From the NCBI GenBank assembly GCA_963402885.1, contig OY727100.1, forward strand, positions 20,059,665 through 20,123,664: DNA of 64,000 nucleotides. The letters run 5' to 3'. The notes under the pieces were generated by a model that had not been told where the DNA came from, did no database searches, and saw only the letters and a list, made by a program, of their open reading frames with translations. Positions 1 through 64,000 of this stretch are shown here, one piece after another; within the stretch, counting starts at the first letter, position 1, and each line of letters starts with the position of its first letter. This DNA is from Antedon bifida (Eukaryota > Echinodermata > Crinoidea > Comatulida > Antedonidae). The position numbers and the translations under genes were made by a program.

Positions 1-2590
1 AATATGCGGATCTTGATTTAAAAACCAGTTCTTTTGGAAATATTATAAGTAATGAACAACAAACTCCGTATATGGAAGTGTCCGAGCTGGGAAAGCTTGT
101 CAAGAAAGGTATAATGCACATAATTATTTTTAAATAGTTTTTAATGTTTTAAGGTTGCTATTTATTAGATTTAAATAATTTGAATAATAAATATTATTAA
201 AAGGTGCTATTTGGTGCATTTATATTTACATTTTCAATTGTCAGAATACATACCGGTACACAAAACTCTTTGAATATTTAACGGACCCTGCAAATAATTG
301 CAATTTCATTTTCATAAATGCTGACGATGCGTTGTATATATTTAATTGGTTGTTTTTTTTATGGAACAGTAGGAAAATCAGGAAAAAAACTTAAAGAAGA
401 TAACTGCAAGGTATTTCTTATTTTTAGGCAATATTAAGTAAGCTCTAACCAAAAAGTGCATTTTTTATTTAGATATCTATTATTACTATACTGACAAAGC
501 ATACGTATATTTCATTTAAAAAAAATGAATTTTACACCCTTTAGAATTTGATAACTTAAATAACATTTTTTTTTATTTCTCTAATCAAATATTGCTTTTT
601 CTTAAGTTACTTAATATGTATTAATGTATTTAGTTTATGATAATTTATAGAAAGAGATTCAATATGCAGATCTTGATTTACAAGCCAGTACTTCCGGAAA
701 GATTATAAGTAATGAACAACAAACGCCATATATGGAAGTATCCCAGGGAAGGCTTGTCAAGAAAGGTAGCCTAATAATATAGTGGTATTAAATAATACAA
801 ATAATAAATGTTTTTAAATGTATATATTAATTGTATAACTTTTATTTACAAAAATTAATTTGAATTTGTCATGTCCTGTTGTCCACAGCATTTTAATTTG
901 TTTTTTATTTTTGTATAATTATTTCAATATTTCTTTATTTTTTGACATTTGTGATTGTTGTGTTCTTCTTCATTGTTTCATACTTCATATTATGAGTAGA
1001 GCACATCAATATAAAATTTTACTGTTAAACTAAATATTAATTAAATTTTCACCATTAATTTATTATTATTTATTAAGGTAAATAGTAATCAACATGCACT
1101 TGCAATTAAAAAAATTTAAATACAAAAACTAGGTTCTGTCCTCACCACAGCTAACATTAACTTTATTCTTTTATTTTTCTAGCAAGAGACTCAAGTGAAA
1201 GGTAATTTCAATTTCAAAAAGTACTTAATTATAAGTACACATTATATTTTATGTTAGTAAGCACGGTAGTTGTAGAAAAAATACATTTCATTTACAAACG
1301 ATTCGTTTTTTTCTCATTTAATATTTTCTTTTAATACCAAAAACTCGTGTGTATATATATGCCACATAAAATCATAATCACATTGAGTAATTTACCATTT
1401 TTCCTATACTAGTACACACACAAAATTGCCTTGGTTTAAAATTATAAAGGGAGATTTAATATAAAATTGTCTGGAATTTTGACATTTATTTTCTGTTTTA
1501 TGATTTGTGGGTGTTTATCTTTTCTCCTGTTATTTGTGAAATGTTATCATCATTTTTTTTACCATCTTGTATTTATATTTTCTGCTAGTTAGTTAATGTT
1601 ATTAATCTTTGCTGACGGCTTACATCTAATATTACTGTATGTCCTCTTTAAAACATTATCATAACAGAAATATAAATAATTCAGAATTTAATCATTACAC
1701 TGTCGCATAAAATAAACCAATTGTGAAAGAAGTAGTAGTAACATTATAATAATCATTAGAAATAATAATGATATTACTGTTTCCATCGCCAGTATCATAC
1801 ACATTAAGGCGGTTTTGTTCATTTATTTCACTTTCTGCAGACAATAACATATTTTAGAGTGGCTTTGTGTTGTTTTTCTTTTGGTTAAGATGCTTTATTA
1901 AATCATGTAGTGTGGTATTTGAACTTACTTTGGTATACTTTGTTAGTAGGTGCTTTTTTACTATATAAAAGACAATCATTACACTAGCTTGCATTAAAAA
2001 TTATTTCGTAAAAAATTACATTGTATATTAAGTTACCTGTCACATCAGTAATTAAACCAAACAGGTAAAACATGATTGTTGACATTCATGTTTATGTTAT
2101 AATCATCAACTATTGATTATAATACTGCATTGAGTTGTATAATTCTTCAAAACGCTTTATTGATATTTCCAGTAAATACAAGATGTAATTTTATTTTTCC
2201 ATTAATAAATAACCTTCTATGCGGAGGTAATGATACCTATAACATGCCTACGGAATCAATGCATGCTAGACATGTAATGTCAATATCGGTATCATTTCTA
2301 CTTCATGTTTGTATAGTAGCATGCTGCACATAGTAGCATGATAGATTTTTTTCTATAGATAAATCTATTTGCGCTTTGAAGATGATTTCATTTTGTATGA
2401 CTCTTTGCAAAAACAGATTACGAGGTGTATATGTCTGTATTACAATACAACGTATTATGAAATTGTATATGCATGTTTAGAGAGTAAATGTTAAAGTTAT
2501 ATATTTATAAGAACTCCTATTCAAGTACCTGTTTTAAATCCTACATATTTCCCCAATTTCTTTTTTTTAGATCTAAAACTTCTTACGCAA
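1..2590 (+). CDS. 3' cytoplasmic-tail exons of an ITIM/ITSM Ig receptor (partial)
   Basis: Exons read in phase are 1-108 (cut by the window edge), 370-410, 651-765, 1183-1201 and 2571-2590, each with AG/GT borders. Exons 1-108 and 651-765 are duplicates. Each encodes QYADLDL, then about 20 residues later TPYMEV, and ends LVKKG. In exon 651-765 the first motif is IQYADL, an ITIM (I/V/L/S-x-Y-x-x-L/V); TPYMEV fits the ITSM pattern TxYxxV. Such motifs recruit SH2-domain phosphatases or adaptors in vertebrate immune receptors; the role here is inferred. The ectodomain and membrane exons must lie left of the window. The exons match 54256-54284, 54454-54574, 55270-55384, 56851-56869 and 58118-58134 in the second cassette, while the introns do not, so they appear to be real exons. 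No stop codon was found; the last exon leaves phase 1 and could splice into the exon at 3136. Confidence 0.72.
651..765 (+). other. ITIM + ITSM signalling-module exon
   Basis: This 115-nt exon (phase 0 in, phase 1 out) begins KEIQYADLDL and holds TPYMEV before ending VKKG. The first tyrosine fits ITIM and the second fits ITSM, about 23 residues apart, close to the usual ITIM-ITSM spacing. It is the same size as exon 55270-55384 and is near-identical in motif layout to exon 54454-54574. The tail was evidently built by tandem duplication of this exon. Confidence 0.75.
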
Positions 2591-3135
2591 GTAAGTAATA
2601 TCAATATAAATTTACACAATTTTTTAGCGGATTTATATAATTATTATAGATGTTGAAAAAGGTAAGAAAGTACGCGACGTGAATTAGTTGCTGAAGGCAT
2701 GTGCTTCAATACTGTACAAATTATAACAATTGTATACCGTCGTTGGATGGATTTATTTGTTTCTGTGTATTTTCTCTTTATTAATCTTCTACTGGAAGTC
2801 ATTTAAATTGTTTGTTTAGATTAATCTTTTAAACTTTATTTCAACGTTTTTTTTATTCTATTTCATGCACATCTGTGATCCACTTTTAAAACCAAAAAAA
2901 AAAAAATTACTGTCTTATAAAAAATACAAACAAATTGTTAAATTTAGTGTGTAACTTGCACATGATTTATCTCTGTTGCGGGATAGCAAACAAAAACAGG
3001 AAATTAATTGATTATACATTAGGCCTAGATATAATTTCTTATAAAATGTGCGTCTTGGCTCCTCTTTACAATCGTATAAAACATCCATAAAACATATACA
3101 TTATTCATTGGTTATGTATTATATTTTCTTTTCAG

Positions 3136-6100
3136 TGTTTACTAATGGTAGAGGAAGAATCAGTTTAATATTTCCAAATCCTGTGCGATCTGATTCAGGG
3201 AAGTACAACTGCAACATAGAGGGCAGTAGACAGCAGTGTCGAGGTGTCAACAATTTGTCTTTTTATTGTGAGTGTAACTAATTTTGGTTTTCATTATACA
3301 CAATTTAAAAAAAAGTAAATTTCATCAATTGCATATTGTCTTAATGTTGTGTTTGAAGGGGTTAAGATGGTAAATCCAAAGTACTCAGCAGAACATGGTA
3401 CCAGTGATTTTGAAATGAAGTGCAGATATGGACCAGCAGATATGCCATTAACAGGTTACAAGTGGAAGAAGATAAAGAAAGATAGTACAACAGAGATTGA
3501 GGATTGTTCTAAAGATGGCAGATTTGAAGTAACAAGTTACCAAAATAACATTCTGTCTTTGAAGATAAAGAATGTCATACCTGGTGATGCTGGGATATAT
3601 CAATGTGAAGTGAAACCACTTGATGGAGAGAAGAAGCTGGAGGATACTACACCGCTAGAAGTTAAGAATGGTAATTTTTACAATTCCTCTTTTTTTATAT
3701 TCAAAACTGATATTGACGTTGTTGTTGTCGTCAGTACTATTATCTAAATTGTAATTTGCGCTGTATACCGTGGTTACCTGAACGAGCGGTGAACACTGTT
3801 TTAACACATGCACAAATACGATGTTTTGTTTCTCTTTTCGTTTCCTTTATTCTCTCCGATGTTTTAAATCTACCGGTAGAGAAAGAAAGCAGTCGAATTA
3901 CAAATCGAGAAGTAGAAACGCATTCATGTTTGTACCGAGCTAGTTTGACTCTATTTTCACAAGATAGTGTATTTCTTGTTTACTGTTGACCATTGTTGTT
4001 TATTTATTAGTTTTCTTTTCTTGACTTACCAATACAATAAAATCTCGAATGTAACAAATGCGTGTTTGATAATAATGATATTTATAGTTTCTTCATTTTT
4101 TTTATCTATAGATCCTTTCGTATTGAATATTCCTGATGTTATTACCAATGAAGGTGTGAATTATGTAAAAGTGTTCTTAGCTATGAAGAAGGTTGATGAT
4201 TCTGCTATAATATCCAATATCAAGTGGTATAGACAAGGTAAAGCAAATACGCTGCTGACGTCATTGCAGTCACCTGATGGTCCAGCATTACGCTATCAAT
4301 GTGGGCATGTGGATAAGGACAAGGTGTACCTTAAGATAATGAATGTTGAACTTAAAGATGACGGAAGATATACATGTGGTGTGCAAGTAGAAGGAAGACA
4401 GAAAATATACAGTTGTTCTGGAAGATTAACGGTTCAAGGTATAGATAACGTTCTGTAAAATTCTGGAACCTTTCATTTTGTATATTTTGCATAAACTTTT
4501 TCATCTGTACTGATTATACTTCCTAGAATTTTTGACCAATGGGTTTTAAGCAGTTCTTTATAATAATACAATATTACCTCCATTAGTAAAGGACATTTAA
4601 CGAAGGACAAACTACTGTATATTTTTAATTTCTTGCCATAGTTCCTGATAACATTCTACAAGTAACCCATCAGGGTCTTCATCTTAAATAATAAATGTTT
4701 ACTTTCTTCATATGTCAATTGATTGTAATGTATTTTATATTTATTTATGTTTTTTAGTTCATTTTTACTGTACGTCACAGTTTCATTATTGTTGTTTTGT
4801 ATTATCCTATCTTTGGTCTTTTCCGCACACGAATCGCTTCCTCCTTCAGACTATATATACACAGTACCGACATGGCAACGATTTTCCTAACTTCCAAACA
4901 TGTGTCTTTTAGATATTACACAGACGACATACAGGCGCATTCGGACATTGAGATACCTTACGCTCTTTTAGAAAAAAAAATGTATATAATTAATGGCGTT
5001 CTCAAAAACTTGATCATGAACAATCTTTAAAATAACTACTACACGTTAAAACAATGGATATTCTCAGCCATATGGTAACATTTCGTATACATTGAAATTG
5101 TATTAATTTTTTTTTATTTACTTTTTACATTTGATTACAGATCCAGTCTTGAAAATGAGGAATAGCGAGTACTCGTCTTTTACAGGCGTAACTGCAAAAA
5201 TTCATTTTGATATGTCGCCAATACAACAACGAATTAAAGCATTTATTTTTTACAAAATTGAATGCAATGAATGGAAGGAAATTGATGAAAGTCTTATCAT
5301 TTTTAGCAGATTTAAAGTTAAATATAGTAAGAAAGAGCAGACAGGTTTTTTGGAAATCTCTGAAGTTAAATCTTCTGATGCTGGTGACTACCTTTGCCAA
5401 TGCGTGACAGAAGGAGCGGACAATATAACTTATTCAGCAATAAGTCACAGCCATCTACAAGTTGGTAGAGTCTGTAAGTATACTACAATTATAATTTCGA
5501 GATGTTTACCCATTAAAGGATTGTAATTTCGTTATGCTTCTGCAATATGCTTCTAGTTAGCAAAAGGACTATTGAAAATAAAATCTATGTAAAGAAAAAA
5601 AATGTTACACAGTATTAACGAAGAAGAAATTAAATCACTGTTTACAAAGAAGTATATGTCTTTTTTTAATTTTAATCCGAAACATTATATTATTATCTTT
5701 TAGATATGGGAGATGCAACGTCAGGATACATGCGTATGCAATGTACGTATATTAAAAAATATTTTATTAGACAATCACGACTTCAATAATTACTGACCCA
5801 TCTCTAAATTAAGCTTTTGACAATTGGTTGCTTCTCATCATTGTTATTAATGGTTTTTGTTTTTAAAGTGGAGGTGTTTCCTACAGCTAGTGAACCAGGT
5901 AACACATACAGGTAAATTTTGTTAATACCAGTTTAATACATTTCTTAATTAAAATGTCTTCAATTTTCTTAAGAATAATTTTGATATTATCTAGATGTTT
6001 TGAAAATGCATGATGAACACAACTACCTCTTTTTCCGGTTTATCCGGAAGATTTCGTTAAATAGATCTATGCTTGTCTTTCACCATCATGCATTTTGTTG

Positions 6101-9100
6101 TTTTTCCATACAGTAAATTTGTAGTTTTGTTACTAATTGATATAAAACTATTAAAATAATTTAGTTTTAAATATATATATTTTTCAATCAATATAATGCA
6201 TATATACACTTTGTACTCGTTTTTTAGACATCCTACAGTAGTCAGAATAAATTCTCATTTTCTTGTCTTATGTGAGAAAAACAACTCGGATGTCATTATG
6301 AGTAGAGGAGCTATGAACGAAAAGTATTTGATTGCATTTGAAAAACCAAAAGTGATTTTAAATGAAAATGATACAAGGTAGGACTACTATAATTACGACG
6401 ATGATGACGACGACGATGAGACCTACCAGAATGTGGGCATTATAAATATGTTTTAGGCAAAAATTACTTACTTTTGTAACTTTTATTTGAGATGTGTACC
6501 ATTGTAAAATATTATAAATAAAAATGTAACCTTAAAAAACATTTTTTTTTGTTCTGTGATGATTCTTCATATTTAAATGATTGAAAAGGTTGTTCCTGTA
6601 TTTTTTCCTAATACAGCTTTCACAATATAGTGCCAATTACCACGAAAAGGGGAAACCTTATTCTAATGTGTGTTAAAACAAATTGTAACACAAAAAAGAG
6701 GAAGTTAATAATGATAAAAACTGCCGATAATGGACACAGTTGGAAAGGACCAAATGATGTAAAACTAGATTTGACAGGCATTCCAGTAGATAGTCTGAGT
6801 AAGTAGGCATGTTTAATTGCAGTTTTTACACAGATAGAATTGATTTAATTAGCGGAGATATCTCATTTTCACATAGGCAAGTATTTGGTTTTTAGTCTCA
6901 TGCAACGCGACTCTACAGCTCACTTATGTTGATCGGATGGTCGGATGGTCAGTCGGTCGGTAAACACTAACGCAAAATTGAGCATACGACTGCAGCCACG
7001 TATAATTATGGCCTTGTTCCACAAGCAAGAAGTAAAAACTTATTGTAATGTATAATATTTGTGTTTCACATTGTTTCCAGGCCTTGGTCATGGTATATGC
7101 TTAGATTCAGGAAAATTGGTTGTTGCAGCTGTTTGGAAACTGAAAAATAATGAGAGTAAGAATAGTAGGCCTAAATATATGAAAAAACATAAATGTTTTT
7201 CCAGGACTTTCATTTATCATTTATGGATTTATTTTTTGGGAATAGGCACAATGTTTACATTAATTTGTAGCTGCAAATTCGTAATATGTTATAAACATGA
7301 AGGTCATCATTAATTCTGAAGAGCTGTAAGATATTTTTCAAATTTTTAGACGTCATAAAATGAAAAATGTTTCTGTCCCTTGAGAAAGATAATTGTTTGA
7401 TAGATATTATTGAGAGAAGATTAGGCACGGATAAGCGAGATGCGCTCTGTTAAATGTGATGATCTATGGCTTAAGAAAAAAGTCCTATTTTATAATCCAG
7501 GTTGCGAAATTATATTATAACATTTTTCACTTCAAACATGTACATGAATACATATCTCAACTCATTGTCATGGTTACATAATAAGTTTAAAAGACAAACC
7601 CACAAACAAACCCACTGATGCATAAATCATAAGATAACAAGAAATGAGGTCATGATCGATAACAACAATAACATCTTTGTATCGCCCCGTTACTAATAAT
7701 ATTTTCATCTACGCAAATGGTTATCCTATAGTTCTATAATATTATTTTTTCTGATTTCTTTTGTTTTATGTTAAAAAAAACTTAACTACTATATCGCCGA
7801 TTGTTGTTGTCCTAGTTGAATGGGCATTAAGTTTGGAAAAGTGTTTTCTACACCATTTTTACCACTAAATTGGATCTAAAATGGCGGATAATAGCCTTTA
7901 TTCAATTGCGGTCATATTGATATTATGAATGAAGTATTTTTTATTCAATTTAAATTATTGATTATTTATTTTACAGATAAAGTAATTGTAATGACAAGTA
8001 CTGATGATGGTGACACCTGGAAAATGTTTCCTCCTTTTAAACCATTAGGTGCTACCTTAGGAAAACAAATACAAGTAAGAATAAAAAGATTCACACATGG
8101 GTTTCATTTCTCAGTGGATTAATAATAACATTGTTGAATCACAAAAAACACGTGCAGATTGATTGCTATAATTTCAACTATATAAATATTCCATTTATTT
8201 GTTAGGTTCTTGAATATGCAAACGATCACATTTTGATCCTCTGCTCATTGAAAGACTGTAAGCACTGTTTTCAAGCCTACAATGATGATGGATTTGAAAC
8301 GTTTAGCGTGAGGATTCAGGATGAATTGTTAAAGTCAAACCCAAACTGCAAGGTACAGTGTACATCACGATTAATACGTAATAGTCGACTTGTTGTTGAT
8401 CTATTGCGTATTTGCTAAAAATCATAACCATACTTTTACCACCGTCAATATTAGGATCACACACAAAATCAATGAAAATAGGTAAAGTAATACTTGATCA
8501 TAGAACTTATGATAGTTTGGACGTCTCGTCGTACAGCATGCAGAACGATGGACAGGAGATTCGTCTGGATCAGTGCGGGATGTCGCGTCGAATTGTGAAA
8601 GATTCTGAGCAGACAACAGTAGAGACTTTTAGATTTTCACGTCGACAATGTCGACTGCTACCCTATTACGTCATGTTTATGATATGCGCTTGGCGACTGG
8701 TACGTCGACTGGCAAATTTCAGCTATTCTTCAGTGGCATTTTGACGTTCTCTCTGTCACATGAACCAGTGAACGTATGACGTCATAACACTGCAAATGTT
8801 TACCAAAAACCATGGCCGAGTATCTCGCGATGATTTTTTGAGAATGTAGTATTTCAGTCAAATTATGTTTGCAAACTGTGAAATACTGATTTGTATCGGT
8901 TATTTGAAATAAAGCTTTGAGTAATACAGGTTATGGCCTGGGTCACTAGGACACCAGTCTTCATTCAGAAAATTTAGGGCCTAGGGAGGCTAGGCCTAAG
9001 CTACACACTGACCTAAGCCCGTGTATTTTCAACATTCCAGCGTGGTGGTGGAATAGCACAACGGACGAGCGCTACTTAGGTCATTACGTCATACGTTCAC

Positions 9101-10032
9101 TGGCACGCCAACGTTAATGTCCACTTAACCTAAAATGTGCACATACTGTCGACAAAGAGTAGACCCATGTGGACGTGTTACAGTCGACTACGCCCCATGT
9201 GGACGTGACTGTCGTGTGCACGTTCACTCAATTTAAAAGTCCCTATTATCATTCGAACTATTATAGGAACAATGTTTTTTTAAGCGGGGGGCTTTTAAAC
9301 ATAGTGCCATCATCAATCATTTTGAGACACGGGCTACGGGGACTTAATGTAGGGGAAATACTGGGACGGTTGGCCCAAATGATATCTATATATTTTTTAT
9401 TTGGATCGGCAATACTTTCACCAAGTATAATTAGATGTTTAAATGTAGTAACTCTAAATAAGAATACACTTTTAAATTAATGAATTAATGTAGTACTTTG
9501 ACCTCTTACTGATGTTAAAAAAGATTAATACAGAGAATTTGTACTTACAAATATTTTTAAAAACATCCATTATTTGTACAAACAGAATATTTTTTAATTA
9601 TTTAAATATTCTCTACTCGCATTATTCACTTTTTCACAGTTATTTATTTTCAAATTTTAATTTTAAATGTCTTGAAAATGTACTGTTTATTGTATTGTTA
9701 CTCAACTCTATTATTACCAGGGTGGTATTGTTCGCTTACCAACAAAGGCCGGTAAGTTCGACAAGGTAGTGATGGCAAATCATGGAAAAAAAACAAAGGA
9801 ACTTACACTTTACTTAAGTGAAGATGGCTGTAAAACCTGGTTTCAGTCATGTGCACTTGAAACAGATGCAGAAACAGAAGAATCTGACCTAGCTTACTAC
9901 AGTGTAAAAGAAGGGAAAGAAGAAGCAAAGGTAATAGTGTGTGTTTACAGTTATGGTTCAGAAACAAAGGGTTATAAGATTGGAATGCAGTTAATTTACA
10001 AAGATGAAATTGTGTATGGAGTGCCACATTGA
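3136..10032 (+). CDS. Ig-domain protein with C-terminal sialidase-like domain
   Basis: Twelve exons join in phase: 3136-3267, 3359-3670, 4112-4438, 5141-5473, 5704-5742, 5869-5911, 6228-6377, 6617-6798, 7081-7155, 7977-8074, 8206-8352 and 9721-10032 (stop TGA at 10030-10032). They give 715 residues from the first complete codon. Residues 1-44 are only the second half of an Ig domain (SDSGKYNC). The exon at 3359 is a full Ig domain (KCRYG, KWKK, DAGIYQC). The exons at 4112 and 5141 are Ig-like, with DDGRYTC and DAGDYLC but no clear strand-B cysteine. Residues from about 382 are sialidase-like. All Ig exons are phase 1-1, typical of shuffled extracellular modules. No transmembrane segment was seen. 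The start codon and signal peptide were not found: the first exon needs an upstream phase-1 exon, either an unrecognised one or the tail exon at 2571. Soluble secretion is the simplest inference. Confidence 0.78.
6894..7020 (-). repeat. Dispersed repeat, copy 1
   Basis: In reverse complement this intronic stretch reads AACAAGGCCATA, then TGGCTGCAG, GTTAGTGTTTACCGACCGAC, then AGTGAGCTGTAGAGTCGCGT. The same order of words occurs at 10764-10837 and 39144-39232 on the + strand. It holds a tandem GGATGGTC. No coding capacity is seen. Confidence 0.7.
8765..9103. repeat. Foldback in the last sialidase intron
   Basis: A 21-bp arm at 8765-8785 (CCAGTGAACGTATGACGTCA and one more base) is the reverse complement of 9083-9103 with one mismatch. 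The arms enclose about 300 bp. Other GTCGAC and CATGTGGACGTG words lie around it (8520-9215). It is probably a non-autonomous hairpin element inserted in the 8353-9720 intron. Confidence 0.5.
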
Positions 10033-10763
10033 ATATAACAACACAGTCAGATTGTTTAATTTTCCTGATGATATGCCCATAAACGATGCCCTTTCAGCTG
10101 ATTAGGTACATTAGGTAGTAGATTGGCTAATCTCATCAAATTAATATCAGTGTGTCCTAGAAACACAACCTCGTTGAAAGGATGTTTAATGATAGAACTA
10201 GATTAGAGTATTTGTATACCATCTTTACCGTCCTAGTTTGCAGAGAATCTTTATATCAGCATAAAATACCGTGTATATTAAATCTTCCTTACTTAAAGTT
10301 GTAGAGTGATCTTAGATTATTTTATCTACTATATCGTGCATAAGCTTAATTTGATATCACTACTCTCTGCTCTATGCTATCATCAGTCAAGACTTTTAGA
10401 AACGAAAAAATATGTATAAAATAGAATGACACTAATATGAAATGATTATTTAACATTCGTAATTGGATGAATTGTGTATAGGTATAGATACTCGTTTGGT
10501 ATACAGTAGAAAATGAAATGAACATATTGTAAGGGGATTCCTTCCTAATCTTCTCTCTCTAAATATGTCGCTGAATTGTTATTATTGTAAATGTAATTAA
10601 AAAAAGTATTAATGAAAATTAATTTATGAATATGTTGTGTTTTATTATCATGAGAGAAAACATGCACATTAATTAAACATAGCCTTTTTTATATACAGAC
10701 ACACTAATCAAATAAAAAAAAGCAAGAGATGTCGTCAAATCAAAAAATTGTTTCATGTGTTTA
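10033..10763. other. 3' flank of the Ig-sialidase gene
   Basis: AT-rich sequence after the stop. I see no further coding exon. An AATAAA at about 10710 is one candidate polyadenylation signal, but it is far from the stop and lies in an A-rich run. Confidence 0.3.
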
Positions 10764-10837
10764 AACAAGGCCATATACATGGCTGCAGTCGCGTGCGGAA
10801 ATTTGAGTTAGTGTTTAACGACCGACTAACCGACCGT
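10764..10837 (+). repeat. Dispersed repeat, copy 2
   Basis: Starts AACAAGGCCATATACATGGC, followed by TGCAGTCGCGTG, and ends in GTTAGTGTTTAACGACCGAC-type sequence. It is the same family as 6894-7020 and 39144-39232, but shorter at its right end. Confidence 0.7.
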
Positions 10838-10849
10838 AAAAATTAATTA

Positions 10850-11746
10850 AGGAATTCTCATTTGAACTTTTATCCATTAGCGGACATTTTAAACTCTTCT
10901 TTAAATGAAGGTAATTTTCCTGAAAAATGGAAAAAGGCTACTATAATACCAGTTCCTATAAGTTCCTAAGGTTCCAGACGCTAATAATTGTAATGACCTT
11001 CGCCCTATATCCCTAACACCCATTTTTTCTCGAATATTTGAAAGCTTCTTAGCGGAGTGGGTAGCTAATGATATAAAAGATTCTTTAGATAGTAAGCAAT
11101 TTGGTTGTCGTAGAGGCTCGTCGACCTGATAAATTATGTTGTATCTGACCTGGAGGGAGGTAGTAAATATTTATACTTATGTGCTGTAGACTTTACCAAG
11201 GTTTTCGATCGTGTGGATCTTAATGTTAAATAAATTAATATCCATTGGAGTGAGGCCGTCCATTCTTCCTACCGTTTGTAGTTTCATCTTAAATCGCACA
11301 TGCAATATCAAAGTTAAGGGATCCACCTCTTCTAATTCTAATATTACTTGTTGGGGTCCCTAGGGCACGAATTTGGGCCCCCTTCTCTTTTTGGTATTAG
11401 TCAATGATGTTGCGGAGGGAACTGACAGACGGTGGAAATATGTGGACGACCTCACTCTTAGTGAAGTAGTTAGAAGTAATGATAGACAATTGTTGCAGGA
11501 CACTTTAAATCAACTTGATGATTGGTGTTCCAAGTGCAATGTGATGCGTATTTCCTTCCTCAAGTCTGACTGTCCTCCCAGATTTAATCTAAGGTTGTGT
11601 TTATGAACATTTAAATGAATCTTAAATGTGTAAATCACATCAAACTGCTTGGTGTCACCTTATAGGATAACCTTAAATGGCATATTCATATTCATGATAT
11701 CGTTGCTAAAGCATGTCGACGTTTGTACACTTTGATTATACTTTTA
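10850..11746 (+). pseudogene. Decayed LINE reverse transcriptase fragment
   Basis: With frameshifts and stops, the + strand reads recognisable reverse-transcriptase pieces. They include an EKWKKATIIPV block, NDLRPISLTPIFSRIFE, SKQFGCRRGS, FTKVFDRVD (normally KAFDxVDH), GPLLFLVLVND and KYVDDLTL (normally YADD). This is the palm and fingers order of a non-LTR RT of the CR1/jockey kind. It ends where a TIR-type repeat begins at 11747. Confidence 0.8.
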
Positions 11747-12031
11747 AAGATGTATTGTCCCTTGAAACACAAAAAATGAATGGTCAAAATATTCTAAATT
11801 TAAATTGGCCATATCAAAGTAATATTAAAGTTATTCACTTTAAGTCGAAAATTAGAGCCAAAAACAACAAGTTTACGTAATTAACAGGTAAATTAGTTTG
11901 ATTACATTTCGTCTGGAAAATCGTCGCGAGCGAAAGTAAACAAAGATTTCAAACCATGAGTATGCATTATGCATGATGATAATTAGGATTGTTTACAACT
12001 CGTCACGGTTGAGAAGGTGTTTTCAGTGTAG
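11747..12031 (+). mobile_element. Truncated copy of the AAGATGTATTGTCCCTT element
   Basis: It begins TTA|AAGATGTATTGTCCCTT and follows the left half of the element at 30481-31025 closely, through CGGTTGAGAAGGTG at about 12020. The two then diverge, and no right terminal repeat is present. It sits inside the LINE fragment 10850-11746. Confidence 0.75.
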
Positions 12032-12049
12032 TTTCAGACAGAATATTCG

Positions 12050-13135
12050 ATTAATATAGGTTTGTTTGTTTTTATTTTTTGCTCATAATAGTATTAAAAA
12101 TACAAAAAAGAACATCAAAAAGTTAACTTAAATATTACAAATCAAACCGATATAAAAATACAAGACAGTCCGGAGACAACTAAAAAAAAGACGAAACATC
12201 AAGAAAAAAGAAAAAAAGCAGGGACAAAAACATGGGAAAATCAACAGCAAAAGGGACCAACACCCAAGGTGAAAAAAAGAAGAAAAAGACAATCGGACAG
12301 GGAAAACAGAAAGAAGACAAACAAGAAACGAGTAGGAGCAAAGGATAACCCTCTAAACCCGGAGGTTTGTATCCTGAGGGGTCCAGAAAGAAAAGTAAAA
12401 ACAAAAAAGAAACAATCGGACAGCAAGAAGCGGATAAATAGAAGCCAGAAAAGGCGGAAAAAGGTCATATTTAATCAGTTCGCTCTTTGAGGATTTTCTT
12501 TATATGCAGCTTGAAAGTGGACTTTGTATTAATTTGTTTAATATTCTGAGGCAAACTACTCTAGAGAATTATGCTATTATAAAAGAAATGTAGAAGCAAT
12601 GCAACTAGATTTTTTATGAATAATAACAAAATCGTGCATACTACCCCTTGTATAATGGTGATGTCTTTCAGAAACTTTCATAAAGTTTTCACACATATAC
12701 ACAGTGGATATATGATGCATTTAATTAAAGATAATTATGATTTAATTGAAGTTGCTTAACCCTATAGAGTTTAGCGACAGACAATTTAGAAATACCACAA
12801 TACCAAGAGCAACAGCAGTAGTCTATCAGACATAGAGCCAATGCAGATGCCAATAATCTCTTTGTTTTATGATCAAGGCGGCTAGCAGATCTGTATAGAA
12901 ATTTGAGTCTCGAGTTGACCTTTCCTCCCCCGACAGATTTTGGTCCAATTCTAGGCCCAGATAAACTACAGATGTTGTGGCTTTGATAGTTGCATTACAA
13001 ATTTTGATAGAAGCATTCTTAGTATACTTCGTTTTAGATTTGGAGCAAAAAGTAATAAATTCCGTTTTGCCCATATTAAGGGACAATTTATTGTTTATAA
13101 GCCATCTTTGGCAATTTGCAATATTCTTCTTTTTT
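12050..13135 (-). pseudogene. Decayed LINE 3' portion
   Basis: Reading leftward, 13086-12826 gives MSLNMGKTEFITFCSKSK and, later, VVYLGLELDQNLS. This is the typical stretch after the RT active site (K-T-E-x-x-x-F ... YLGxxLD). Further left, broken frames read SLPQNIKQI-like and FKLHIKK-like C-terminal sequence near 12500-12560. Stops and frameshifts mark it as dead. The purine-rich stretch 12180-12490 is probably its 3' untranslated end. Confidence 0.68.
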
Positions 13136-13454
13136 TTTAGGCATAAATAATTAATAAAAGTAAGGCCTATAATTTATATTAAAGAAATAACATTCCTTAA
13201 TTGTGTTTTAACAGTTGTTTTGCTTAGATTTTATATTGCAAATTTAGTTTCAAAAGTATTTTGAAATTTTTTCAGCATAAAGAAAAATACAACTACAGTA
13301 GGGTTAATATAGCCCTGAAATATCTTTGATTGACAATTATATTATATCGATTTCTGCCTCTATTATTATAAATCACTCAACCTTTCAACCATGCATTTAT
13401 TCTTATGAACCGTCTGCGTGGTGAGTGCCTTGGTGGACGTCATTTCACTTTAAA

Positions 13455-14602
13455 AGCCCCTTTCTCACAGATGTGCCTGCAATATACCGGTATGATGCTG
13501 GCGTCGTGCCGGTATCGTTACCGGCATATACCCATTCTCATCGGACTATCTGTCACAAGTGACATAAAGTTGTGTATATATTTTGCAAGTCATTCTTACT
13601 TTTTCTTTTGTTTTCACTATTTGAACCTTTCTTTTGTTTTAGGAAGCTATTGTGTGAAGCCAGTGGAGCAGAGTATTTGTGTTGCAGAGAAGGATTGTGT
13701 GGAGTTTACTGATTGGAGGAGAGGTATAAGAGTTAAGTTAGTGTGTGAGTTGCTGATTGGTGGAGAAGGATAAGGTGGTGATATGTGGATAATTGAGGGA
13801 ATTTTGAGGTAGATGGAAATTGAGAGGAGACAGAGAAGGAGGGCTATGTTATGTTAAGCCAGAAAGGGATAGGTGAATATTGATATGAGAAACTAAGACG
13901 TACAGGAGAAGAAGTAATTGAATTATGGCGATATAGAGCTGAAGCAGAAAGGAAATAAAGTGATATACATGAAGTTAATACATTGTGAGTTGGAGATAAT
14001 TATGGTGATATAGAGCTGAAGCAGAAAGGAAATAGTTGCAGTTGGGAAGAATTATAATTGATAATACAAGCAGAACGGGAGCAGAGGCGTGGGAGTTGTT
14101 TAGTTGCAGAATCGTTTTAACTTTTATCTTTCTAATTTGTTTTTGTGTCAGCGTAGGAGAGAAGGCAAGAAGGAACGATATTGTGGACATTTATTATTGT
14201 TTAATTATTCATCTGGTGATATTATTGTATTTGAAAGGGGGGTTTCGGGGATTTATTTAACAATAAGAAGATTGTTGATATTTTGTTTGGAAGGATTGGG
14301 GAATTTGGGGAATTGTAAGTGTGTGGGGAATAGGAATACTGTATCATTGTTTGAGAATTGGTTGGGGTTTTTTTTTTGTGGGTTTTTTTGGGGGGGTTTG
14401 GATTATAAAAGAAAGAATTGTTTGTCAAAGATTATTATTAAATTTACTTTTTACATTTATATGTGTACAGTTGTGGCTATTTACCGTTGTTCACCGTTGG
14501 TTACCAGCAATTACATGTCCGAAAGAGCCGTAATTGCGGCTGTGTGACACTATCGTAACATAAATATAACCGGTATATACCGGCTTTCTGTGAGAAAGGA
14601 TT
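13455..14602. mobile_element. TIR element, CTTTCTCACAGA family (A)
   Basis: The left end CCCCTTTCTCACAGATG, with ATATACCGG following, matches in inverted form the right end at 14565-14602 (ATATACCGGCTTTCTGTGAG). The interior is purine-rich, with long G/T runs at 14260-14400 and no recognisable transposase. It is a probable non-autonomous DNA element of about 1.15 kb. Confidence 0.5.
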
Positions 14603-15059
14603 CGGGCATATTCGGCCAATAAAAAGTCTCTGACAAAATAATTATTGAGGGCGTCCTTTATTGTTATTATTTTTGTCTAGTGATATATGGCGGCGAATTT
14701 TAAGTTACAGATTATTATCTGCCTTTATAGCATATTTATGCAATACATGCTGTGTACAGTGCATATTATATTATACAGGTACAGCAATTAAATAGCCGTC
14801 ATCGGCAATCTGTAAAACACCTTAGGAGAAATCAGGCTGTACAATTTACAAGGCGACGAAGGGTCAGGCACCAACAAAGAGCTATGGCCTATAGATTATT
14901 ATGCTACACATTTCTTTTTGTCCAGTTATTTTAAGCAGCTCTCTTATCTCATTATCCCTCCAGTTCGACATTATTATTGTTAATTGAATTGAATCGGCGC
15001 CAAAGTGATACACTTGACCGCGCAAGGTGTCAAAGCCTGGAGGGGGAATATAACGGCGT

Positions 15060-15256
15060 TACGTTCTCACAGAATGCCCGTCTGGCATTGCGGGGAATAT
15101 CCCTAGTAATATTACTAGGTCTAAAGCAGGTCATGTCGATGCCGGCATGATGCCAAGACGACCCGTTCTCACAGAAAACCATAACGGCATGGCAATGGTA
15201 TATTCCCGCAATACTTCCTGGCACACAGCTCTGTGAGAAAGTGGCTTTTGACCCTT
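15060..15256. mobile_element. TIR element, CTTTCTCACAGA family (B)
   Basis: It contains GTTCTCACAGAATGCC at the left and GAGCTGTGTG...CTTTCTCACAGAG (inverted) at the right end, with inner inverted words around TATTCCCGCAAT. A perfect 18-bp palindrome CCTAGTAATATTACTAGG lies at about 15101-15118. It shares its terminal word with element A at 13455-14602. Confidence 0.45.
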
Positions 15257-15259
15257 CCA

Positions 15260-16703
15260 TTTTTTTCGAAAATCCTGGGACAATTTAAATACAAGACAAA
15301 GTATTATCCTGAATGTTACGACCAATATACTATTTAACTAGAGGAATTGCTTGCTGCGTGAGTTATTAAAACCATGGTATTTATTCTAATTTATTATTTT
15401 ATATTATTATTTTCAATATATTTAAAAAATCAGAAATTACTACATAAAAGTATTATACGTATACTAAAGATTTTAATAAAGATATTATCTTATTACATTG
15501 AAGATGATTTTTACAATGACATTGGAAACCGACAGTTACAGGCATGAATTGCATAATATTTGGTTAAATATTCATAACGTTTAACAAATTAATAACACTA
15601 ATGAACAAAATGTAATAAAGTTGGTATGTGATGATACTGGAGGTAATTAGAAAGGAAGGGCGTTTGTTGTGATGTGTGGTCTTTTGTAAGACGCACACTA
15701 TGACTTAATTTGCATATTTTCGATATAGAAGATTGAAATATTGTTAGATTATGTGTAGATGTGTGACTTGTTCTATTATTATTATGTATAATTATGCGAT
15801 AAATATTATTTTATATAAATATTTTTTAAATATTTATTGTTATGATTAAAATATTAATAAAAAGATATTTGTTAGTATAAATTTAAACATATAAAATATA
15901 GATATAAGGAAGAAAAACAAAGAGATTATGGAGCGGCTATTCCTGAATATACAATACTAAGTATCGTAAGTATAAATTTATAAATTTTAGGCGATCTTGT
16001 CAAGGGTCAAGCGCCTATAGCCTGCCACGTTTCGATATTCAATATTGAACTTGACCTGGAAAACTGCCACCAAGTGGTTGTGCATTGAGAGTGATGGGTT
16101 AACATAATCAATTGTTAGGGGTGTATATGAAGATACTTGAGATATTTCAGACAATCACAATTACAGGGCACAGTCGCACAAACAGTATCTCAAATACGTC
16201 AAACAACTAGAGTGTTTAATCAATACTCCTACAACTTGTTCTAGGCTAATTTTACGAACACAATGTACCCTAGAGTAATTAGAATTAGTTAGTAGAATTT
16301 GTTATTACATTTAAATTAAACTTAATTGATTCATTCAGATTCAGATTCATTTTATTTCTTTTCATCTCATTTTAAATGTTTACCAAATCAGAATTAGAAA
16401 TACTTATTTTATACATAGATTATAGAGGTCACGAACACCTTTTTTTTCGAGTCATTCAACCACCAAGTTAGTTTGTCTGGGTTACAGTTTCACATTAAAT
16501 ATATATATAATAATGTTTATACTTATATCAACTGTCGGTCATTGGAATATTAGTATATTACTTTATATAATTAGTATGGGCCGGCTGTATTTCTTTCTGT
16601 TAGTCTAATTCTATCTTCTACGTAGAGTACAGTATATGATAAATATCACTACATGTTTGTATTTAACATTAACCACCTAACATATTCTATTTAGCATAGA
16701 CAT
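15260..16703. other. AT-rich spacer downstream of the minus-strand receptor
   Basis: No exon was recognised. It would hold the 3' untranslated region of the receptor ending at 16704. A TTTATT (AATAAA on the minus strand) occurs at about 16350 as a possible polyadenylation signal. Confidence 0.3.
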
Positions 16704-19700
16704 TTAGTCATAAAACTGTTTACAATAATGTCTTTCAACACACTTTTCCTTGTTGGACTTCATAGGAATAGGCCTACCATCATAAGATTGTCTTGTTAAA
16801 CTGTGCAGACTCTTGTACTCTGGATTTTGACATTCAATTACAATTTCTCTTCCTTCCTGTACAAATTTCAATATTGAATATAATTAATTAAATCAATGTA
16901 TGGGGCATACCACGAAGAAGGAGCCGCGTAAGATGACTAAATCAATCAAAATCATGTACACCGCCGTAAAACACACTTTTCTATTACTGTTTTGTTATTG
17001 TTATTAGTTTTAGCTACCTACGGCACGTCAGCCATACATACGGTATTCTTTACCTTAAGTTTTGACACTGCGAGTACGCCTTCATTATTTGAGGCGTTAG
17101 TAGCACGTCTGCGGCCGTCGCCAATGTCATCAAAAGATGCTACCTGTAGTCCTTGGTACTGATGATTTTTGCATTTGAATTCTATTTCTTCTTTTTCCTA
17201 AACCAATAAATAAAAATAAGATTAGTTAAAATAGGTGTTTCTGATTGTCTTGGATGGCCTAGTAATTCCCAGTAACACTTTAATAGTGGCGTAAGCAAGA
17301 ATTTTATATGTTTACCTCTACTTTTGCAATGCATACTACTTTATTAGATGTAGGCTTGACATATCCCTCATCATCTATGGCGACATCAGAGCTTGCTGAA
17401 ACTTGGAGTCCTTGGTACTGATGGTGTTGACGTTCGATTTCTTCTACTTCTCTCTGTTAAACAATAGATGGTGTCAAAGAACAGGAAGGTGTTTGTAAGT
17501 AAACTTGTAGTCCTATTGTTTATTTAGCTTTGAAATTACCTTTTTTACAATCACTACTAGAGGGTGAGCTCGCTTCACTCGCTCCCCCTCTAGGAAGTGT
17601 AGACGATGGTTCTCGGAATGATAATGACTCGGGTAAAAAGGTTTTAGAAGGACGTTCTCCTTGTACGTTTTCTGCCATTACGTTTTTCAACCATTATTGA
17701 AAATGCTTGACATTCGTAAAACTAACCCTACTCTGTTTCACAGTGTCTTAGATGATTAATAACATCATTAAAGTATAGTGTTTATTGTTTGGTAGGGCCC
17801 TTATAGGGCGGAGGTGGGGAGGCGGAGTTCATTTGAGGGAGGTGCTTATTAGAGGGATATAATTTTTTTGTTTTAATAATATGGTAACATTTATAATCAA
17901 ATAAAATCCTCTAATAGATTTTAAAAGTGGTAAAAAAGAATAACAAATGCTTGGTAAATTGTAGATAACAGTGCGATGAATTCTACTACAAATAGTATAA
18001 TCGTGTTATTATAAATATAATACAATATTGTGTGTATAAATGTGGATGGGCGTTTATTAGATAGTTGTGTTGGTGGGATGGGGGGGGGGGGGGGGTTGGA
18101 TTGTTATTCAAAGTGATGTTTTATTGGGGAGACGTATATTCAAATAAATACCATCATAATAAATACATTATTTAATTTAAACATCTTTGAAACTAACTTC
18201 CGCAACAGAATGGGCCGTTTCGGCCCAAGCAAGAAGACGTTTTAGACGTCTTGCAACATGGACAGACATCCCGGTCCTAACGGGACACAATTAGCCTACA
18301 GTTAATCCTGCCAGCTTTCGGCTTTCGGGATTTCATTGGGTTTTAGACAAAATGTCTTACCATCAGATCTCCCTATGTAATTTTATAATACTATTCCCCC
18401 CAATATATTCCGATTATGGCGTATATTTAATTTGATCATTATTAATTTGCAGTATAATTTTTATTTTTTAACTATACTGTACCTTCACACGCGCGGTCCA
18501 TTCCGAAAATAAACAAAAATAACGGCCTACTTAGTTGAAACCAGGTTGTTGCAACAGGGAGGTCTAAATAATTTTTTCACCTCCCTGGTTTTGATGTTTG
18601 AAAGCTTGTACCAATTTTATATGTAAATCTCTCGCAATTCAGTTTTATTTTATATATACTGCAAAGAGAAATATTGAATAAAAGCAGAATGAATGAATGA
18701 ATGAATGAACTTTTATTCACTTTGATTTTGATCGCACTTTATTAGAAATCCGTGCATTGTTTAGTTGCCGAAATCTGAATATACTCATTAGAACGTTAAG
18801 TTGCTGCAGATTGCTTACTTGTATTCTTATTCTAGGTCTTGCGTTATTTGACGTCTTGGTAACACCAGCCTCCACCGTAGCACCTTTGTTGAGCTCTTTC
18901 TAACCAGAATTTGAAGAAAATTACAATGCTTGATATTGTTTAAGACTTTGAAATTTGGAAAGGATATCTTGTATTCGTTTTACCTTAAAAGAATACCGGT
19001 AACAATAGTTAACTATCGATAAAAGTCTGTACTATGATTTATTATAAAACTATTAAGTTTCAACGAAAGTCATATCATACAGATAAAGGCCACTTACATA
19101 AACATAACGTGTTATTATAAACATCGGGAGAGAGCAAACAGTAATTGCAGTTATTGCTGTAGTTATGATCACAATACCTATTGCATACGAACAACCACCT
19201 AGAAAAGTCAATGTTGAAATATACTATCAATACATTAAACTTCTAAAAAAATGATTGCTATATGATTCGTTTGATAATTAAAAAAAAATGCAGTTAAAGG
19301 TCAATTCAGCGTTGTACGACGAGCCGTCGCGTCGAGAGAAAATTAAACATGTTTAATGTTCTCCCAACGACCTAAAAACTACGATTGACGTTGTCGGGAT
19401 TCAACTCAGACAGCACCGACGAGTCAAAACGTTTCGTCGGGCCTCGTCGTACGACGCTGTCTGTGTAAGACTTCATAATACGTGGCTATAAAGTTCATTG
19501 GACAAACATAGCCATTTGGTTGAAAAAATTACCTGCGTTACAGTTCTCTAGAATTGCTGTATTAATAATCTTTTCATTCTCTGCATAACACGTGAGACTT
19601 GACTTGCATATCCTGTCATTAGTCCTTAAAGCTACTGAATTTTCTCCTTTCTTCACCACTTCTCCATCTTGTAATATCAATACTGATGATAATTTGGGAT

Positions 19701-21296
19701 AGCCCTCTGCTGTACATGTTGCAAAACCATCTTCAGGTTTAAATGTTACAAAGATATCTAGAAAAGCATAAGTAAATCATTATATGAAATGTACAGTTAA
19801 GAGTATAAAAAAACAATGTTCCATTCATTATTGTTGTTTTAATTTAAGTTATTTTTATTTAAAAATGACTGATTATTTAAACTAAAACACTTTTACATAC
19901 GATATATATTCAAATGTTTTTCAACACTTGTTTTAGCATCATCTCCTTTAAACTGATCACTTTCTGCTTTACATGCATATTTTCCAGCATCTTCTTTAGT
20001 AGCTGATTTAATCTTAAGAACTGACTCTGTACTGTTACTTGCAATCTCATATCTAGAAGGATTGTCGGTGTTGACTGTCTGTCCATCTTTATACCAAGTA
20101 ATGCGAGGAATAGGATCACCATCAGGTTTACTACAGGTAAAGGTTATTGGTAGATTTTTAAAGACAACACTAGTCGAGTTATTAAGAAATGGACGATCCA
20201 AGTCTGAGAAAAACATAACAAATGCAAACTTTATTTTCACACAGCAATGTATCAAAGAGTTCAAGTACGCTGTTGTACTGTGATTTTATTTAGCTGTATA
20301 CGTAACTCACAAATATTTTTGATGCAAAATATTTCTCTCAATCGATCAATAACTAAATTGTTAGCCATTCGTTTAATTTACGATAATTAATCAATAGCAT
20401 ATCTAACACAGTGATGTAATAACAAATTGTTTATATTATTATAATATGATGATGATATTATATATTTCTTCATTGACATTATTCACTATGCTATATATTG
20501 ACGCAATATGGACTATTTTTAGTGAATAAAATAAAAATAGGCGTTCAAATTTAGTCATTTACTCACAATATACAGTTAGAATAGATGGATTTGAGCTTCT
20601 AATATTTCCATCTGCTGTGCGTATCTCGCACTGAAATGTTCGATGAGAATCATCCCTTATTGGCTGTGACATCACCAAGTCAGCTTTCCCAGGTTTTATG
20701 TTTAATTTAAAACGTCCATTTTGTATCTTCTTATCATTCACAAGGTTAATTGTAGATCTATCTTCATACAGTTCATCCCATTGTATTGAAGGTGGTGCAA
20801 CAGCAGTAAATTGTGAATAATCACAAGTTATCACCACTTCAGCATCACCCTCCTTTGCTTCCTGGTCAGAAGTTGTCACAGATTGACAATGTGCTTTTGA
20901 TGGATAAAGAAAAACAAACGTTACAGGCTAAAAGGTAGTGAAGTAAATACTAATTTCTAACCAAATGTTAATAAATTATAAACCTTTTTATTTTGTAGCT
21001 ACGTCACAAAACAAGTAAGTTGAAGAAGATCTTGAAAAAAACATTACCAAGCATTGTAACATTATTAGAATAAGGATTGAAACATTATTATGGTAAAATC
21101 ACTGTTTATTATTTGTTTAGTTTCAGTAAAAAAAGTGCATTGTCACCACCAACATCTTGGTTTTCTTATTCTTTAAACTGGTACAAATTTAATAAATATT
21201 TACATTACGATTAATACAGCTCACTAGATTACAGATATTGATATATAATGAATTACCGATTAAAGAGAGTGTAAGTAGTGCCAACAATAGCGCCAT
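16704..21296 (-). CDS. Type I Ig receptor, three Ig domains, YxxL-repeat tail (complete)
   Basis: Nine exons in transcript order: 21257-21296, 20567-20893, 19901-20203, 19533-19757, 19098-19198, 18819-18899, 17316-17453, 17054-17197 and 16704-16856. They total 1512 nt, giving 503 residues and a TAA stop, and all splice phases agree. Residues 1-14 are a signal peptide (MALLLALLTLSLIG). Ig1 is about 15-122 (VVITCDYSQF, RTFQCE). Ig2 is 123-223 (FTCSKPDGDP, ITWYKDGQ, DAGKYACKAE). Ig3-like is 224-298 (FATCTAEGYP, SLTCYAE; no core Trp). The membrane exon is 299-332 (YAIGIVIITTAITAITVCSL), without charges in its core. The tail is 333-503, with YQGL at Y372 and Y419, YKSL at Y467 and YVKP at Y390. 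It is paralogous to the + receptor at 35071. It is probably a cell-surface recognition receptor; the ligand is unknown. Confidence 0.9.
17054..17453 (-). other. Tandem HQYQGLQV tail exons
   Basis: Exons 17316-17453 and 17054-17197 are phase 0-0, and both follow the pattern E-E-I-E ... HQYQGLQV. The terminal exon 16704-16856 has a third, diverged copy (REIVIE ... NPEYKSL). Tyrosines recur every 47-48 residues. The -2 positions (H, H, P) do not fit ITIM, and the spacing is too wide for an ITAM. Each copy is an acidic-flanked single YxxL, closer to a hemITAM or an endocytic YxxPhi motif. The function is inference. Confidence 0.75.
17558..17592. repeat. GC-rich hairpin in a receptor intron
   Basis: TAGAGGGTGAGC at 17558-17569 pairs with GCTCCCCCTCTA at 17581-17592 with one mismatch, leaving an 11-nt loop. 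It lies upstream, in transcript sense, of the exon at 17453. Confidence 0.5.
18080..18095 (+). repeat. Run of 16 G
   Basis: A homopolymer of 16 guanines, preceded by GGTGGGATG, lies in the intron between tail exons of the minus-strand receptor. On that transcript it reads as poly-C. It could form a quadruplex on the + strand, and its length may also be an assembly artefact. Confidence 0.7.
18553..18590. repeat. Hairpin with AACAGGGAGGT stem
   Basis: AACAGGGAGGT pairs with ACCTCCCTGGTT across about 15 nt of AT-rich loop. The GGGAG/CTCCC stem resembles that of the hairpin at 22238-22269. Confidence 0.5.
19307..19459. mobile_element. 153-bp palindromic MITE-like element
   Basis: The left end CAGCGTTGTACGACGAGCC and the right end, whose reverse complement is CAGCGTCGTACGACGAGGC, form terminal inverted repeats. 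A centre AAACATGTTT palindrome lies near 19348, and GTCG-rich words fill the arms. It has no coding capacity. It lies between the Ig3 and membrane exons of the minus-strand receptor. Confidence 0.65.
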
Positions 21297-22870
21297 ATCT
21301 GAGGGGAAAAATATGGAATTTAGGACTATTAATTATGATCTAACGAAAATTACTGCCCTATCATTGTATTAAGCATTATTCACTAGTATTTCGTTCTATT
21401 AATTTTACCATGAGTAGCTTGTTGCATACCATTGTTTTGCAACTATGAATCCCCATCAAGTTCAGCATGATGAATATACAATACATTTTAATAAACGAAT
21501 AAAAAACTACAGTTTTTTTATCGTCGCCGTCGAACTTCACTATTTTTGTTTGATTTACTTTGCCATTTTCATTACAAAACATTAAAAATAGGAAATACCA
21601 ACAATAAAAATATCGAAATAAATTACCAAAAGCATCCCTGAATGCTGTTTAATTCCTTCTCGATTTATACGATCTTTCCTCGATCAAATAAAATATTGTA
21701 ATGTTTGCCCTAATCTAACGTGGTTGTTTTAACTATTTATTTATTTAAATATTGTTTTTAAAAAACTAGGCTACTTACCACTATTATTATGTATAGTAAA
21801 ATACTGCATGTCGATTTATGAATTATATAAACGTACTATAATTATTATGACGGTGAAACTGCAATTTACAGCCATAGTCTTTATGCTATGTATATTTGTT
21901 TATTTCGATCTCGTAAAGAGAAAATGAGTGAGGTAATAAAAGTCAATGCACGCTGAGTTTCGATTAAGTTCGTGCTGCAGACCTTATAGATAAATTTTAA
22001 TACGAATGTTACTTTTCCAATGTTTAAAATGCTCCTAGCAACGTTAACTTATATTAAATACCTTTTTGTCAAGGGCTTCAATATTGTAGGACAGTGAAGT
22101 TTGTGGTACGCCCAGGATACAACCATGGCAACCTACCTCTGTCGAGTTAAACATGACATATATTATTATTAGTATTATTCTTTAGTCACCAACAGCAAAT
22201 TTTGCTTTCGTTTGCTAATCGAGGGTTTGCCACATACCAGGGAGTTGTTCTAATAATAACAACTCCCTGCACATACTAATAAATACATTGTATACAGTAT
22301 GAACAATAGCACTGAAATAGCACGCAATACGTAAGAATGAAATTAACATAACAAAGGGCATTTAATAAAACAAAATATGAATGGTCATCAGTGTATGCAA
22401 CCATACATGATAGCATATAGTTAAAACACGATTGTTGTAGAGATATAAAGACATATTCAACATGTATAACAGTTTATCTAAAACATTTTAATGTATAACG
22501 TTGTTCCACTAAGCCGTCTAACTTTATTCATTAACTTTAAAAAGAATGTTAATGGTTTTTACAAGCTTGTAGATATCCATGGTCTCTAAACTACTACTAG
22601 CTATAGTATAAACTGACTCATAATAACAAGAGGGGAGCCATGATTCGACGTTTTGATCTTTATTAGATCATGACATCATCATGTAGTAACTATTATTATC
22701 GTTTGTCAATTTAGTTATTAATACAGTTTATGATAAAGTTTGTTATAAAGAGGGCAGTACGCTACGGTCATATATTGCTGGATATTACAAAAAGGCTAAA
22801 GTCTAATGTTTTCAATTGGTTAATAATGCGTTATAATATATTATCATGAATGTCAATGCCCCTTAATCAA
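21297..22870. other. Upstream region of the minus-strand receptor
   Basis: AT-rich and without recognisable exons. It should hold the promoter of the receptor that starts at 21296. I see no convincing TATA or initiator to assign. It contains the hairpin at 22238-22269. Confidence 0.3.
22238..22269. repeat. Perfect 12-bp-stem hairpin
   Basis: CAGGGAGTTGTT and AACAACTCCCTG are exact inverted repeats, separated by CTAATAAT. The site is non-coding. Confidence 0.7.
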
Positions 22871-22874
22871 AATG

Positions 22875-23800
22875 GTCGATAATAAAAGCTCCGAATATGT
22901 TGGGCTGACCGTCGAATTTTACAAACTAGTTTGGAAAGATATTGGAAATCTTGTAGTTAATAGCCTAAATGAAGCATATGAGAACGGTGAACTCTCTACT
23001 ACTAAAAAGAGTTGTTTATCTACCTGATATTTAAAGAAAAGGGCGATCCAAAAGATATAACTAATTTACGTCCCTTATCTCTTCCAAATATCGCTAACTA
23101 AACTAACTAAATCACTTGATAAATAATTATCAATGATCAAACTGGTTTTATCAAAGGTCTGTATTGGAGAGAACATTCGAATAATTGTAGACATTCTACG
23201 ATATAGTGACGGTAATAACAATATCCAAGGTGCTGCCATTTTAGCATAAACAAGCTTTTGACTGCATAAATCATGACAATTGGCTATCTAGTTATTTTAA
23301 TATAAAATCGTGGATACGGCCGGAGAGGATGCCCTTTAGGCCTAAGTCTTGAAATTCTCTCAATTAAAATCAAGCATCTACCGAAGTTAGATATAATAGA
23401 GATATTAAACTACCCTTTTACGGAAGCTAGAATAATTAGCTCTCCTGATGAGAACAATTTATTTCTCAGCAATGACATATCATTCCAAATAGCTTTAAAG
23501 TATATAGATAAATTTGCAGTGATCTCGGGAATGAGATTAGATAGAGAAATACAAACTGAAGGTATGTAGATTGGTTGCTAACAACAGGAAATACCAAAAA
23601 CAAACATATTAACTGGAAAATGAATAGTAAAGTCACTAGGAATTGTCAATTCCTGCCGAAATTATTATCGAGAACTTGAACAATGAAATGAAAAAAAACA
23701 TAATGAATGCATGGTCTAAAGTGAACAGTGAAAGTGAAATACGTATTATTACATCACTTTGCAAACATGATTTCCTTTAATGATACTTGACATATTAAGC
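22875..23800 (+). pseudogene. Decayed L1/Tx1-like LINE fragment
   Basis: The + strand reads EYVGLTVEFYKLVWKDIGN, then SLNEAYENGELST, then a frameshift into KGDPKDITNLRPLSLPN. This is the block order that precedes the RT core in Tx1/L1-type elements. Many stops and indels follow. The tail near 23665-23770 is duplicated inside the neighbouring LINE remnant at about 24900. Confidence 0.75.
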
Positions 23801-24639
23801 CATGTATTAAAGAAAATGATTGTTCAAAAATGTGAAGGTGGTAATGACATGATCGATAATCATCTACCAAGTTTAATTGCATCGGCTAAAATAAAATAAT
23901 TGTTGATGATAGTGTTTTGACATGAAAAAATATACGATCTCTTTATTCGGTATAGTTGAAGATTAGTTTAAACCAAGTACGGATTGTGACAAGGACCACA
24001 GTATAAATATTTCATCGGAAGTTTTGTATTTATTGATATATAGGCCTACCAGATACCACATGGTGTTATAAACTTTCCTTCTCAATATGTTCTATAAAGA
24101 AAAAAAAGTGTATAGTTGATGATTTAACTTCCCTCTCATTTGTGTTGCTATTTTTTAATTATAATCACCTTCCCCTTTTTTGTCACAATTGGTGCTATAT
24201 TCTGAAACCTGTGTAGTAAATGGTATAAAAGCTATTTATTAATATCAACCAAGGTCCAAATACACATTTTTAATAAGATCTGTAGGAAGTTTGGGATGAA
24301 AGATTAAAATGAGAAATGGATGAACTCTAATTACTGTAAGGTCACTTAACAATTTGTGAAAGGTTTTTTCTTACAAATTTTACTGGCACATAGAAATTTA
24401 GAATTTTCACTAGGCATTATAATCATCAACAGCACGACAAATAATTCAGACTACATTCAATTCAATTAAAAATTTAAATTCATGCTCACCACAACAGAAA
24501 AAGGTATAACGATAAACAAATACTTTTTTAAATTTATTTTGTTTAATATTTTATTTCATCCTCACCCCTATAGTGACCATTAACAGGGTTGAAAGACATA
24601 AAATATAATAATTATAATATACATGCAAAAATCAACAAA

Positions 24640-26060
24640 TAACAAGACAACATTTAGATATTACTGACATTAGACAAAACCTTGTGACGGAAACAAGCAA
24701 GCGAATCAAGGAAAATATCAACAGAACCATCAACTTTATACAGTGAGTGGTATAACTTAGGCAGATGATTAAGAAAACCATTTTTAGTAATATTTACCCT
24801 CCCCCTTGATATAGAAAATAAAGCCGGATTACGCAATTGATATTGTGGAACATAAATAGGAAAGTACACTTCAAAATGACCATGAACAATTGAGTTCATA
24901 ACGAGAACTTGAACAATAAAATGAAAACAAAAAACCATAACGAATGCATGGTCTAAAAGAACATTGACACTTTGTGGTGAAATACGGATTATTAAATCAC
25001 TTCGCAAATTCTTGTCACAATTGGTACTAGATTCTGAAACCTGTGTAGTAAATGGCATAAAAGCTGTTTATTGTTATGTTGTGGAACATAAATAGGAAAG
25101 TACACTTCAAACTGACCATGAACAATTAAGTTTATAACGAGAACTTGGACAATAAAATGAAAAAAAAAACCATAACGAATGCATGGTCTAAAGGAACATA
25201 AATAGGAAAGTACACTTCAAAATGACCATGAACAATTGAGTTCATAGCATTAAAAAGAAAAATCAAATAACTTACGCCTATCCGCTAAATTAATGAGAAA
25301 GTCTTTACTAATAAAACCAAATTTACGTGACGTATAAAATCGACAAAACTTATTCTGCACACTTTGTAAGACTGAGCAAGAGAAATAGAGTTGAAAATAA
25401 CACTGCAGAATTCAAGATTCGACCTAACTAAAGATTTAGCCTTTTTATCATTTTTATTTATGTCTGCAATGTCTCAAGAAATCTATTGCATTTAGAGACT
25501 ATAAAATCAATATGTTTACAAAAATGTAACGAACTATCTAAAAAAATACCAAGGTCTTTGTGAACAGAGACCCTTTCAAGTAAAATATTATTAATATAAA
25601 GTCGATCAAAATAGATGGGTAAAAAACATTGATTTGCATTTAGAGAGACATTGACTGGCATATTCCAAGTGGCACACCAGTCTTCTTGTAACAACAACAT
25701 ATCATTTAAGGTTTGTATAGACTTAAATAATTTAATATCGTCAGAAAACATCAGAACATTACAATGACGAGGAACAAAAGAAAAATCATTGATAAACATA
25801 ATTTATAGACCCAAAATAGACCCTGAGGTACTCCAAATAAATCTGGAAGCCATTCAGACGTGTTACCGTCACTACAGTGACTCTCTGACAAAATAAAATA
25901 AGATCATGATTTAAGCCAAATTTTTATAGTTTGAACAGGAGCAAATTATGTGAGACTCTGTCAAAGGCTTTTGCCCTATTTGTATATACAACTTCGCATT
26001 GACCCTTTGCATTTGGTGATAACATTGTAATGCCTTTAATAAAAGAGCATTAAATTTATT
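24640..26060 (-). pseudogene. Decayed jockey/CR1-type LINE fragment
   Basis: Reading leftward, 25799-25458 gives FINDFSFVPRH, MFSDDIKLFKSI (RT active site, YADD changed to FSDD), then ERVSVHKDLGIFLDSSLHF. 25058-24654 gives C-terminal NGFLNHLPKLYHSLYK-like sequence. 24848-25260 contains foreign repeated patches. It is clearly non-functional. Confidence 0.78.
24848..25260. repeat. Three-fold repeated patch inside a LINE remnant
   Basis: The unit GGAACATAAATAGGAAAGTA, followed by CACTTCAAA, tGACCATGAACAATT and, in two copies, CATAACGAATGCATGGTCTA, occurs at 24848, 25083 and 25193. The segment 24900-25080 also matches 23665-23770 joined to 24182-24245. It is therefore a mosaic of two different LINE families. 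Confidence 0.7.
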
Positions 26061-26890
26061 AATGTTTATTAAAGTTATCATTCATTTCATTTCATTTCAG
26101 GAAATATATTTCTCTTTTCTTTTCCGTGTACAGAGTTTGTGATAAAAAAGTTATAAATAAGATCCTTTTTATACATTCATATCAATAGGGGCCTACTTAA
26201 ATGTGTGTTAAATATACCATATACATCCAAACCATACCCCTGAATGTTCAAAAGCAGACATAATTATTGATCTCTATTAGGCCTATTCAAAATATTATTG
26301 ACGTTTGGATGTCATGCGTATGTACAGTATGGCTGCACCTTTTTTGTGTGTACCATTTAAAGTGTAAGGTTAAGTATGGATAACATAAGTATTACCTCCG
26401 CGTAGTCGATCGCGTGTGTCTGTACTGTTTGTCTGTTTGTAGGATTACTCAACAAGTTTGCCAGTTACCAAATTGAACCACATATAGATGTAGTCAAGGA
26501 CCAGGATCACAATCCTGCACCACTTTTTATTATTATTTTCAGACCTGCTAGTGTTAAAAGATAGGAGACAATTTTCAAAAGCGATCTGGTACTGAGAAGT
26601 CTTAAGGTAATGTCAAGTTTCATAGTAAAAAAGAAATTACAATATAAAATATTATTAAGAATAAAAAATAATAAATATAAAATAGTAAAAAAAAAGTTCT
26701 TATTGCAAATACCCAAATCACACTCTGCACTAAGACAAAACAAAACAATTTGGGGTAAATCATATGTAGGGAAATTATACTTATAATATGCTGCACTGTC
26801 CGAGTTCCTCCATCTTTCTAGTTCCAATATTGATCGATCAATACAAACACTTTGAAACGTCCGCTGGTGGCGCCCTACGTAGAAAAAAAT

Positions 26891-27480
26891 CAGAGCCATA
26901 TATAGTGAGAGTTACGACTTTGCGTTCACGGATTTTAGAAAGTCACGTGGTGTGCACACCGGCCATGTTTGTGTCCAACTATGTCTATGTAGCGTATGGA
27001 GTCGAGTCATTTGCTTAAAAAATGTATAACATTCACAAGGCTTTAAATATCGAATTTAATATCAAAACAATCAATTTGTTTAAAGGTTTTTGTTAAGATA
27101 ATAACGAAATCATAAAGTTACTGCGAACATGATTTTTAAACAACAAAATGTAAAAACAATGCATTACTATAGAGAATCGCTGTACAAACTAAACGCGCAC
27201 GCGTAGAGCGTGCATGGAGCGCACAACCAGAGCCGTTCCGAAATTGCTATTTTTGTTGTTTTTAATCATGTTCGCAGTAACTTTATAATTTTTTTATTAT
27301 TTTAACAAAAACCTTTAATCAAATTGAATGTTTTGATATTAAATTCGATAATTAAAGCCTTTTGAACGTTATACATTTTCAAAACAAAAGACTCAACTCC
27401 ATACGCTACATAGGAATAGTTGGACACAAACATGGCTTCTAATCCATTCGAAGTCGTAACTCTCTCTACATATGGCTCTG
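26891..27480. mobile_element. 590-bp foldback element 1
   Basis: It starts CAGAGCCATATATAG...GAGTTACGAC and ends GTCGTAACTCTC...ATATGGCTCTG. The inversion continues inward for about 250 bp per arm (for example CATGATTTTTAAACAACAAA against TTTGTTGTTTTTAATCATG). A GC-rich centre with CGCGCACGCG lies at 27190-27235. It has no coding capacity. Confidence 0.8.
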
Positions 27481-27488
27481 AAAAAAAC

Positions 27489-28308
27489 CAGAGCCATATT
27501 ATATAAAGAGTTACGACATTGAATTATAGTCACGTGATATGCAGATCAATTTGTGTCAAACTTGTCTCCGTTATTGCATGTAAAGTATAGGAGCAAGAAA
27601 ATACTTTAAACTTGTTCTTATATTTAAAAAAATGTAATTGCACATTTTACGGTGAAATATCGATGTGCACAGCGTACAGAAGTACTTGCGGCAAAGAATA
27701 TTGCGCGCGCGTGCGCTAGTACATTATAAATTCGATTGATTGATTTTTAACTAAACATCCCATAACTACGTCCTATTAATAACAATTATGTAATATTTTC
27801 AATTTATAATGCATACTTTGATGACTAAATAAAATAACAAAGTGTCGTGGATATATTTGTTAATATATTGAATAGGGTATGAACAATATTAAAATAATAA
27901 AGGCAAATTATTACAAATTAAATGATGAACGAGTCTCTGAAAGTTTGTGTCAACAGAAACACACAGAGAGCTAGCCATATACTGTATAAAAAGAGGGGTG
28001 AATTTGTGTGTTTTTTGTATTGGTTCATGCTTTGATGTATCCTGACTTGCATGTAGGCTCTAGCATTTATTCTTTTGTTATTATAGACACAATATATAAA
28101 TGTTACCAAATTAATACCATTAATAACATTAATTACTAAAATAAAAACGGAATATAAGCGTTATTTCATAGACAAAAAAAATCTAAAAATAATGCATGAA
28201 CAATAGGAAAACGCTATACAAAAGAGACGCGCGCGCCCTCAGCGTGCGAATTCTTTGACACAAAAATGGCTTCTAATTTTCAATGTCGTAACTCTTTATA
28301 TGGCTCTG
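27489..28308. mobile_element. 820-bp foldback element 2
   Basis: It has the same termini as element 1, CAGAGCCATATTATATAAAG at the left and TTTATATGGCTCTG at the right, and starts 8 bp after element 1 ends. The arms are less well matched inside. CGCGCGCGTGCGC at about 27700 and GACGCGCGCGCCC at about 28225 mark the inner arms. Confidence 0.75.
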
Positions 28309-28379
28309 AAAAAAACAAACAAGGGGAATTCCTCACATAAAATACGCCTACGTATACAACTTGTGGAAGAGTGATGGCA

Positions 28380-28775
28380 TTAAACATTAGACCCACTATA
28401 CGGCCTACTTTTAGGCCTATTCCTATTAGTAGTAGGCCTGGACCTAGACATAAAGTTAGTAAGCAGTTTTTAATTTGGTTTAAGATTCTCCGCTTTCTTT
28501 TTCTGGGCCTAATTTATCTAGTCTAGGCCCCTACACTAACTAGACTAGCTAGGCCCTAGTAGAGAGGCTAGCTAGTGTAGTAGTAGTACTTACTAGTCTA
28601 GGTAGGCCTATAGTATAGCAATGTAGGCTAGATATATTATAGGTCCCTACTATAGGCCTAGCTAGATAGGCCCTCCCAGCCTAGCTAGCCTAGTAGTAGT
28701 AGGTACTAGCTAGGCTTTTTAGTATAGTAGCTAGCTAGCCTAAGGCTTAGGCTAGCTAGGGTGTAGGCCTAATAA
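28380..28775. repeat. TAGGCCTA/CTAGCTAG-rich low-complexity tract
   Basis: About 400 bp are dominated by AGGCCTA, CTAGCTAG, TAGTAGTAG and AGGCTAGC words, many of them self-complementary. No open frame is sensible. A smaller tract of the same kind lies at 52727-52812. Confidence 0.8.
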
Positions 28776-29098
28776 AAAAAGGAAAGATGAAAGTCAAATT
28801 ATTATGTGAGGCATCGTTTTGCCATCAACAAAAAATGCGAGGCATCATTTTATCATTTCCCAAAAGAAAGTGCGAGGCAGGAAATCAACGAAACTAGGTA
28901 ATTGAGGAGGGAGACAGTCTGTCCAAGTGCGCTTTCTTTGCGCAGCATTTTACGGAGGCGTGTCAATATTTGTTTTCGTATCTAATTTTAATTTTCAAAA
29001 ATGGTAGCGCAAAGCAATCGCTACACCTGGATCCTCCCCACCGGAATATTTTGATATAAAATGATAGAGGTTCAATAAGATTGTATTCTTGTATGTTC

Positions 29099-29526
29099 CC
29101 TTTAAAGGACAGCTTGACCGAGGACCATATTTTTACAATGTATTATGGATGTACATATGATTTCAGGACAATCGCAAGATTAAGAATATCGTCGTACAGC
29201 CGTCGCCGTAAATTGCTGTGACATCACAGGTGCATAGCAAAATCTACTTAATGAGTCGAGATAAGCAAAAGAAACAATAAAAAAAAATCAACATTTATAT
29301 TTTTTACAATTTATTTACAAAGTGTGTTTACTAGAAATGTTCGCGATTTGCCAGACTTTGTCAGAAAACTCATGACGTAAATTTTGCGATGCACCTGTGA
29401 CGTCACAGCAATTTACGGCGACGGCTGTACAACGAGCGCGTGCGACGTTATTCTTGATCTCTCGATTGTCCTGAAATCATATGTACATCCCTAATAGGTT
29501 GTTAAAATAAAGTTGTCCTTTAAAGG
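29099..29526. mobile_element. 428-bp TIR element, CCTTTAAAGGACA termini
   Basis: CCTTTAAAGGACAGCTT at the left and its inverse near 29510-29526 are terminal repeats. Inner arms match over more than 100 bp, for example ATGTACATATGATTTCAGGA against TCCTGAAATCATATGTACAT, and AATTGCTGTGACATCACAGG against CCTGTGACGTCACAGCAATT. It is a non-coding, MITE-like element. Confidence 0.8.
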
Positions 29527-29699
29527 TCATCTTAATGTCAAATATAATATCAATATTTGAGTAATATTGTTAGAAGTGTGCCAGTTATTCATCACTGAAG
29601 ACCACAATTTAACTGCTGTTCGAACACACAGGAAGCAAACAATACGCAATGCAATAACATAGCTCGACGGTCATACTTGTTATCAGAGACTTCATAACT

Positions 29700-31330
29700 T
29701 GTTCATTCATTCAACATTTATTTAGAAACAGTTCAAGAAAAACAAAAGCATACATTTACAATGACTTAAATGGTAACATTAAATAAGAACTGTTTCTGGG
29801 ATCAGAAAAAGAAGTAAAAGAACTTGTCAAATACCAACCCCTAAACAAACAATCAATTATGGCACATTATTTGTATTTGGAAATATATGTTTTTAACAGA
29901 TTATAAAAATATTTAAGGTTTTTACAGCAAGTAGTTTCTATAGGACCATATACTATAACAAAACATGGAGTCTTGTTTAGCCACATAAACGGTACTTCCA
30001 ATCCTTTGGTATTTCTAAGATGATAAATGTTACATACTTTATGTTTACAAGACATGTTTGAGAAAGAGATTGGGCAATACATTATTTACATATTTATAAA
30101 TTATAGAAAAAAATTATATGTTAAGTAGATCATAAATATTTAGAATGTTCAACTTCTTAAATAGGTTCACTATGAGCAATAAAATGAGATAACGAAATAA
30201 TTCTTACAACTCGTTTCTGTAACTTAGGAATTTTCATGATATTAGTGGTAAAGTCAGCTACCCAGATAGTGTTACAATATTGCAAATAAGGAAGAATATT
30301 TAATTAAAATTAATTATATAAATTAAGCAAAATATGAAGAAGTGCTTCAGTTTGTTATAATCCCAATATATTTGGATATTTTATTGCAACTTTACTTTTG
30401 ATGGCTAGACCAATTTAGATTTTCATGGGTAATTACACCAAAAAAGCAGTCTCAATTTGTGTTCGATGATATTGCCATTAAAGATGTATTGTCCCTTGAA
30501 ACACAAAAAATGAAAAAAAAAATATTCTAAATTTTAATTAGCCATATCAAAGTAATATTAAAGTTATTCAGTTTAAGTCGAAAATTCGAGCCAAAAACAA
30601 CAAGTTTAATTAACAGGTAAATTAATTAGATAACTTTTCGTCTGGGAAATCGTCGCAAGCGAAAGTAAACAAAGATTTTAAACCATGAGTATGCATTATG
30701 CATGATGCTAATTAGGATTGTTTACAACTCGTCACGGTTGAGAAGGTGTTTCACACAGATCGCAAGGAAGTTTTATGATTATGCATACAGAGTAGCCAAA
30801 CAAGCGCGTTGCATTATGAGATATGTTTTTATTGAAAACTTTGACTGGAAGTCAAAGTTATTTTTTGAACAAAAAAACATCTGTATTTCGGTTAAATTAT
30901 TTTTTTTTTTGACTAATTTTTGGTGAAAGTTAATAACTATTATGATACTTCAAAATGACCCACTTTTTTTCGAAATTAAAAAAAAAAAATTGGGGGGGGA
31001 ATTAGTCAAAGGGACAATACATCTTTTAGATAAATATTTAGATTTTTTAGTTTAAGATTAGACTTTCTATGGTGTTAATTAAATAAAATATAATTGGTTT
31101 TAGTAGTATTTATCAAAAGCACAAATCTTTGTTAATTCGCTATTAAAGTTATTATACAAATTAATAATGTTATTATTTAAATATATTAGAGAGTATCATC
31201 GACAAATAAAACAACATATAGAGTATCACTAACACTGCGTAAATCATTTATGTATATCAAGAACAGTGACAGACCAAGAACAGATTCCTAATAAGAGCGT
31301 TGAAATTAAGAGTAAAAGAGTAACAGCTGC
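29700..31330 (-). pseudogene. Decayed CR1-type LINE fragment with inserted element
   Basis: Reading leftward, about 31300-31180 gives LFLIYINDLRSVSDTL-like then FVDD-like sequence. About 30300-30200 gives LPYLQYCNTIW then IPKLQKRVVRII. 30082-29867 gives YHLRNTKGLEVPFMWLNK then YGPIETTCCKNL. These are RT and C-terminal blocks in the right order. The element at 30481-31025 interrupts it. Confidence 0.75.
30481..31025. mobile_element. 545-bp TIR element, AAGATGTATTGTCCCTT termini
   Basis: The left terminus AAGATGTATTGTCCCTT and the inverted right terminus AAGGGACAATACATCTT (one extra or changed base in the arm) are flanked on both sides by TTA (30478-30480 and 31026-31028), a likely target duplication. 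No transposase frame was found. A second, right-truncated copy is at 11747-12031. Confidence 0.8.
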
Positions 31331-31557
31331 CTAATATGATTGTTCAATTTTCCACGACAGCAGTTTACTACTGTACAGAATATGAAAGCAACATGGAATA
31401 ATTAGCAGTATGTAGGCATTTCATCTCCAGTTCAGTAAATATCCACAGTACTATACATCTAATAATGTCCATACATGTCCAGTCTCACGCTCATGCTTTT
31501 TACCCAACCTCAAGCTGTTTTAAAAGCTTACCTAAGCTACCATTGTCTTAGCTGTTA
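31331..31557. other. Probable 5' region of the following LINE
   Basis: Non-coding sequence between the decayed LINE and the intact LINE ORF. It is most likely the 5' untranslated region of the element that follows. Its left border was not identified. Confidence 0.35.
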
Positions 31558-34500
31558 TTGTTCTGTAGCATAGGCTGTGTAGGCTGTTGTGTGCCTATCT
31601 GCTTTGTTGTTGTTTGTGCTGCTATGCTGACATTCTTTAGCCTAGCTAGGAATGTGTACTCTTCACCATTTATTTATTTATTTGGTTCAATGTACAACTA
31701 CACATCAAAAGTATTACACAGCATATCTAGCTGTTCGAAATCTATCCGATTGGATTCATCTACTTGGAGTTACATATGTAGGCTTGGACTAAACATTAAA
31801 AAACGAACGAGACGGGGATGCCGTGGCGGCGCATCAAAGCGGAGAAAGCAAAACATATTATTTTTTCAAGAATCCATCCCAAATCCAAGCAGTGCACAAA
31901 CTGGAATTTCTTTTTGTTTACTTAATGCAAGATCAATTTGTGATCCGAATCAAACCGGAAAATCCACTTCAATATTTGAGCACATTATAGATAACGATTT
32001 GGACATTTTTGCGTTAACTGAGACATGGTTGCGTGATGATGACTCAATTTCTGCTGGCTGCATAACTCCAGATGGTTACATGTTTAACCATGTTCCTAGA
32101 ACATATGGTCGTCATGGGGGAGTCGCCCTCATGTACAAAGCTGGTCTAAAAACACGCTCTCTGGACTTACCTGACTGTAGTACTTTTGAATCGTTGGGAA
32201 TTCAATTTAGTAACAGAATTCGAATCATAGTTATATATCGTCCTCCACCTAGCAAGAAAAATGGTTTCACCGTCTCACACTTCTTCAATGAGTTCTCTAA
32301 CATGCTTGATACCATTGCATTAGTACATTCCGACTTGCTCATTGCCGGGGATTTCAACTTTCACCTTGACAAATCCAAGAATAGGGAGGTTATGCAGTTT
32401 ATGAGCCTTCTTAAAGTTTATGATCTTACTCAACATGTTAAGCAACCAACCCATGAGGCAGGTCATACTCTTGACCTGCTTATTACCAAATCAACTGACA
32501 CTTTTCTAGCTGATGTAAATGTGGGCATCCCACATATATCTGACCACTCAGCCGTACATTGTAAGTTACAGTTAAATAAACCGCCGCCAACTCAGAAAAT
32601 AGTTTCTAGTCGTAACTACAAGAATCTCTGTGCTGACTCTGTTGTCAGCGAGTTACTACCACTAACACTGATTGTATCTCTTCCATGTAACATTGATGAT
32701 GCTATATGTATGTACAACTCTACATTGCGTTCAATCATTGATAAACTTGCTCCAACTAAGTCACGTCTGGTGACTATTCGACCGCAAACTCCATGGTATA
32801 CTGATGAGATACGAAAACAGAAAAAAGTAAGAAGGCAGCTGGAGAGGAAATGGCGTAAGACAGGTCTCGAAACTGATTGGCATGCATACACACATCAGCG
32901 CCAATGTGTATCATCACATATTCATACTGCAAAGTTGGAATATCACTCAGATCTAGTAAATAATGCTGTAGGTGACCAGAAGCAATTATTCAAAATTGTA
33001 AACACGTTACTGCATAGAGGAAATAAGACACCATTACCTACCTGTAAATCAACCAGTATTCTTGCTGAACGTTTCTCAGAGTTTTTTAATGAAAAGATCA
33101 CTAAAATTCGATCAGGGTTTCTTCAATCTGTTCTCCAAGATGCGCATACATTTAGTACAAGGGCTCCTTTAAGCTGTCAACTGTCTATTCTGGAACCAAC
33201 CACAGATGAGGAGATCGAGAAATTGATCAAGGCATCCCCGATAAAGTCTTGTGAGCTAGATCCTATTCCAACTTGGCTTTTAAGGGATTGCGCTACTGTA
33301 ATAGTTCCAGTGCTAATGAAATTAGTTAATCTTTCACTTATCACATCCACAGTACCGCAGAATTTAAAGAAAGCACATGTACGGCCTTTGCTGAAGAAGA
33401 CTGGCCTCAACCCAGAAGTTCTTAAAAATTATAGACCTGTTTCAAATTTATCCTTTGTTTCGAAGCTTATTGAGCGTGTTGTTGCAGCTAGACTCTCTAA
33501 GCATATGTCAAATCACAACCTCCATGAAACTTACCAATCAGCATACAAAGCTAACCACAGTGTGGAGACAGCGCTTCTACGTGTTCAGAATGACGTTTTG
33601 ACATCAATAGATAATCAAGAACTTGTTATTCTAGTTTTACTAGACTTATCGGCTGCTTTTGACACAGTAGATCACTCACTGCTTCTTCATAGATTGTCAC
33701 ATGATATTGGGGTAAGAGATCAAGCATTGTCTTGGTTTACATCATATCTAAGGAACAGAACCCAGGCCGTCTGCATTGGTGATGTTTCATCAGATGACCG
33801 TCCTCTATTATGTGGCGTCCCACAAGGTTCGGTGCTTGGACCACAGCTGTTTTCCATCTATGTTGCACCAGTTGCTGAAATAATACAAAGACACGGATTA
33901 TGTCATCATTTCTATGCAGATGATATACAAATCTACGTTTCTGTCAAGCCTTGCCAGACCAAGTTTCTGTCCGCCGTAAAACGGTTAGAAGCATGCACTG
34001 CTGAGATTAGAAAATGGATGGGCTCCAACTTCCTCAAGCTAAATGATAAAAAGACCGAGGTGATCCTATTTGGTTCTGTTCAGCAGAGAAAAAAGATCCG
34101 GTTTTATGGCCTACATATTGGTGGCGTGCTAGTCAATCCATCAACAGAAGTTCGTAACCTTGGTGTACAACTTGATTGTAAAATGACCATGGAATCACAT
34201 ATCAACAAAATCTGCCGATCTGCTATTTTCCATTTATGTAACATTGCCAAGATCAGACGTTACTTGAACCAGTGTGCAACAGAGCAGATTGTACATGCTT
34301 TTGTTACCAGTCGGCTTGATATGGGAAATTCCCTGCTGTATGGTCTGCCAAAGAAGCAGTTGCGGACTCTCCAGAAGGTGCAAAATTGGGCAGCTCGTTT
34401 GGTGATGTGTGCCAAAAAGTATGATCACGTCACACCATTGTTCAAAGAGTTAAATTGGCTACCCATGGAGTCACGTGTTAAATTTAAGATCCTGCTGCTG

Positions 34501-34746
34501 GTGTTCCGATGCCTAAATAGTTGCGCTCCAAAATATCTCTCAGAATTGTTGACAGTCAAGAAGGGAAAGCGAGAACTAAGATCTAGTCATCAGGTGCTAC
34601 TGGACATTCCGAGGAGCAAACATAGTTGGGGAGATCGGACTTTCAGTGTTGCTGGACCTAGACTCTGGAACCACCTACCCTTGAACAATAAACACACATC
34701 ATCATTGAGTCACTTTAAGTCACTACTCAAAACTCACCTTTTCTGA
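31558..34746 (+). CDS. Intact LINE ORF2 (endonuclease-reverse transcriptase, L2/CR1-like)
   Basis: A 1062-codon open frame. An APE-type endonuclease lies at about residues 115-340 (LNARSICD, LTETWL, VIYRPPP, AGDFNFHLD, ISDHSAVH). The reverse transcriptase lies at about 560-830 (PVSNLSFVSKLIE, LLDLSAAFDTVDHS near 700, GVPQGSVLGP near 752, FYADDIQIY near 786). The C-terminus reads WNHLP. The downstream TGGCGCTATATAAATCGA then ATTGATTGATTGA at about 34783-34816 looks like the 3' end with its short tandem tail, as in L2/CR1-like elements. The N-terminal 80 residues have no recognised domain, and the true start may be downstream. The element lies directly upstream of the first recognised exon of the receptor at 35071. 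Confidence 0.88.
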   Translation: MFCSIGCVGCCVPICFVVVCAAMLTFFSLARNVYSSPFIYLFGSMYNYTSKVLHSISSCSKSIRLDSSTWSYICRLGLNIKKRTRRGCRGGASKRRKQNILFFQESIPNPSSAQTGISFCLLNARSICDPNQTGKSTSIFEHIIDNDLDIFALTETWLRDDDSISAGCITPDGYMFNHVPRTYGRHGGVALMYKAGLKTRSLDLPDCSTFESLGIQFSNRIRIIVIYRPPPSKKNGFTVSHFFNEFSNMLDTIALVHSDLLIAGDFNFHLDKSKNREVMQFMSLLKVYDLTQHVKQPTHEAGHTLDLLITKSTDTFLADVNVGIPHISDHSAVHCKLQLNKPPPTQKIVSSRNYKNLCADSVVSELLPLTLIVSLPCNIDDAICMYNSTLRSIIDKLAPTKSRLVTIRPQTPWYTDEIRKQKKVRRQLERKWRKTGLETDWHAYTHQRQCVSSHIHTAKLEYHSDLVNNAVGDQKQLFKIVNTLLHRGNKTPLPTCKSTSILAERFSEFFNEKITKIRSGFLQSVLQDAHTFSTRAPLSCQLSILEPTTDEEIEKLIKASPIKSCELDPIPTWLLRDCATVIVPVLMKLVNLSLITSTVPQNLKKAHVRPLLKKTGLNPEVLKNYRPVSNLSFVSKLIERVVAARLSKHMSNHNLHETYQSAYKANHSVETALLRVQNDVLTSIDNQELVILVLLDLSAAFDTVDHSLLLHRLSHDIGVRDQALSWFTSYLRNRTQAVCIGDVSSDDRPLLCGVPQGSVLGPQLFSIYVAPVAEIIQRHGLCHHFYADDIQIYVSVKPCQTKFLSAVKRLEACTAEIRKWMGSNFLKLNDKKTEVILFGSVQQRKKIRFYGLHIGGVLVNPSTEVRNLGVQLDCKMTMESHINKICRSAIFHLCNIAKIRRYLNQCATEQIVHAFVTSRLDMGNSLLYGLPKKQLRTLQKVQNWAARLVMCAKKYDHVTPLFKELNWLPMESRVKFKILLLVFRCLNSCAPKYLSELLTVKKGKRELRSSHQVLLDIPRSKHSWGDRTFSVAGPRLWNHLPLNNKHTSSLSHFKSLLKTHLF

Positions 34747-35070
34747 TTTTTTCTACAGCGCCATGAGCAATGAATGTTGGAATGGCGCTATATAAATCGA
34801 ACGATTGATTGATTGAAGGTCTCTCGCTACGCACATCTCGCGCTTTTCACCAATCTCATTTTTTAAAAAATTTACCTAAAACTTCAAATCTAATTTGTTT
34901 ATCAAAACGAACATTTAGGCATTCAGAATCTCAAGCCATCAGCAACCTCAAACTTGACATGTCCTAGTTCAATTTCAATTCAATAAAATGTTTAGTGGGA
35001 GTGAGACATATTACGACATGTAAAGTGAGCATACATATTAACTAATTCAGCCTTTTTCTAATTTTTTTAG

Positions 35071-38000
35071 GCTTTAGAAGCTGTATGTTTCCTTGTAACA
35101 TTGCTGTTTATTCAAGGTGAGCTGTTTTTCATGAAACTTTTTTTTAATGTCTTCTCTGTTTAATATGTCATAAGTGTTTCATGTTTTGTATTTTTATGTG
35201 CTTTTAATTCTAATTTTATATATAAAGAGTTTTAAGGCATCCTGTAATTGGCGATTTTGCGCTGTTGGATGTGGTTGAAATTAAATTAAATAAATTATGG
35301 TAAATGTATGTAACTCTAATTGGATGTGTGGATCTTTTTGGTCTAATACAGTATCAAAACAATCAAAATCTCTTTTCAACTGTACCTACTTATACTACGT
35401 AGGTTTAATTGTTTAAAGCATGATTTGGTGGTAATTATGCCTAAATACCTAAATTTGATATTCTTATCTTTAGAATCACGTGGTCAGTTGGTGACAACAT
35501 CTGACCAGACAGCCAAGGAAGGTGATGCTGAAGTGGTGATAACTTGTGATTATTCACAATTTACTTCTACACCTGAAGGAATAGAGTGGAATGAGCTAGA
35601 TGAAGATGGATCTACCAACATTGTGAATGAAATAAAGATAGAAAATGATCGTTTTAAATTAAACAAAACACCTGGGAAAGCTGACTTGGTGATGTCACAG
35701 CCAACAAGAAATGATTCTGGACGAACATTTAAGTGTGAGATACAAACAACGGTTGGAGATATTGAACAATCAAATCCGTCTATTCTAACTGTATATTGTG
35801 AGTATGGATTATTTAATTTCAATATCATGACATTCATTTGACATTCACTGAAAGTAAGTTTGAGATTTACAGTAATATTTTTTATTTTAAATAGAAATGC
35901 ATAATTTTGTACCAAAATAAATTGTTTTATTTCTTTTAATTATTTACTAATTTCAATTTTAAAATAAAATATTGATATTAATTTGTTTTAAATAAACTCT
36001 GTGCTGACGATACTATAAAGACCACTTATTTCTACTAAATCCTGGATACCATACAGTACTTATTTAAAGTATCAATAATATAACAAATTCATTACTACAG
36101 TTTTACAGTACTATCAACAAATTGGATATATTATTACCAATACTAATTTAGCATTTCACTAAAAATGTGTTAGTGTTTTTAAATATCCATCAAAGATATC
36201 TTTCAGTTGCTATGTGTAGTGGTTTATATTTTGCCATGCTAAAAATAATAATTGTGCAACAAAATATTAATTCTTCAAAATATTTTCTTTTCAAAGAGTA
36301 AAAAATAAAATGATGTATTTTTTTCTGTAGGCCTAGCATTTCTTTTTATTATACTTAATTCATACATTTTATTTGTTCTTCTCAGACTTAGATCAACCAC
36401 TTCTTGATGCCTCAGCAAGCACTGTGTATGAAGGTCAATCAGTGACCTTTACCTGTAGTAAACCTGATGGTGATCCTACACCTGACATTACTTGGTATAA
36501 AGATGGACAGACAGTCAACACCAACAACCCTTCTAGATATGAGTTTGCAAATAACAGTACAGAGACAGTTCTTAAGATTAAATCAGTTACTGAAGAAGAT
36601 GGTGGGAGATATACATGTAAAGCAGAAAGTGATCAGTTTAAAGGAGAGGATGCTAAAACAAGTGAAGGAAAAGACTTTACTGTATATTGTATGTACAACA
36701 TTATTAAATATCAACTAATCTGTGTACATTTATTAATTATAATTAAAATATTGAGGTTGTGAAATTTTGATCTATCAAAATTGCCCGATTTTTGTATCTT
36801 TTTACTAATTGAAATTTATCAAGTAGTAAAAATGCCTGTGGTATATTATCATCATAAAAATGTGCCTTTAAAAGTAGCATTCCAAATGCCAACTTTATGT
36901 CAATGGCTACCAGATGTCTCTATGTAGACAATTACTTGAACCTGTACCAGTACTATCTGTACCAGTTAAGATACTGTATGAGTTTATTGTTTGTTAGTAC
37001 TCATGTATCAACAACTTCTGTTGTTTGATGAGAATACAGCAAAGTATTAACTATTAGTATGGAGTGCATTGTCATCCTATCGGCCTACTGTATTTCTAAA
37101 AAAAAAAATTGAGTACAGAAATTTGAGGTGTTTAAATAAACATGAACTAAAACTAGTTTTTAAGTGGCCAGCTTTACATTTTATTTTTATCACTACATTA
37201 TATATAAGATGTGCATTCACACTGATTTGTTAATTTGTTTAGATATTGCTGTTACCTTTGCATCTCAAGATGGTATTGCAACCTGTACAGCAGAGGGCTA
37301 TCCCAAGCCATCATTAGTAAAAATATTACGAGATGGAAAAGTGGTTAACAAAGGAAATAATTCAGCAACTATAGAAATTATTGATGAGATATGTCAATCA
37401 ATTCTTACATGCTATGCAGTAAATACAAGGCTTAATGACACAGTAACTCTAGAGGAGTGTAATGCAGGTAAATTTAGGCATATTCATGAAAATTATATTT
37501 TTCTTAACTTCCTTTAATTCCTTCCTGAAATTTTTTTCTGTGTGCATAATAATACTCATATAGAGTATGCACAGTCTGCCTACATATTGCATTTTATGTT
37601 TCTTTTAAATAATTTAATTTCATATTTAACGTTTTGTGTACACTGTTAGAAACATTTATTCAATAGTATTTGTGCATATCACACTGTTTTGTCAGTGGCA
37701 TCATACAGTATTGTTAACTGTATGTGCATAAATTTAAACATTAGATATCATGTTTGTATAGAGGCAAAAACTAGAAGCAAACAGTGGCGCCCACTTTAGG
37801 ACAATAACACATCTCATAAAAGAAAGTTCCATTTTTGTGTTGCAGTACAGTACATGTGAGAATCATGGGGCTTTAATACTACTGGATTTTAAGCAATTGT
37901 GAATGATGAAACTAGTAAAACTTACAAGCTAAAGTCTCACGTGTTTTTATTGTAGGCCTGACATCAAAATCAGATGATTTTGCTGGTAGCCAGTTTGGTA

Positions 38001-41000
38001 TGCATATCTAAATAATGAATCCTAATAAAACTTAATTAACATTCAATGTTTGGCAGCCATTTTTTTTTCATTACTTCTGCTATTGAAAATAGCATTTTAA
38101 ATTTTGAAATCCTTGAATTTTTATTTATTCTTTTAAAGTTTTATTTGATATTCTTATGTTTCTAATAACATATTAATATATTTGGTTATCCTACAAAGTT
38201 CTAAAATTTAAACAAAGGAAGTTGTACAATGTACACAACACTTTCAATTTCAGTTTGCTTTGTTCTTCCTTGTTTCACTGTTATTATTAGAAACAATTTC
38301 ACTCTCTGAGAATGGACAACTTAGGGAAATAACCTGCATTTAAAAAAAATCTCATTATAGCAAGTACCTATAATCTCCCAAAATTACTAATGTATTCCAA
38401 TTTATATTTGGATTTATCAGTGGTTCTACTCTACTAGTATTGTTGTTGTTCAAACATAATGCTACAGTATCAATGATAAAGAGCTGATGTACAGTATGGT
38501 GCTCCCTTTTGATGGCTGCTTTTTTATTAACTGAAAAGTGTACAATTACAGAATGTTTTTAAATATAATATTTTTAATTCCAATTAGCATTTTTTTTATC
38601 AGAATAATGTTTGCATGTTTTTATTATTTCACTTAGATATCTAAAAAACCAAACCAATAAAAAATAAAATAAAAATACAAACTTTCACTCATTCTATTAT
38701 ATGAAATTCATGTTGCTACCACTTGCTATTCACCTACCCACTCATTACAATTTAATGACGCCCATTGAAACATATTTATTTAGAAAATAATGAATTTAAT
38801 TATAACAATACATATGCAAAGAAAATTAACAAACCCATTATTCACAGAGTATACTAATACTTAATTCCAGTAAACATTGGAATCCACATAGGAATTGATA
38901 TAGATAGGCCGAAAGGACTGATTGTTTGATATAATTGTCTATCACAAATCAGTCCTTAGTAGTAGTAGTAGTAGTGCTAGCATAAATTTTCCTAACATAG
39001 CATACATTTTTGACAAAATTTAGCATCTAGCAAAATGATCTATTCTATCTAGGCATATTAGTGCAGCTTTTATGGCATTTGTGTTCCTAATTTTTCCATT
39101 ATTTCTCAATTTAATGAATTTGATCGTGATGTCAAATTGGTAAAACAAGGCCATATACATGGCTGCAGACACGTGCTCAAGTTAGTGTTTACCGACCGAC
39201 ATAGTGAGCTGTAGAGTCGCGTATCACGCGACTAATAAATGACTGTCAGTATACAGATTTTCACCATTATCTAACTTGCTTTAAATTGGGTAATGCTTTT
39301 ACTGTATATCTGCAACAATGGCAGAAAATTCATCTGTATTACCACATTGTTTTACTAGGCTTAACTGAATGACTTCCTTTATTCAATTTCCTATTATTTT
39401 CTAGATGAGTAAACAATTTAGTTAGATATATAATAATTCACAATTCTTCTATGTTAGGATTAATTGGGTCATCCTGAATCATTGTGATTTTTTTGTATAT
39501 AGATTCAAAATAAACACATTACAGTGTACTGTAGTTCCTGTATTATAGTAGCCACACCTACAAAATTAATAAATGTAAAATTGTATGATTATCAATGATT
39601 AATATATGTAAAATATCATATTTGACTTACTAAGAGTTGATGATTTTCTGGCCAGCATTTTAAAATATTTTATTTCTTTTGGTATTTAAAAGTTAGTGTA
39701 ATAATTTCATTATAATAAGAATAATTCTGTTTTAAGCAATACCTTAGCTTTTAAAAAATGTATCTGTATTTTAATAATGGAAATCTTGAATATTTTTTTA
39801 TATTCTCAACAGGTGCTGGATCGTTCATCCTCATCCTCCTGATTGTTGTTGTTGTTGTTGGTTTGTTCCTATGGTTACTGCTTCTTGTTTGTAAGTAAAG
39901 TATCATCTCCCATATTTAAATATTTGCCTCATTTGCATAGCATGGCATATAAGGTTATCCCTTAATTGTTTTATTTTTAAATGCCCCATTTGAATTCAAT
40001 AAGGTATGTCTGCCTCAGTGCTCTTATATGCACAGTGAATTAAATAATATTTATATAAATTTCATAGCATTTAGTATGCGTATTTAGATGGAATTTAAAT
40101 AAATATAGTTTTCTTTTAAGATTTTAATATTCATTCATTAACATTATTCATTATACTGTTTTATACCATTTTTTTATTATTTCTTCATTCAGATTTTTAT
40201 GTAAAAAAAATGAATGTCCATGATTAATGTAGAATGTATTATAATAATTGATAATATCTTCTTTGTTTATTTGTTTACACCATTTTAAATTCTCGTTGGA
40301 AACCAATTCCATATGTTCTGGAAAATATTAAACAGACAATGCCAGAGAACAATAAACAAATTATTCTAGATGGAATAATTTATTTTCAAATAATATATAA
40401 AGTTTAATAATAACATTAAAACAATGTTAAATATTAATGATAATATTTTACTTTTAGATTATATGCATTACAAGAATATTGAGTGGAGTAATAAAGATAC
40501 AGTGACAGTTGAAGGTGGTAAACCAGTTGTGATGAGTTTTAAATATCGTCCAAGTATTGCAAGGTTCAAGACTGTTGAAATAAAGAAAGAAAAGAAAGTG
40601 ATTGGTTCAAATCAACAGCAATTCAGTAGTTGTAAAACAGTCTGTCAGTTTGTCTGTTATTGCTGTCTTTACTTTTGTGGATTTTGTTGTATTGAATACT
40701 ATGACAAATCATGTAAGTTATTACATATTTTTTATTTATCCTAAAGTATATTATTATTTTTCATACAATACCATTTTATTTGATCTTTTTTTTCAGATCA
40801 TCAGTTGAATAATGTAATTATTAGTTTTTATTGTAATTGTTTTTTTGATAATAAAGAGATATGTAATTTGTAAATAATGATTTTATATTCAGTTTATTTA
40901 TTCATTTTCCTTTTTAATAAAATGTTTTAGGTACAGTTTATACAATTCACTTTGTAGTAACATCTAGGGAGAGAGAAAATTGATTTGATTCTTAAAAACC

Positions 41001-44000
41001 CCAGCTGTATTTGATTCAATATATTCTATTAATAGTTAATACACTAACTCTTTGTTTCATGTCATAGTTGAATACAACAGTAAAGATAAAAGGAAACATT
41101 TAAGCAGGTGAGTCTATGTTTTTTTACCATTGTAACATGATTACATACAGTATTTTTCATATTTTAAATTTTAATCGGAGTATGAAAAACTCACACAATA
41201 AATATAAAAAACAAAAAAATGTTTATTATATGAACCCTTCAGCTGTGGCAATAGAGGAGTGAAGAGTATCAGATGATGGTGAGTGAAAGATAATCTGATG
41301 GTACAGATGCAAGTCCTTCTTGTTGTAGTTTAATATTATTATCTTGTATTGTGTTAACCCTACAGCAGTGGAAGTGGTGAAGAGTATCCGATGATAGTCA
41401 CTGAAAGAGAACGTCCTGATGGTGCAGAGGTCCCTGCTGTTGTAATCAAATCAAGTTTACCTAAGCAGGCTGTAGGGTCTGAAGACACTGCTGCACTTCC
41501 TAAATCTGGAGAAACATCAAAGGTTGGTACTATGAGAATTGAAAATACCATATATGAATAATTATCTATTGTATATCATATTGGATCTGTCGTATATAAA
41601 TATTGGTATATCTGTCGTATATAAATATCTACTCCCAAACAGTACTCTTAAAATGCCAGGTCAATAGTTAATTCTACCATTATTTTGTGTTTAAAAAAAC
41701 ATTAAATTATGTCTAGTTATTTTGTATGTTGATACTAATAATTGTGTTAAACATTACAGTCTTTTAAAACATCCTTAAATGTAAAATCTGTTTCAATTTA
41801 GTTTTTGAAGACAAATCCTGTTGAAGAAGGTAGTGAACTTTTAGCAGAACATCAAGAGACATCTGGTGGGTATAAACTTTGCTATTTATTCTCTTGATTA
41901 CTTTTTTTTAGCTTCAGGTGGAACATGAATAGTTTATTTTTTACTTGATATTCATTCCAAAAAGTCCTGTTTCAATAGAGTTGAATGTATATCTCTTACT
42001 TCAATCAATCAATCAATCAATCAACTTAATTATTTTGTTTAGATTTGACTTACTCTCTATGAGTTATAAAGAGTATACATTTATTGTAGAATTTGTTTTT
42101 AATAATTGATTGTTACAGTAAACATTAACATTAACTATTCTGTCTCAGAAATTAAATCATTGTATTGTTGAAATTACTAATGAAGTACAGGTTTATTTAT
42201 TTTTTTATTTATTAGAAGTTATTAAGTTATTAATATTACAATATCTATGTTTGTTCTATCTTTATTTAAGGAGAACCCTTCAACATCGGTCATACAGTAA
42301 GAATCTTTATTTAAAACTTAAAAAGCGCAGTGGCATGCACAAAAAAATGTTTGAATATATATATTGTTATACTATTTTTTAAGTTATGTAATCACAATTT
42401 ATATGACAGTAATTGTGTAAAGACATATTCATCATCTTTGAAGCATTTATAGAAAATATAATCTGTGTCTATCTAGATTCCAGTATTAAAATTAAGTTTT
42501 TTTTTAAATGTGTAAATATAATAATCAAAGCAATGTTGATTCAATGGTGATTGTGAGAACCCAGTCCATCCCAGTAGTGGTTACCCCATTGTACTGATCC
42601 ATCTCAGGCCCTGTTTCACTTTAGCCCAGTTACGCTGCAAGCCGCCGTTTATTCACAACATTAGGCGCTTTATAAGTCCAGGATATTATTACTATTGTGA
42701 CTTGGCCAAAATGTATTTACAGGATGACATAATTTATGAAAACGTTGAATCTGGTTCTTCTATGTCATTTGAACAACCTGTCACTTATGCTGTTGTTGGA
42801 CAGCGTGGCAGAAAGTCTACCGGTGATGTCATATTTTTAAAGACAATTTTGCTGCTTATTAAGTACAGTAGCAAAGTAGAAAAAAAAGCTAAAAAATCAC
42901 TTACTTTTATTATTCTACAGTATTCACCCAGTGAGTGTATTTTTGTAAGAATATCATGGTTAATCTTGTCATTGTGGACAGTTCTGAGATGATTTCACTG
43001 CAATGTGTAATGTTTACTAACAACTGACCAAACATTTATTAATAACCTTTTTTATTGTGTTGCTGTTTTTTTTACTAATGCATTTGTATAGCATAGAGTA
43101 GAAATAGACAGCTTTCAATTTTTCCTATCTAACTACAAAACCTATATGTGCTGCATTTTAATCTACCCATGCTTTTATTTTTGTAAGTGGACTGTTTTTT
43201 AAAAATATATAATTGTTCTGTTTGGTATATTAATTTTATAGTATTACATTAGCATAGCATTTATTTATTATATTTTTTTTCTTTTGTAACAAAAAACATA
43301 TTTAGCATTTAGTCAGAGTCATAGTTCATTGGTTTGATGTGTTGTTCAATTCAATTCAATTCAATTCAATAGACATTTATTTACAAAATCTGAATACATA
43401 CAGTAGGAAAACAAGAAACAGGATTGTACAGAATTATAAAAGTGTATCAGAAAATGAAGGCAAAAGCCCAGAAAGATGTTTGTAACATCTTGTGTTGGGC
43501 GAGCCTTAACACAAATAAAAAAGAAAAGAAATGCATTGAATAAAATCATAATAAATTTCATAATCTAAAATATGAATAACCGAAAAAAAAAAAAATCTGT
43601 TGGTACTGCAGATCGAGACATGACCGATTAATAAATATTTAATAAGTAGAAAAGGTGTATTTTTTTAATTTTGAGAGAAGCATCTTAGGGGAAGCAGATT
43701 TTAAAATGGAGGGTGGTAGGTTGTTCCATAGGGTGGGTCCAGAGTATCGAATGTTATGTTGGAAAAAATTTGTTCTATGAGAGGGTATAGATAATTTATT
43801 TTTAGTACGTGTGTGATGGGAATGATAGAAGGAATTGGAAGTAAATATATAACAAAGATGGTGAGGAAGGATGTTGTTTAAGGCAGAGTAGACAAAAATG
43901 GTTTGTTGAATTAAGTTGATATCATTAAGTTTGATGAGATTAAGATTTGAAAATAAATGAGAGGAATGGGAAAGCGGAGGCGCGCCAGATATAATTCTGA

Positions 44001-47000
44001 TAGCCTTCTTTTGGAGGGTATGCAATTTATTAAGGTTTGTAGGGTATGTGTTGCACCAAACAATATTACAATAACTCAAATAGGGAAGAATCATAGAGCA
44101 ATACAGGATGCGTAGGATATTAGGGGGTAAATATGAAGACAAACGAAAAATAATACCAAGGCTTTTGGAAATTTTGTTTTCAGTTACACTAATGTGTGTT
44201 TTCCACGTCAGGCCAGAGTCAAGATGGACACCTAAGAATTTTGCTGATTGAACAGAGGGGATGTTTATATTTTCAATGGTAATATTGTATAGTGATGGGT
44301 CAACATTTTTTAACTTCTGGGGGGTCCCAAACAGGATGAAGTTACATTTTTTATGGTTTATAGAAAGTTTATTAGCAGCAAAGTATTGGGACAACATCTC
44401 TAGGTGGGAGTTGGTAGTATTAAACAGAGTTTGGATTTCAGGGTGAGAATAAGTGACAGTTGTGTCGTCAGCGTATAGGTAAAAATCAAGTAATGGGGAA
44501 GAAAGATAGATATCGTTAATGTACAGAATAAATAAAAGGGGACCGAGTAAGGAGCCTTGGGGAACACCACAAGTTACATGATTGAAATTAGAGATTGAAT
44601 TGGAGAATTTTGTGCATTGGACACGATTAGAGAGGTAACTTTTGAAGAGATTTAAAGCAGGGCCACGGATTCCATAGTGAGATAATTTGAATAAGAGTAT
44701 ATTGTGATCAATTGTATCGAAAGCCTTGGAGAGGTCTATAAAAATTCCTAATGTGAGGTGACGGTCTTCGAAACCATCAACAATTTTATTAGTTAGGTCG
44801 ATTAGAGCGGATGCAGTATTGTGGCTTTTTCTAAATCCAAATTGTTTTTTGTAGAGAATGTTGTATTTATTTATGAATGAGGACGTACGTTCATAAATCA
44901 CTCTCTCCAAGGCTTTCGAGAAAATTGAAAGAATTGAGATAGGACGATAGTTGGAGAGATCAGATTTGTTTCCGGACTTATAAATAGGAGTAACGCGCGC
45001 TATCTTCATCCTGTCTGGGAACACACCATTAGTTAAAACAAGATTAAAAATATGGGATAAAGGGAAAGAGATCAAATTGGCGACATATTTAATGGGTTTA
45101 GTTTTAAAATCGTCAATGCCAGGGGATTTGTTTGTTTCAAAGGATGTGATAATTTTTATAACTTCCGTCTCATCAACTGGATTAAGAAATAAAGAATTAT
45201 GAGTTGGATTTGGCAGAAAGTCTTTAAATGAGTTGTTGACATTGGGAATTTTGTTAGCAAGGGAGGGACCGATTTCTACAAAGTATTTGTTAAAAGCATT
45301 ACATATTGTATTGGGATCTTTAGTCAGTTCACCGTTACAGTTGATAGAGATATCAGAGTTTCGATTATTGGGGTTTTTGAGTAGTGAATTGATGGTTTTC
45401 CAGGTTGCCTTGATATTATTTTTATGTTTAATGAAAGTGTCCTTGTAATGTGATTTTTTAGCCAGTTTGACCAAAGTATTTAGTTTATTGCGAAATTTTT
45501 TGTATGTTTTTTCATTGGCGACAGAAGGACAGTGGAGGAATTTAGAATAAAGTTTCTGTTTATATTTAACTGAATTTAGCAATCCATTAGTCATCCAGGA
45601 TTTTATTTTATTTTTTTTTTTTTTTGATTTTTGGAGGGGAAAGTGTTTATTATAAAGTGATTTTAATTTATTGTCAAAATTGTTATATGCAGTGTTGGGA
45701 TCGTCAGTATTTATAACTTCAAGCCATTGTTGTGAAGCCACATCAATGCGAAAGTTTTCCAGGGATGTATAGTTTATTTTTCTGAACTCATGAATTTCTT
45801 CCCCATCTGAGCCAGTTGGAATATTATTAATAAAAGAAATATTGAAAACAGGAAGATGATCAGAGATATCACAATACAGTAAACCACTTATGTTGTGATG
45901 ATCGAACTGATTTGTAAAAATGTTGTCAAGCAGAGTAGCAGTGGTTTTAGATATACGGGATGGCTTGTGAATACATGGAAGGTAATGGTTACTAAACAGT
46001 GAATTTATAAAATGGCGGGCTTCATTATCAAATTCATATTTGAGAATGTCAATATTGAAATCGCCAAGGATATACACAATCTTGTTTTCTTTGGATAATG
46101 TGGAAAGAACAGAATCTAATTCATCTGAAAATGTGTTTGGGTCAAAAGAGGGGGGCCTATAAACTGTTCCAATAACGATGTTTTTTAAATTTGGTCTGGT
46201 AATTTCGATAAAAATTGATTCGCATGTAGAGGGGTGTAGAGTCAAGTCATTTCTTGTGGAATACTGAAGGCTATCACGAATATACATGGCAACGCCACCA
46301 CCGACTTTATGGTCTCTGTGATTTGCAGTAAAATGGTAATTAGGGAGCTGTACAAGAGGGTTATCATATTTAAGCCAGGTTTCACTTACACCAATGACAT
46401 CAAATTGATGCTTTGTTGATTCTAAGAGTTGTTTAATTTGATCAATGTTTTTAAGGATACTTCTAGAGTTAAAATGAATTGTAGAAAAGCAGTCAGATTT
46501 AGTATTCGGGAATGAGTTGGGGTAGTAGTATTGAGATAAGTTTTGGTCGTTAGAGAAAAAATGTGTATCAGGATCAATATTAGTAGTAAAATTGTCAGAA
46601 TCATTTAAAAAGGGTGAAAAAATTAGGTTGGTTAGTCGGTCATGTTCCGAGGTGCTAGAGTCTATATCATTTGCATAGTACATACCAAAAAAAAAAAAAT
46701 ATATGTGTTACAAAAACAAAAAACTACGACTTAACGTACTTAAAAAAGAGAAAAAAAAAAGAATCAAAATTGCAATTTAACATTTGGTTAAAATTAAGTT
46801 AACTGATATTGATAAAAAATATGATATGATGAATGAAAACAACAAAAAAAATTAAAAATAATTAAAATTGAAAATGTTGGAGATGTGTATTTATGTTTAA
46901 AGTGTTAAATTGTTATTATTTTCCATTCAAAAAGTATATAGGCTATCTTGATGCTTGGCATTGTTTCCCTGGCTGACCACTTCCTCTTCTCTTCTGTCCG

Positions 47001-50000
47001 CTTCATCTTCTTCATGACTCTCATTCGTGATCCAGCCACTCTCACCAGTTTAATAATAAAAACATTGTCAAACAAAAGTTAATGACGAAAATAGAAGTAA
47101 TAATTATGATAATCAAAATAATGATTGATAAATGAAATTAAAATGATGAATAATATGAAGGAAAAAGAAGAGCGTCTTTTATGAATGTTGTTTTCAGTTA
47201 TGAGTTTGTGTTAAGTAAGGAGTACTTAGCTGTTTGTTGATCATTCCTGATTTGGGCGGAGACTCAAAGATGGTTGAGGTCAGAATCTGATCTGATGACG
47301 ATCTTTTTCTTGTTCTTTAGCAGACAGTGTACTCTTCCATCTGTGGACCATGCAGCTTCAACCGATTCATTACGTGTTGCTTGTAGTGGTTCTCCCTTGA
47401 CACAACAATAAAGTACTGACACACAACTTATCTTTAAACTATAACTTTAATGTATTCCAAGTATACGATTGTATCGCCATGTTATGTGTGTCTTATCAAG
47501 AGTCGCCATAGGTGGCGCTATACTAGTTTTATCAATTACATATCATTACACCTTCCCTCTTCAAATGAAGTGGTTATTAACTTTTATTTTGTGTTTATGT
47601 TCTGTATGATTTATTAAAGTACTTTGGGTTTGGTTTTGGTATGCGGTCACTTCTACGCAATGTTGTAGTTGTGTTGCTTGCTTCTGAGTGACTTTTCTGC
47701 TTTTGTGCTTTTGATTGATTTTGCTGCTCATCTTCCTCCTCCTCTTCAGTTTCATTTGTGGTGGTTGGTTGAGTTTTGAGAAGATGTTTCCGGTTTCGTC
47801 TGATGAGTTCTCCAGTTTCTGTTTTAACTATATATGATCTGTTAGGCAGAATTTTTGTTACAATTCCTGTCTTTGCCCATAGTGGCCTGCTAGCTGTTGG
47901 TTTATCCATGTTCTGCACTCTCACTGTGTCTCCTACTTGTAGAGGTTCCATTGCCTTTTGTGTAGATTTTTTGTCAAAGTTTTTCTTTTGCCGCTGTTTC
48001 AACTGCATTGTCTTTTTCTTCAATGACTCTGTTTCTACAATTTTCGGTTTAAGTAGGGTAGGGTTTATAGGCAGATTGGACTTAATTTTTCTGTTGAAGA
48101 GTAGCTCTGCTGGAGACACTCCATGTTCAAGCGGTGTACTTCTATATACTTGTAAAGCCATATGTAGATCTTCACTACTATCTTTTACTTTACGGATCAT
48201 AGTTTTCACTATTTTGACGGCGTTTTCTGCTTGTCCATTGCTTGCAGGATGATGAGGGCTTGAAGTTGTGTGCTTAAAATTCCACAATTCTGCAAACTCT
48301 CTGAACTCCCTACTGGCAAACTGTGGACCATTATCACTGATCAATTCGATTGCTGTACCATGTCGAGCAAAGATCGATTTGATGTTTTTTATTACACTTT
48401 TACTTGTTGTATTAGTGAGAGTAGCCATCTCAATATATTGTGAGTAATAGTCAACTATTACGATATAATCTTTGTTGTTGAGCTCAAACAGATCAGCACC
48501 AACCTTTTCCCATGGTCGGGATGCTAGCTTATGCTGTTGCAGTGGCTCTGTTGATTGCCGTTCTCTGTATTTAATGCAAGTTGAGCATTTCTCTATCATC
48601 TGGTCGATCTCTTTATTTATATTTGGCCAGTACAACACCTCTCTTGCTCTACGTTTGCACTTTTCTCTACCCAGATGACCTTCATGTATCTTATGAAGCA
48701 TCAAACGTTGGAGACAGACGGGAATGACAACTCTTCTTCCTTTGAATATGATACCACAACTCACTGACAACTCGTCTCTATAGTTCCAGAACTCGGTAAT
48801 GTTTGAGGGACATTGTTTTCGCTTTTCTGGCCATCCTTCTAGAATTGTTTGTCTTAGTTGTGTGAGGGTAGCATCACCTTCAGTTGCAGTTTTTATGTTC
48901 TGCATCTGATTTGGTGCTACCGGTAGCGATGTCAGTATCATGTTGATATATGCCTCAATGTCATCTTCTAAGTGTTGATCTTCTTCAGCTACAGTGGTCT
49001 TGTCCACAGCTCGTGAAAGTGCGTCTGCTGCCCATAGCTCTTTACCTGGAGTATAGGTTAGGTTTAGATCATATTTCTGAAGCCTAATGCGCATTCTTTG
49101 AAGTCTGAGTGGGCTGTCAGCAAGTGGTTTTTTAAAGATGGAGATAAGGGGCTTGTGGTCAGTTTCTGCTATTACCTTTTGGCCAAAAAGAAACTGGTGG
49201 AATCTTTCGCAGGCAAATGTAAGTGCTAGGCACTCCTTCTCAATCTGAGCATAACGTATTTCTGCATCTGTCATTGACCGAGATGCATATGCAACAGGTG
49301 CCCAGTCATTGTTATGTCTCTGTTGTAGCAGAACTGCACCAATTCCATCCTTAGATGCATCAGCTGATATCTTGCATATCTTTGTTGGATCATAAAATGT
49401 GAGCACTGGGCTCGAAGTCAGAGCTGACTTAACATTCAACCATGCCTTTTCTTGAGCTTCCAGCCACACCCAGTCATTTTTGTCAATCAGGAGCTGACGT
49501 AGTGGTGCTGTCTTCACTGACAATTCAGGTAAGAACTTCGCTAGATAATTGGCCATTCCAAGAAATCTTTGAAGAGCTTGCTTGTCAGTTGGTCTTTCCA
49601 TATTGTTAATGGCTCTTACTTTACTAGGATCCGGTCGGATACCCTTATCTGTAATCAAGTCACCCAAGAAGATTAGTTCGTTCACTCCAAACTCACACTT
49701 TTTTCTGTTGAGCTTCAGGTTAGCTTTCTGTGCTGTATCTAGCACTTGCTTGAGTCTCTGATCATGTTCGTTTTGTGTAGATCCCCACACGATTATATCA
49801 TCCATCATCGTGTTTACTCCATCAATCTTTTCAAATAGTCGATGGACACGTTGATGATATGCCTCAGGCGCCATATTTAGACCAAATGGTAATCTGCGAT
49901 AGACATATCTCCCGTATGGTGTGATGAAACATGTTAGTTTTGAACTTTCCTTGTCCAATTTAATTTGCCAGAAGCCTGATGAAGCATCTAGCTTGCTAAA

Positions 50001-53000
50001 CACCTTTGCCCCTGCAAATTCTGCCATGATTTCTTCACGTGACGGCAACTTAAAATGTTCCCTTTTTATCGCTCGATTAAGATCTCTTGGGTCCAGGCAA
50101 ACTCTAATGTCACCATTTTTTTTCTTGACAGTTACTAAGCTGCTGACCCAATCAGTTGGTTCCTCTTGTTTTTCAATTACTCCAATTTTTTCCATTCTAT
50201 CTAATTCTTTCTTGACGTTTTCACGTAGTTTGAATGGAATTTTTCGACAAGCATGTTGTACCGGTGCCACTGACGTATCCACATGTACTTTGTGTTCTGT
50301 TGGCATACACCCTAAGCCAATAAAAACATCTTTATATTGGTCTACTATTCTGTGCGTATGTAGGTCATCCATATCAACATTCCATGCAGCTTTAATCAGT
50401 TGCAGTTGCTGGCATGCTTTAAGACCTAACACTGGTTGATGTTGCTTTGTAGAGCTGGCATCAATTGTGGTCACAAGGAACGAAAGCTTTGCATTACGTC
50501 CTTTGTACGCTACTTTAGTAGTACAGCTACCATCTATCGGTATAATGGTACCGGAGTATCCTCTAATTTTTACATCAGATCTGTCAAGTGGAGGTTTATC
50601 TGTCAGCTTTCTGTAGAAATTAGCAGGGAGGATATTTACCTGTGCTCCAGTATCTAATTTGAATGGCACTTCTACACCACCAATTGTCATCGTAAGAACC
50701 CAATCTGTATCATCATGCACTGTATTTAGTTCTAGTTCCACGGTATCTAGGAGAAGATCTATTTCTTCATCGGACTCACTTACTGTTTGAACTGATTTGG
50801 TTCGACAACACTTGGCCCAGTGGTTGAGACCATGACATTTATTACATTTTTTACCCCATGCTGGGCATGACTTTGGAGGATGTGTTGTGCCACATCGTTG
50901 GCATTTTTTTCCATTGGTAGGTCTGTGTTTGTTATGCCCGCCAGTTTTTTGTGACTTTCTATGTGACCTCACCATGTCTACTGGTTTGTCGGGGCTCATT
51001 ACACTGAGACTGGTTTGCGATGTTTCATGTGTCAGGCCAATTTGTATAGCTTTCGCCAGTGTCAGCTCATCACCTTCCTCTAGACACCTTTCCTGCACTC
51101 GTTTATGCTTTGAACGCAGAACGATGGCGTCCCGTAACATTCTGTCTTCATCCTGAAACCCGCATGCCTTAACCAGTACACGCATGTCTGTGAGAAAGTT
51201 GTTAAAGGTTTCTCCATCTCTTTGAATTCTGTTATTAAATTCAACAGTGGCTCGTATTTCGTTTCCTTTGGGCTTTGTATAAGCCTTAAATTTAGCCAAA
51301 ACACCTTCAAGTGTTTCGTTTTCTGCTGGCTGGGCAGGGACATCACCGTTTGCTGGAACAGCAGGAGTCCATGTAAATGTTGAGTAAATCTCACGACCTT
51401 TGTCCCCCATGTATGTCATTAGGTAGTTTACTTTTTGTGTTTCACTTTTCTCCGACAGCGGTCCTTTAAACGTGAATTCGCAGTGCTGACGAAATCTACT
51501 AAATTCTTTCGACAGATCTGGACTCGCCCAGTTCATGGCTGGCTTGTCTCCAGGCATCTTATTTTTATTTGTTTTATATTTTATTATTTTTTATTTTTTT
51601 TTTTTATTTTTTTAGTAAACTGTAATAATAAACACTAATCACTCAGGTTTCCAAGTGTCTAGGACAGTCGCTTGTGAAGCAGGATGCTGACTACTTTACC
51701 ACGCACTAACTAAACTAGCCGTATCGTGATAGGCGGTTAAACCATTCACCAGCACATGCCCACAACAGTAACCTAGCCTAGCACTTTTCTATCCTGAACG
51801 AATAACGTACGCCTCTTACTGTCGCCTAGTTAATATATAGGATTATAAATTCTTGGCTTCGTGAGCTTCTTTATTACTTCTGACACCATGTAGTGGTTCT
51901 CCCTTGACACAACAATAAAGTACTGACACACAACTTATCTTTAAACTATAACTTTAATGTATTCCAAGTATACGATTGTATCGCCATGTTATGTGTGTCT
52001 TATCAAGAGTCGCCATAGGTGGCGCTATACTAGTTTTATCAATTACATATCATTACATTGCTAGATGTAACAGATTTAAGCGTCTCGATGTTAGGTTCTC
52101 AGTAATTGAGTAACCAGATTTTTTTAGTTGTCGTTTATTGCGAAAAACATCAGAGCGAGTGCGGTATGAGGTAAATTTGATAATGATAGGTCTTGGTTTG
52201 GATTTAGATACATCGGAGCCAGGATTTAGTTTCTTTCTGCCTAAACGATGTGTGCGATCAATATCACAAAGTTCAACCCCTTCTGAGATCCTTGTTGTTA
52301 TTACGTCAAGTGCCAGTGTATCTGTATTTTCCTTAAAAGACTCAGGAACACCATGTAATAGTATACAAATAATGAATGTTTATGAGTGTAATGGTACAAA
52401 TAATGGCATGAGGTGAATGATGAAAGGTTATATCAACGAGGCAACGCCGAGTTGATGTAACCTTTCATCATTCACCAAATGCCATTATTTGTACCATTAC
52501 ACGAATATTAAACATTCATTATTTGTTTTATATAACATCTAAATAGATTCCTGTCATTTGAATCAAATATAAGGTAGCCCTAGCCAAGAGGCCTACATTT
52601 CATTCAGATTGATTAAAACAGTAATATTATAATATTAAATGTTAATGTTATATTTATATGGATTTTATAAACACACCTACTTTAGTGTTAATTATGTCAA
52701 CAAACAACCAAATAATCCTATGCTTAGCAAGGCTAAAACGCCTAGGCTAGGCCTAGCCTAATACTAACAGGCCTAGCTAGGCTAGACCTAGTGTAGTAGT
52801 ACTAGGCTAGATTGGCTGAAAGGCAAAACTTCGACAGACAATTGGAACTTATCTTGACTAATTATGGTTTTTACAACGATTCCACGTCTTGTAGGGATGT
52901 CCCCATTAAGTAATCAAAATCCTAAAAACGATCTAAAGCTAATTTAAATGCCTTTTTGAATGAAATTAGTACATTATATCTCCAAATCGTACACAAAAAT

Positions 53001-55592
53001 CTGCTGCTTTTGCATATCTCGCGGTGGTGTTTACAAACAGAGGCAGGACGACAGGTGGCGCTGTTGTATTTCAATGTAATTTTTGTATTCTAAATTTTTT
53101 TTCATCCGCGAAACGTTTTTTTTTTTCGTACACAAAATGTTTAAAAAAGTACTATTAAACGATCGTTTAATAGTGCGTACTATTGCACGCCATGTGACCC
53201 ACAATCGTCCAATCAAATGACAGGAATTTATTTAGGTGTTATATAATAGACAGTTACGTCTGCTATACTGTTCTAATTCATCGAGTTTATCCCCCATTGC
53301 TCTGTTTTCAGCTAATAAAGTGTCATTCTGTTCACGAAGGCTAGAAATGTTTGCCGCCGTTACACCGTTGTCCATGGCAACGCTGTCATAAACACTGTCA
53401 GTAACCTGGTCAACTATAGATTTGCTGATTTCAGCGATTAGCGTTTTACTATCACATACAGCTTTAATTATTTTCTGAAAGAGTTCAGGTGACGATAATA
53501 TGTGATTGCTAATGCTTGTTGCCACAATTGAAATTAATTGAGGATCGTCGGCTAGAAGGTCATGAAGGGGTCCGACTCCGAGACCTAGCGGTGATACCGG
53601 CTTCGCCTCCGCTGCTGGCATGGCTTGTTCCGGGTCATCCGTTAGTGGGTCTGGGCCTAGCTCATTCTTACCTCCATTATCGTTAGATCTTTCTTTTACC
53701 TTTTTTTGTTTGGTAGATCTAGTTGACATCATGCTCAGTTTGCTAGTTGACGTTATTAGTGATCAATATCAGAGTTGTAAATGTGCAATTAAGAGACTTT
53801 TTTTGTTAGGTTAGGCAATCAAGCTATCATTGTTGCAGCGTCATTTACATTGCATGAATGTTGTTGGATTTTATAATGTCTTATACTTTATATCATCTGC
53901 TTTCGTGTATATTAATTTTGTTGAATAGATAATTTCTAACATTTAAATTTTGTGTTTAATTGATCGAAACTAACAAACTAATAATACAAATGATATTTAT
54001 ATTACAAACAACCTTTTTTGTTGTAAAAAGCATGATTGTAGATCTCGTTTTTGATCTATTATTTTGCAGACTTAATGTACAGTATGCTACCTGAAACTAT
54101 TTTAATTGAATTTAAAAAAAGTAAAACAAGTTATAGTCTATGATATATGTAGTAAATGCATTGTATAGTACATCCAATAATTCGAAAGTGGTTTATCTCA
54201 AAAGCAATGCTTTTGAATCATGTTTTAATTAATTTACTTTTTTGTGGTACTATAGGAACATCAGAAATTGAAGATAAAGATAAGGTATTTTAGATTTTTG
54301 ACAAATTATTATTAGAGAAGTTGGCTTTTTTGCTAGAGAAAATACACCAAAATCCCTCAAAACATTTTTGTTTAATTTCAATTTCTTGATTTTATTGCTA
54401 ATAAATGTTAGTTTATGTGGTCTAAGATGTATTGATTAGTTGATGAATTATAGGAAAAAGAGCTTCAATATGCGGATCTTGATTTTCAAGCCAGTACCTC
54501 CTCAGGAAGGATTATAAGTAATGAAGAACAAACACCATATATGGAAGTATCCCAGGGAAAGCTTGTCAAGAAAGGTATATAGTTGTTTTGAAAATCACAT
54601 CCGATATAACTTCAATATTCTCATAAAAAATGGTAGATTTGTTTTATATTTTGATTCAGCTATTCCTATTAATTTGTTTACCTATTCAGATTATGGCATT
54701 GCAACCAACATCATTTGTTTACAAAATTTGTTAGCATGGTAGCGTTCAACATTTTCAAGTTATCCTGAATTTTTCTGTTTAAATAAGTATACTTTCAGAA
54801 CACGCCTGAAACATTTCCAAAAAATTGATTGGTGATGTCACAAATGATATTTAACCAAGATATTTTTATGATTCTTCAATGTGAATCAGAAAAATAAATA
54901 GCACGCCAACTGTTGCTCTCTCTATATAGTATTTCTGCATAATTCATTTATTAGTAATTTCTTTTAATATAAATCTAGTCAAATGTAAATTGATTATACT
55001 TGTATTTTTATTTCAAGTAAATTGTAGTGGGTATTTTTTTTCGTATAGGCATATCCAAAACTGATAAAAAGGAAAAAGCAACCGCAGAACCTGTAAGTTA
55101 GTTAATTTTTTTAAATGTGACAGTGGTATCAGTTATGTGTTGTAAATATAAAACCAAGATTTAGCCCTGGTAACAAACCATTTGCAAATCTCCTTGTTGG
55201 ATATATATATATATGTATAAAAGGATAGTTTACAGATACTTTTTCTATTTGCAATTATTCTATTTATAGAAAGAGATAAAATATGTTGACTTAGATTTGC
55301 GTCCTAGTGCATCTAAGAAAATAATAAGAACCGAGGAACAGACAGCTTATTTTGAGTTTTCTCAAGGAGTATTGCACCCTAAAGGTAATTTGAAAGTATC
55401 CAAAAAGAAAAATGTAGAAAATTGTAGATATTTACAAATTTTTACAAATGCATGCTTTAGCTGGTTATTTCTGTTGATTTGTCCCTTTGTTCCCTCTGTC
55501 TCACAGACACCACAACTCAAGATCCTGTAAATTTTGATTATTTTGTTTCGGTTATATATATATATATATTAAATCATGCTAATCTGTTGTAA
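35071..55592 (+). CDS. Type I Ig receptor with ITIM/ITSM-rich tail
   Basis: Exons: 35071-35116, 35474-35797, 36386-36688, 37243-37467, 37956-37997, 39813-39890, 40458-40712, 41068-41107, 41366-41522, 41802-41865, 42271-42296, 42723-42822, 54256-54284, 54454-54574, 55049-55092, 55270-55384 and 55507-55592. Phases agree throughout; the sum is 685 codons including the stop. Exon 1 is a signal-peptide core (VCFLVTLLFIQ) but has no in-frame ATG. Ig1 (VVITCDYSQF, RTFKCE), Ig2 (FTCSKPDGDP, ITWYKDGQ, RYTCKAE) and Ig3 (IATCTAEGYP) are paralogous to the minus-strand receptor; Ig2 and Ig3 exons have identical lengths. The membrane exon has FILILLIVVVVVGLFLWLLL. A Cys-rich segment follows. Tail tyrosines, numbered from the first codon: IIYENV 525, VTYAVV 542, LQYADL 569, TPYMEV 592, IKYVDL 623 and TAYFEF 645. 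The 11.4-kb intron after 42822 holds nested retrotransposons. The last exon is the least certain. Confidence 0.85.
38933..38960. repeat. Hairpin AAGGACTGATT
   Basis: AAGGACTGATT and AATCAGTCCTT are exact inverted repeats around an AT-rich loop of about 20 nt, followed at once by (AGT)n. The site is intronic. Confidence 0.5.
39144..39232 (+). repeat. Dispersed repeat, copy 3
   Basis: Starts AACAAGGCCATATACATGGC and ends AGTGAGCTGTAGAGTCGCGT. It is the same family as 6894-7020 (inverted) and 10764-10837, here within the intron before the membrane exon. Confidence 0.75.
40458..40712 (+). other. Juxtamembrane exon with Cys-rich hydrophobic segment
   Basis: This 255-nt phase 1-1 exon encodes about 85 residues just after the membrane exon. 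It starts YYMHYKNIEWSNKD, passes a basic stretch (EIKKEKKVIG), then has CKTVCQFVCYCCLYFCGFCC, with eight cysteines in 20 residues, then IEYYDK. No family is recognised. The Cys cluster could be palmitoylated and lie along the membrane. A second membrane crossing is possible and would reverse the tail topology. Confidence 0.7.
41240..41332 (+). pseudogene. Decayed duplicate of the tail exon 41366-41522
   Basis: The sequence after TTCAG at 41243 (GTGAAGAGTATCAGATGATG, GAAAGATAATCTGATGGTAC, AGATGCAAGTCC) follows the exon at 41366 closely. It has an in-frame stop and ends in a GTGAGT after about 36 nt. It is a tandem exon copy that lost its frame. Confidence 0.65.
42001..42025. repeat. (CAAT)n microsatellite
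   Basis: Six tandem CAAT-type units in a receptor intron. Similar ATTG-type tracts lie at 34803-34816, 55763-55780 and 57803-57820. In this genome such tracts often mark LINE 3' ends, so these may be relics. Confidence 0.7.
42723..42822 (+). other. Tail exon with IIYENV and VTYAVV
   Basis: A 100-nt exon (phase 0 to 1). Both tyrosines fit the ITIM pattern (I-x-Y-x-x-V and V-x-Y-x-x-V) and lie 17 residues apart. It is the last exon before the 11.4-kb intron filled with transposons. Confidence 0.8.
43639..46683 (-). CDS. Intact LINE ORF2 (endonuclease-reverse transcriptase)
   Basis: A 1014-codon frame. The endonuclease occupies about residues 65-290 (HFNSRSILKN, VSETWLK, GTVYRPPS, LGDFNIDIL, DISDHLPVF). 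The RT lies at about 520-790 (SNYRPISILSIFSKALE, IDLSKAFDTIDHN near 655, CGVPQGSLLGPLLF, YADDTTV near 735, KFLGVHLD). The C-terminus has LWNNLP. This is the jockey/CR1-like arrangement. The frame is undamaged although ORF1 upstream is interrupted, so damage to the element is recent or the frame has simply not decayed. Confidence 0.88.
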   Translation of the reverse strand: MYYANDIDSSTSEHDRLTNLIFSPFLNDSDNFTTNIDPDTHFFSNDQNLSQYYYPNSFPNTKSDCFSTIHFNSRSILKNIDQIKQLLESTKHQFDVIGVSETWLKYDNPLVQLPNYHFTANHRDHKVGGGVAMYIRDSLQYSTRNDLTLHPSTCESIFIEITRPNLKNIVIGTVYRPPSFDPNTFSDELDSVLSTLSKENKIVYILGDFNIDILKYEFDNEARHFINSLFSNHYLPCIHKPSRISKTTATLLDNIFTNQFDHHNISGLLYCDISDHLPVFNISFINNIPTGSDGEEIHEFRKINYTSLENFRIDVASQQWLEVINTDDPNTAYNNFDNKLKSLYNKHFPLQKSKKKKNKIKSWMTNGLLNSVKYKQKLYSKFLHCPSVANEKTYKKFRNKLNTLVKLAKKSHYKDTFIKHKNNIKATWKTINSLLKNPNNRNSDISINCNGELTKDPNTICNAFNKYFVEIGPSLANKIPNVNNSFKDFLPNPTHNSLFLNPVDETEVIKIITSFETNKSPGIDDFKTKPIKYVANLISFPLSHIFNLVLTNGVFPDRMKIARVTPIYKSGNKSDLSNYRPISILSIFSKALERVIYERTSSFINKYNILYKKQFGFRKSHNTASALIDLTNKIVDGFEDRHLTLGIFIDLSKAFDTIDHNILLFKLSHYGIRGPALNLFKSYLSNRVQCTKFSNSISNFNHVTCGVPQGSLLGPLLFILYINDIYLSSPLLDFYLYADDTTVTYSHPEIQTLFNTTNSHLEMLSQYFAANKLSINHKKCNFILFGTPQKLKNVDPSLYNITIENINIPSVQSAKFLGVHLDSGLTWKTHISVTENKISKSLGIIFRLSSYLPPNILRILYCSMILPYLSYCNIVWCNTYPTNLNKLHTLQKKAIRIISGAPPLSHSSHLFSNLNLIKLNDINLIQQTIFVYSALNNILPHHLCYIFTSNSFYHSHHTRTKNKLSIPSHRTNFFQHNIRYSGPTLWNNLPPSILKSASPKMLLSKLKKYTFSTY
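47382..47550 (-). repeat. 3' LTR of the gypsy element
   Basis: A 169-bp LTR that starts TGTAGTGGTTCTCCCTTGAC and ends ATATCATTACA on the + strand. It is preceded by the TTGCT duplication. Confidence 0.9.
47595..51557 (-). CDS. Gypsy gag-pol polyprotein, single intact frame
   Basis: A 1320-codon frame with gag and pol fused. The gag-like N-terminus covers about residues 1-200. Two zinc knuckles follow (CQRCGTTHPPKSC and CNKCHGLNHWAKC, about 217-250). Protease KLDTGAQVNILP is near 300. RT is at about 450-640, with MMDDIIVWG near 582 where most relatives have an aromatic or His before xDD. RNase H SADASKDGIGAVL is near 730. The integrase HHCC zinc finger is at about 952-992. The integrase core has D in ADLFELNNKDY, SDNGPQF near 1070 and E in NGQAENAVK near 1107. 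No chromodomain or envelope-like frame was seen. Its open frame and matching LTRs suggest potential activity. Confidence 0.92.
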   Translation of the reverse strand: MPGDKPAMNWASPDLSKEFSRFRQHCEFTFKGPLSEKSETQKVNYLMTYMGDKGREIYSTFTWTPAVPANGDVPAQPAENETLEGVLAKFKAYTKPKGNEIRATVEFNNRIQRDGETFNNFLTDMRVLVKACGFQDEDRMLRDAIVLRSKHKRVQERCLEEGDELTLAKAIQIGLTHETSQTSLSVMSPDKPVDMVRSHRKSQKTGGHNKHRPTNGKKCQRCGTTHPPKSCPAWGKKCNKCHGLNHWAKCCRTKSVQTVSESDEEIDLLLDTVELELNTVHDDTDWVLTMTIGGVEVPFKLDTGAQVNILPANFYRKLTDKPPLDRSDVKIRGYSGTIIPIDGSCTTKVAYKGRNAKLSFLVTTIDASSTKQHQPVLGLKACQQLQLIKAAWNVDMDDLHTHRIVDQYKDVFIGLGCMPTEHKVHVDTSVAPVQHACRKIPFKLRENVKKELDRMEKIGVIEKQEEPTDWVSSLVTVKKKNGDIRVCLDPRDLNRAIKREHFKLPSREEIMAEFAGAKVFSKLDASSGFWQIKLDKESSKLTCFITPYGRYVYRRLPFGLNMAPEAYHQRVHRLFEKIDGVNTMMDDIIVWGSTQNEHDQRLKQVLDTAQKANLKLNRKKCEFGVNELIFLGDLITDKGIRPDPSKVRAINNMERPTDKQALQRFLGMANYLAKFLPELSVKTAPLRQLLIDKNDWVWLEAQEKAWLNVKSALTSSPVLTFYDPTKICKISADASKDGIGAVLLQQRHNNDWAPVAYASRSMTDAEIRYAQIEKECLALTFACERFHQFLFGQKVIAETDHKPLISIFKKPLADSPLRLQRMRIRLQKYDLNLTYTPGKELWAADALSRAVDKTTVAEEDQHLEDDIEAYINMILTSLPVAPNQMQNIKTATEGDATLTQLRQTILEGWPEKRKQCPSNITEFWNYRDELSVSCGIIFKGRRVVIPVCLQRLMLHKIHEGHLGREKCKRRAREVLYWPNINKEIDQMIEKCSTCIKYRERQSTEPLQQHKLASRPWEKVGADLFELNNKDYIVIVDYYSQYIEMATLTNTTSKSVIKNIKSIFARHGTAIELISDNGPQFASREFREFAELWNFKHTTSSPHHPASNGQAENAVKIVKTMIRKVKDSSEDLHMALQVYRSTPLEHGVSPAELLFNRKIKSNLPINPTLLKPKIVETESLKKKTMQLKQRQKKNFDKKSTQKAMEPLQVGDTVRVQNMDKPTASRPLWAKTGIVTKILPNRSYIVKTETGELIRRNRKHLLKTQPTTTNETEEEEEDEQQNQSKAQKQKSHSEASNTTTTLRRSDRIPKPNPKYFNKSYRT
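51889..52057 (-). repeat. 5' LTR of the gypsy element
   Basis: Same 169-bp sequence and ends as the copy at 47382-47550, followed by TTGCT. The internal side carries the primer-binding site. Confidence 0.9.
52362..53243. mobile_element. 882-bp inverted-repeat insertion in LINE ORF1
   Basis: Flanked by TAATAG at 52356-52361 and 53244-53249. Inner left arm TTATATAACATCTAAATAGA, then TTCCTGTCATTTG (about 52522-52555), is inverted at 53207-53243. A separate hairpin (52363-52530) sits at the left end. The interior has a CTAG-rich tract at 52727-52812 and no coding frame. Confidence 0.75.
52363..52530. repeat. Long hairpin of about 75-bp arms
   Basis: The arm with ATGGTACAAATAATGGCAT and GTGAATGATGAAAGGTTATA is inverted as TAACCTTTCATCATTCAC and ATGCCATTATTTGTACCAT. 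The outer ends AAATAATGAATGTTTA and AAACATTCATTATTT also pair. A fragment of similar sequence (AGTATACAAATAATGAACGT) occurs alone at about 57473. Confidence 0.75.
54256..55384 (+). other. ITIM/ITSM tail exon series of the + receptor
   Basis: Exons are 54256-54284 (GTSEIEDKDK), 54454-54574 (LQYADL, TPYMEV), 55049-55092 (ISKTDKKEKATAEP) and 55270-55384 (IKYVDL, TAYFEF). The two tyrosine exons are copies of each other and of 1-108 and 651-765. TAYFEF departs from ITSM at +3 (F). Tyrosine spacing within a module is 22-23 residues. Confidence 0.82.
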
Positions 55593-56344
55593 TTTCAGCT
55601 TTTTACTATATACTGCACGTTGTGCCAGCTGGCTCTGTTGATTCAAACAGATGAACTATTGTATTATCCAGTCTATTTTAATCTGTTATATGATATTTTA
55701 TTGTAATCATCACTTTCATGAAAATGTTTACAGTAGTACTCTAATTCTATACATTCCAAAGTTGATTGATTGATTGATTGAAAAAAAATTTAGGTCTAAT
55801 TGTTTGTTGGTAAAAAAAAAAGTACCATTTTTTGTATCAACATAAATTAACATCTTTTTATTAATTTTTTGTGAATTAAGATTTAGTACTGTTTTTAAGA
55901 AACCCAAAATGGCCCTCCAATGCTGGAAGCATTTTAGCCTTTTTTTTGACAAATTTTATATCTGGGCGCAGTTCAGAGGCCCTTATAAGCTCCGGAGCCC
56001 TTGGATTTAGCCAGTGAGCGCTCATAGCCGTTACACCATTGAATAGATTTTTTAGTAGTAGTCATTATTGTTTGTTTGCTTTTATACCATTACAGGTTCT
56101 CTTTCAATTGCAGACTGAGCTTCAATTACTTCAATATACTATACAGTACTTTGTGTTATTTTACATGCATTTAATTTGTATCCATTGTATTATAAATGTA
56201 TTCATTGTATTATATATGTATTAATGATTACCATTTTGTACTTAATAATACATACTGGTACTTTGTAATGACTCTTATTGATATAAATTTTCTTATCTTT
56301 TTTTTGTTGTTAATTCTTCATTTTGAACAAAATACTTTCCTCTA

Positions 56345-56517
56345 ATTGACAATTTACACAGACAAGCGGTAACGGTAATGTAGAATCTATGTTATTTCTT
56401 ATGACCATTTACACAAAACACTTAGCGAACAGGTGGTTTCCACTCAAGATAAAGACAGATTGTGGGACACTATGCAGTTTTCCGCTTACCGTTACCGCTC
56501 GTCTGTAAATTGGCCTT
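56345..56517. mobile_element. 173-bp MITE-like element
   Basis: AATTTACACAGACAAGCGGT, followed by AACGGTAA, is inverted at the right end as TTACCGTTACCGCTCGTCTG then TAAATT. The interior is non-coding. It lies between receptor tail exons and the next Ig exons. Confidence 0.65.
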
Positions 56518-56850
56518 TAAATTATTTTAGGTTATTTGAAATTGTAATCAAATATTACTACAACATTATATCTCAATTTTAAAAAAAGTGATCATACTAG
56601 GTCTTACATTTACTTAGACTTGGTCAAGTTAAAATGTTATTATGTATTGTCATAAATGTACCACTGTATTTTCATAACCTAATCCTAATGTTGTTTGACA
56701 TATTTGATATTTGATAAGACAATGACCACTCAAATTCTTATAATAATTACTTTACTATATAGCTTTTGTATTTTTTTGTTGCTATATGCCATCACCACAG
56801 CCGTTGTCTAAGTGTTGTAATATTTTTTTTTTTTTTATTTCATGTTCTAG

Positions 56851-59208
56851 CTAAAGACTTGAATGAAAGGTAATAGTTTTCGGTATTTGATTTTTATTTT
56901 ACAAGCTTTCTTTGTGTAGTTTTTTATAGACATTTTTTTGGGTTTTTTTTGTTTTAGTTTATGGGTTGCCTGCCTAATTTGGTAGTTTTTTTTTCCTTTC
57001 ATTTTCTACTGTTGCTAATAAAACATACTTTGTTTGCTATATTTACCGTAGATTATATACTGTCCTTCATTGCCTGTCTGTGTTTGTGTTTGTGCTTTGG
57101 TTGCAGTCTTCTACAAATTAAACTTGGTTTACATACATAGATATAGTATACACATTGCCATTAACTTGCTGCATTCTGCCCATTTATATTATTTCTAATA
57201 CTGTATGACTAATTGTCAGTCAGAATCATGTATTATCATAATATACATAAACTTACCAGATTATTTCTTTGATAATTTGCCAATATTTGTATCTGTAATA
57301 TTTGATTAAAAACTCATTACCATAATTGACATTATATTATTTTATACATTACATTTTTTTTATAACTTTAATTGGGTATTTTTAGCTTGGTGCATCTTAT
57401 TTTCTTTAGTATTTTAAACACAAGCTTCACTTTTATTGTATATAGTTATATGAATTAAAACCTATTAAAATAGTATACAAATAATGAACGTTTATGAATG
57501 AGAGGAATGTGTATCGCATGTTATACTAAATAGATAATTTTTAAAATAGCATGCTGTGTGTTATGTAGAAAATACTTATATTTTATGTTCCACTTTATTC
57601 AAATTAACATTTGTATGATTTCATCCATTAATCAATTTACATAGAGGAAAGTTGTTGAATGTATATGTCAATTATTATTATTGTAATTTGCATATTAATA
57701 ATGCAATTTTGTTTTGTTTTACCGCAACATAAATGAATAAATATACATTTTTATTCCTTATTTTACATAATCATTTGTATAATTTGGAACTTTTGACTAT
57801 TGATTGATTGATTGATAGTGGTCAAATTTTACAAATATAGAATTTATTTAGTTTGAAAAAAAAAGTTATATAGATTACATCACTACTTTCACTGTCCAGT
57901 CTATATCTGGAATAATACACACTTTTTTTTCATAAAATGTTAATATGGTATTAATATGATGATGATGATGTGATTTTTTTTTAAATTATTTATAATTATT
58001 ACAAATATAAATAAATTACATTGTACAGGGAAAGACCAATGAACTCTGATCATTTCAGCACCATTTCTAATTCCTATATTTTTTCTTAATTTTCTTGTAT
58101 ATTTTTTTGTTTTTCAGTTCTGAAACTTACTCAAGTAAGTAACATTATGTTTTTTTTAATGCAATTTTGTTTTATGTACAATAATTTATTTATCTTCTTT
58201 CTAGGACATTGATTTACATACTGTAATACATAATTATGCCCAATGTATATAATTATTAAATACAAAAAATTAGATGCAAAATGAATTATTTGTTTTTTAG
58301 AAAAAAAATAATTAAAAATATGTTTTCTGTTAAAGTAATATTTCTGGAAGCCATTAAATTAATGAATTTAATTCTAGAAGGGAAATTATAAAATATCAGA
58401 AATGGTAAATGTAGTGATGCATTAGACAATGCCCATGGACAATGCACATCAATGAAAATTTATTTCTAAAATGAAAAAATTAAATTTTAGATGACTTCAT
58501 TTAATGCTGTTTTATTTGTTTTTTAAGTGTCTACTAGTGGTAGAGGAAGAATCAACCTAACAATTTCAAATCCTGTGAGATCTGATTCAGGAGACTACAA
58601 CTGCAGCATAGAGGGCAGTAGACAGCAAGGTCAAGGTGTAAACAATTTATCTTTTTATTGTAAGTTTTATTTTCTATTTAAATTAAATCACTTATTAAGA
58701 CGCTTTATTTTCAAATTTAAAATACTATATCACTTCGGTAACTGTATATGTTGCTGAGTAGAATGTTTACACATATGTTGGGAAACAGAATAGGCCCACC
58801 TCATTTATTTATTTATCGATAGAATTTTTTATATAATTTTAATTGATTGCATTCATTTAATTGATATTTGTACTATATTTAAATTTTTATATAAAGGGGT
58901 TGAGATGATAGATCCTAAGTACTCGGCAGAACAAGGTATCAGTAATTTTGAAATGAACTGCAGATATGGACCAGCAGATATGCCATTAACAGGCTACAAG
59001 TGGAAGAAGATTAAGGAAGATGGCACAACAGAGATTGAGGATTGTTCTAAGGATTCTAGATTTGAAGTAACAAGTTACCAAAATAACACTCTGTCCTTGA
59101 AGATAAAGAATGTTGTACCTGGTGATGCTGGCAAGTATCAATGTGAAGTGAAGCCAGTTGATGGAGAAAACATACTGAAAGATACTACACAGCTAATAGT
59201 GAAGGAAG
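56851..59208 (+). CDS. Second Ig(-sialidase) gene, 5' exons only (partial)
   Basis: Exons are 56851-56869 (AKDLNER), 58118-58134 (SETYS), 58528-58659 and 58897-59208. They match exons 1183-1201, 2571-2590, 3136-3267 and 3359-3670 in order, phase and nearly in length (19/19, 17/20, 132/132, 312/312). 58528-58659 is the second half of an Ig domain (INLTISNPVRSDSGDYNC). 58897-59208 is a full Ig domain (MNCRYG, YKWKKIKE, DAGKYQCEV). No start codon or signal peptide was found, as in unit 1. Later Ig and sialidase exons are not in the window; a LINE fills 59447 to the end. Whether the two short exons belong to this gene or to the receptor upstream is open. Confidence 0.7.
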
Positions 59209-59446
59209 GTAATTTGTGTTTTTTTACAATTTACCTTAGCCTCTACCCTATAGATGTGATTTAGTTTTTCTGTTTAAATACTAAATTAGTATTTTTATTT
59301 ATTGTTTAAATAGGCATGATCAAGAAATTAAGATACATGACATTGGGGTTGGTTTCAAACAATTAAGGGTGTGTTGGAACAAAATAACACAATATTTTCA
59401 GATTGTGCAAATAATTATGCTGACATAGAATGATAACTTACACTTC

Positions 59447-62400
59447 AATAATAATAATAATAATAACTTTATTGAACATACGCCTTTAAATCGGCGGCAC
59501 ACGTTCTTCTGGACGGTGCGTTCTTACATACATTACATAAAATATAAAGAGAAAATAAAAGAAAAAACATTTAAATGAAAGGAAACGAATTGTACAAAAA
59601 GAAACTAAAAACTAAAAAGCAAAAAGTACAATACTTAACTTTGATGGAGTGTTATTATTTATTATTAGTATTATTATCAATGTTATTAATATGTTAATTT
59701 TAAAGAAAATATTATTAGACCTATTATTAAAAATGTCATTTAATTTAAATATTATATTGTTTAAATATTATTTAATTATTTATGTTCTTGTTAATACTGT
59801 ATATCATTTAATTATGTTATGAGTTATGATCTTTATTTGTTATTTAGTTACAGTGGTATTATTTTTATTATTATTTCGATTTTCCTAATTTTAATATTTA
59901 ATCTTATTTTTAGTGTTTTATTAACTATTTTACCTCAAATTATAATCCTGATTTAATTGTGTTTTTAAAGTTTTGTAAATATAAATTTAAAGTCTCCATG
60001 CAGCAGTTAAGTGTTGTTTACAATGATGATACAAAATACAGATATAAATAAAAGGCCTAAAAAAAATTACATTTGCAAAATTAAAAAATTACATTATAGG
60101 CCTAAAGTTAAACATAAGACAACAACAGAAATTTACACTATGCAAGTCTTACTCTGCAATACAGAACGGAAATCGGGTACAATCTCTAGATCTATTAATT
60201 GATAATTGCGGAGCGCTTTTTCCATGCTCTTTTGGCATATATTTTGCAAAATTTATCAAGTATTAGATGGGTTTCTTTACTGAACACATGATAGTCACTT
60301 CCAAGTGTTAGGTGTATTTTAACATCAGTATTAGAATTTATGAATAAGTGCCAAATATGATTAAGGTTAGAAGATTGCAATTGTAGTTTTAATCTCATGG
60401 TTTCTTCTTTTCTAATGTCGTCGTAAGCAGGACATTCAAATAGGAAGTGTGTTACGTTTTCTATACGTTTCATATTGCATAGACTACATAAACCATCACT
60501 TTCAGGTAGCCAATTGCATTTTCTACCTTCTAATGGCAGAGTATTTGTGCGCAGCTTAAATTTGATGCTTGCCCCTTCAAAATCTGTTTTGTCCAGAAGG
60601 TAAGTTTCAAGACAAGGGGTTTTTTTTAAAGATTTGTATTCGTTGAGTGATGATTTTGTATTTAACTCTTGGCTCCAATTAGTAATTGATAAATCAAAGA
60701 AAGATTGTTTAAGAGGGCACACCCAATGTGAATTAACAATTTCTTTGTTATTACAAATATATTCAAATATATCATTTGCATTACCTTTAGTAAATAGGTT
60801 TTCTAAGTGATTGACAATCTTATAACTTAATAGATTAAAATTACAGTTTAAGTCAAGCAAAGAAGTAAGTAATAGTTTTGGCCATCGATTGTGATCCATC
60901 AATAAAATACGATTGAAAAAATTTATCCTATAATTATCCTGTATAACAGAAATAGGCGACCAGCCAAGTTCGCCGTATAACGCTGTCCGTGGTGTATTAC
61001 GTGGTGCTTTTAAAATACACCGTGCCATTTGAAGCTGCAATTTTTCAAGTTTATCAACGTCAGAATAACTACCACACCACGTTGAGCAAGCATAATTAAT
61101 TGACGGTAAAGCGATTACCTTCCATAAAATATCACCGTAGTATATGCGGTTGAAGTTATTACAATTGTCAATAATTGACTTGATATAAGCAATTAGGCGA
61201 TTTCCCTTTTTAATTACATTTTCAAAATGAACATGATCATTTAGATTACGTGATATAAAAACACCTAAATACTTATAAGTATCGACTTCTGAAATGCCAT
61301 AATCTCCTAACTTCCATATCTTATTTTTATCAGTTCGCTTGCCGATTATCATAATGTTTGATTTTTCATAATTGAATTTTAGTTTCCAAACTTTGGCAAA
61401 TTGGGTTGCAATATCCAACATTTTTTTCATTTCATGTTCATTGTCTGCAATAAGAACAACATCATCAGCCCAAAAAATTCCTCCTAGCCAGATATCGTTA
61501 ATTCGTACTCCAATATTATGGGATTTCAGAAGTTTTGTAAACTCGTGTATGAAAATGCAAAAAAGTACAGGTGAGAGTACACACCCTTGCTTTACACCTT
61601 GTTCGATATTAAAATAATCTGTACATATATCCCCAAACTTTACATGACCTCGTACATTTGTGTAAAGTGCATCAATAATTTTCCAGACGCGGCCTCTAAT
61701 GCCTGAAGTCCAGGCTGCTGTTAATAGGCCATCTCTCCACACGGTATCAAACGCCTTTCGGAAATCCAGGAAGGCTAAATGTGTTGTCTTTCCCTCTTTT
61801 CGACGACATGCGACAACACTTTTTAGAGTGAATATATGGTCTTCACATCTGTGTCCTGATCTAAAACCTCCCTGGACCTCCGAAAGTACATCGTTGTTTT
61901 CAAGATAGTGGGATATATTTTTTGCCACTATTCTATTAAAGACCTTTGAAACGCATGAATTTAAAGAGATTCCTCTATAATTGTTTAAGTCTTTACGATC
62001 TCCTTTTTTAAAAATTGGACATATAATGCTAGTGTTCCATTCAGATGGTATTTTTTCAAGTATAATTATTCTCTTAAATAGTTTTAGCAATGAGTTGTTT
62101 AGTACGTCTCCCCCGTTTTTTATTAGTTCATTGGTAATGTGGTCGGGGCCTGGAGCTTTATTATTTTTTGCAAGTGAAATAGATTCGGCAACAATCTCAT
62201 AATTAATTTCTATGTCATATAAGTGATTTTCTCTATTGTCTATGGATATGTCATCATTTTCATAATTGATTCTAATTTGTTCAACCGACTTCTTGGTTCT
62301 AAAAAAATTGTAATCACACATATCCTGATCCATTTTACCTAGGGTTTCCCAGTATTGTTTGATTGTTTGGCTTATTAACTTTTTATCCGAAACAGTATTA

Positions 62401-64000
62401 TTGGTACCTGGTACCTTGATACAACCTATCACTTTGTTTTTATCGTGTTTACCACCTCTTAAAGATTTCCAAAAGTCTTTGCATGAGGGACCACCTTTAT
62501 TAGCAATATCAACAGACCGTTTCACATTTGTTTTCAAGATCTTTTGCTTAATTAAACACTTGGCATTAGTACGTTTTTCTTGGTACGAAAGCCATAGCAA
62601 TTTACGTTTGTTTTCATCGTTATCTTTAGATTTAATGCATTGTCTATGGAGTTTAGCTGCTTTTTTCCTATCTCTGATAGCAGTGCCTATTTCTTTATCA
62701 AACCATGGTTTACTTTTAGTCTTAGTTTCTTTAACGCCTATACCATTGGTTGCTGCGAATATTATAATATTTTTCCAGGATTCCCAGAGGGCATCAATAT
62801 CTTCAAATGAACTAGCATCCCAATTATTAAGTTTATTTTGTAAAATATGTTGATATTGTGAAAAATCTTGGTCATATTTAATATCCCATAGTTTGAGTTT
62901 CGGTGGTGTGGCTGTACTAGTTTTATTGTGTTGAACATTAATTGTTAACATTAGAACATTGTGATCACTACCTAGGCCATATTCTCTTTCTTCGTCTATT
63001 AAAAGGTTATCAACAAAATTAATTAAATCTTTTGAGCACAAAAAATAGTCTATTGTGCTTTGTTTATCGGCCCTTGACCACGTTATTTTGCCATTACAGA
63101 GGATTGTAGAGTTTAATATTGTTAGGCCTGCATTGTCTTTAAATTCTAATAAGCGTTGACCATTAGAGTTTAATGTAGGATCCCCATTATCTATTTCTCT
63201 GCCAATCCTTGCGTTAAAATCGCCCATCATAAGAATATGGGGATCATCTTGTTCGTTAAAACTTTCTATCTTAATTTGTTCTGAGAGCAACTGATTATAT
63301 AATTCATCGGTTGCTTCTACGTTAGCGCCTTCGACAGGAAAATAAGCAATGGCGATATACATAGAATTATTACAGTCCAATCGAACCTTTACCCACAATC
63401 TTTCATATTTATCGGACAGACTATCAAATACATTGTCATCTAATATTTTAACATTGTTTGAAATGTAGATACCTACACCACCCCCACCCCTATCAATTCT
63501 GTTTTTACCAATCCAACGATAATTATCGATATTAACATTCAGTTCATTTTTCAAAAACGTTTCAACAACTCCAAACATTTGAATGTTATTATCATTAAGA
63601 AATTTAGGTATCTCATATAACTTTGATCTTAATCTATTTACATTATTAAATGCTATCTTAATTTCGGTGGCGTTTGTGTCGCCGTTACCTGTTTGAGTTT
63701 TACGTCCTCTTCTGTGGCGATTTCTTTTATGCTTTTTATAGTATGGCATTTGCACGGATCGTTTGTTTAGCTGAGTACAGTTTGGCTCATTGTTCTGGGT
63801 AATATGGGGTTCGTTAATAAGTCTCTTATCAAGCGAATGTTCCATTAATGTTGTTGGTTCTGAGAGTTCTGCATTGCAGGCAAATTCCTATGTGCCGCGG
63901 TGATTAACTTGAGAGTCGTGCTTGTAGGAGTAAGGTCGGTTGTTTCTGTACTTGGTTGAGCGTTGTCGCCATTTCGATGTGGAAACATTAAGGTTATCTC
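59447..64000 (-). mobile_element. Non-LTR retrotransposon, third LINE family
   Basis: The left border is an (AAT)n tract at about 59447-59467, which is the 3' tail in element sense. The ORF is 63845-60195, and the rest to the window end is 5' leader. It is inserted just after the Ig exon ending at 59208, presumably in an intron. Confidence 0.8.
60195..63845 (-). CDS. Intact LINE ORF (endonuclease-reverse transcriptase, C-terminal zinc motif)
   Basis: A 1216-codon frame. The endonuclease is at about residues 65-300 (AFNNVNRLRSKL, GVVETFLKN, GGGGVGIYIS, IAYFPVEG, MMGDFNARIG, GSDHNVL). The RT is at about 560-850 (NNKAPGPDHITNELIKNGG, LNNYRGISLNS, AFLDFRKAFDTVWRD, QGVKQGCVLSPVLF, FWADDVVLI near 790). 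The C-terminus has CNWLPESDGLCSLCNMKRIE then THFLFECPAY, a C-x2-C...H-x4-C type zinc motif. The RT style differs from the two CR1/jockey-like elements in this window. The clade is not assigned (I/Ingi or RTE-like are possible). Confidence 0.87.
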   Translation of the reverse strand: MEHSLDKRLINEPHITQNNEPNCTQLNKRSVQMPYYKKHKRNRHRRGRKTQTGNGDTNATEIKIAFNNVNRLRSKLYEIPKFLNDNNIQMFGVVETFLKNELNVNIDNYRWIGKNRIDRGGGGVGIYISNNVKILDDNVFDSLSDKYERLWVKVRLDCNNSMYIAIAYFPVEGANVEATDELYNQLLSEQIKIESFNEQDDPHILMMGDFNARIGREIDNGDPTLNSNGQRLLEFKDNAGLTILNSTILCNGKITWSRADKQSTIDYFLCSKDLINFVDNLLIDEEREYGLGSDHNVLMLTINVQHNKTSTATPPKLKLWDIKYDQDFSQYQHILQNKLNNWDASSFEDIDALWESWKNIIIFAATNGIGVKETKTKSKPWFDKEIGTAIRDRKKAAKLHRQCIKSKDNDENKRKLLWLSYQEKRTNAKCLIKQKILKTNVKRSVDIANKGGPSCKDFWKSLRGGKHDKNKVIGCIKVPGTNNTVSDKKLISQTIKQYWETLGKMDQDMCDYNFFRTKKSVEQIRINYENDDISIDNRENHLYDIEINYEIVAESISLAKNNKAPGPDHITNELIKNGGDVLNNSLLKLFKRIIILEKIPSEWNTSIICPIFKKGDRKDLNNYRGISLNSCVSKVFNRIVAKNISHYLENNDVLSEVQGGFRSGHRCEDHIFTLKSVVACRRKEGKTTHLAFLDFRKAFDTVWRDGLLTAAWTSGIRGRVWKIIDALYTNVRGHVKFGDICTDYFNIEQGVKQGCVLSPVLFCIFIHEFTKLLKSHNIGVRINDIWLGGIFWADDVVLIADNEHEMKKMLDIATQFAKVWKLKFNYEKSNIMIIGKRTDKNKIWKLGDYGISEVDTYKYLGVFISRNLNDHVHFENVIKKGNRLIAYIKSIIDNCNNFNRIYYGDILWKVIALPSINYACSTWCGSYSDVDKLEKLQLQMARCILKAPRNTPRTALYGELGWSPISVIQDNYRINFFNRILLMDHNRWPKLLLTSLLDLNCNFNLLSYKIVNHLENLFTKGNANDIFEYICNNKEIVNSHWVCPLKQSFFDLSITNWSQELNTKSSLNEYKSLKKTPCLETYLLDKTDFEGASIKFKLRTNTLPLEGRKCNWLPESDGLCSLCNMKRIENVTHFLFECPAYDDIRKEETMRLKLQLQSSNLNHIWHLFINSNTDVKIHLTLGSDYHVFSKETHLILDKFCKIYAKRAWKKRSAIIN

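What the first reader, a model, noticed from the sequence alone, without database searches (positions are those of the whole stretch)
3136..10032. Ig domains fused to a sialidase-like domain in one gene
Twelve exons join in phase from Ig units to a beta-propeller with YRHP, Asp boxes and a final stop. I know of no described animal protein with Ig domains followed by a GH33-like module. Standing beside ITIM receptors, it suggests a sialic-acid recognition system reminiscent of Siglec biology, by inference only.
Basis: partly seen in the sequence, partly recalled or inferred. Interest (0 to 1): 0.9.

Follow-up and report, generated by a model that had tools for sequence, protein, structure and literature searches.

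The report
Feather-star receptor with sialidase-like tail
A feather star carries a family of genes that appear to join an inhibitory-type immune receptor, extra immunoglobulin domains and a sialidase-shaped but probably inactive module in one protein, a combination I found no description of.

Summary
The 12 exons splice with canonical sites and matching phases into 715 aa of Ig domains plus a sialidase-type propeller. Five annotated proteins of the crinoid Antedon mediterranea carry the same fusion.

The gene is larger than reported. The "ITIM receptor beside it" is its own 5' half: 27 exons chain in phase over about 18 kb into 1,337 aa: signal peptide, three Igs, transmembrane helix, four ITIMs, two ITSM-like motifs, then the reported Igs and propeller. 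The unit recurs: 13 of 17 places with the membrane exon are followed on the same strand by the terminal sialidase exon. Five A. mediterranea models, from at most four genes, continue from membrane region into the second-half Igs.

The Siglec reading is not supported, but not closed. Two triad Args and the acid/base Asp are not kept in the rows aligned; the first Arg is; six MAFFT settings leave a Tyr at the nucleophile place. Probably a non-catalytic binding module on an inhibitory receptor. Membrane side, and whether one transcript spans both halves, need RNA and protein data.

The parts
1..108 (+). exon k (begins 13 bases before the window): ITIM IQYADL and ITSM-like TPYMEV
   Evidence: same exon in copy 2 at 54454-54574
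373..410 (+). exon j' (short linker exon, phase 1 to 0)
   Evidence: lies between k and l and restores the phase
651..765 (+). exon l: duplicate of k, ITIM IQYADL and ITSM-like TPYMEV
1183..1201 (+). microexon m (ARDSSER) linking the ITIM tail to the Ig-propeller half
   Evidence: score 27 against a null maximum of 15 in 24 chunks; copy 2 has AKDLNER (29); A. mediterranea P0005 has AKDSNER; not recovered in three C7 copies
2571..2590 (+). microexon n (SKTSYA), putative
   Evidence: GT-AG and phase fit, resembles SYSM/SYTM of P0011 and P0010; the scan does not tell n from chance
3136..3267 (+). exon 1: C-terminal half of an Ig domain
3359..3670 (+). exon 2: Ig domain with the usual Cys pair (by eye)
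4112..4438 (+). exon 3: Ig domain without the B-strand Cys (by eye)
5141..5473 (+). exon 4: Ig domain without the B-strand Cys (by eye)
5704..5742 (+). exon 5: 13-residue linker
5869..5911 (+). exon 6: start of the sialidase-type propeller (EVFPTASEPGNTY, first two bases of the Arg codon)
6228..6377 (+). exon 7: propeller; Y-R-H-P across the exon 6-7 join (first Arg kept); acid/base loop missing
6617..6798 (+). exon 8: propeller, Asp box TADNGHSW
7081..7155 (+). exon 9: propeller
7977..8074 (+). exon 10: propeller, Asp box STDDGDTW
8206..8352 (+). exon 11: propeller; Ser at the second-Arg column
9721..10032 (+). exon 12: propeller end, SEDGCKTW, no Arg in the third-Arg stretch, conserved EESDLAYYSV, stop
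35473..59216 (+). second, colinear copy of the gene, approximate ends (continues past the window; its sialidase exons are in L050)
   Evidence: conserved blocks in the same order as the exons

Best explanation
Proposed mechanism: the outer Ig domains bind a ligand, Src-type kinases phosphorylate the tail, SH2 phosphatases are recruited and the cell is restrained; the Ig-propeller half, probably in the cytosol, is a protein-binding scaffold for the signalling complex. Shown: exon order, phases, motifs, loss of several active-site residues, repetition of the unit. Inferred: a single transcript, the topology, the signalling and the scaffold role.
For: 27 exons chain in phase with GT-AG introns and one terminal stop, 1,337 aa. 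Copy 2 has the same linker exons; blastn blocks between the copies run colinear from Ig1 to the propeller. Five A. mediterranea models (P0005, P0006, P0009, P0010, P0011; P0009 and P0010 are isoforms, so at most four genes) run from the membrane region into the second-half Igs, and P0005 and P0006 reach the propeller. 14 of 17 scored terminal sialidase-exon places have the membrane exon upstream on the same strand within 31 kb. Active site: second and third Arg absent in 6 of 6 rows, acid/base Asp in a gap in 5 of 5 rows, against NEU1-type exons of the same genome; partner Glu aligned to His or Gln. dN/dS of the propeller: medians 0.53-0.75 in five comparisons, upper 95% bound below 1 in four. 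Cytosolic side: N-glycosylation sequons 24 against 13.1 expected in the outer Igs of four proteins, 41 against 41.3 in the second half of eight.
Against: No transcript data; NCBI models are predictions. Microexon m was not recovered in the three C7 copies and n does not exceed chance. The Cys-rich stretch has hydropathy 1.86 and is a helix in a low-confidence model, so it may be a second membrane pass that would put the rest outside. Some second-half Ig domains keep Cys pairs, which suits an oxidising site. 4 of 17 membrane-exon places have no scored sialidase exon within 31 kb. The ITIM pattern also matches six places outside the tail (10 in all), so the pattern alone is weak. Six of six MAFFT settings put a family Tyr on the catalytic Tyr of NEU1-type exons, so the active site is not wholly erased. 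For exon 12 alone the dN/dS bound is below 1 in only two of five comparisons. Sequon counts come from related sequences. The start-codon exon was not located.
Confidence: 0.4

Rival explanations
1. The membrane and ITIM exons are an alternative cassette. The locus makes a membrane ITIM receptor and, by skipping the cassette, a secreted Ig-propeller protein that acts outside the cell, for example as a soluble ligand binder.
For: Exons b, c, d, e, f and 1-5 all begin and end in phase 1, so skipping keeps the frame. Exon f carries an N-terminal and exon 1 a C-terminal half of an Ig domain; joined, the P0006 halves score 23.2 bits for I-set against no match and 16.2 apart. A. mediterranea isoforms P0009 and P0010 differ by ITIM exons.
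Against: The five A. mediterranea models that span the region include the membrane exons. The joined scores stay below Pfam's cut-offs, and the window's halves gain only about 4 bits for V-set and lose for 'ig'. No transcript shows the skip. The second half shows no excess of glycosylation sequons.
Confidence: 0.28
2. Two neighbouring genes, an ITIM receptor and a separate Ig-sialidase gene, duplicated together; the joined models are annotation chimeras.
For: Tandem duplication alone would keep two genes together. P0001, P0004 and P0007 begin inside the second half. Microexons not recovered on C7.
Against: Exon 1 begins mid-Ig with a split codon and no signal peptide; the first Met of P0007 would be the codon split between exons n and 1 (inferred). 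Microexon m scores far above the null in copies 1 and 2. blastn at E below 1e-4 finds no conserved block between the copies in this interval that could be a separate first exon; it also misses m.
Confidence: 0.2
3. The two hydrophobic stretches both cross the membrane, so the Ig-propeller half is extracellular and binds glycans or proteins as a lectin-like arm.
For: Cys-rich stretch hydropathy 1.86 and helical in a poor model. Cys pairs in some second-half Ig domains.
Against: It would put the tyrosine motifs outside the cell. Tail dN/dS medians are 0.41, 0.41 and 0.61, the last with an interval that includes 1. Lys-rich stretch after the Cys-rich segment.
Confidence: 0.08
4. A functional sialidase or Siglec-like sialic-acid sensor.
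For: Sialidase fold and Asp boxes; first Arg kept in 6 of 6 spliced proteins (window, P0001, P0004-P0007); a Tyr on the nucleophile column in six of six MAFFT settings; a Glu one residue from the partner-Glu column in most rows.
Against: Second and third Arg absent in 6 of 6 rows and acid/base Asp in a gap in 5 of 5 rows.
Confidence: 0.05

Closest known systems
IgSF inhibitory receptors with ITIM/ITSM tails (Siglecs, CEACAMs, PD-1 type; recalled, with passages of PMC8710542 and PMC12355970 for Siglecs)
   Same: Signal peptide, Ig ectodomain, one strong transmembrane helix, ITIM and ITSM-like motifs in the tail.
   Different: Those tails end after the motifs (recalled); here more Ig domains and a propeller follow.
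GH33 sialidases (C. perfringens NanH and, as recalled for 2bf6, NanI; NEU1 type in the same genome)
   Same: Sialidase fold by sequence profile and model match, Asp boxes, first Arg, possibly the Tyr.
   Different: Second and third Arg and acid/base Asp not kept; NEU1-type genes (name by eye) sit separately on contig C10.
Bacterial multidomain sialidases with an Ig-like module (Micromonospora viridifaciens; named in passages of PMC12355970 and in the reference list of PMC2716378)
   Same: Propeller and Ig-like module in one chain.
   Different: A bacterial enzyme; no tail motifs; no common origin shown.
Amphioxus inhibitory LRR receptor BbLcLRR (PMC8211107, abstract and outline seen)
   Same: Invertebrate deuterostome receptor with ITIM-type tail reported to associate with phosphatases.
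   Different: LRR receptor; no Ig-propeller half mentioned in the abstract.

Membership tests
GH33 sialidase | sialidase-type beta-propeller with Asp boxes | tested here: met
   BNR_2 1.7e-17; PDB sialidase profile match 6.6e-07 over part of the domain; NanH fold match of the P0001 model
GH33 sialidase | Arg triad binding the carboxylate (roles recalled) | tested here: not met
   First Arg kept in 6 of 6 spliced proteins; Ser or Thr at the second-Arg column and no Arg in the third-Arg stretch in 6 of 6 rows
GH33 sialidase | Tyr nucleophile with Glu partner (roles recalled) | tested here: inconclusive
   By spacing from the Asp box the place reads Glu (EESDL, 17 of 17 genomic copies), but six of six MAFFT settings put the Tyr of LAY on the NEU1-type Tyr. 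Partner Glu aligned to His/Gln, with a Glu next to it in most rows
GH33 sialidase | Asp acid/base in the blade-1 loop (role recalled) | tested here: not met
   The NEU1-type Asp falls in a gap of the family in 5 of 5 rows
IgSF ITIM receptor | signal peptide, Ig ectodomain, transmembrane helix, ITIM in the tail | tested here: met
   Exons a-l; four tail matches to (I/V/L/S)xYxx(I/L/V), six further matches elsewhere; hydropathy 3.09 for the helix. Start-codon exon not located; cytoplasmic side inferred
IgSF ITIM receptor | phosphorylation and SHP recruitment | not testable with these tools
   needs cells
Siglec | N-terminal V-set domain with conserved Arg that binds sialic acid | tested here: inconclusive
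   Exon b shows FQCEIQ with no Arg by eye; the ectodomain scores best for generic Ig_3
Siglec | sialic-acid binding | not testable with these tools
   needs a binding assay

The most novel reading that the evidence does not exclude
A tandemly expanded immune-type receptor family whose single chain carries Ig domains on both sides of the membrane: outer Ig domains, an ITIM/ITSM tail, then a cytosolic Ig array ending in a sialidase-derived pseudoenzyme that serves as the signalling scaffold. That would be a receptor with a built-in propeller platform.
Probability: 0.35. Interest if true: 0.85.

Novelty: new variant of a known kind. Interest (0 to 1): 0.72.

Why it matters
ITIM receptors are brakes of immune cells, and I know few described invertebrate forms. 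An echinoderm family that has joined such a receptor to a sialidase-derived propeller, in at least 13 genomic units, shows a glycosidase fold recruited into receptor architecture. If the propeller is cytosolic it would be an inhibitory receptor carrying its own scaffold; if it is released by splicing, one locus would make both a receptor and a soluble partner. Either is directly testable with long-read RNA.

Tried and rejected
Active sialidase or Siglec-like sensor: unlikely because the second and third Arg and the acid/base Asp are not kept, but not excluded. hhalign of the same stretch was not significant and does not decide it. I also drop a count of the first Arg over genomic exon-7 rows, because the intron's own AG supplies that codon; only spliced proteins are counted.

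Chance splicing: rejected because the fusion is annotated in A. mediterranea and repeated in copies. Pseudogene: no stop inside the best matches of the five copies compared, propeller dN/dS bound below 1 in four of five. Against: exon f of the C7a copy matches in two frames, one exon-12 row holds a stop (L006), the L051 comparison mixes exons of two neighbouring copies, and of three copies with real ectodomain matches the interval includes 1 in two (copy 2 and C7b; in C7b exon b matched out of order; L051's ectodomain row is a false match and was dropped). AlphaFold of P0006 to see whether the half-Igs pair: mean pLDDT 47, uninformative. In-exon donor in exon f as a splice switch: GTAGT or GTAAT in 4 of 4 copies, which may only reflect a Ser codon. 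A third homologue search with an alignment found nothing beyond A. mediterranea; with that tool's length and word limits this does not show absence elsewhere. Paper searches: 16, 34, 39, 56, 57, 58, 95, 96; in what was listed no title or start of abstract describes the protein.
Full report
What is there. The protein relatives found, 11 and none new, are from the crinoid Antedon mediterranea, so the window is most likely from a feather star near it. Their contigs differ in length (24.0 Mb here; 28.6 Mb there), so it is probably another species or assembly. The reported 12 exons are real: GT-AG, phases in order, 715 aa, stop at 10032. Pfam finds V-set, I-set and BNR_2. The best solved structures by sequence profile are exo-alpha-sialidases, over profile positions 97-253 of 331, and the model of homologue P0001 (mean pLDDT 60, residues 438-571 poor) matches NanH as its third hit.

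The gene is longer than the finding says. Exon 3136-3267 starts in the middle of an Ig domain. Reading the 20 kb upstream, guided by A. mediterranea proteins, gives 15 more exons: signal peptide, Ig1, Ig2, Ig3, transmembrane helix, a half Ig with a Cys-rich hydrophobic stretch, then exons with EEYQIM, IIYASV, VTYAKV, IQYADL, TPYMEV, IQYADL, TPYMEV, and two microexons. The chain of 27 exons translates without a stop to 1,337 aa. The ITIM pattern hits these four tail sites and six others outside the tail; the case for the tail rests on their clustering after the helix and on conservation in copies, not on the pattern alone. Exons upstream of the window are at C13:20051546-20051594, 20051796-20052125, 20053790-20054092, 20054395-20054619, 20055451-20055522, 20055792-20056052, 20056404-20056428, 20057001-20057142, 20057961-20058066, 20059268-20059305 and 20059652-20059772 (the last runs into the window). 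The exon with the start codon was not located.

Is it one transcript? For: the same order of exons in copy 2, with conserved DNA blocks at exons; linker exons of copy 2 in phase; microexon m in copies 1 and 2 with scores 27 and 29 against a null maximum of 15 in 24 chunks; five A. mediterranea models, from at most four genes, that run from the membrane region into the second-half Igs, two of them into the propeller; 13 of 17 membrane-exon places followed by a terminal sialidase exon on the same strand within 31 kb, and 14 of 17 terminal-exon places with the membrane exon upstream (from; one search scored 76 of 142 candidates, so counts are lower bounds). Against: models are not transcripts; m was not found in the three C7 copies and n is not above chance; 4 of 17 membrane-exon places have no scored sialidase exon within 31 kb, and three terminal-exon places at C13:20318084-20320474 lie about 100 kb from the nearest membrane exon; P0008 has Igs after a transmembrane helix but neither the tail motifs nor the propeller (by eye).

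The propeller is probably a pseudoenzyme. GH33 enzymes use an Arg triad, a Tyr nucleophile with a Glu partner and an Asp acid/base (recalled). Aligned with NEU1-type exons of the same genome, the first Arg is kept; the acid/base Asp falls in a gap in 5 of 5 family rows; the second-Arg column reads Ser or Thr and the third-Arg stretch has no Arg in 6 of 6 rows. The partner Glu aligns with His or Gln in the PDB sialidase alignment, with a Glu next to it in most rows. The Tyr is unsettled: by spacing from the Asp box its place reads Glu in 17 of 17 genomic copies, but six of six MAFFT settings align it to the Tyr of the conserved LAY. Of 16 genomic copies that reach that LAY, 14 have Tyr there, one Asp and one Leu (my count). 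NEU1-type sialidase genes are on C10. The propeller is constrained: dN/dS medians 0.53-0.75 against five copies, upper bound below 1 in four; for exon 12 alone below 1 in two of five.

Which side of the membrane? The transmembrane helix is clear (hydropathy 3.09). The Cys-rich stretch scores 1.86 and is a helix in a poor model. If it is a palmitoylated inner-leaflet segment, everything after the first helix is cytosolic, as the tyrosine motifs need. Sequons are enriched only in the outer Igs (24 against 13.1 expected in four proteins; 41 against 41.3 in the second half of eight). Three of three outer Ig domains keep the usual Cys pair, while of the window's four second-half Ig units one does (by eye). 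Paired Cys in F and G strands of the exon-3 type (by eye) argue the other way. I hold the cytosolic scaffold as the leading but unproven reading, with the alternatively spliced secreted form as the main rival: the joined half-Igs of P0006 score better than either half, though below Pfam's cut-offs, and the exons on both sides are phase 1.

Place among known things. As an ITIM receptor it is ordinary up to the tail; an amphioxus ITIM-type receptor is described (PMC8211107, abstract and outline seen). Bacterial sialidases with Ig-like modules are known (PMC12355970, passages; PMC2716378, passages and reference list); passages of PMC8710542 and PMC11238990 were also seen, other papers only in listings. 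An animal protein with receptor, ITIM tail, Igs and sialidase propeller did not appear in what searches listed (0, 12 of 47, 10 of 33, 12 of 70, 10 of 59 and 8 of 20 papers). I therefore file it as a new variant of the IgSF ITIM receptor kind with a sialidase-derived module, not as a sialidase and not as a Siglec.

Noticed in passing
window 19522-20948, minus strand: Three Ig exons of a further receptor of the same family on the opposite strand; the tblastn with six family proteins, of which two were printed, shows no sialidase match on that strand.
   Followed up: no
window 31552-34746 (+), 43639-46707 (-), 60195-63887 (-): Three long open frames of non-LTR retrotransposon type; two lie inside introns of the second gene copy (type judged by eye).
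   Followed up: no
window 47595-51590 (-): A 1331-codon open frame of Gypsy-type LTR retroelement inside an intron of the second copy (type judged by eye).
   Followed up: no
window 1-108 and 651-765: Exons k and l look like a recent duplication of one exon with the ITIM plus ITSM-like pair, each with its own short linker exon.
   Followed up: partly
C7:10789911-10790113 (L037/L038): Exon f of this copy matches in two frames, so this copy may be broken there.
   Followed up: no
C8:23240000-23268949: A family member with tandem Ig exons and the membrane exon but no scored sialidase exon; P0011 looks like its A. mediterranea counterpart.
   Followed up: partly
L045, L046, L047 (C10): NEU1-type sialidase genes (by eye), four seen, two of them side by side in L047.
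   Followed up: partly
P0005 residues 575-646: SPDPTSVQ repeats inside an Ig domain of an A. mediterranea member, a Cornifin hit in Pfam.
   Followed up: no
exon 12 copies, e.g. window 9840-9930: The stretch around EESDLAYYSVKEG is the best conserved part of the propeller across copies; it may mark a binding surface or the remains of the active site.
   Followed up: partly
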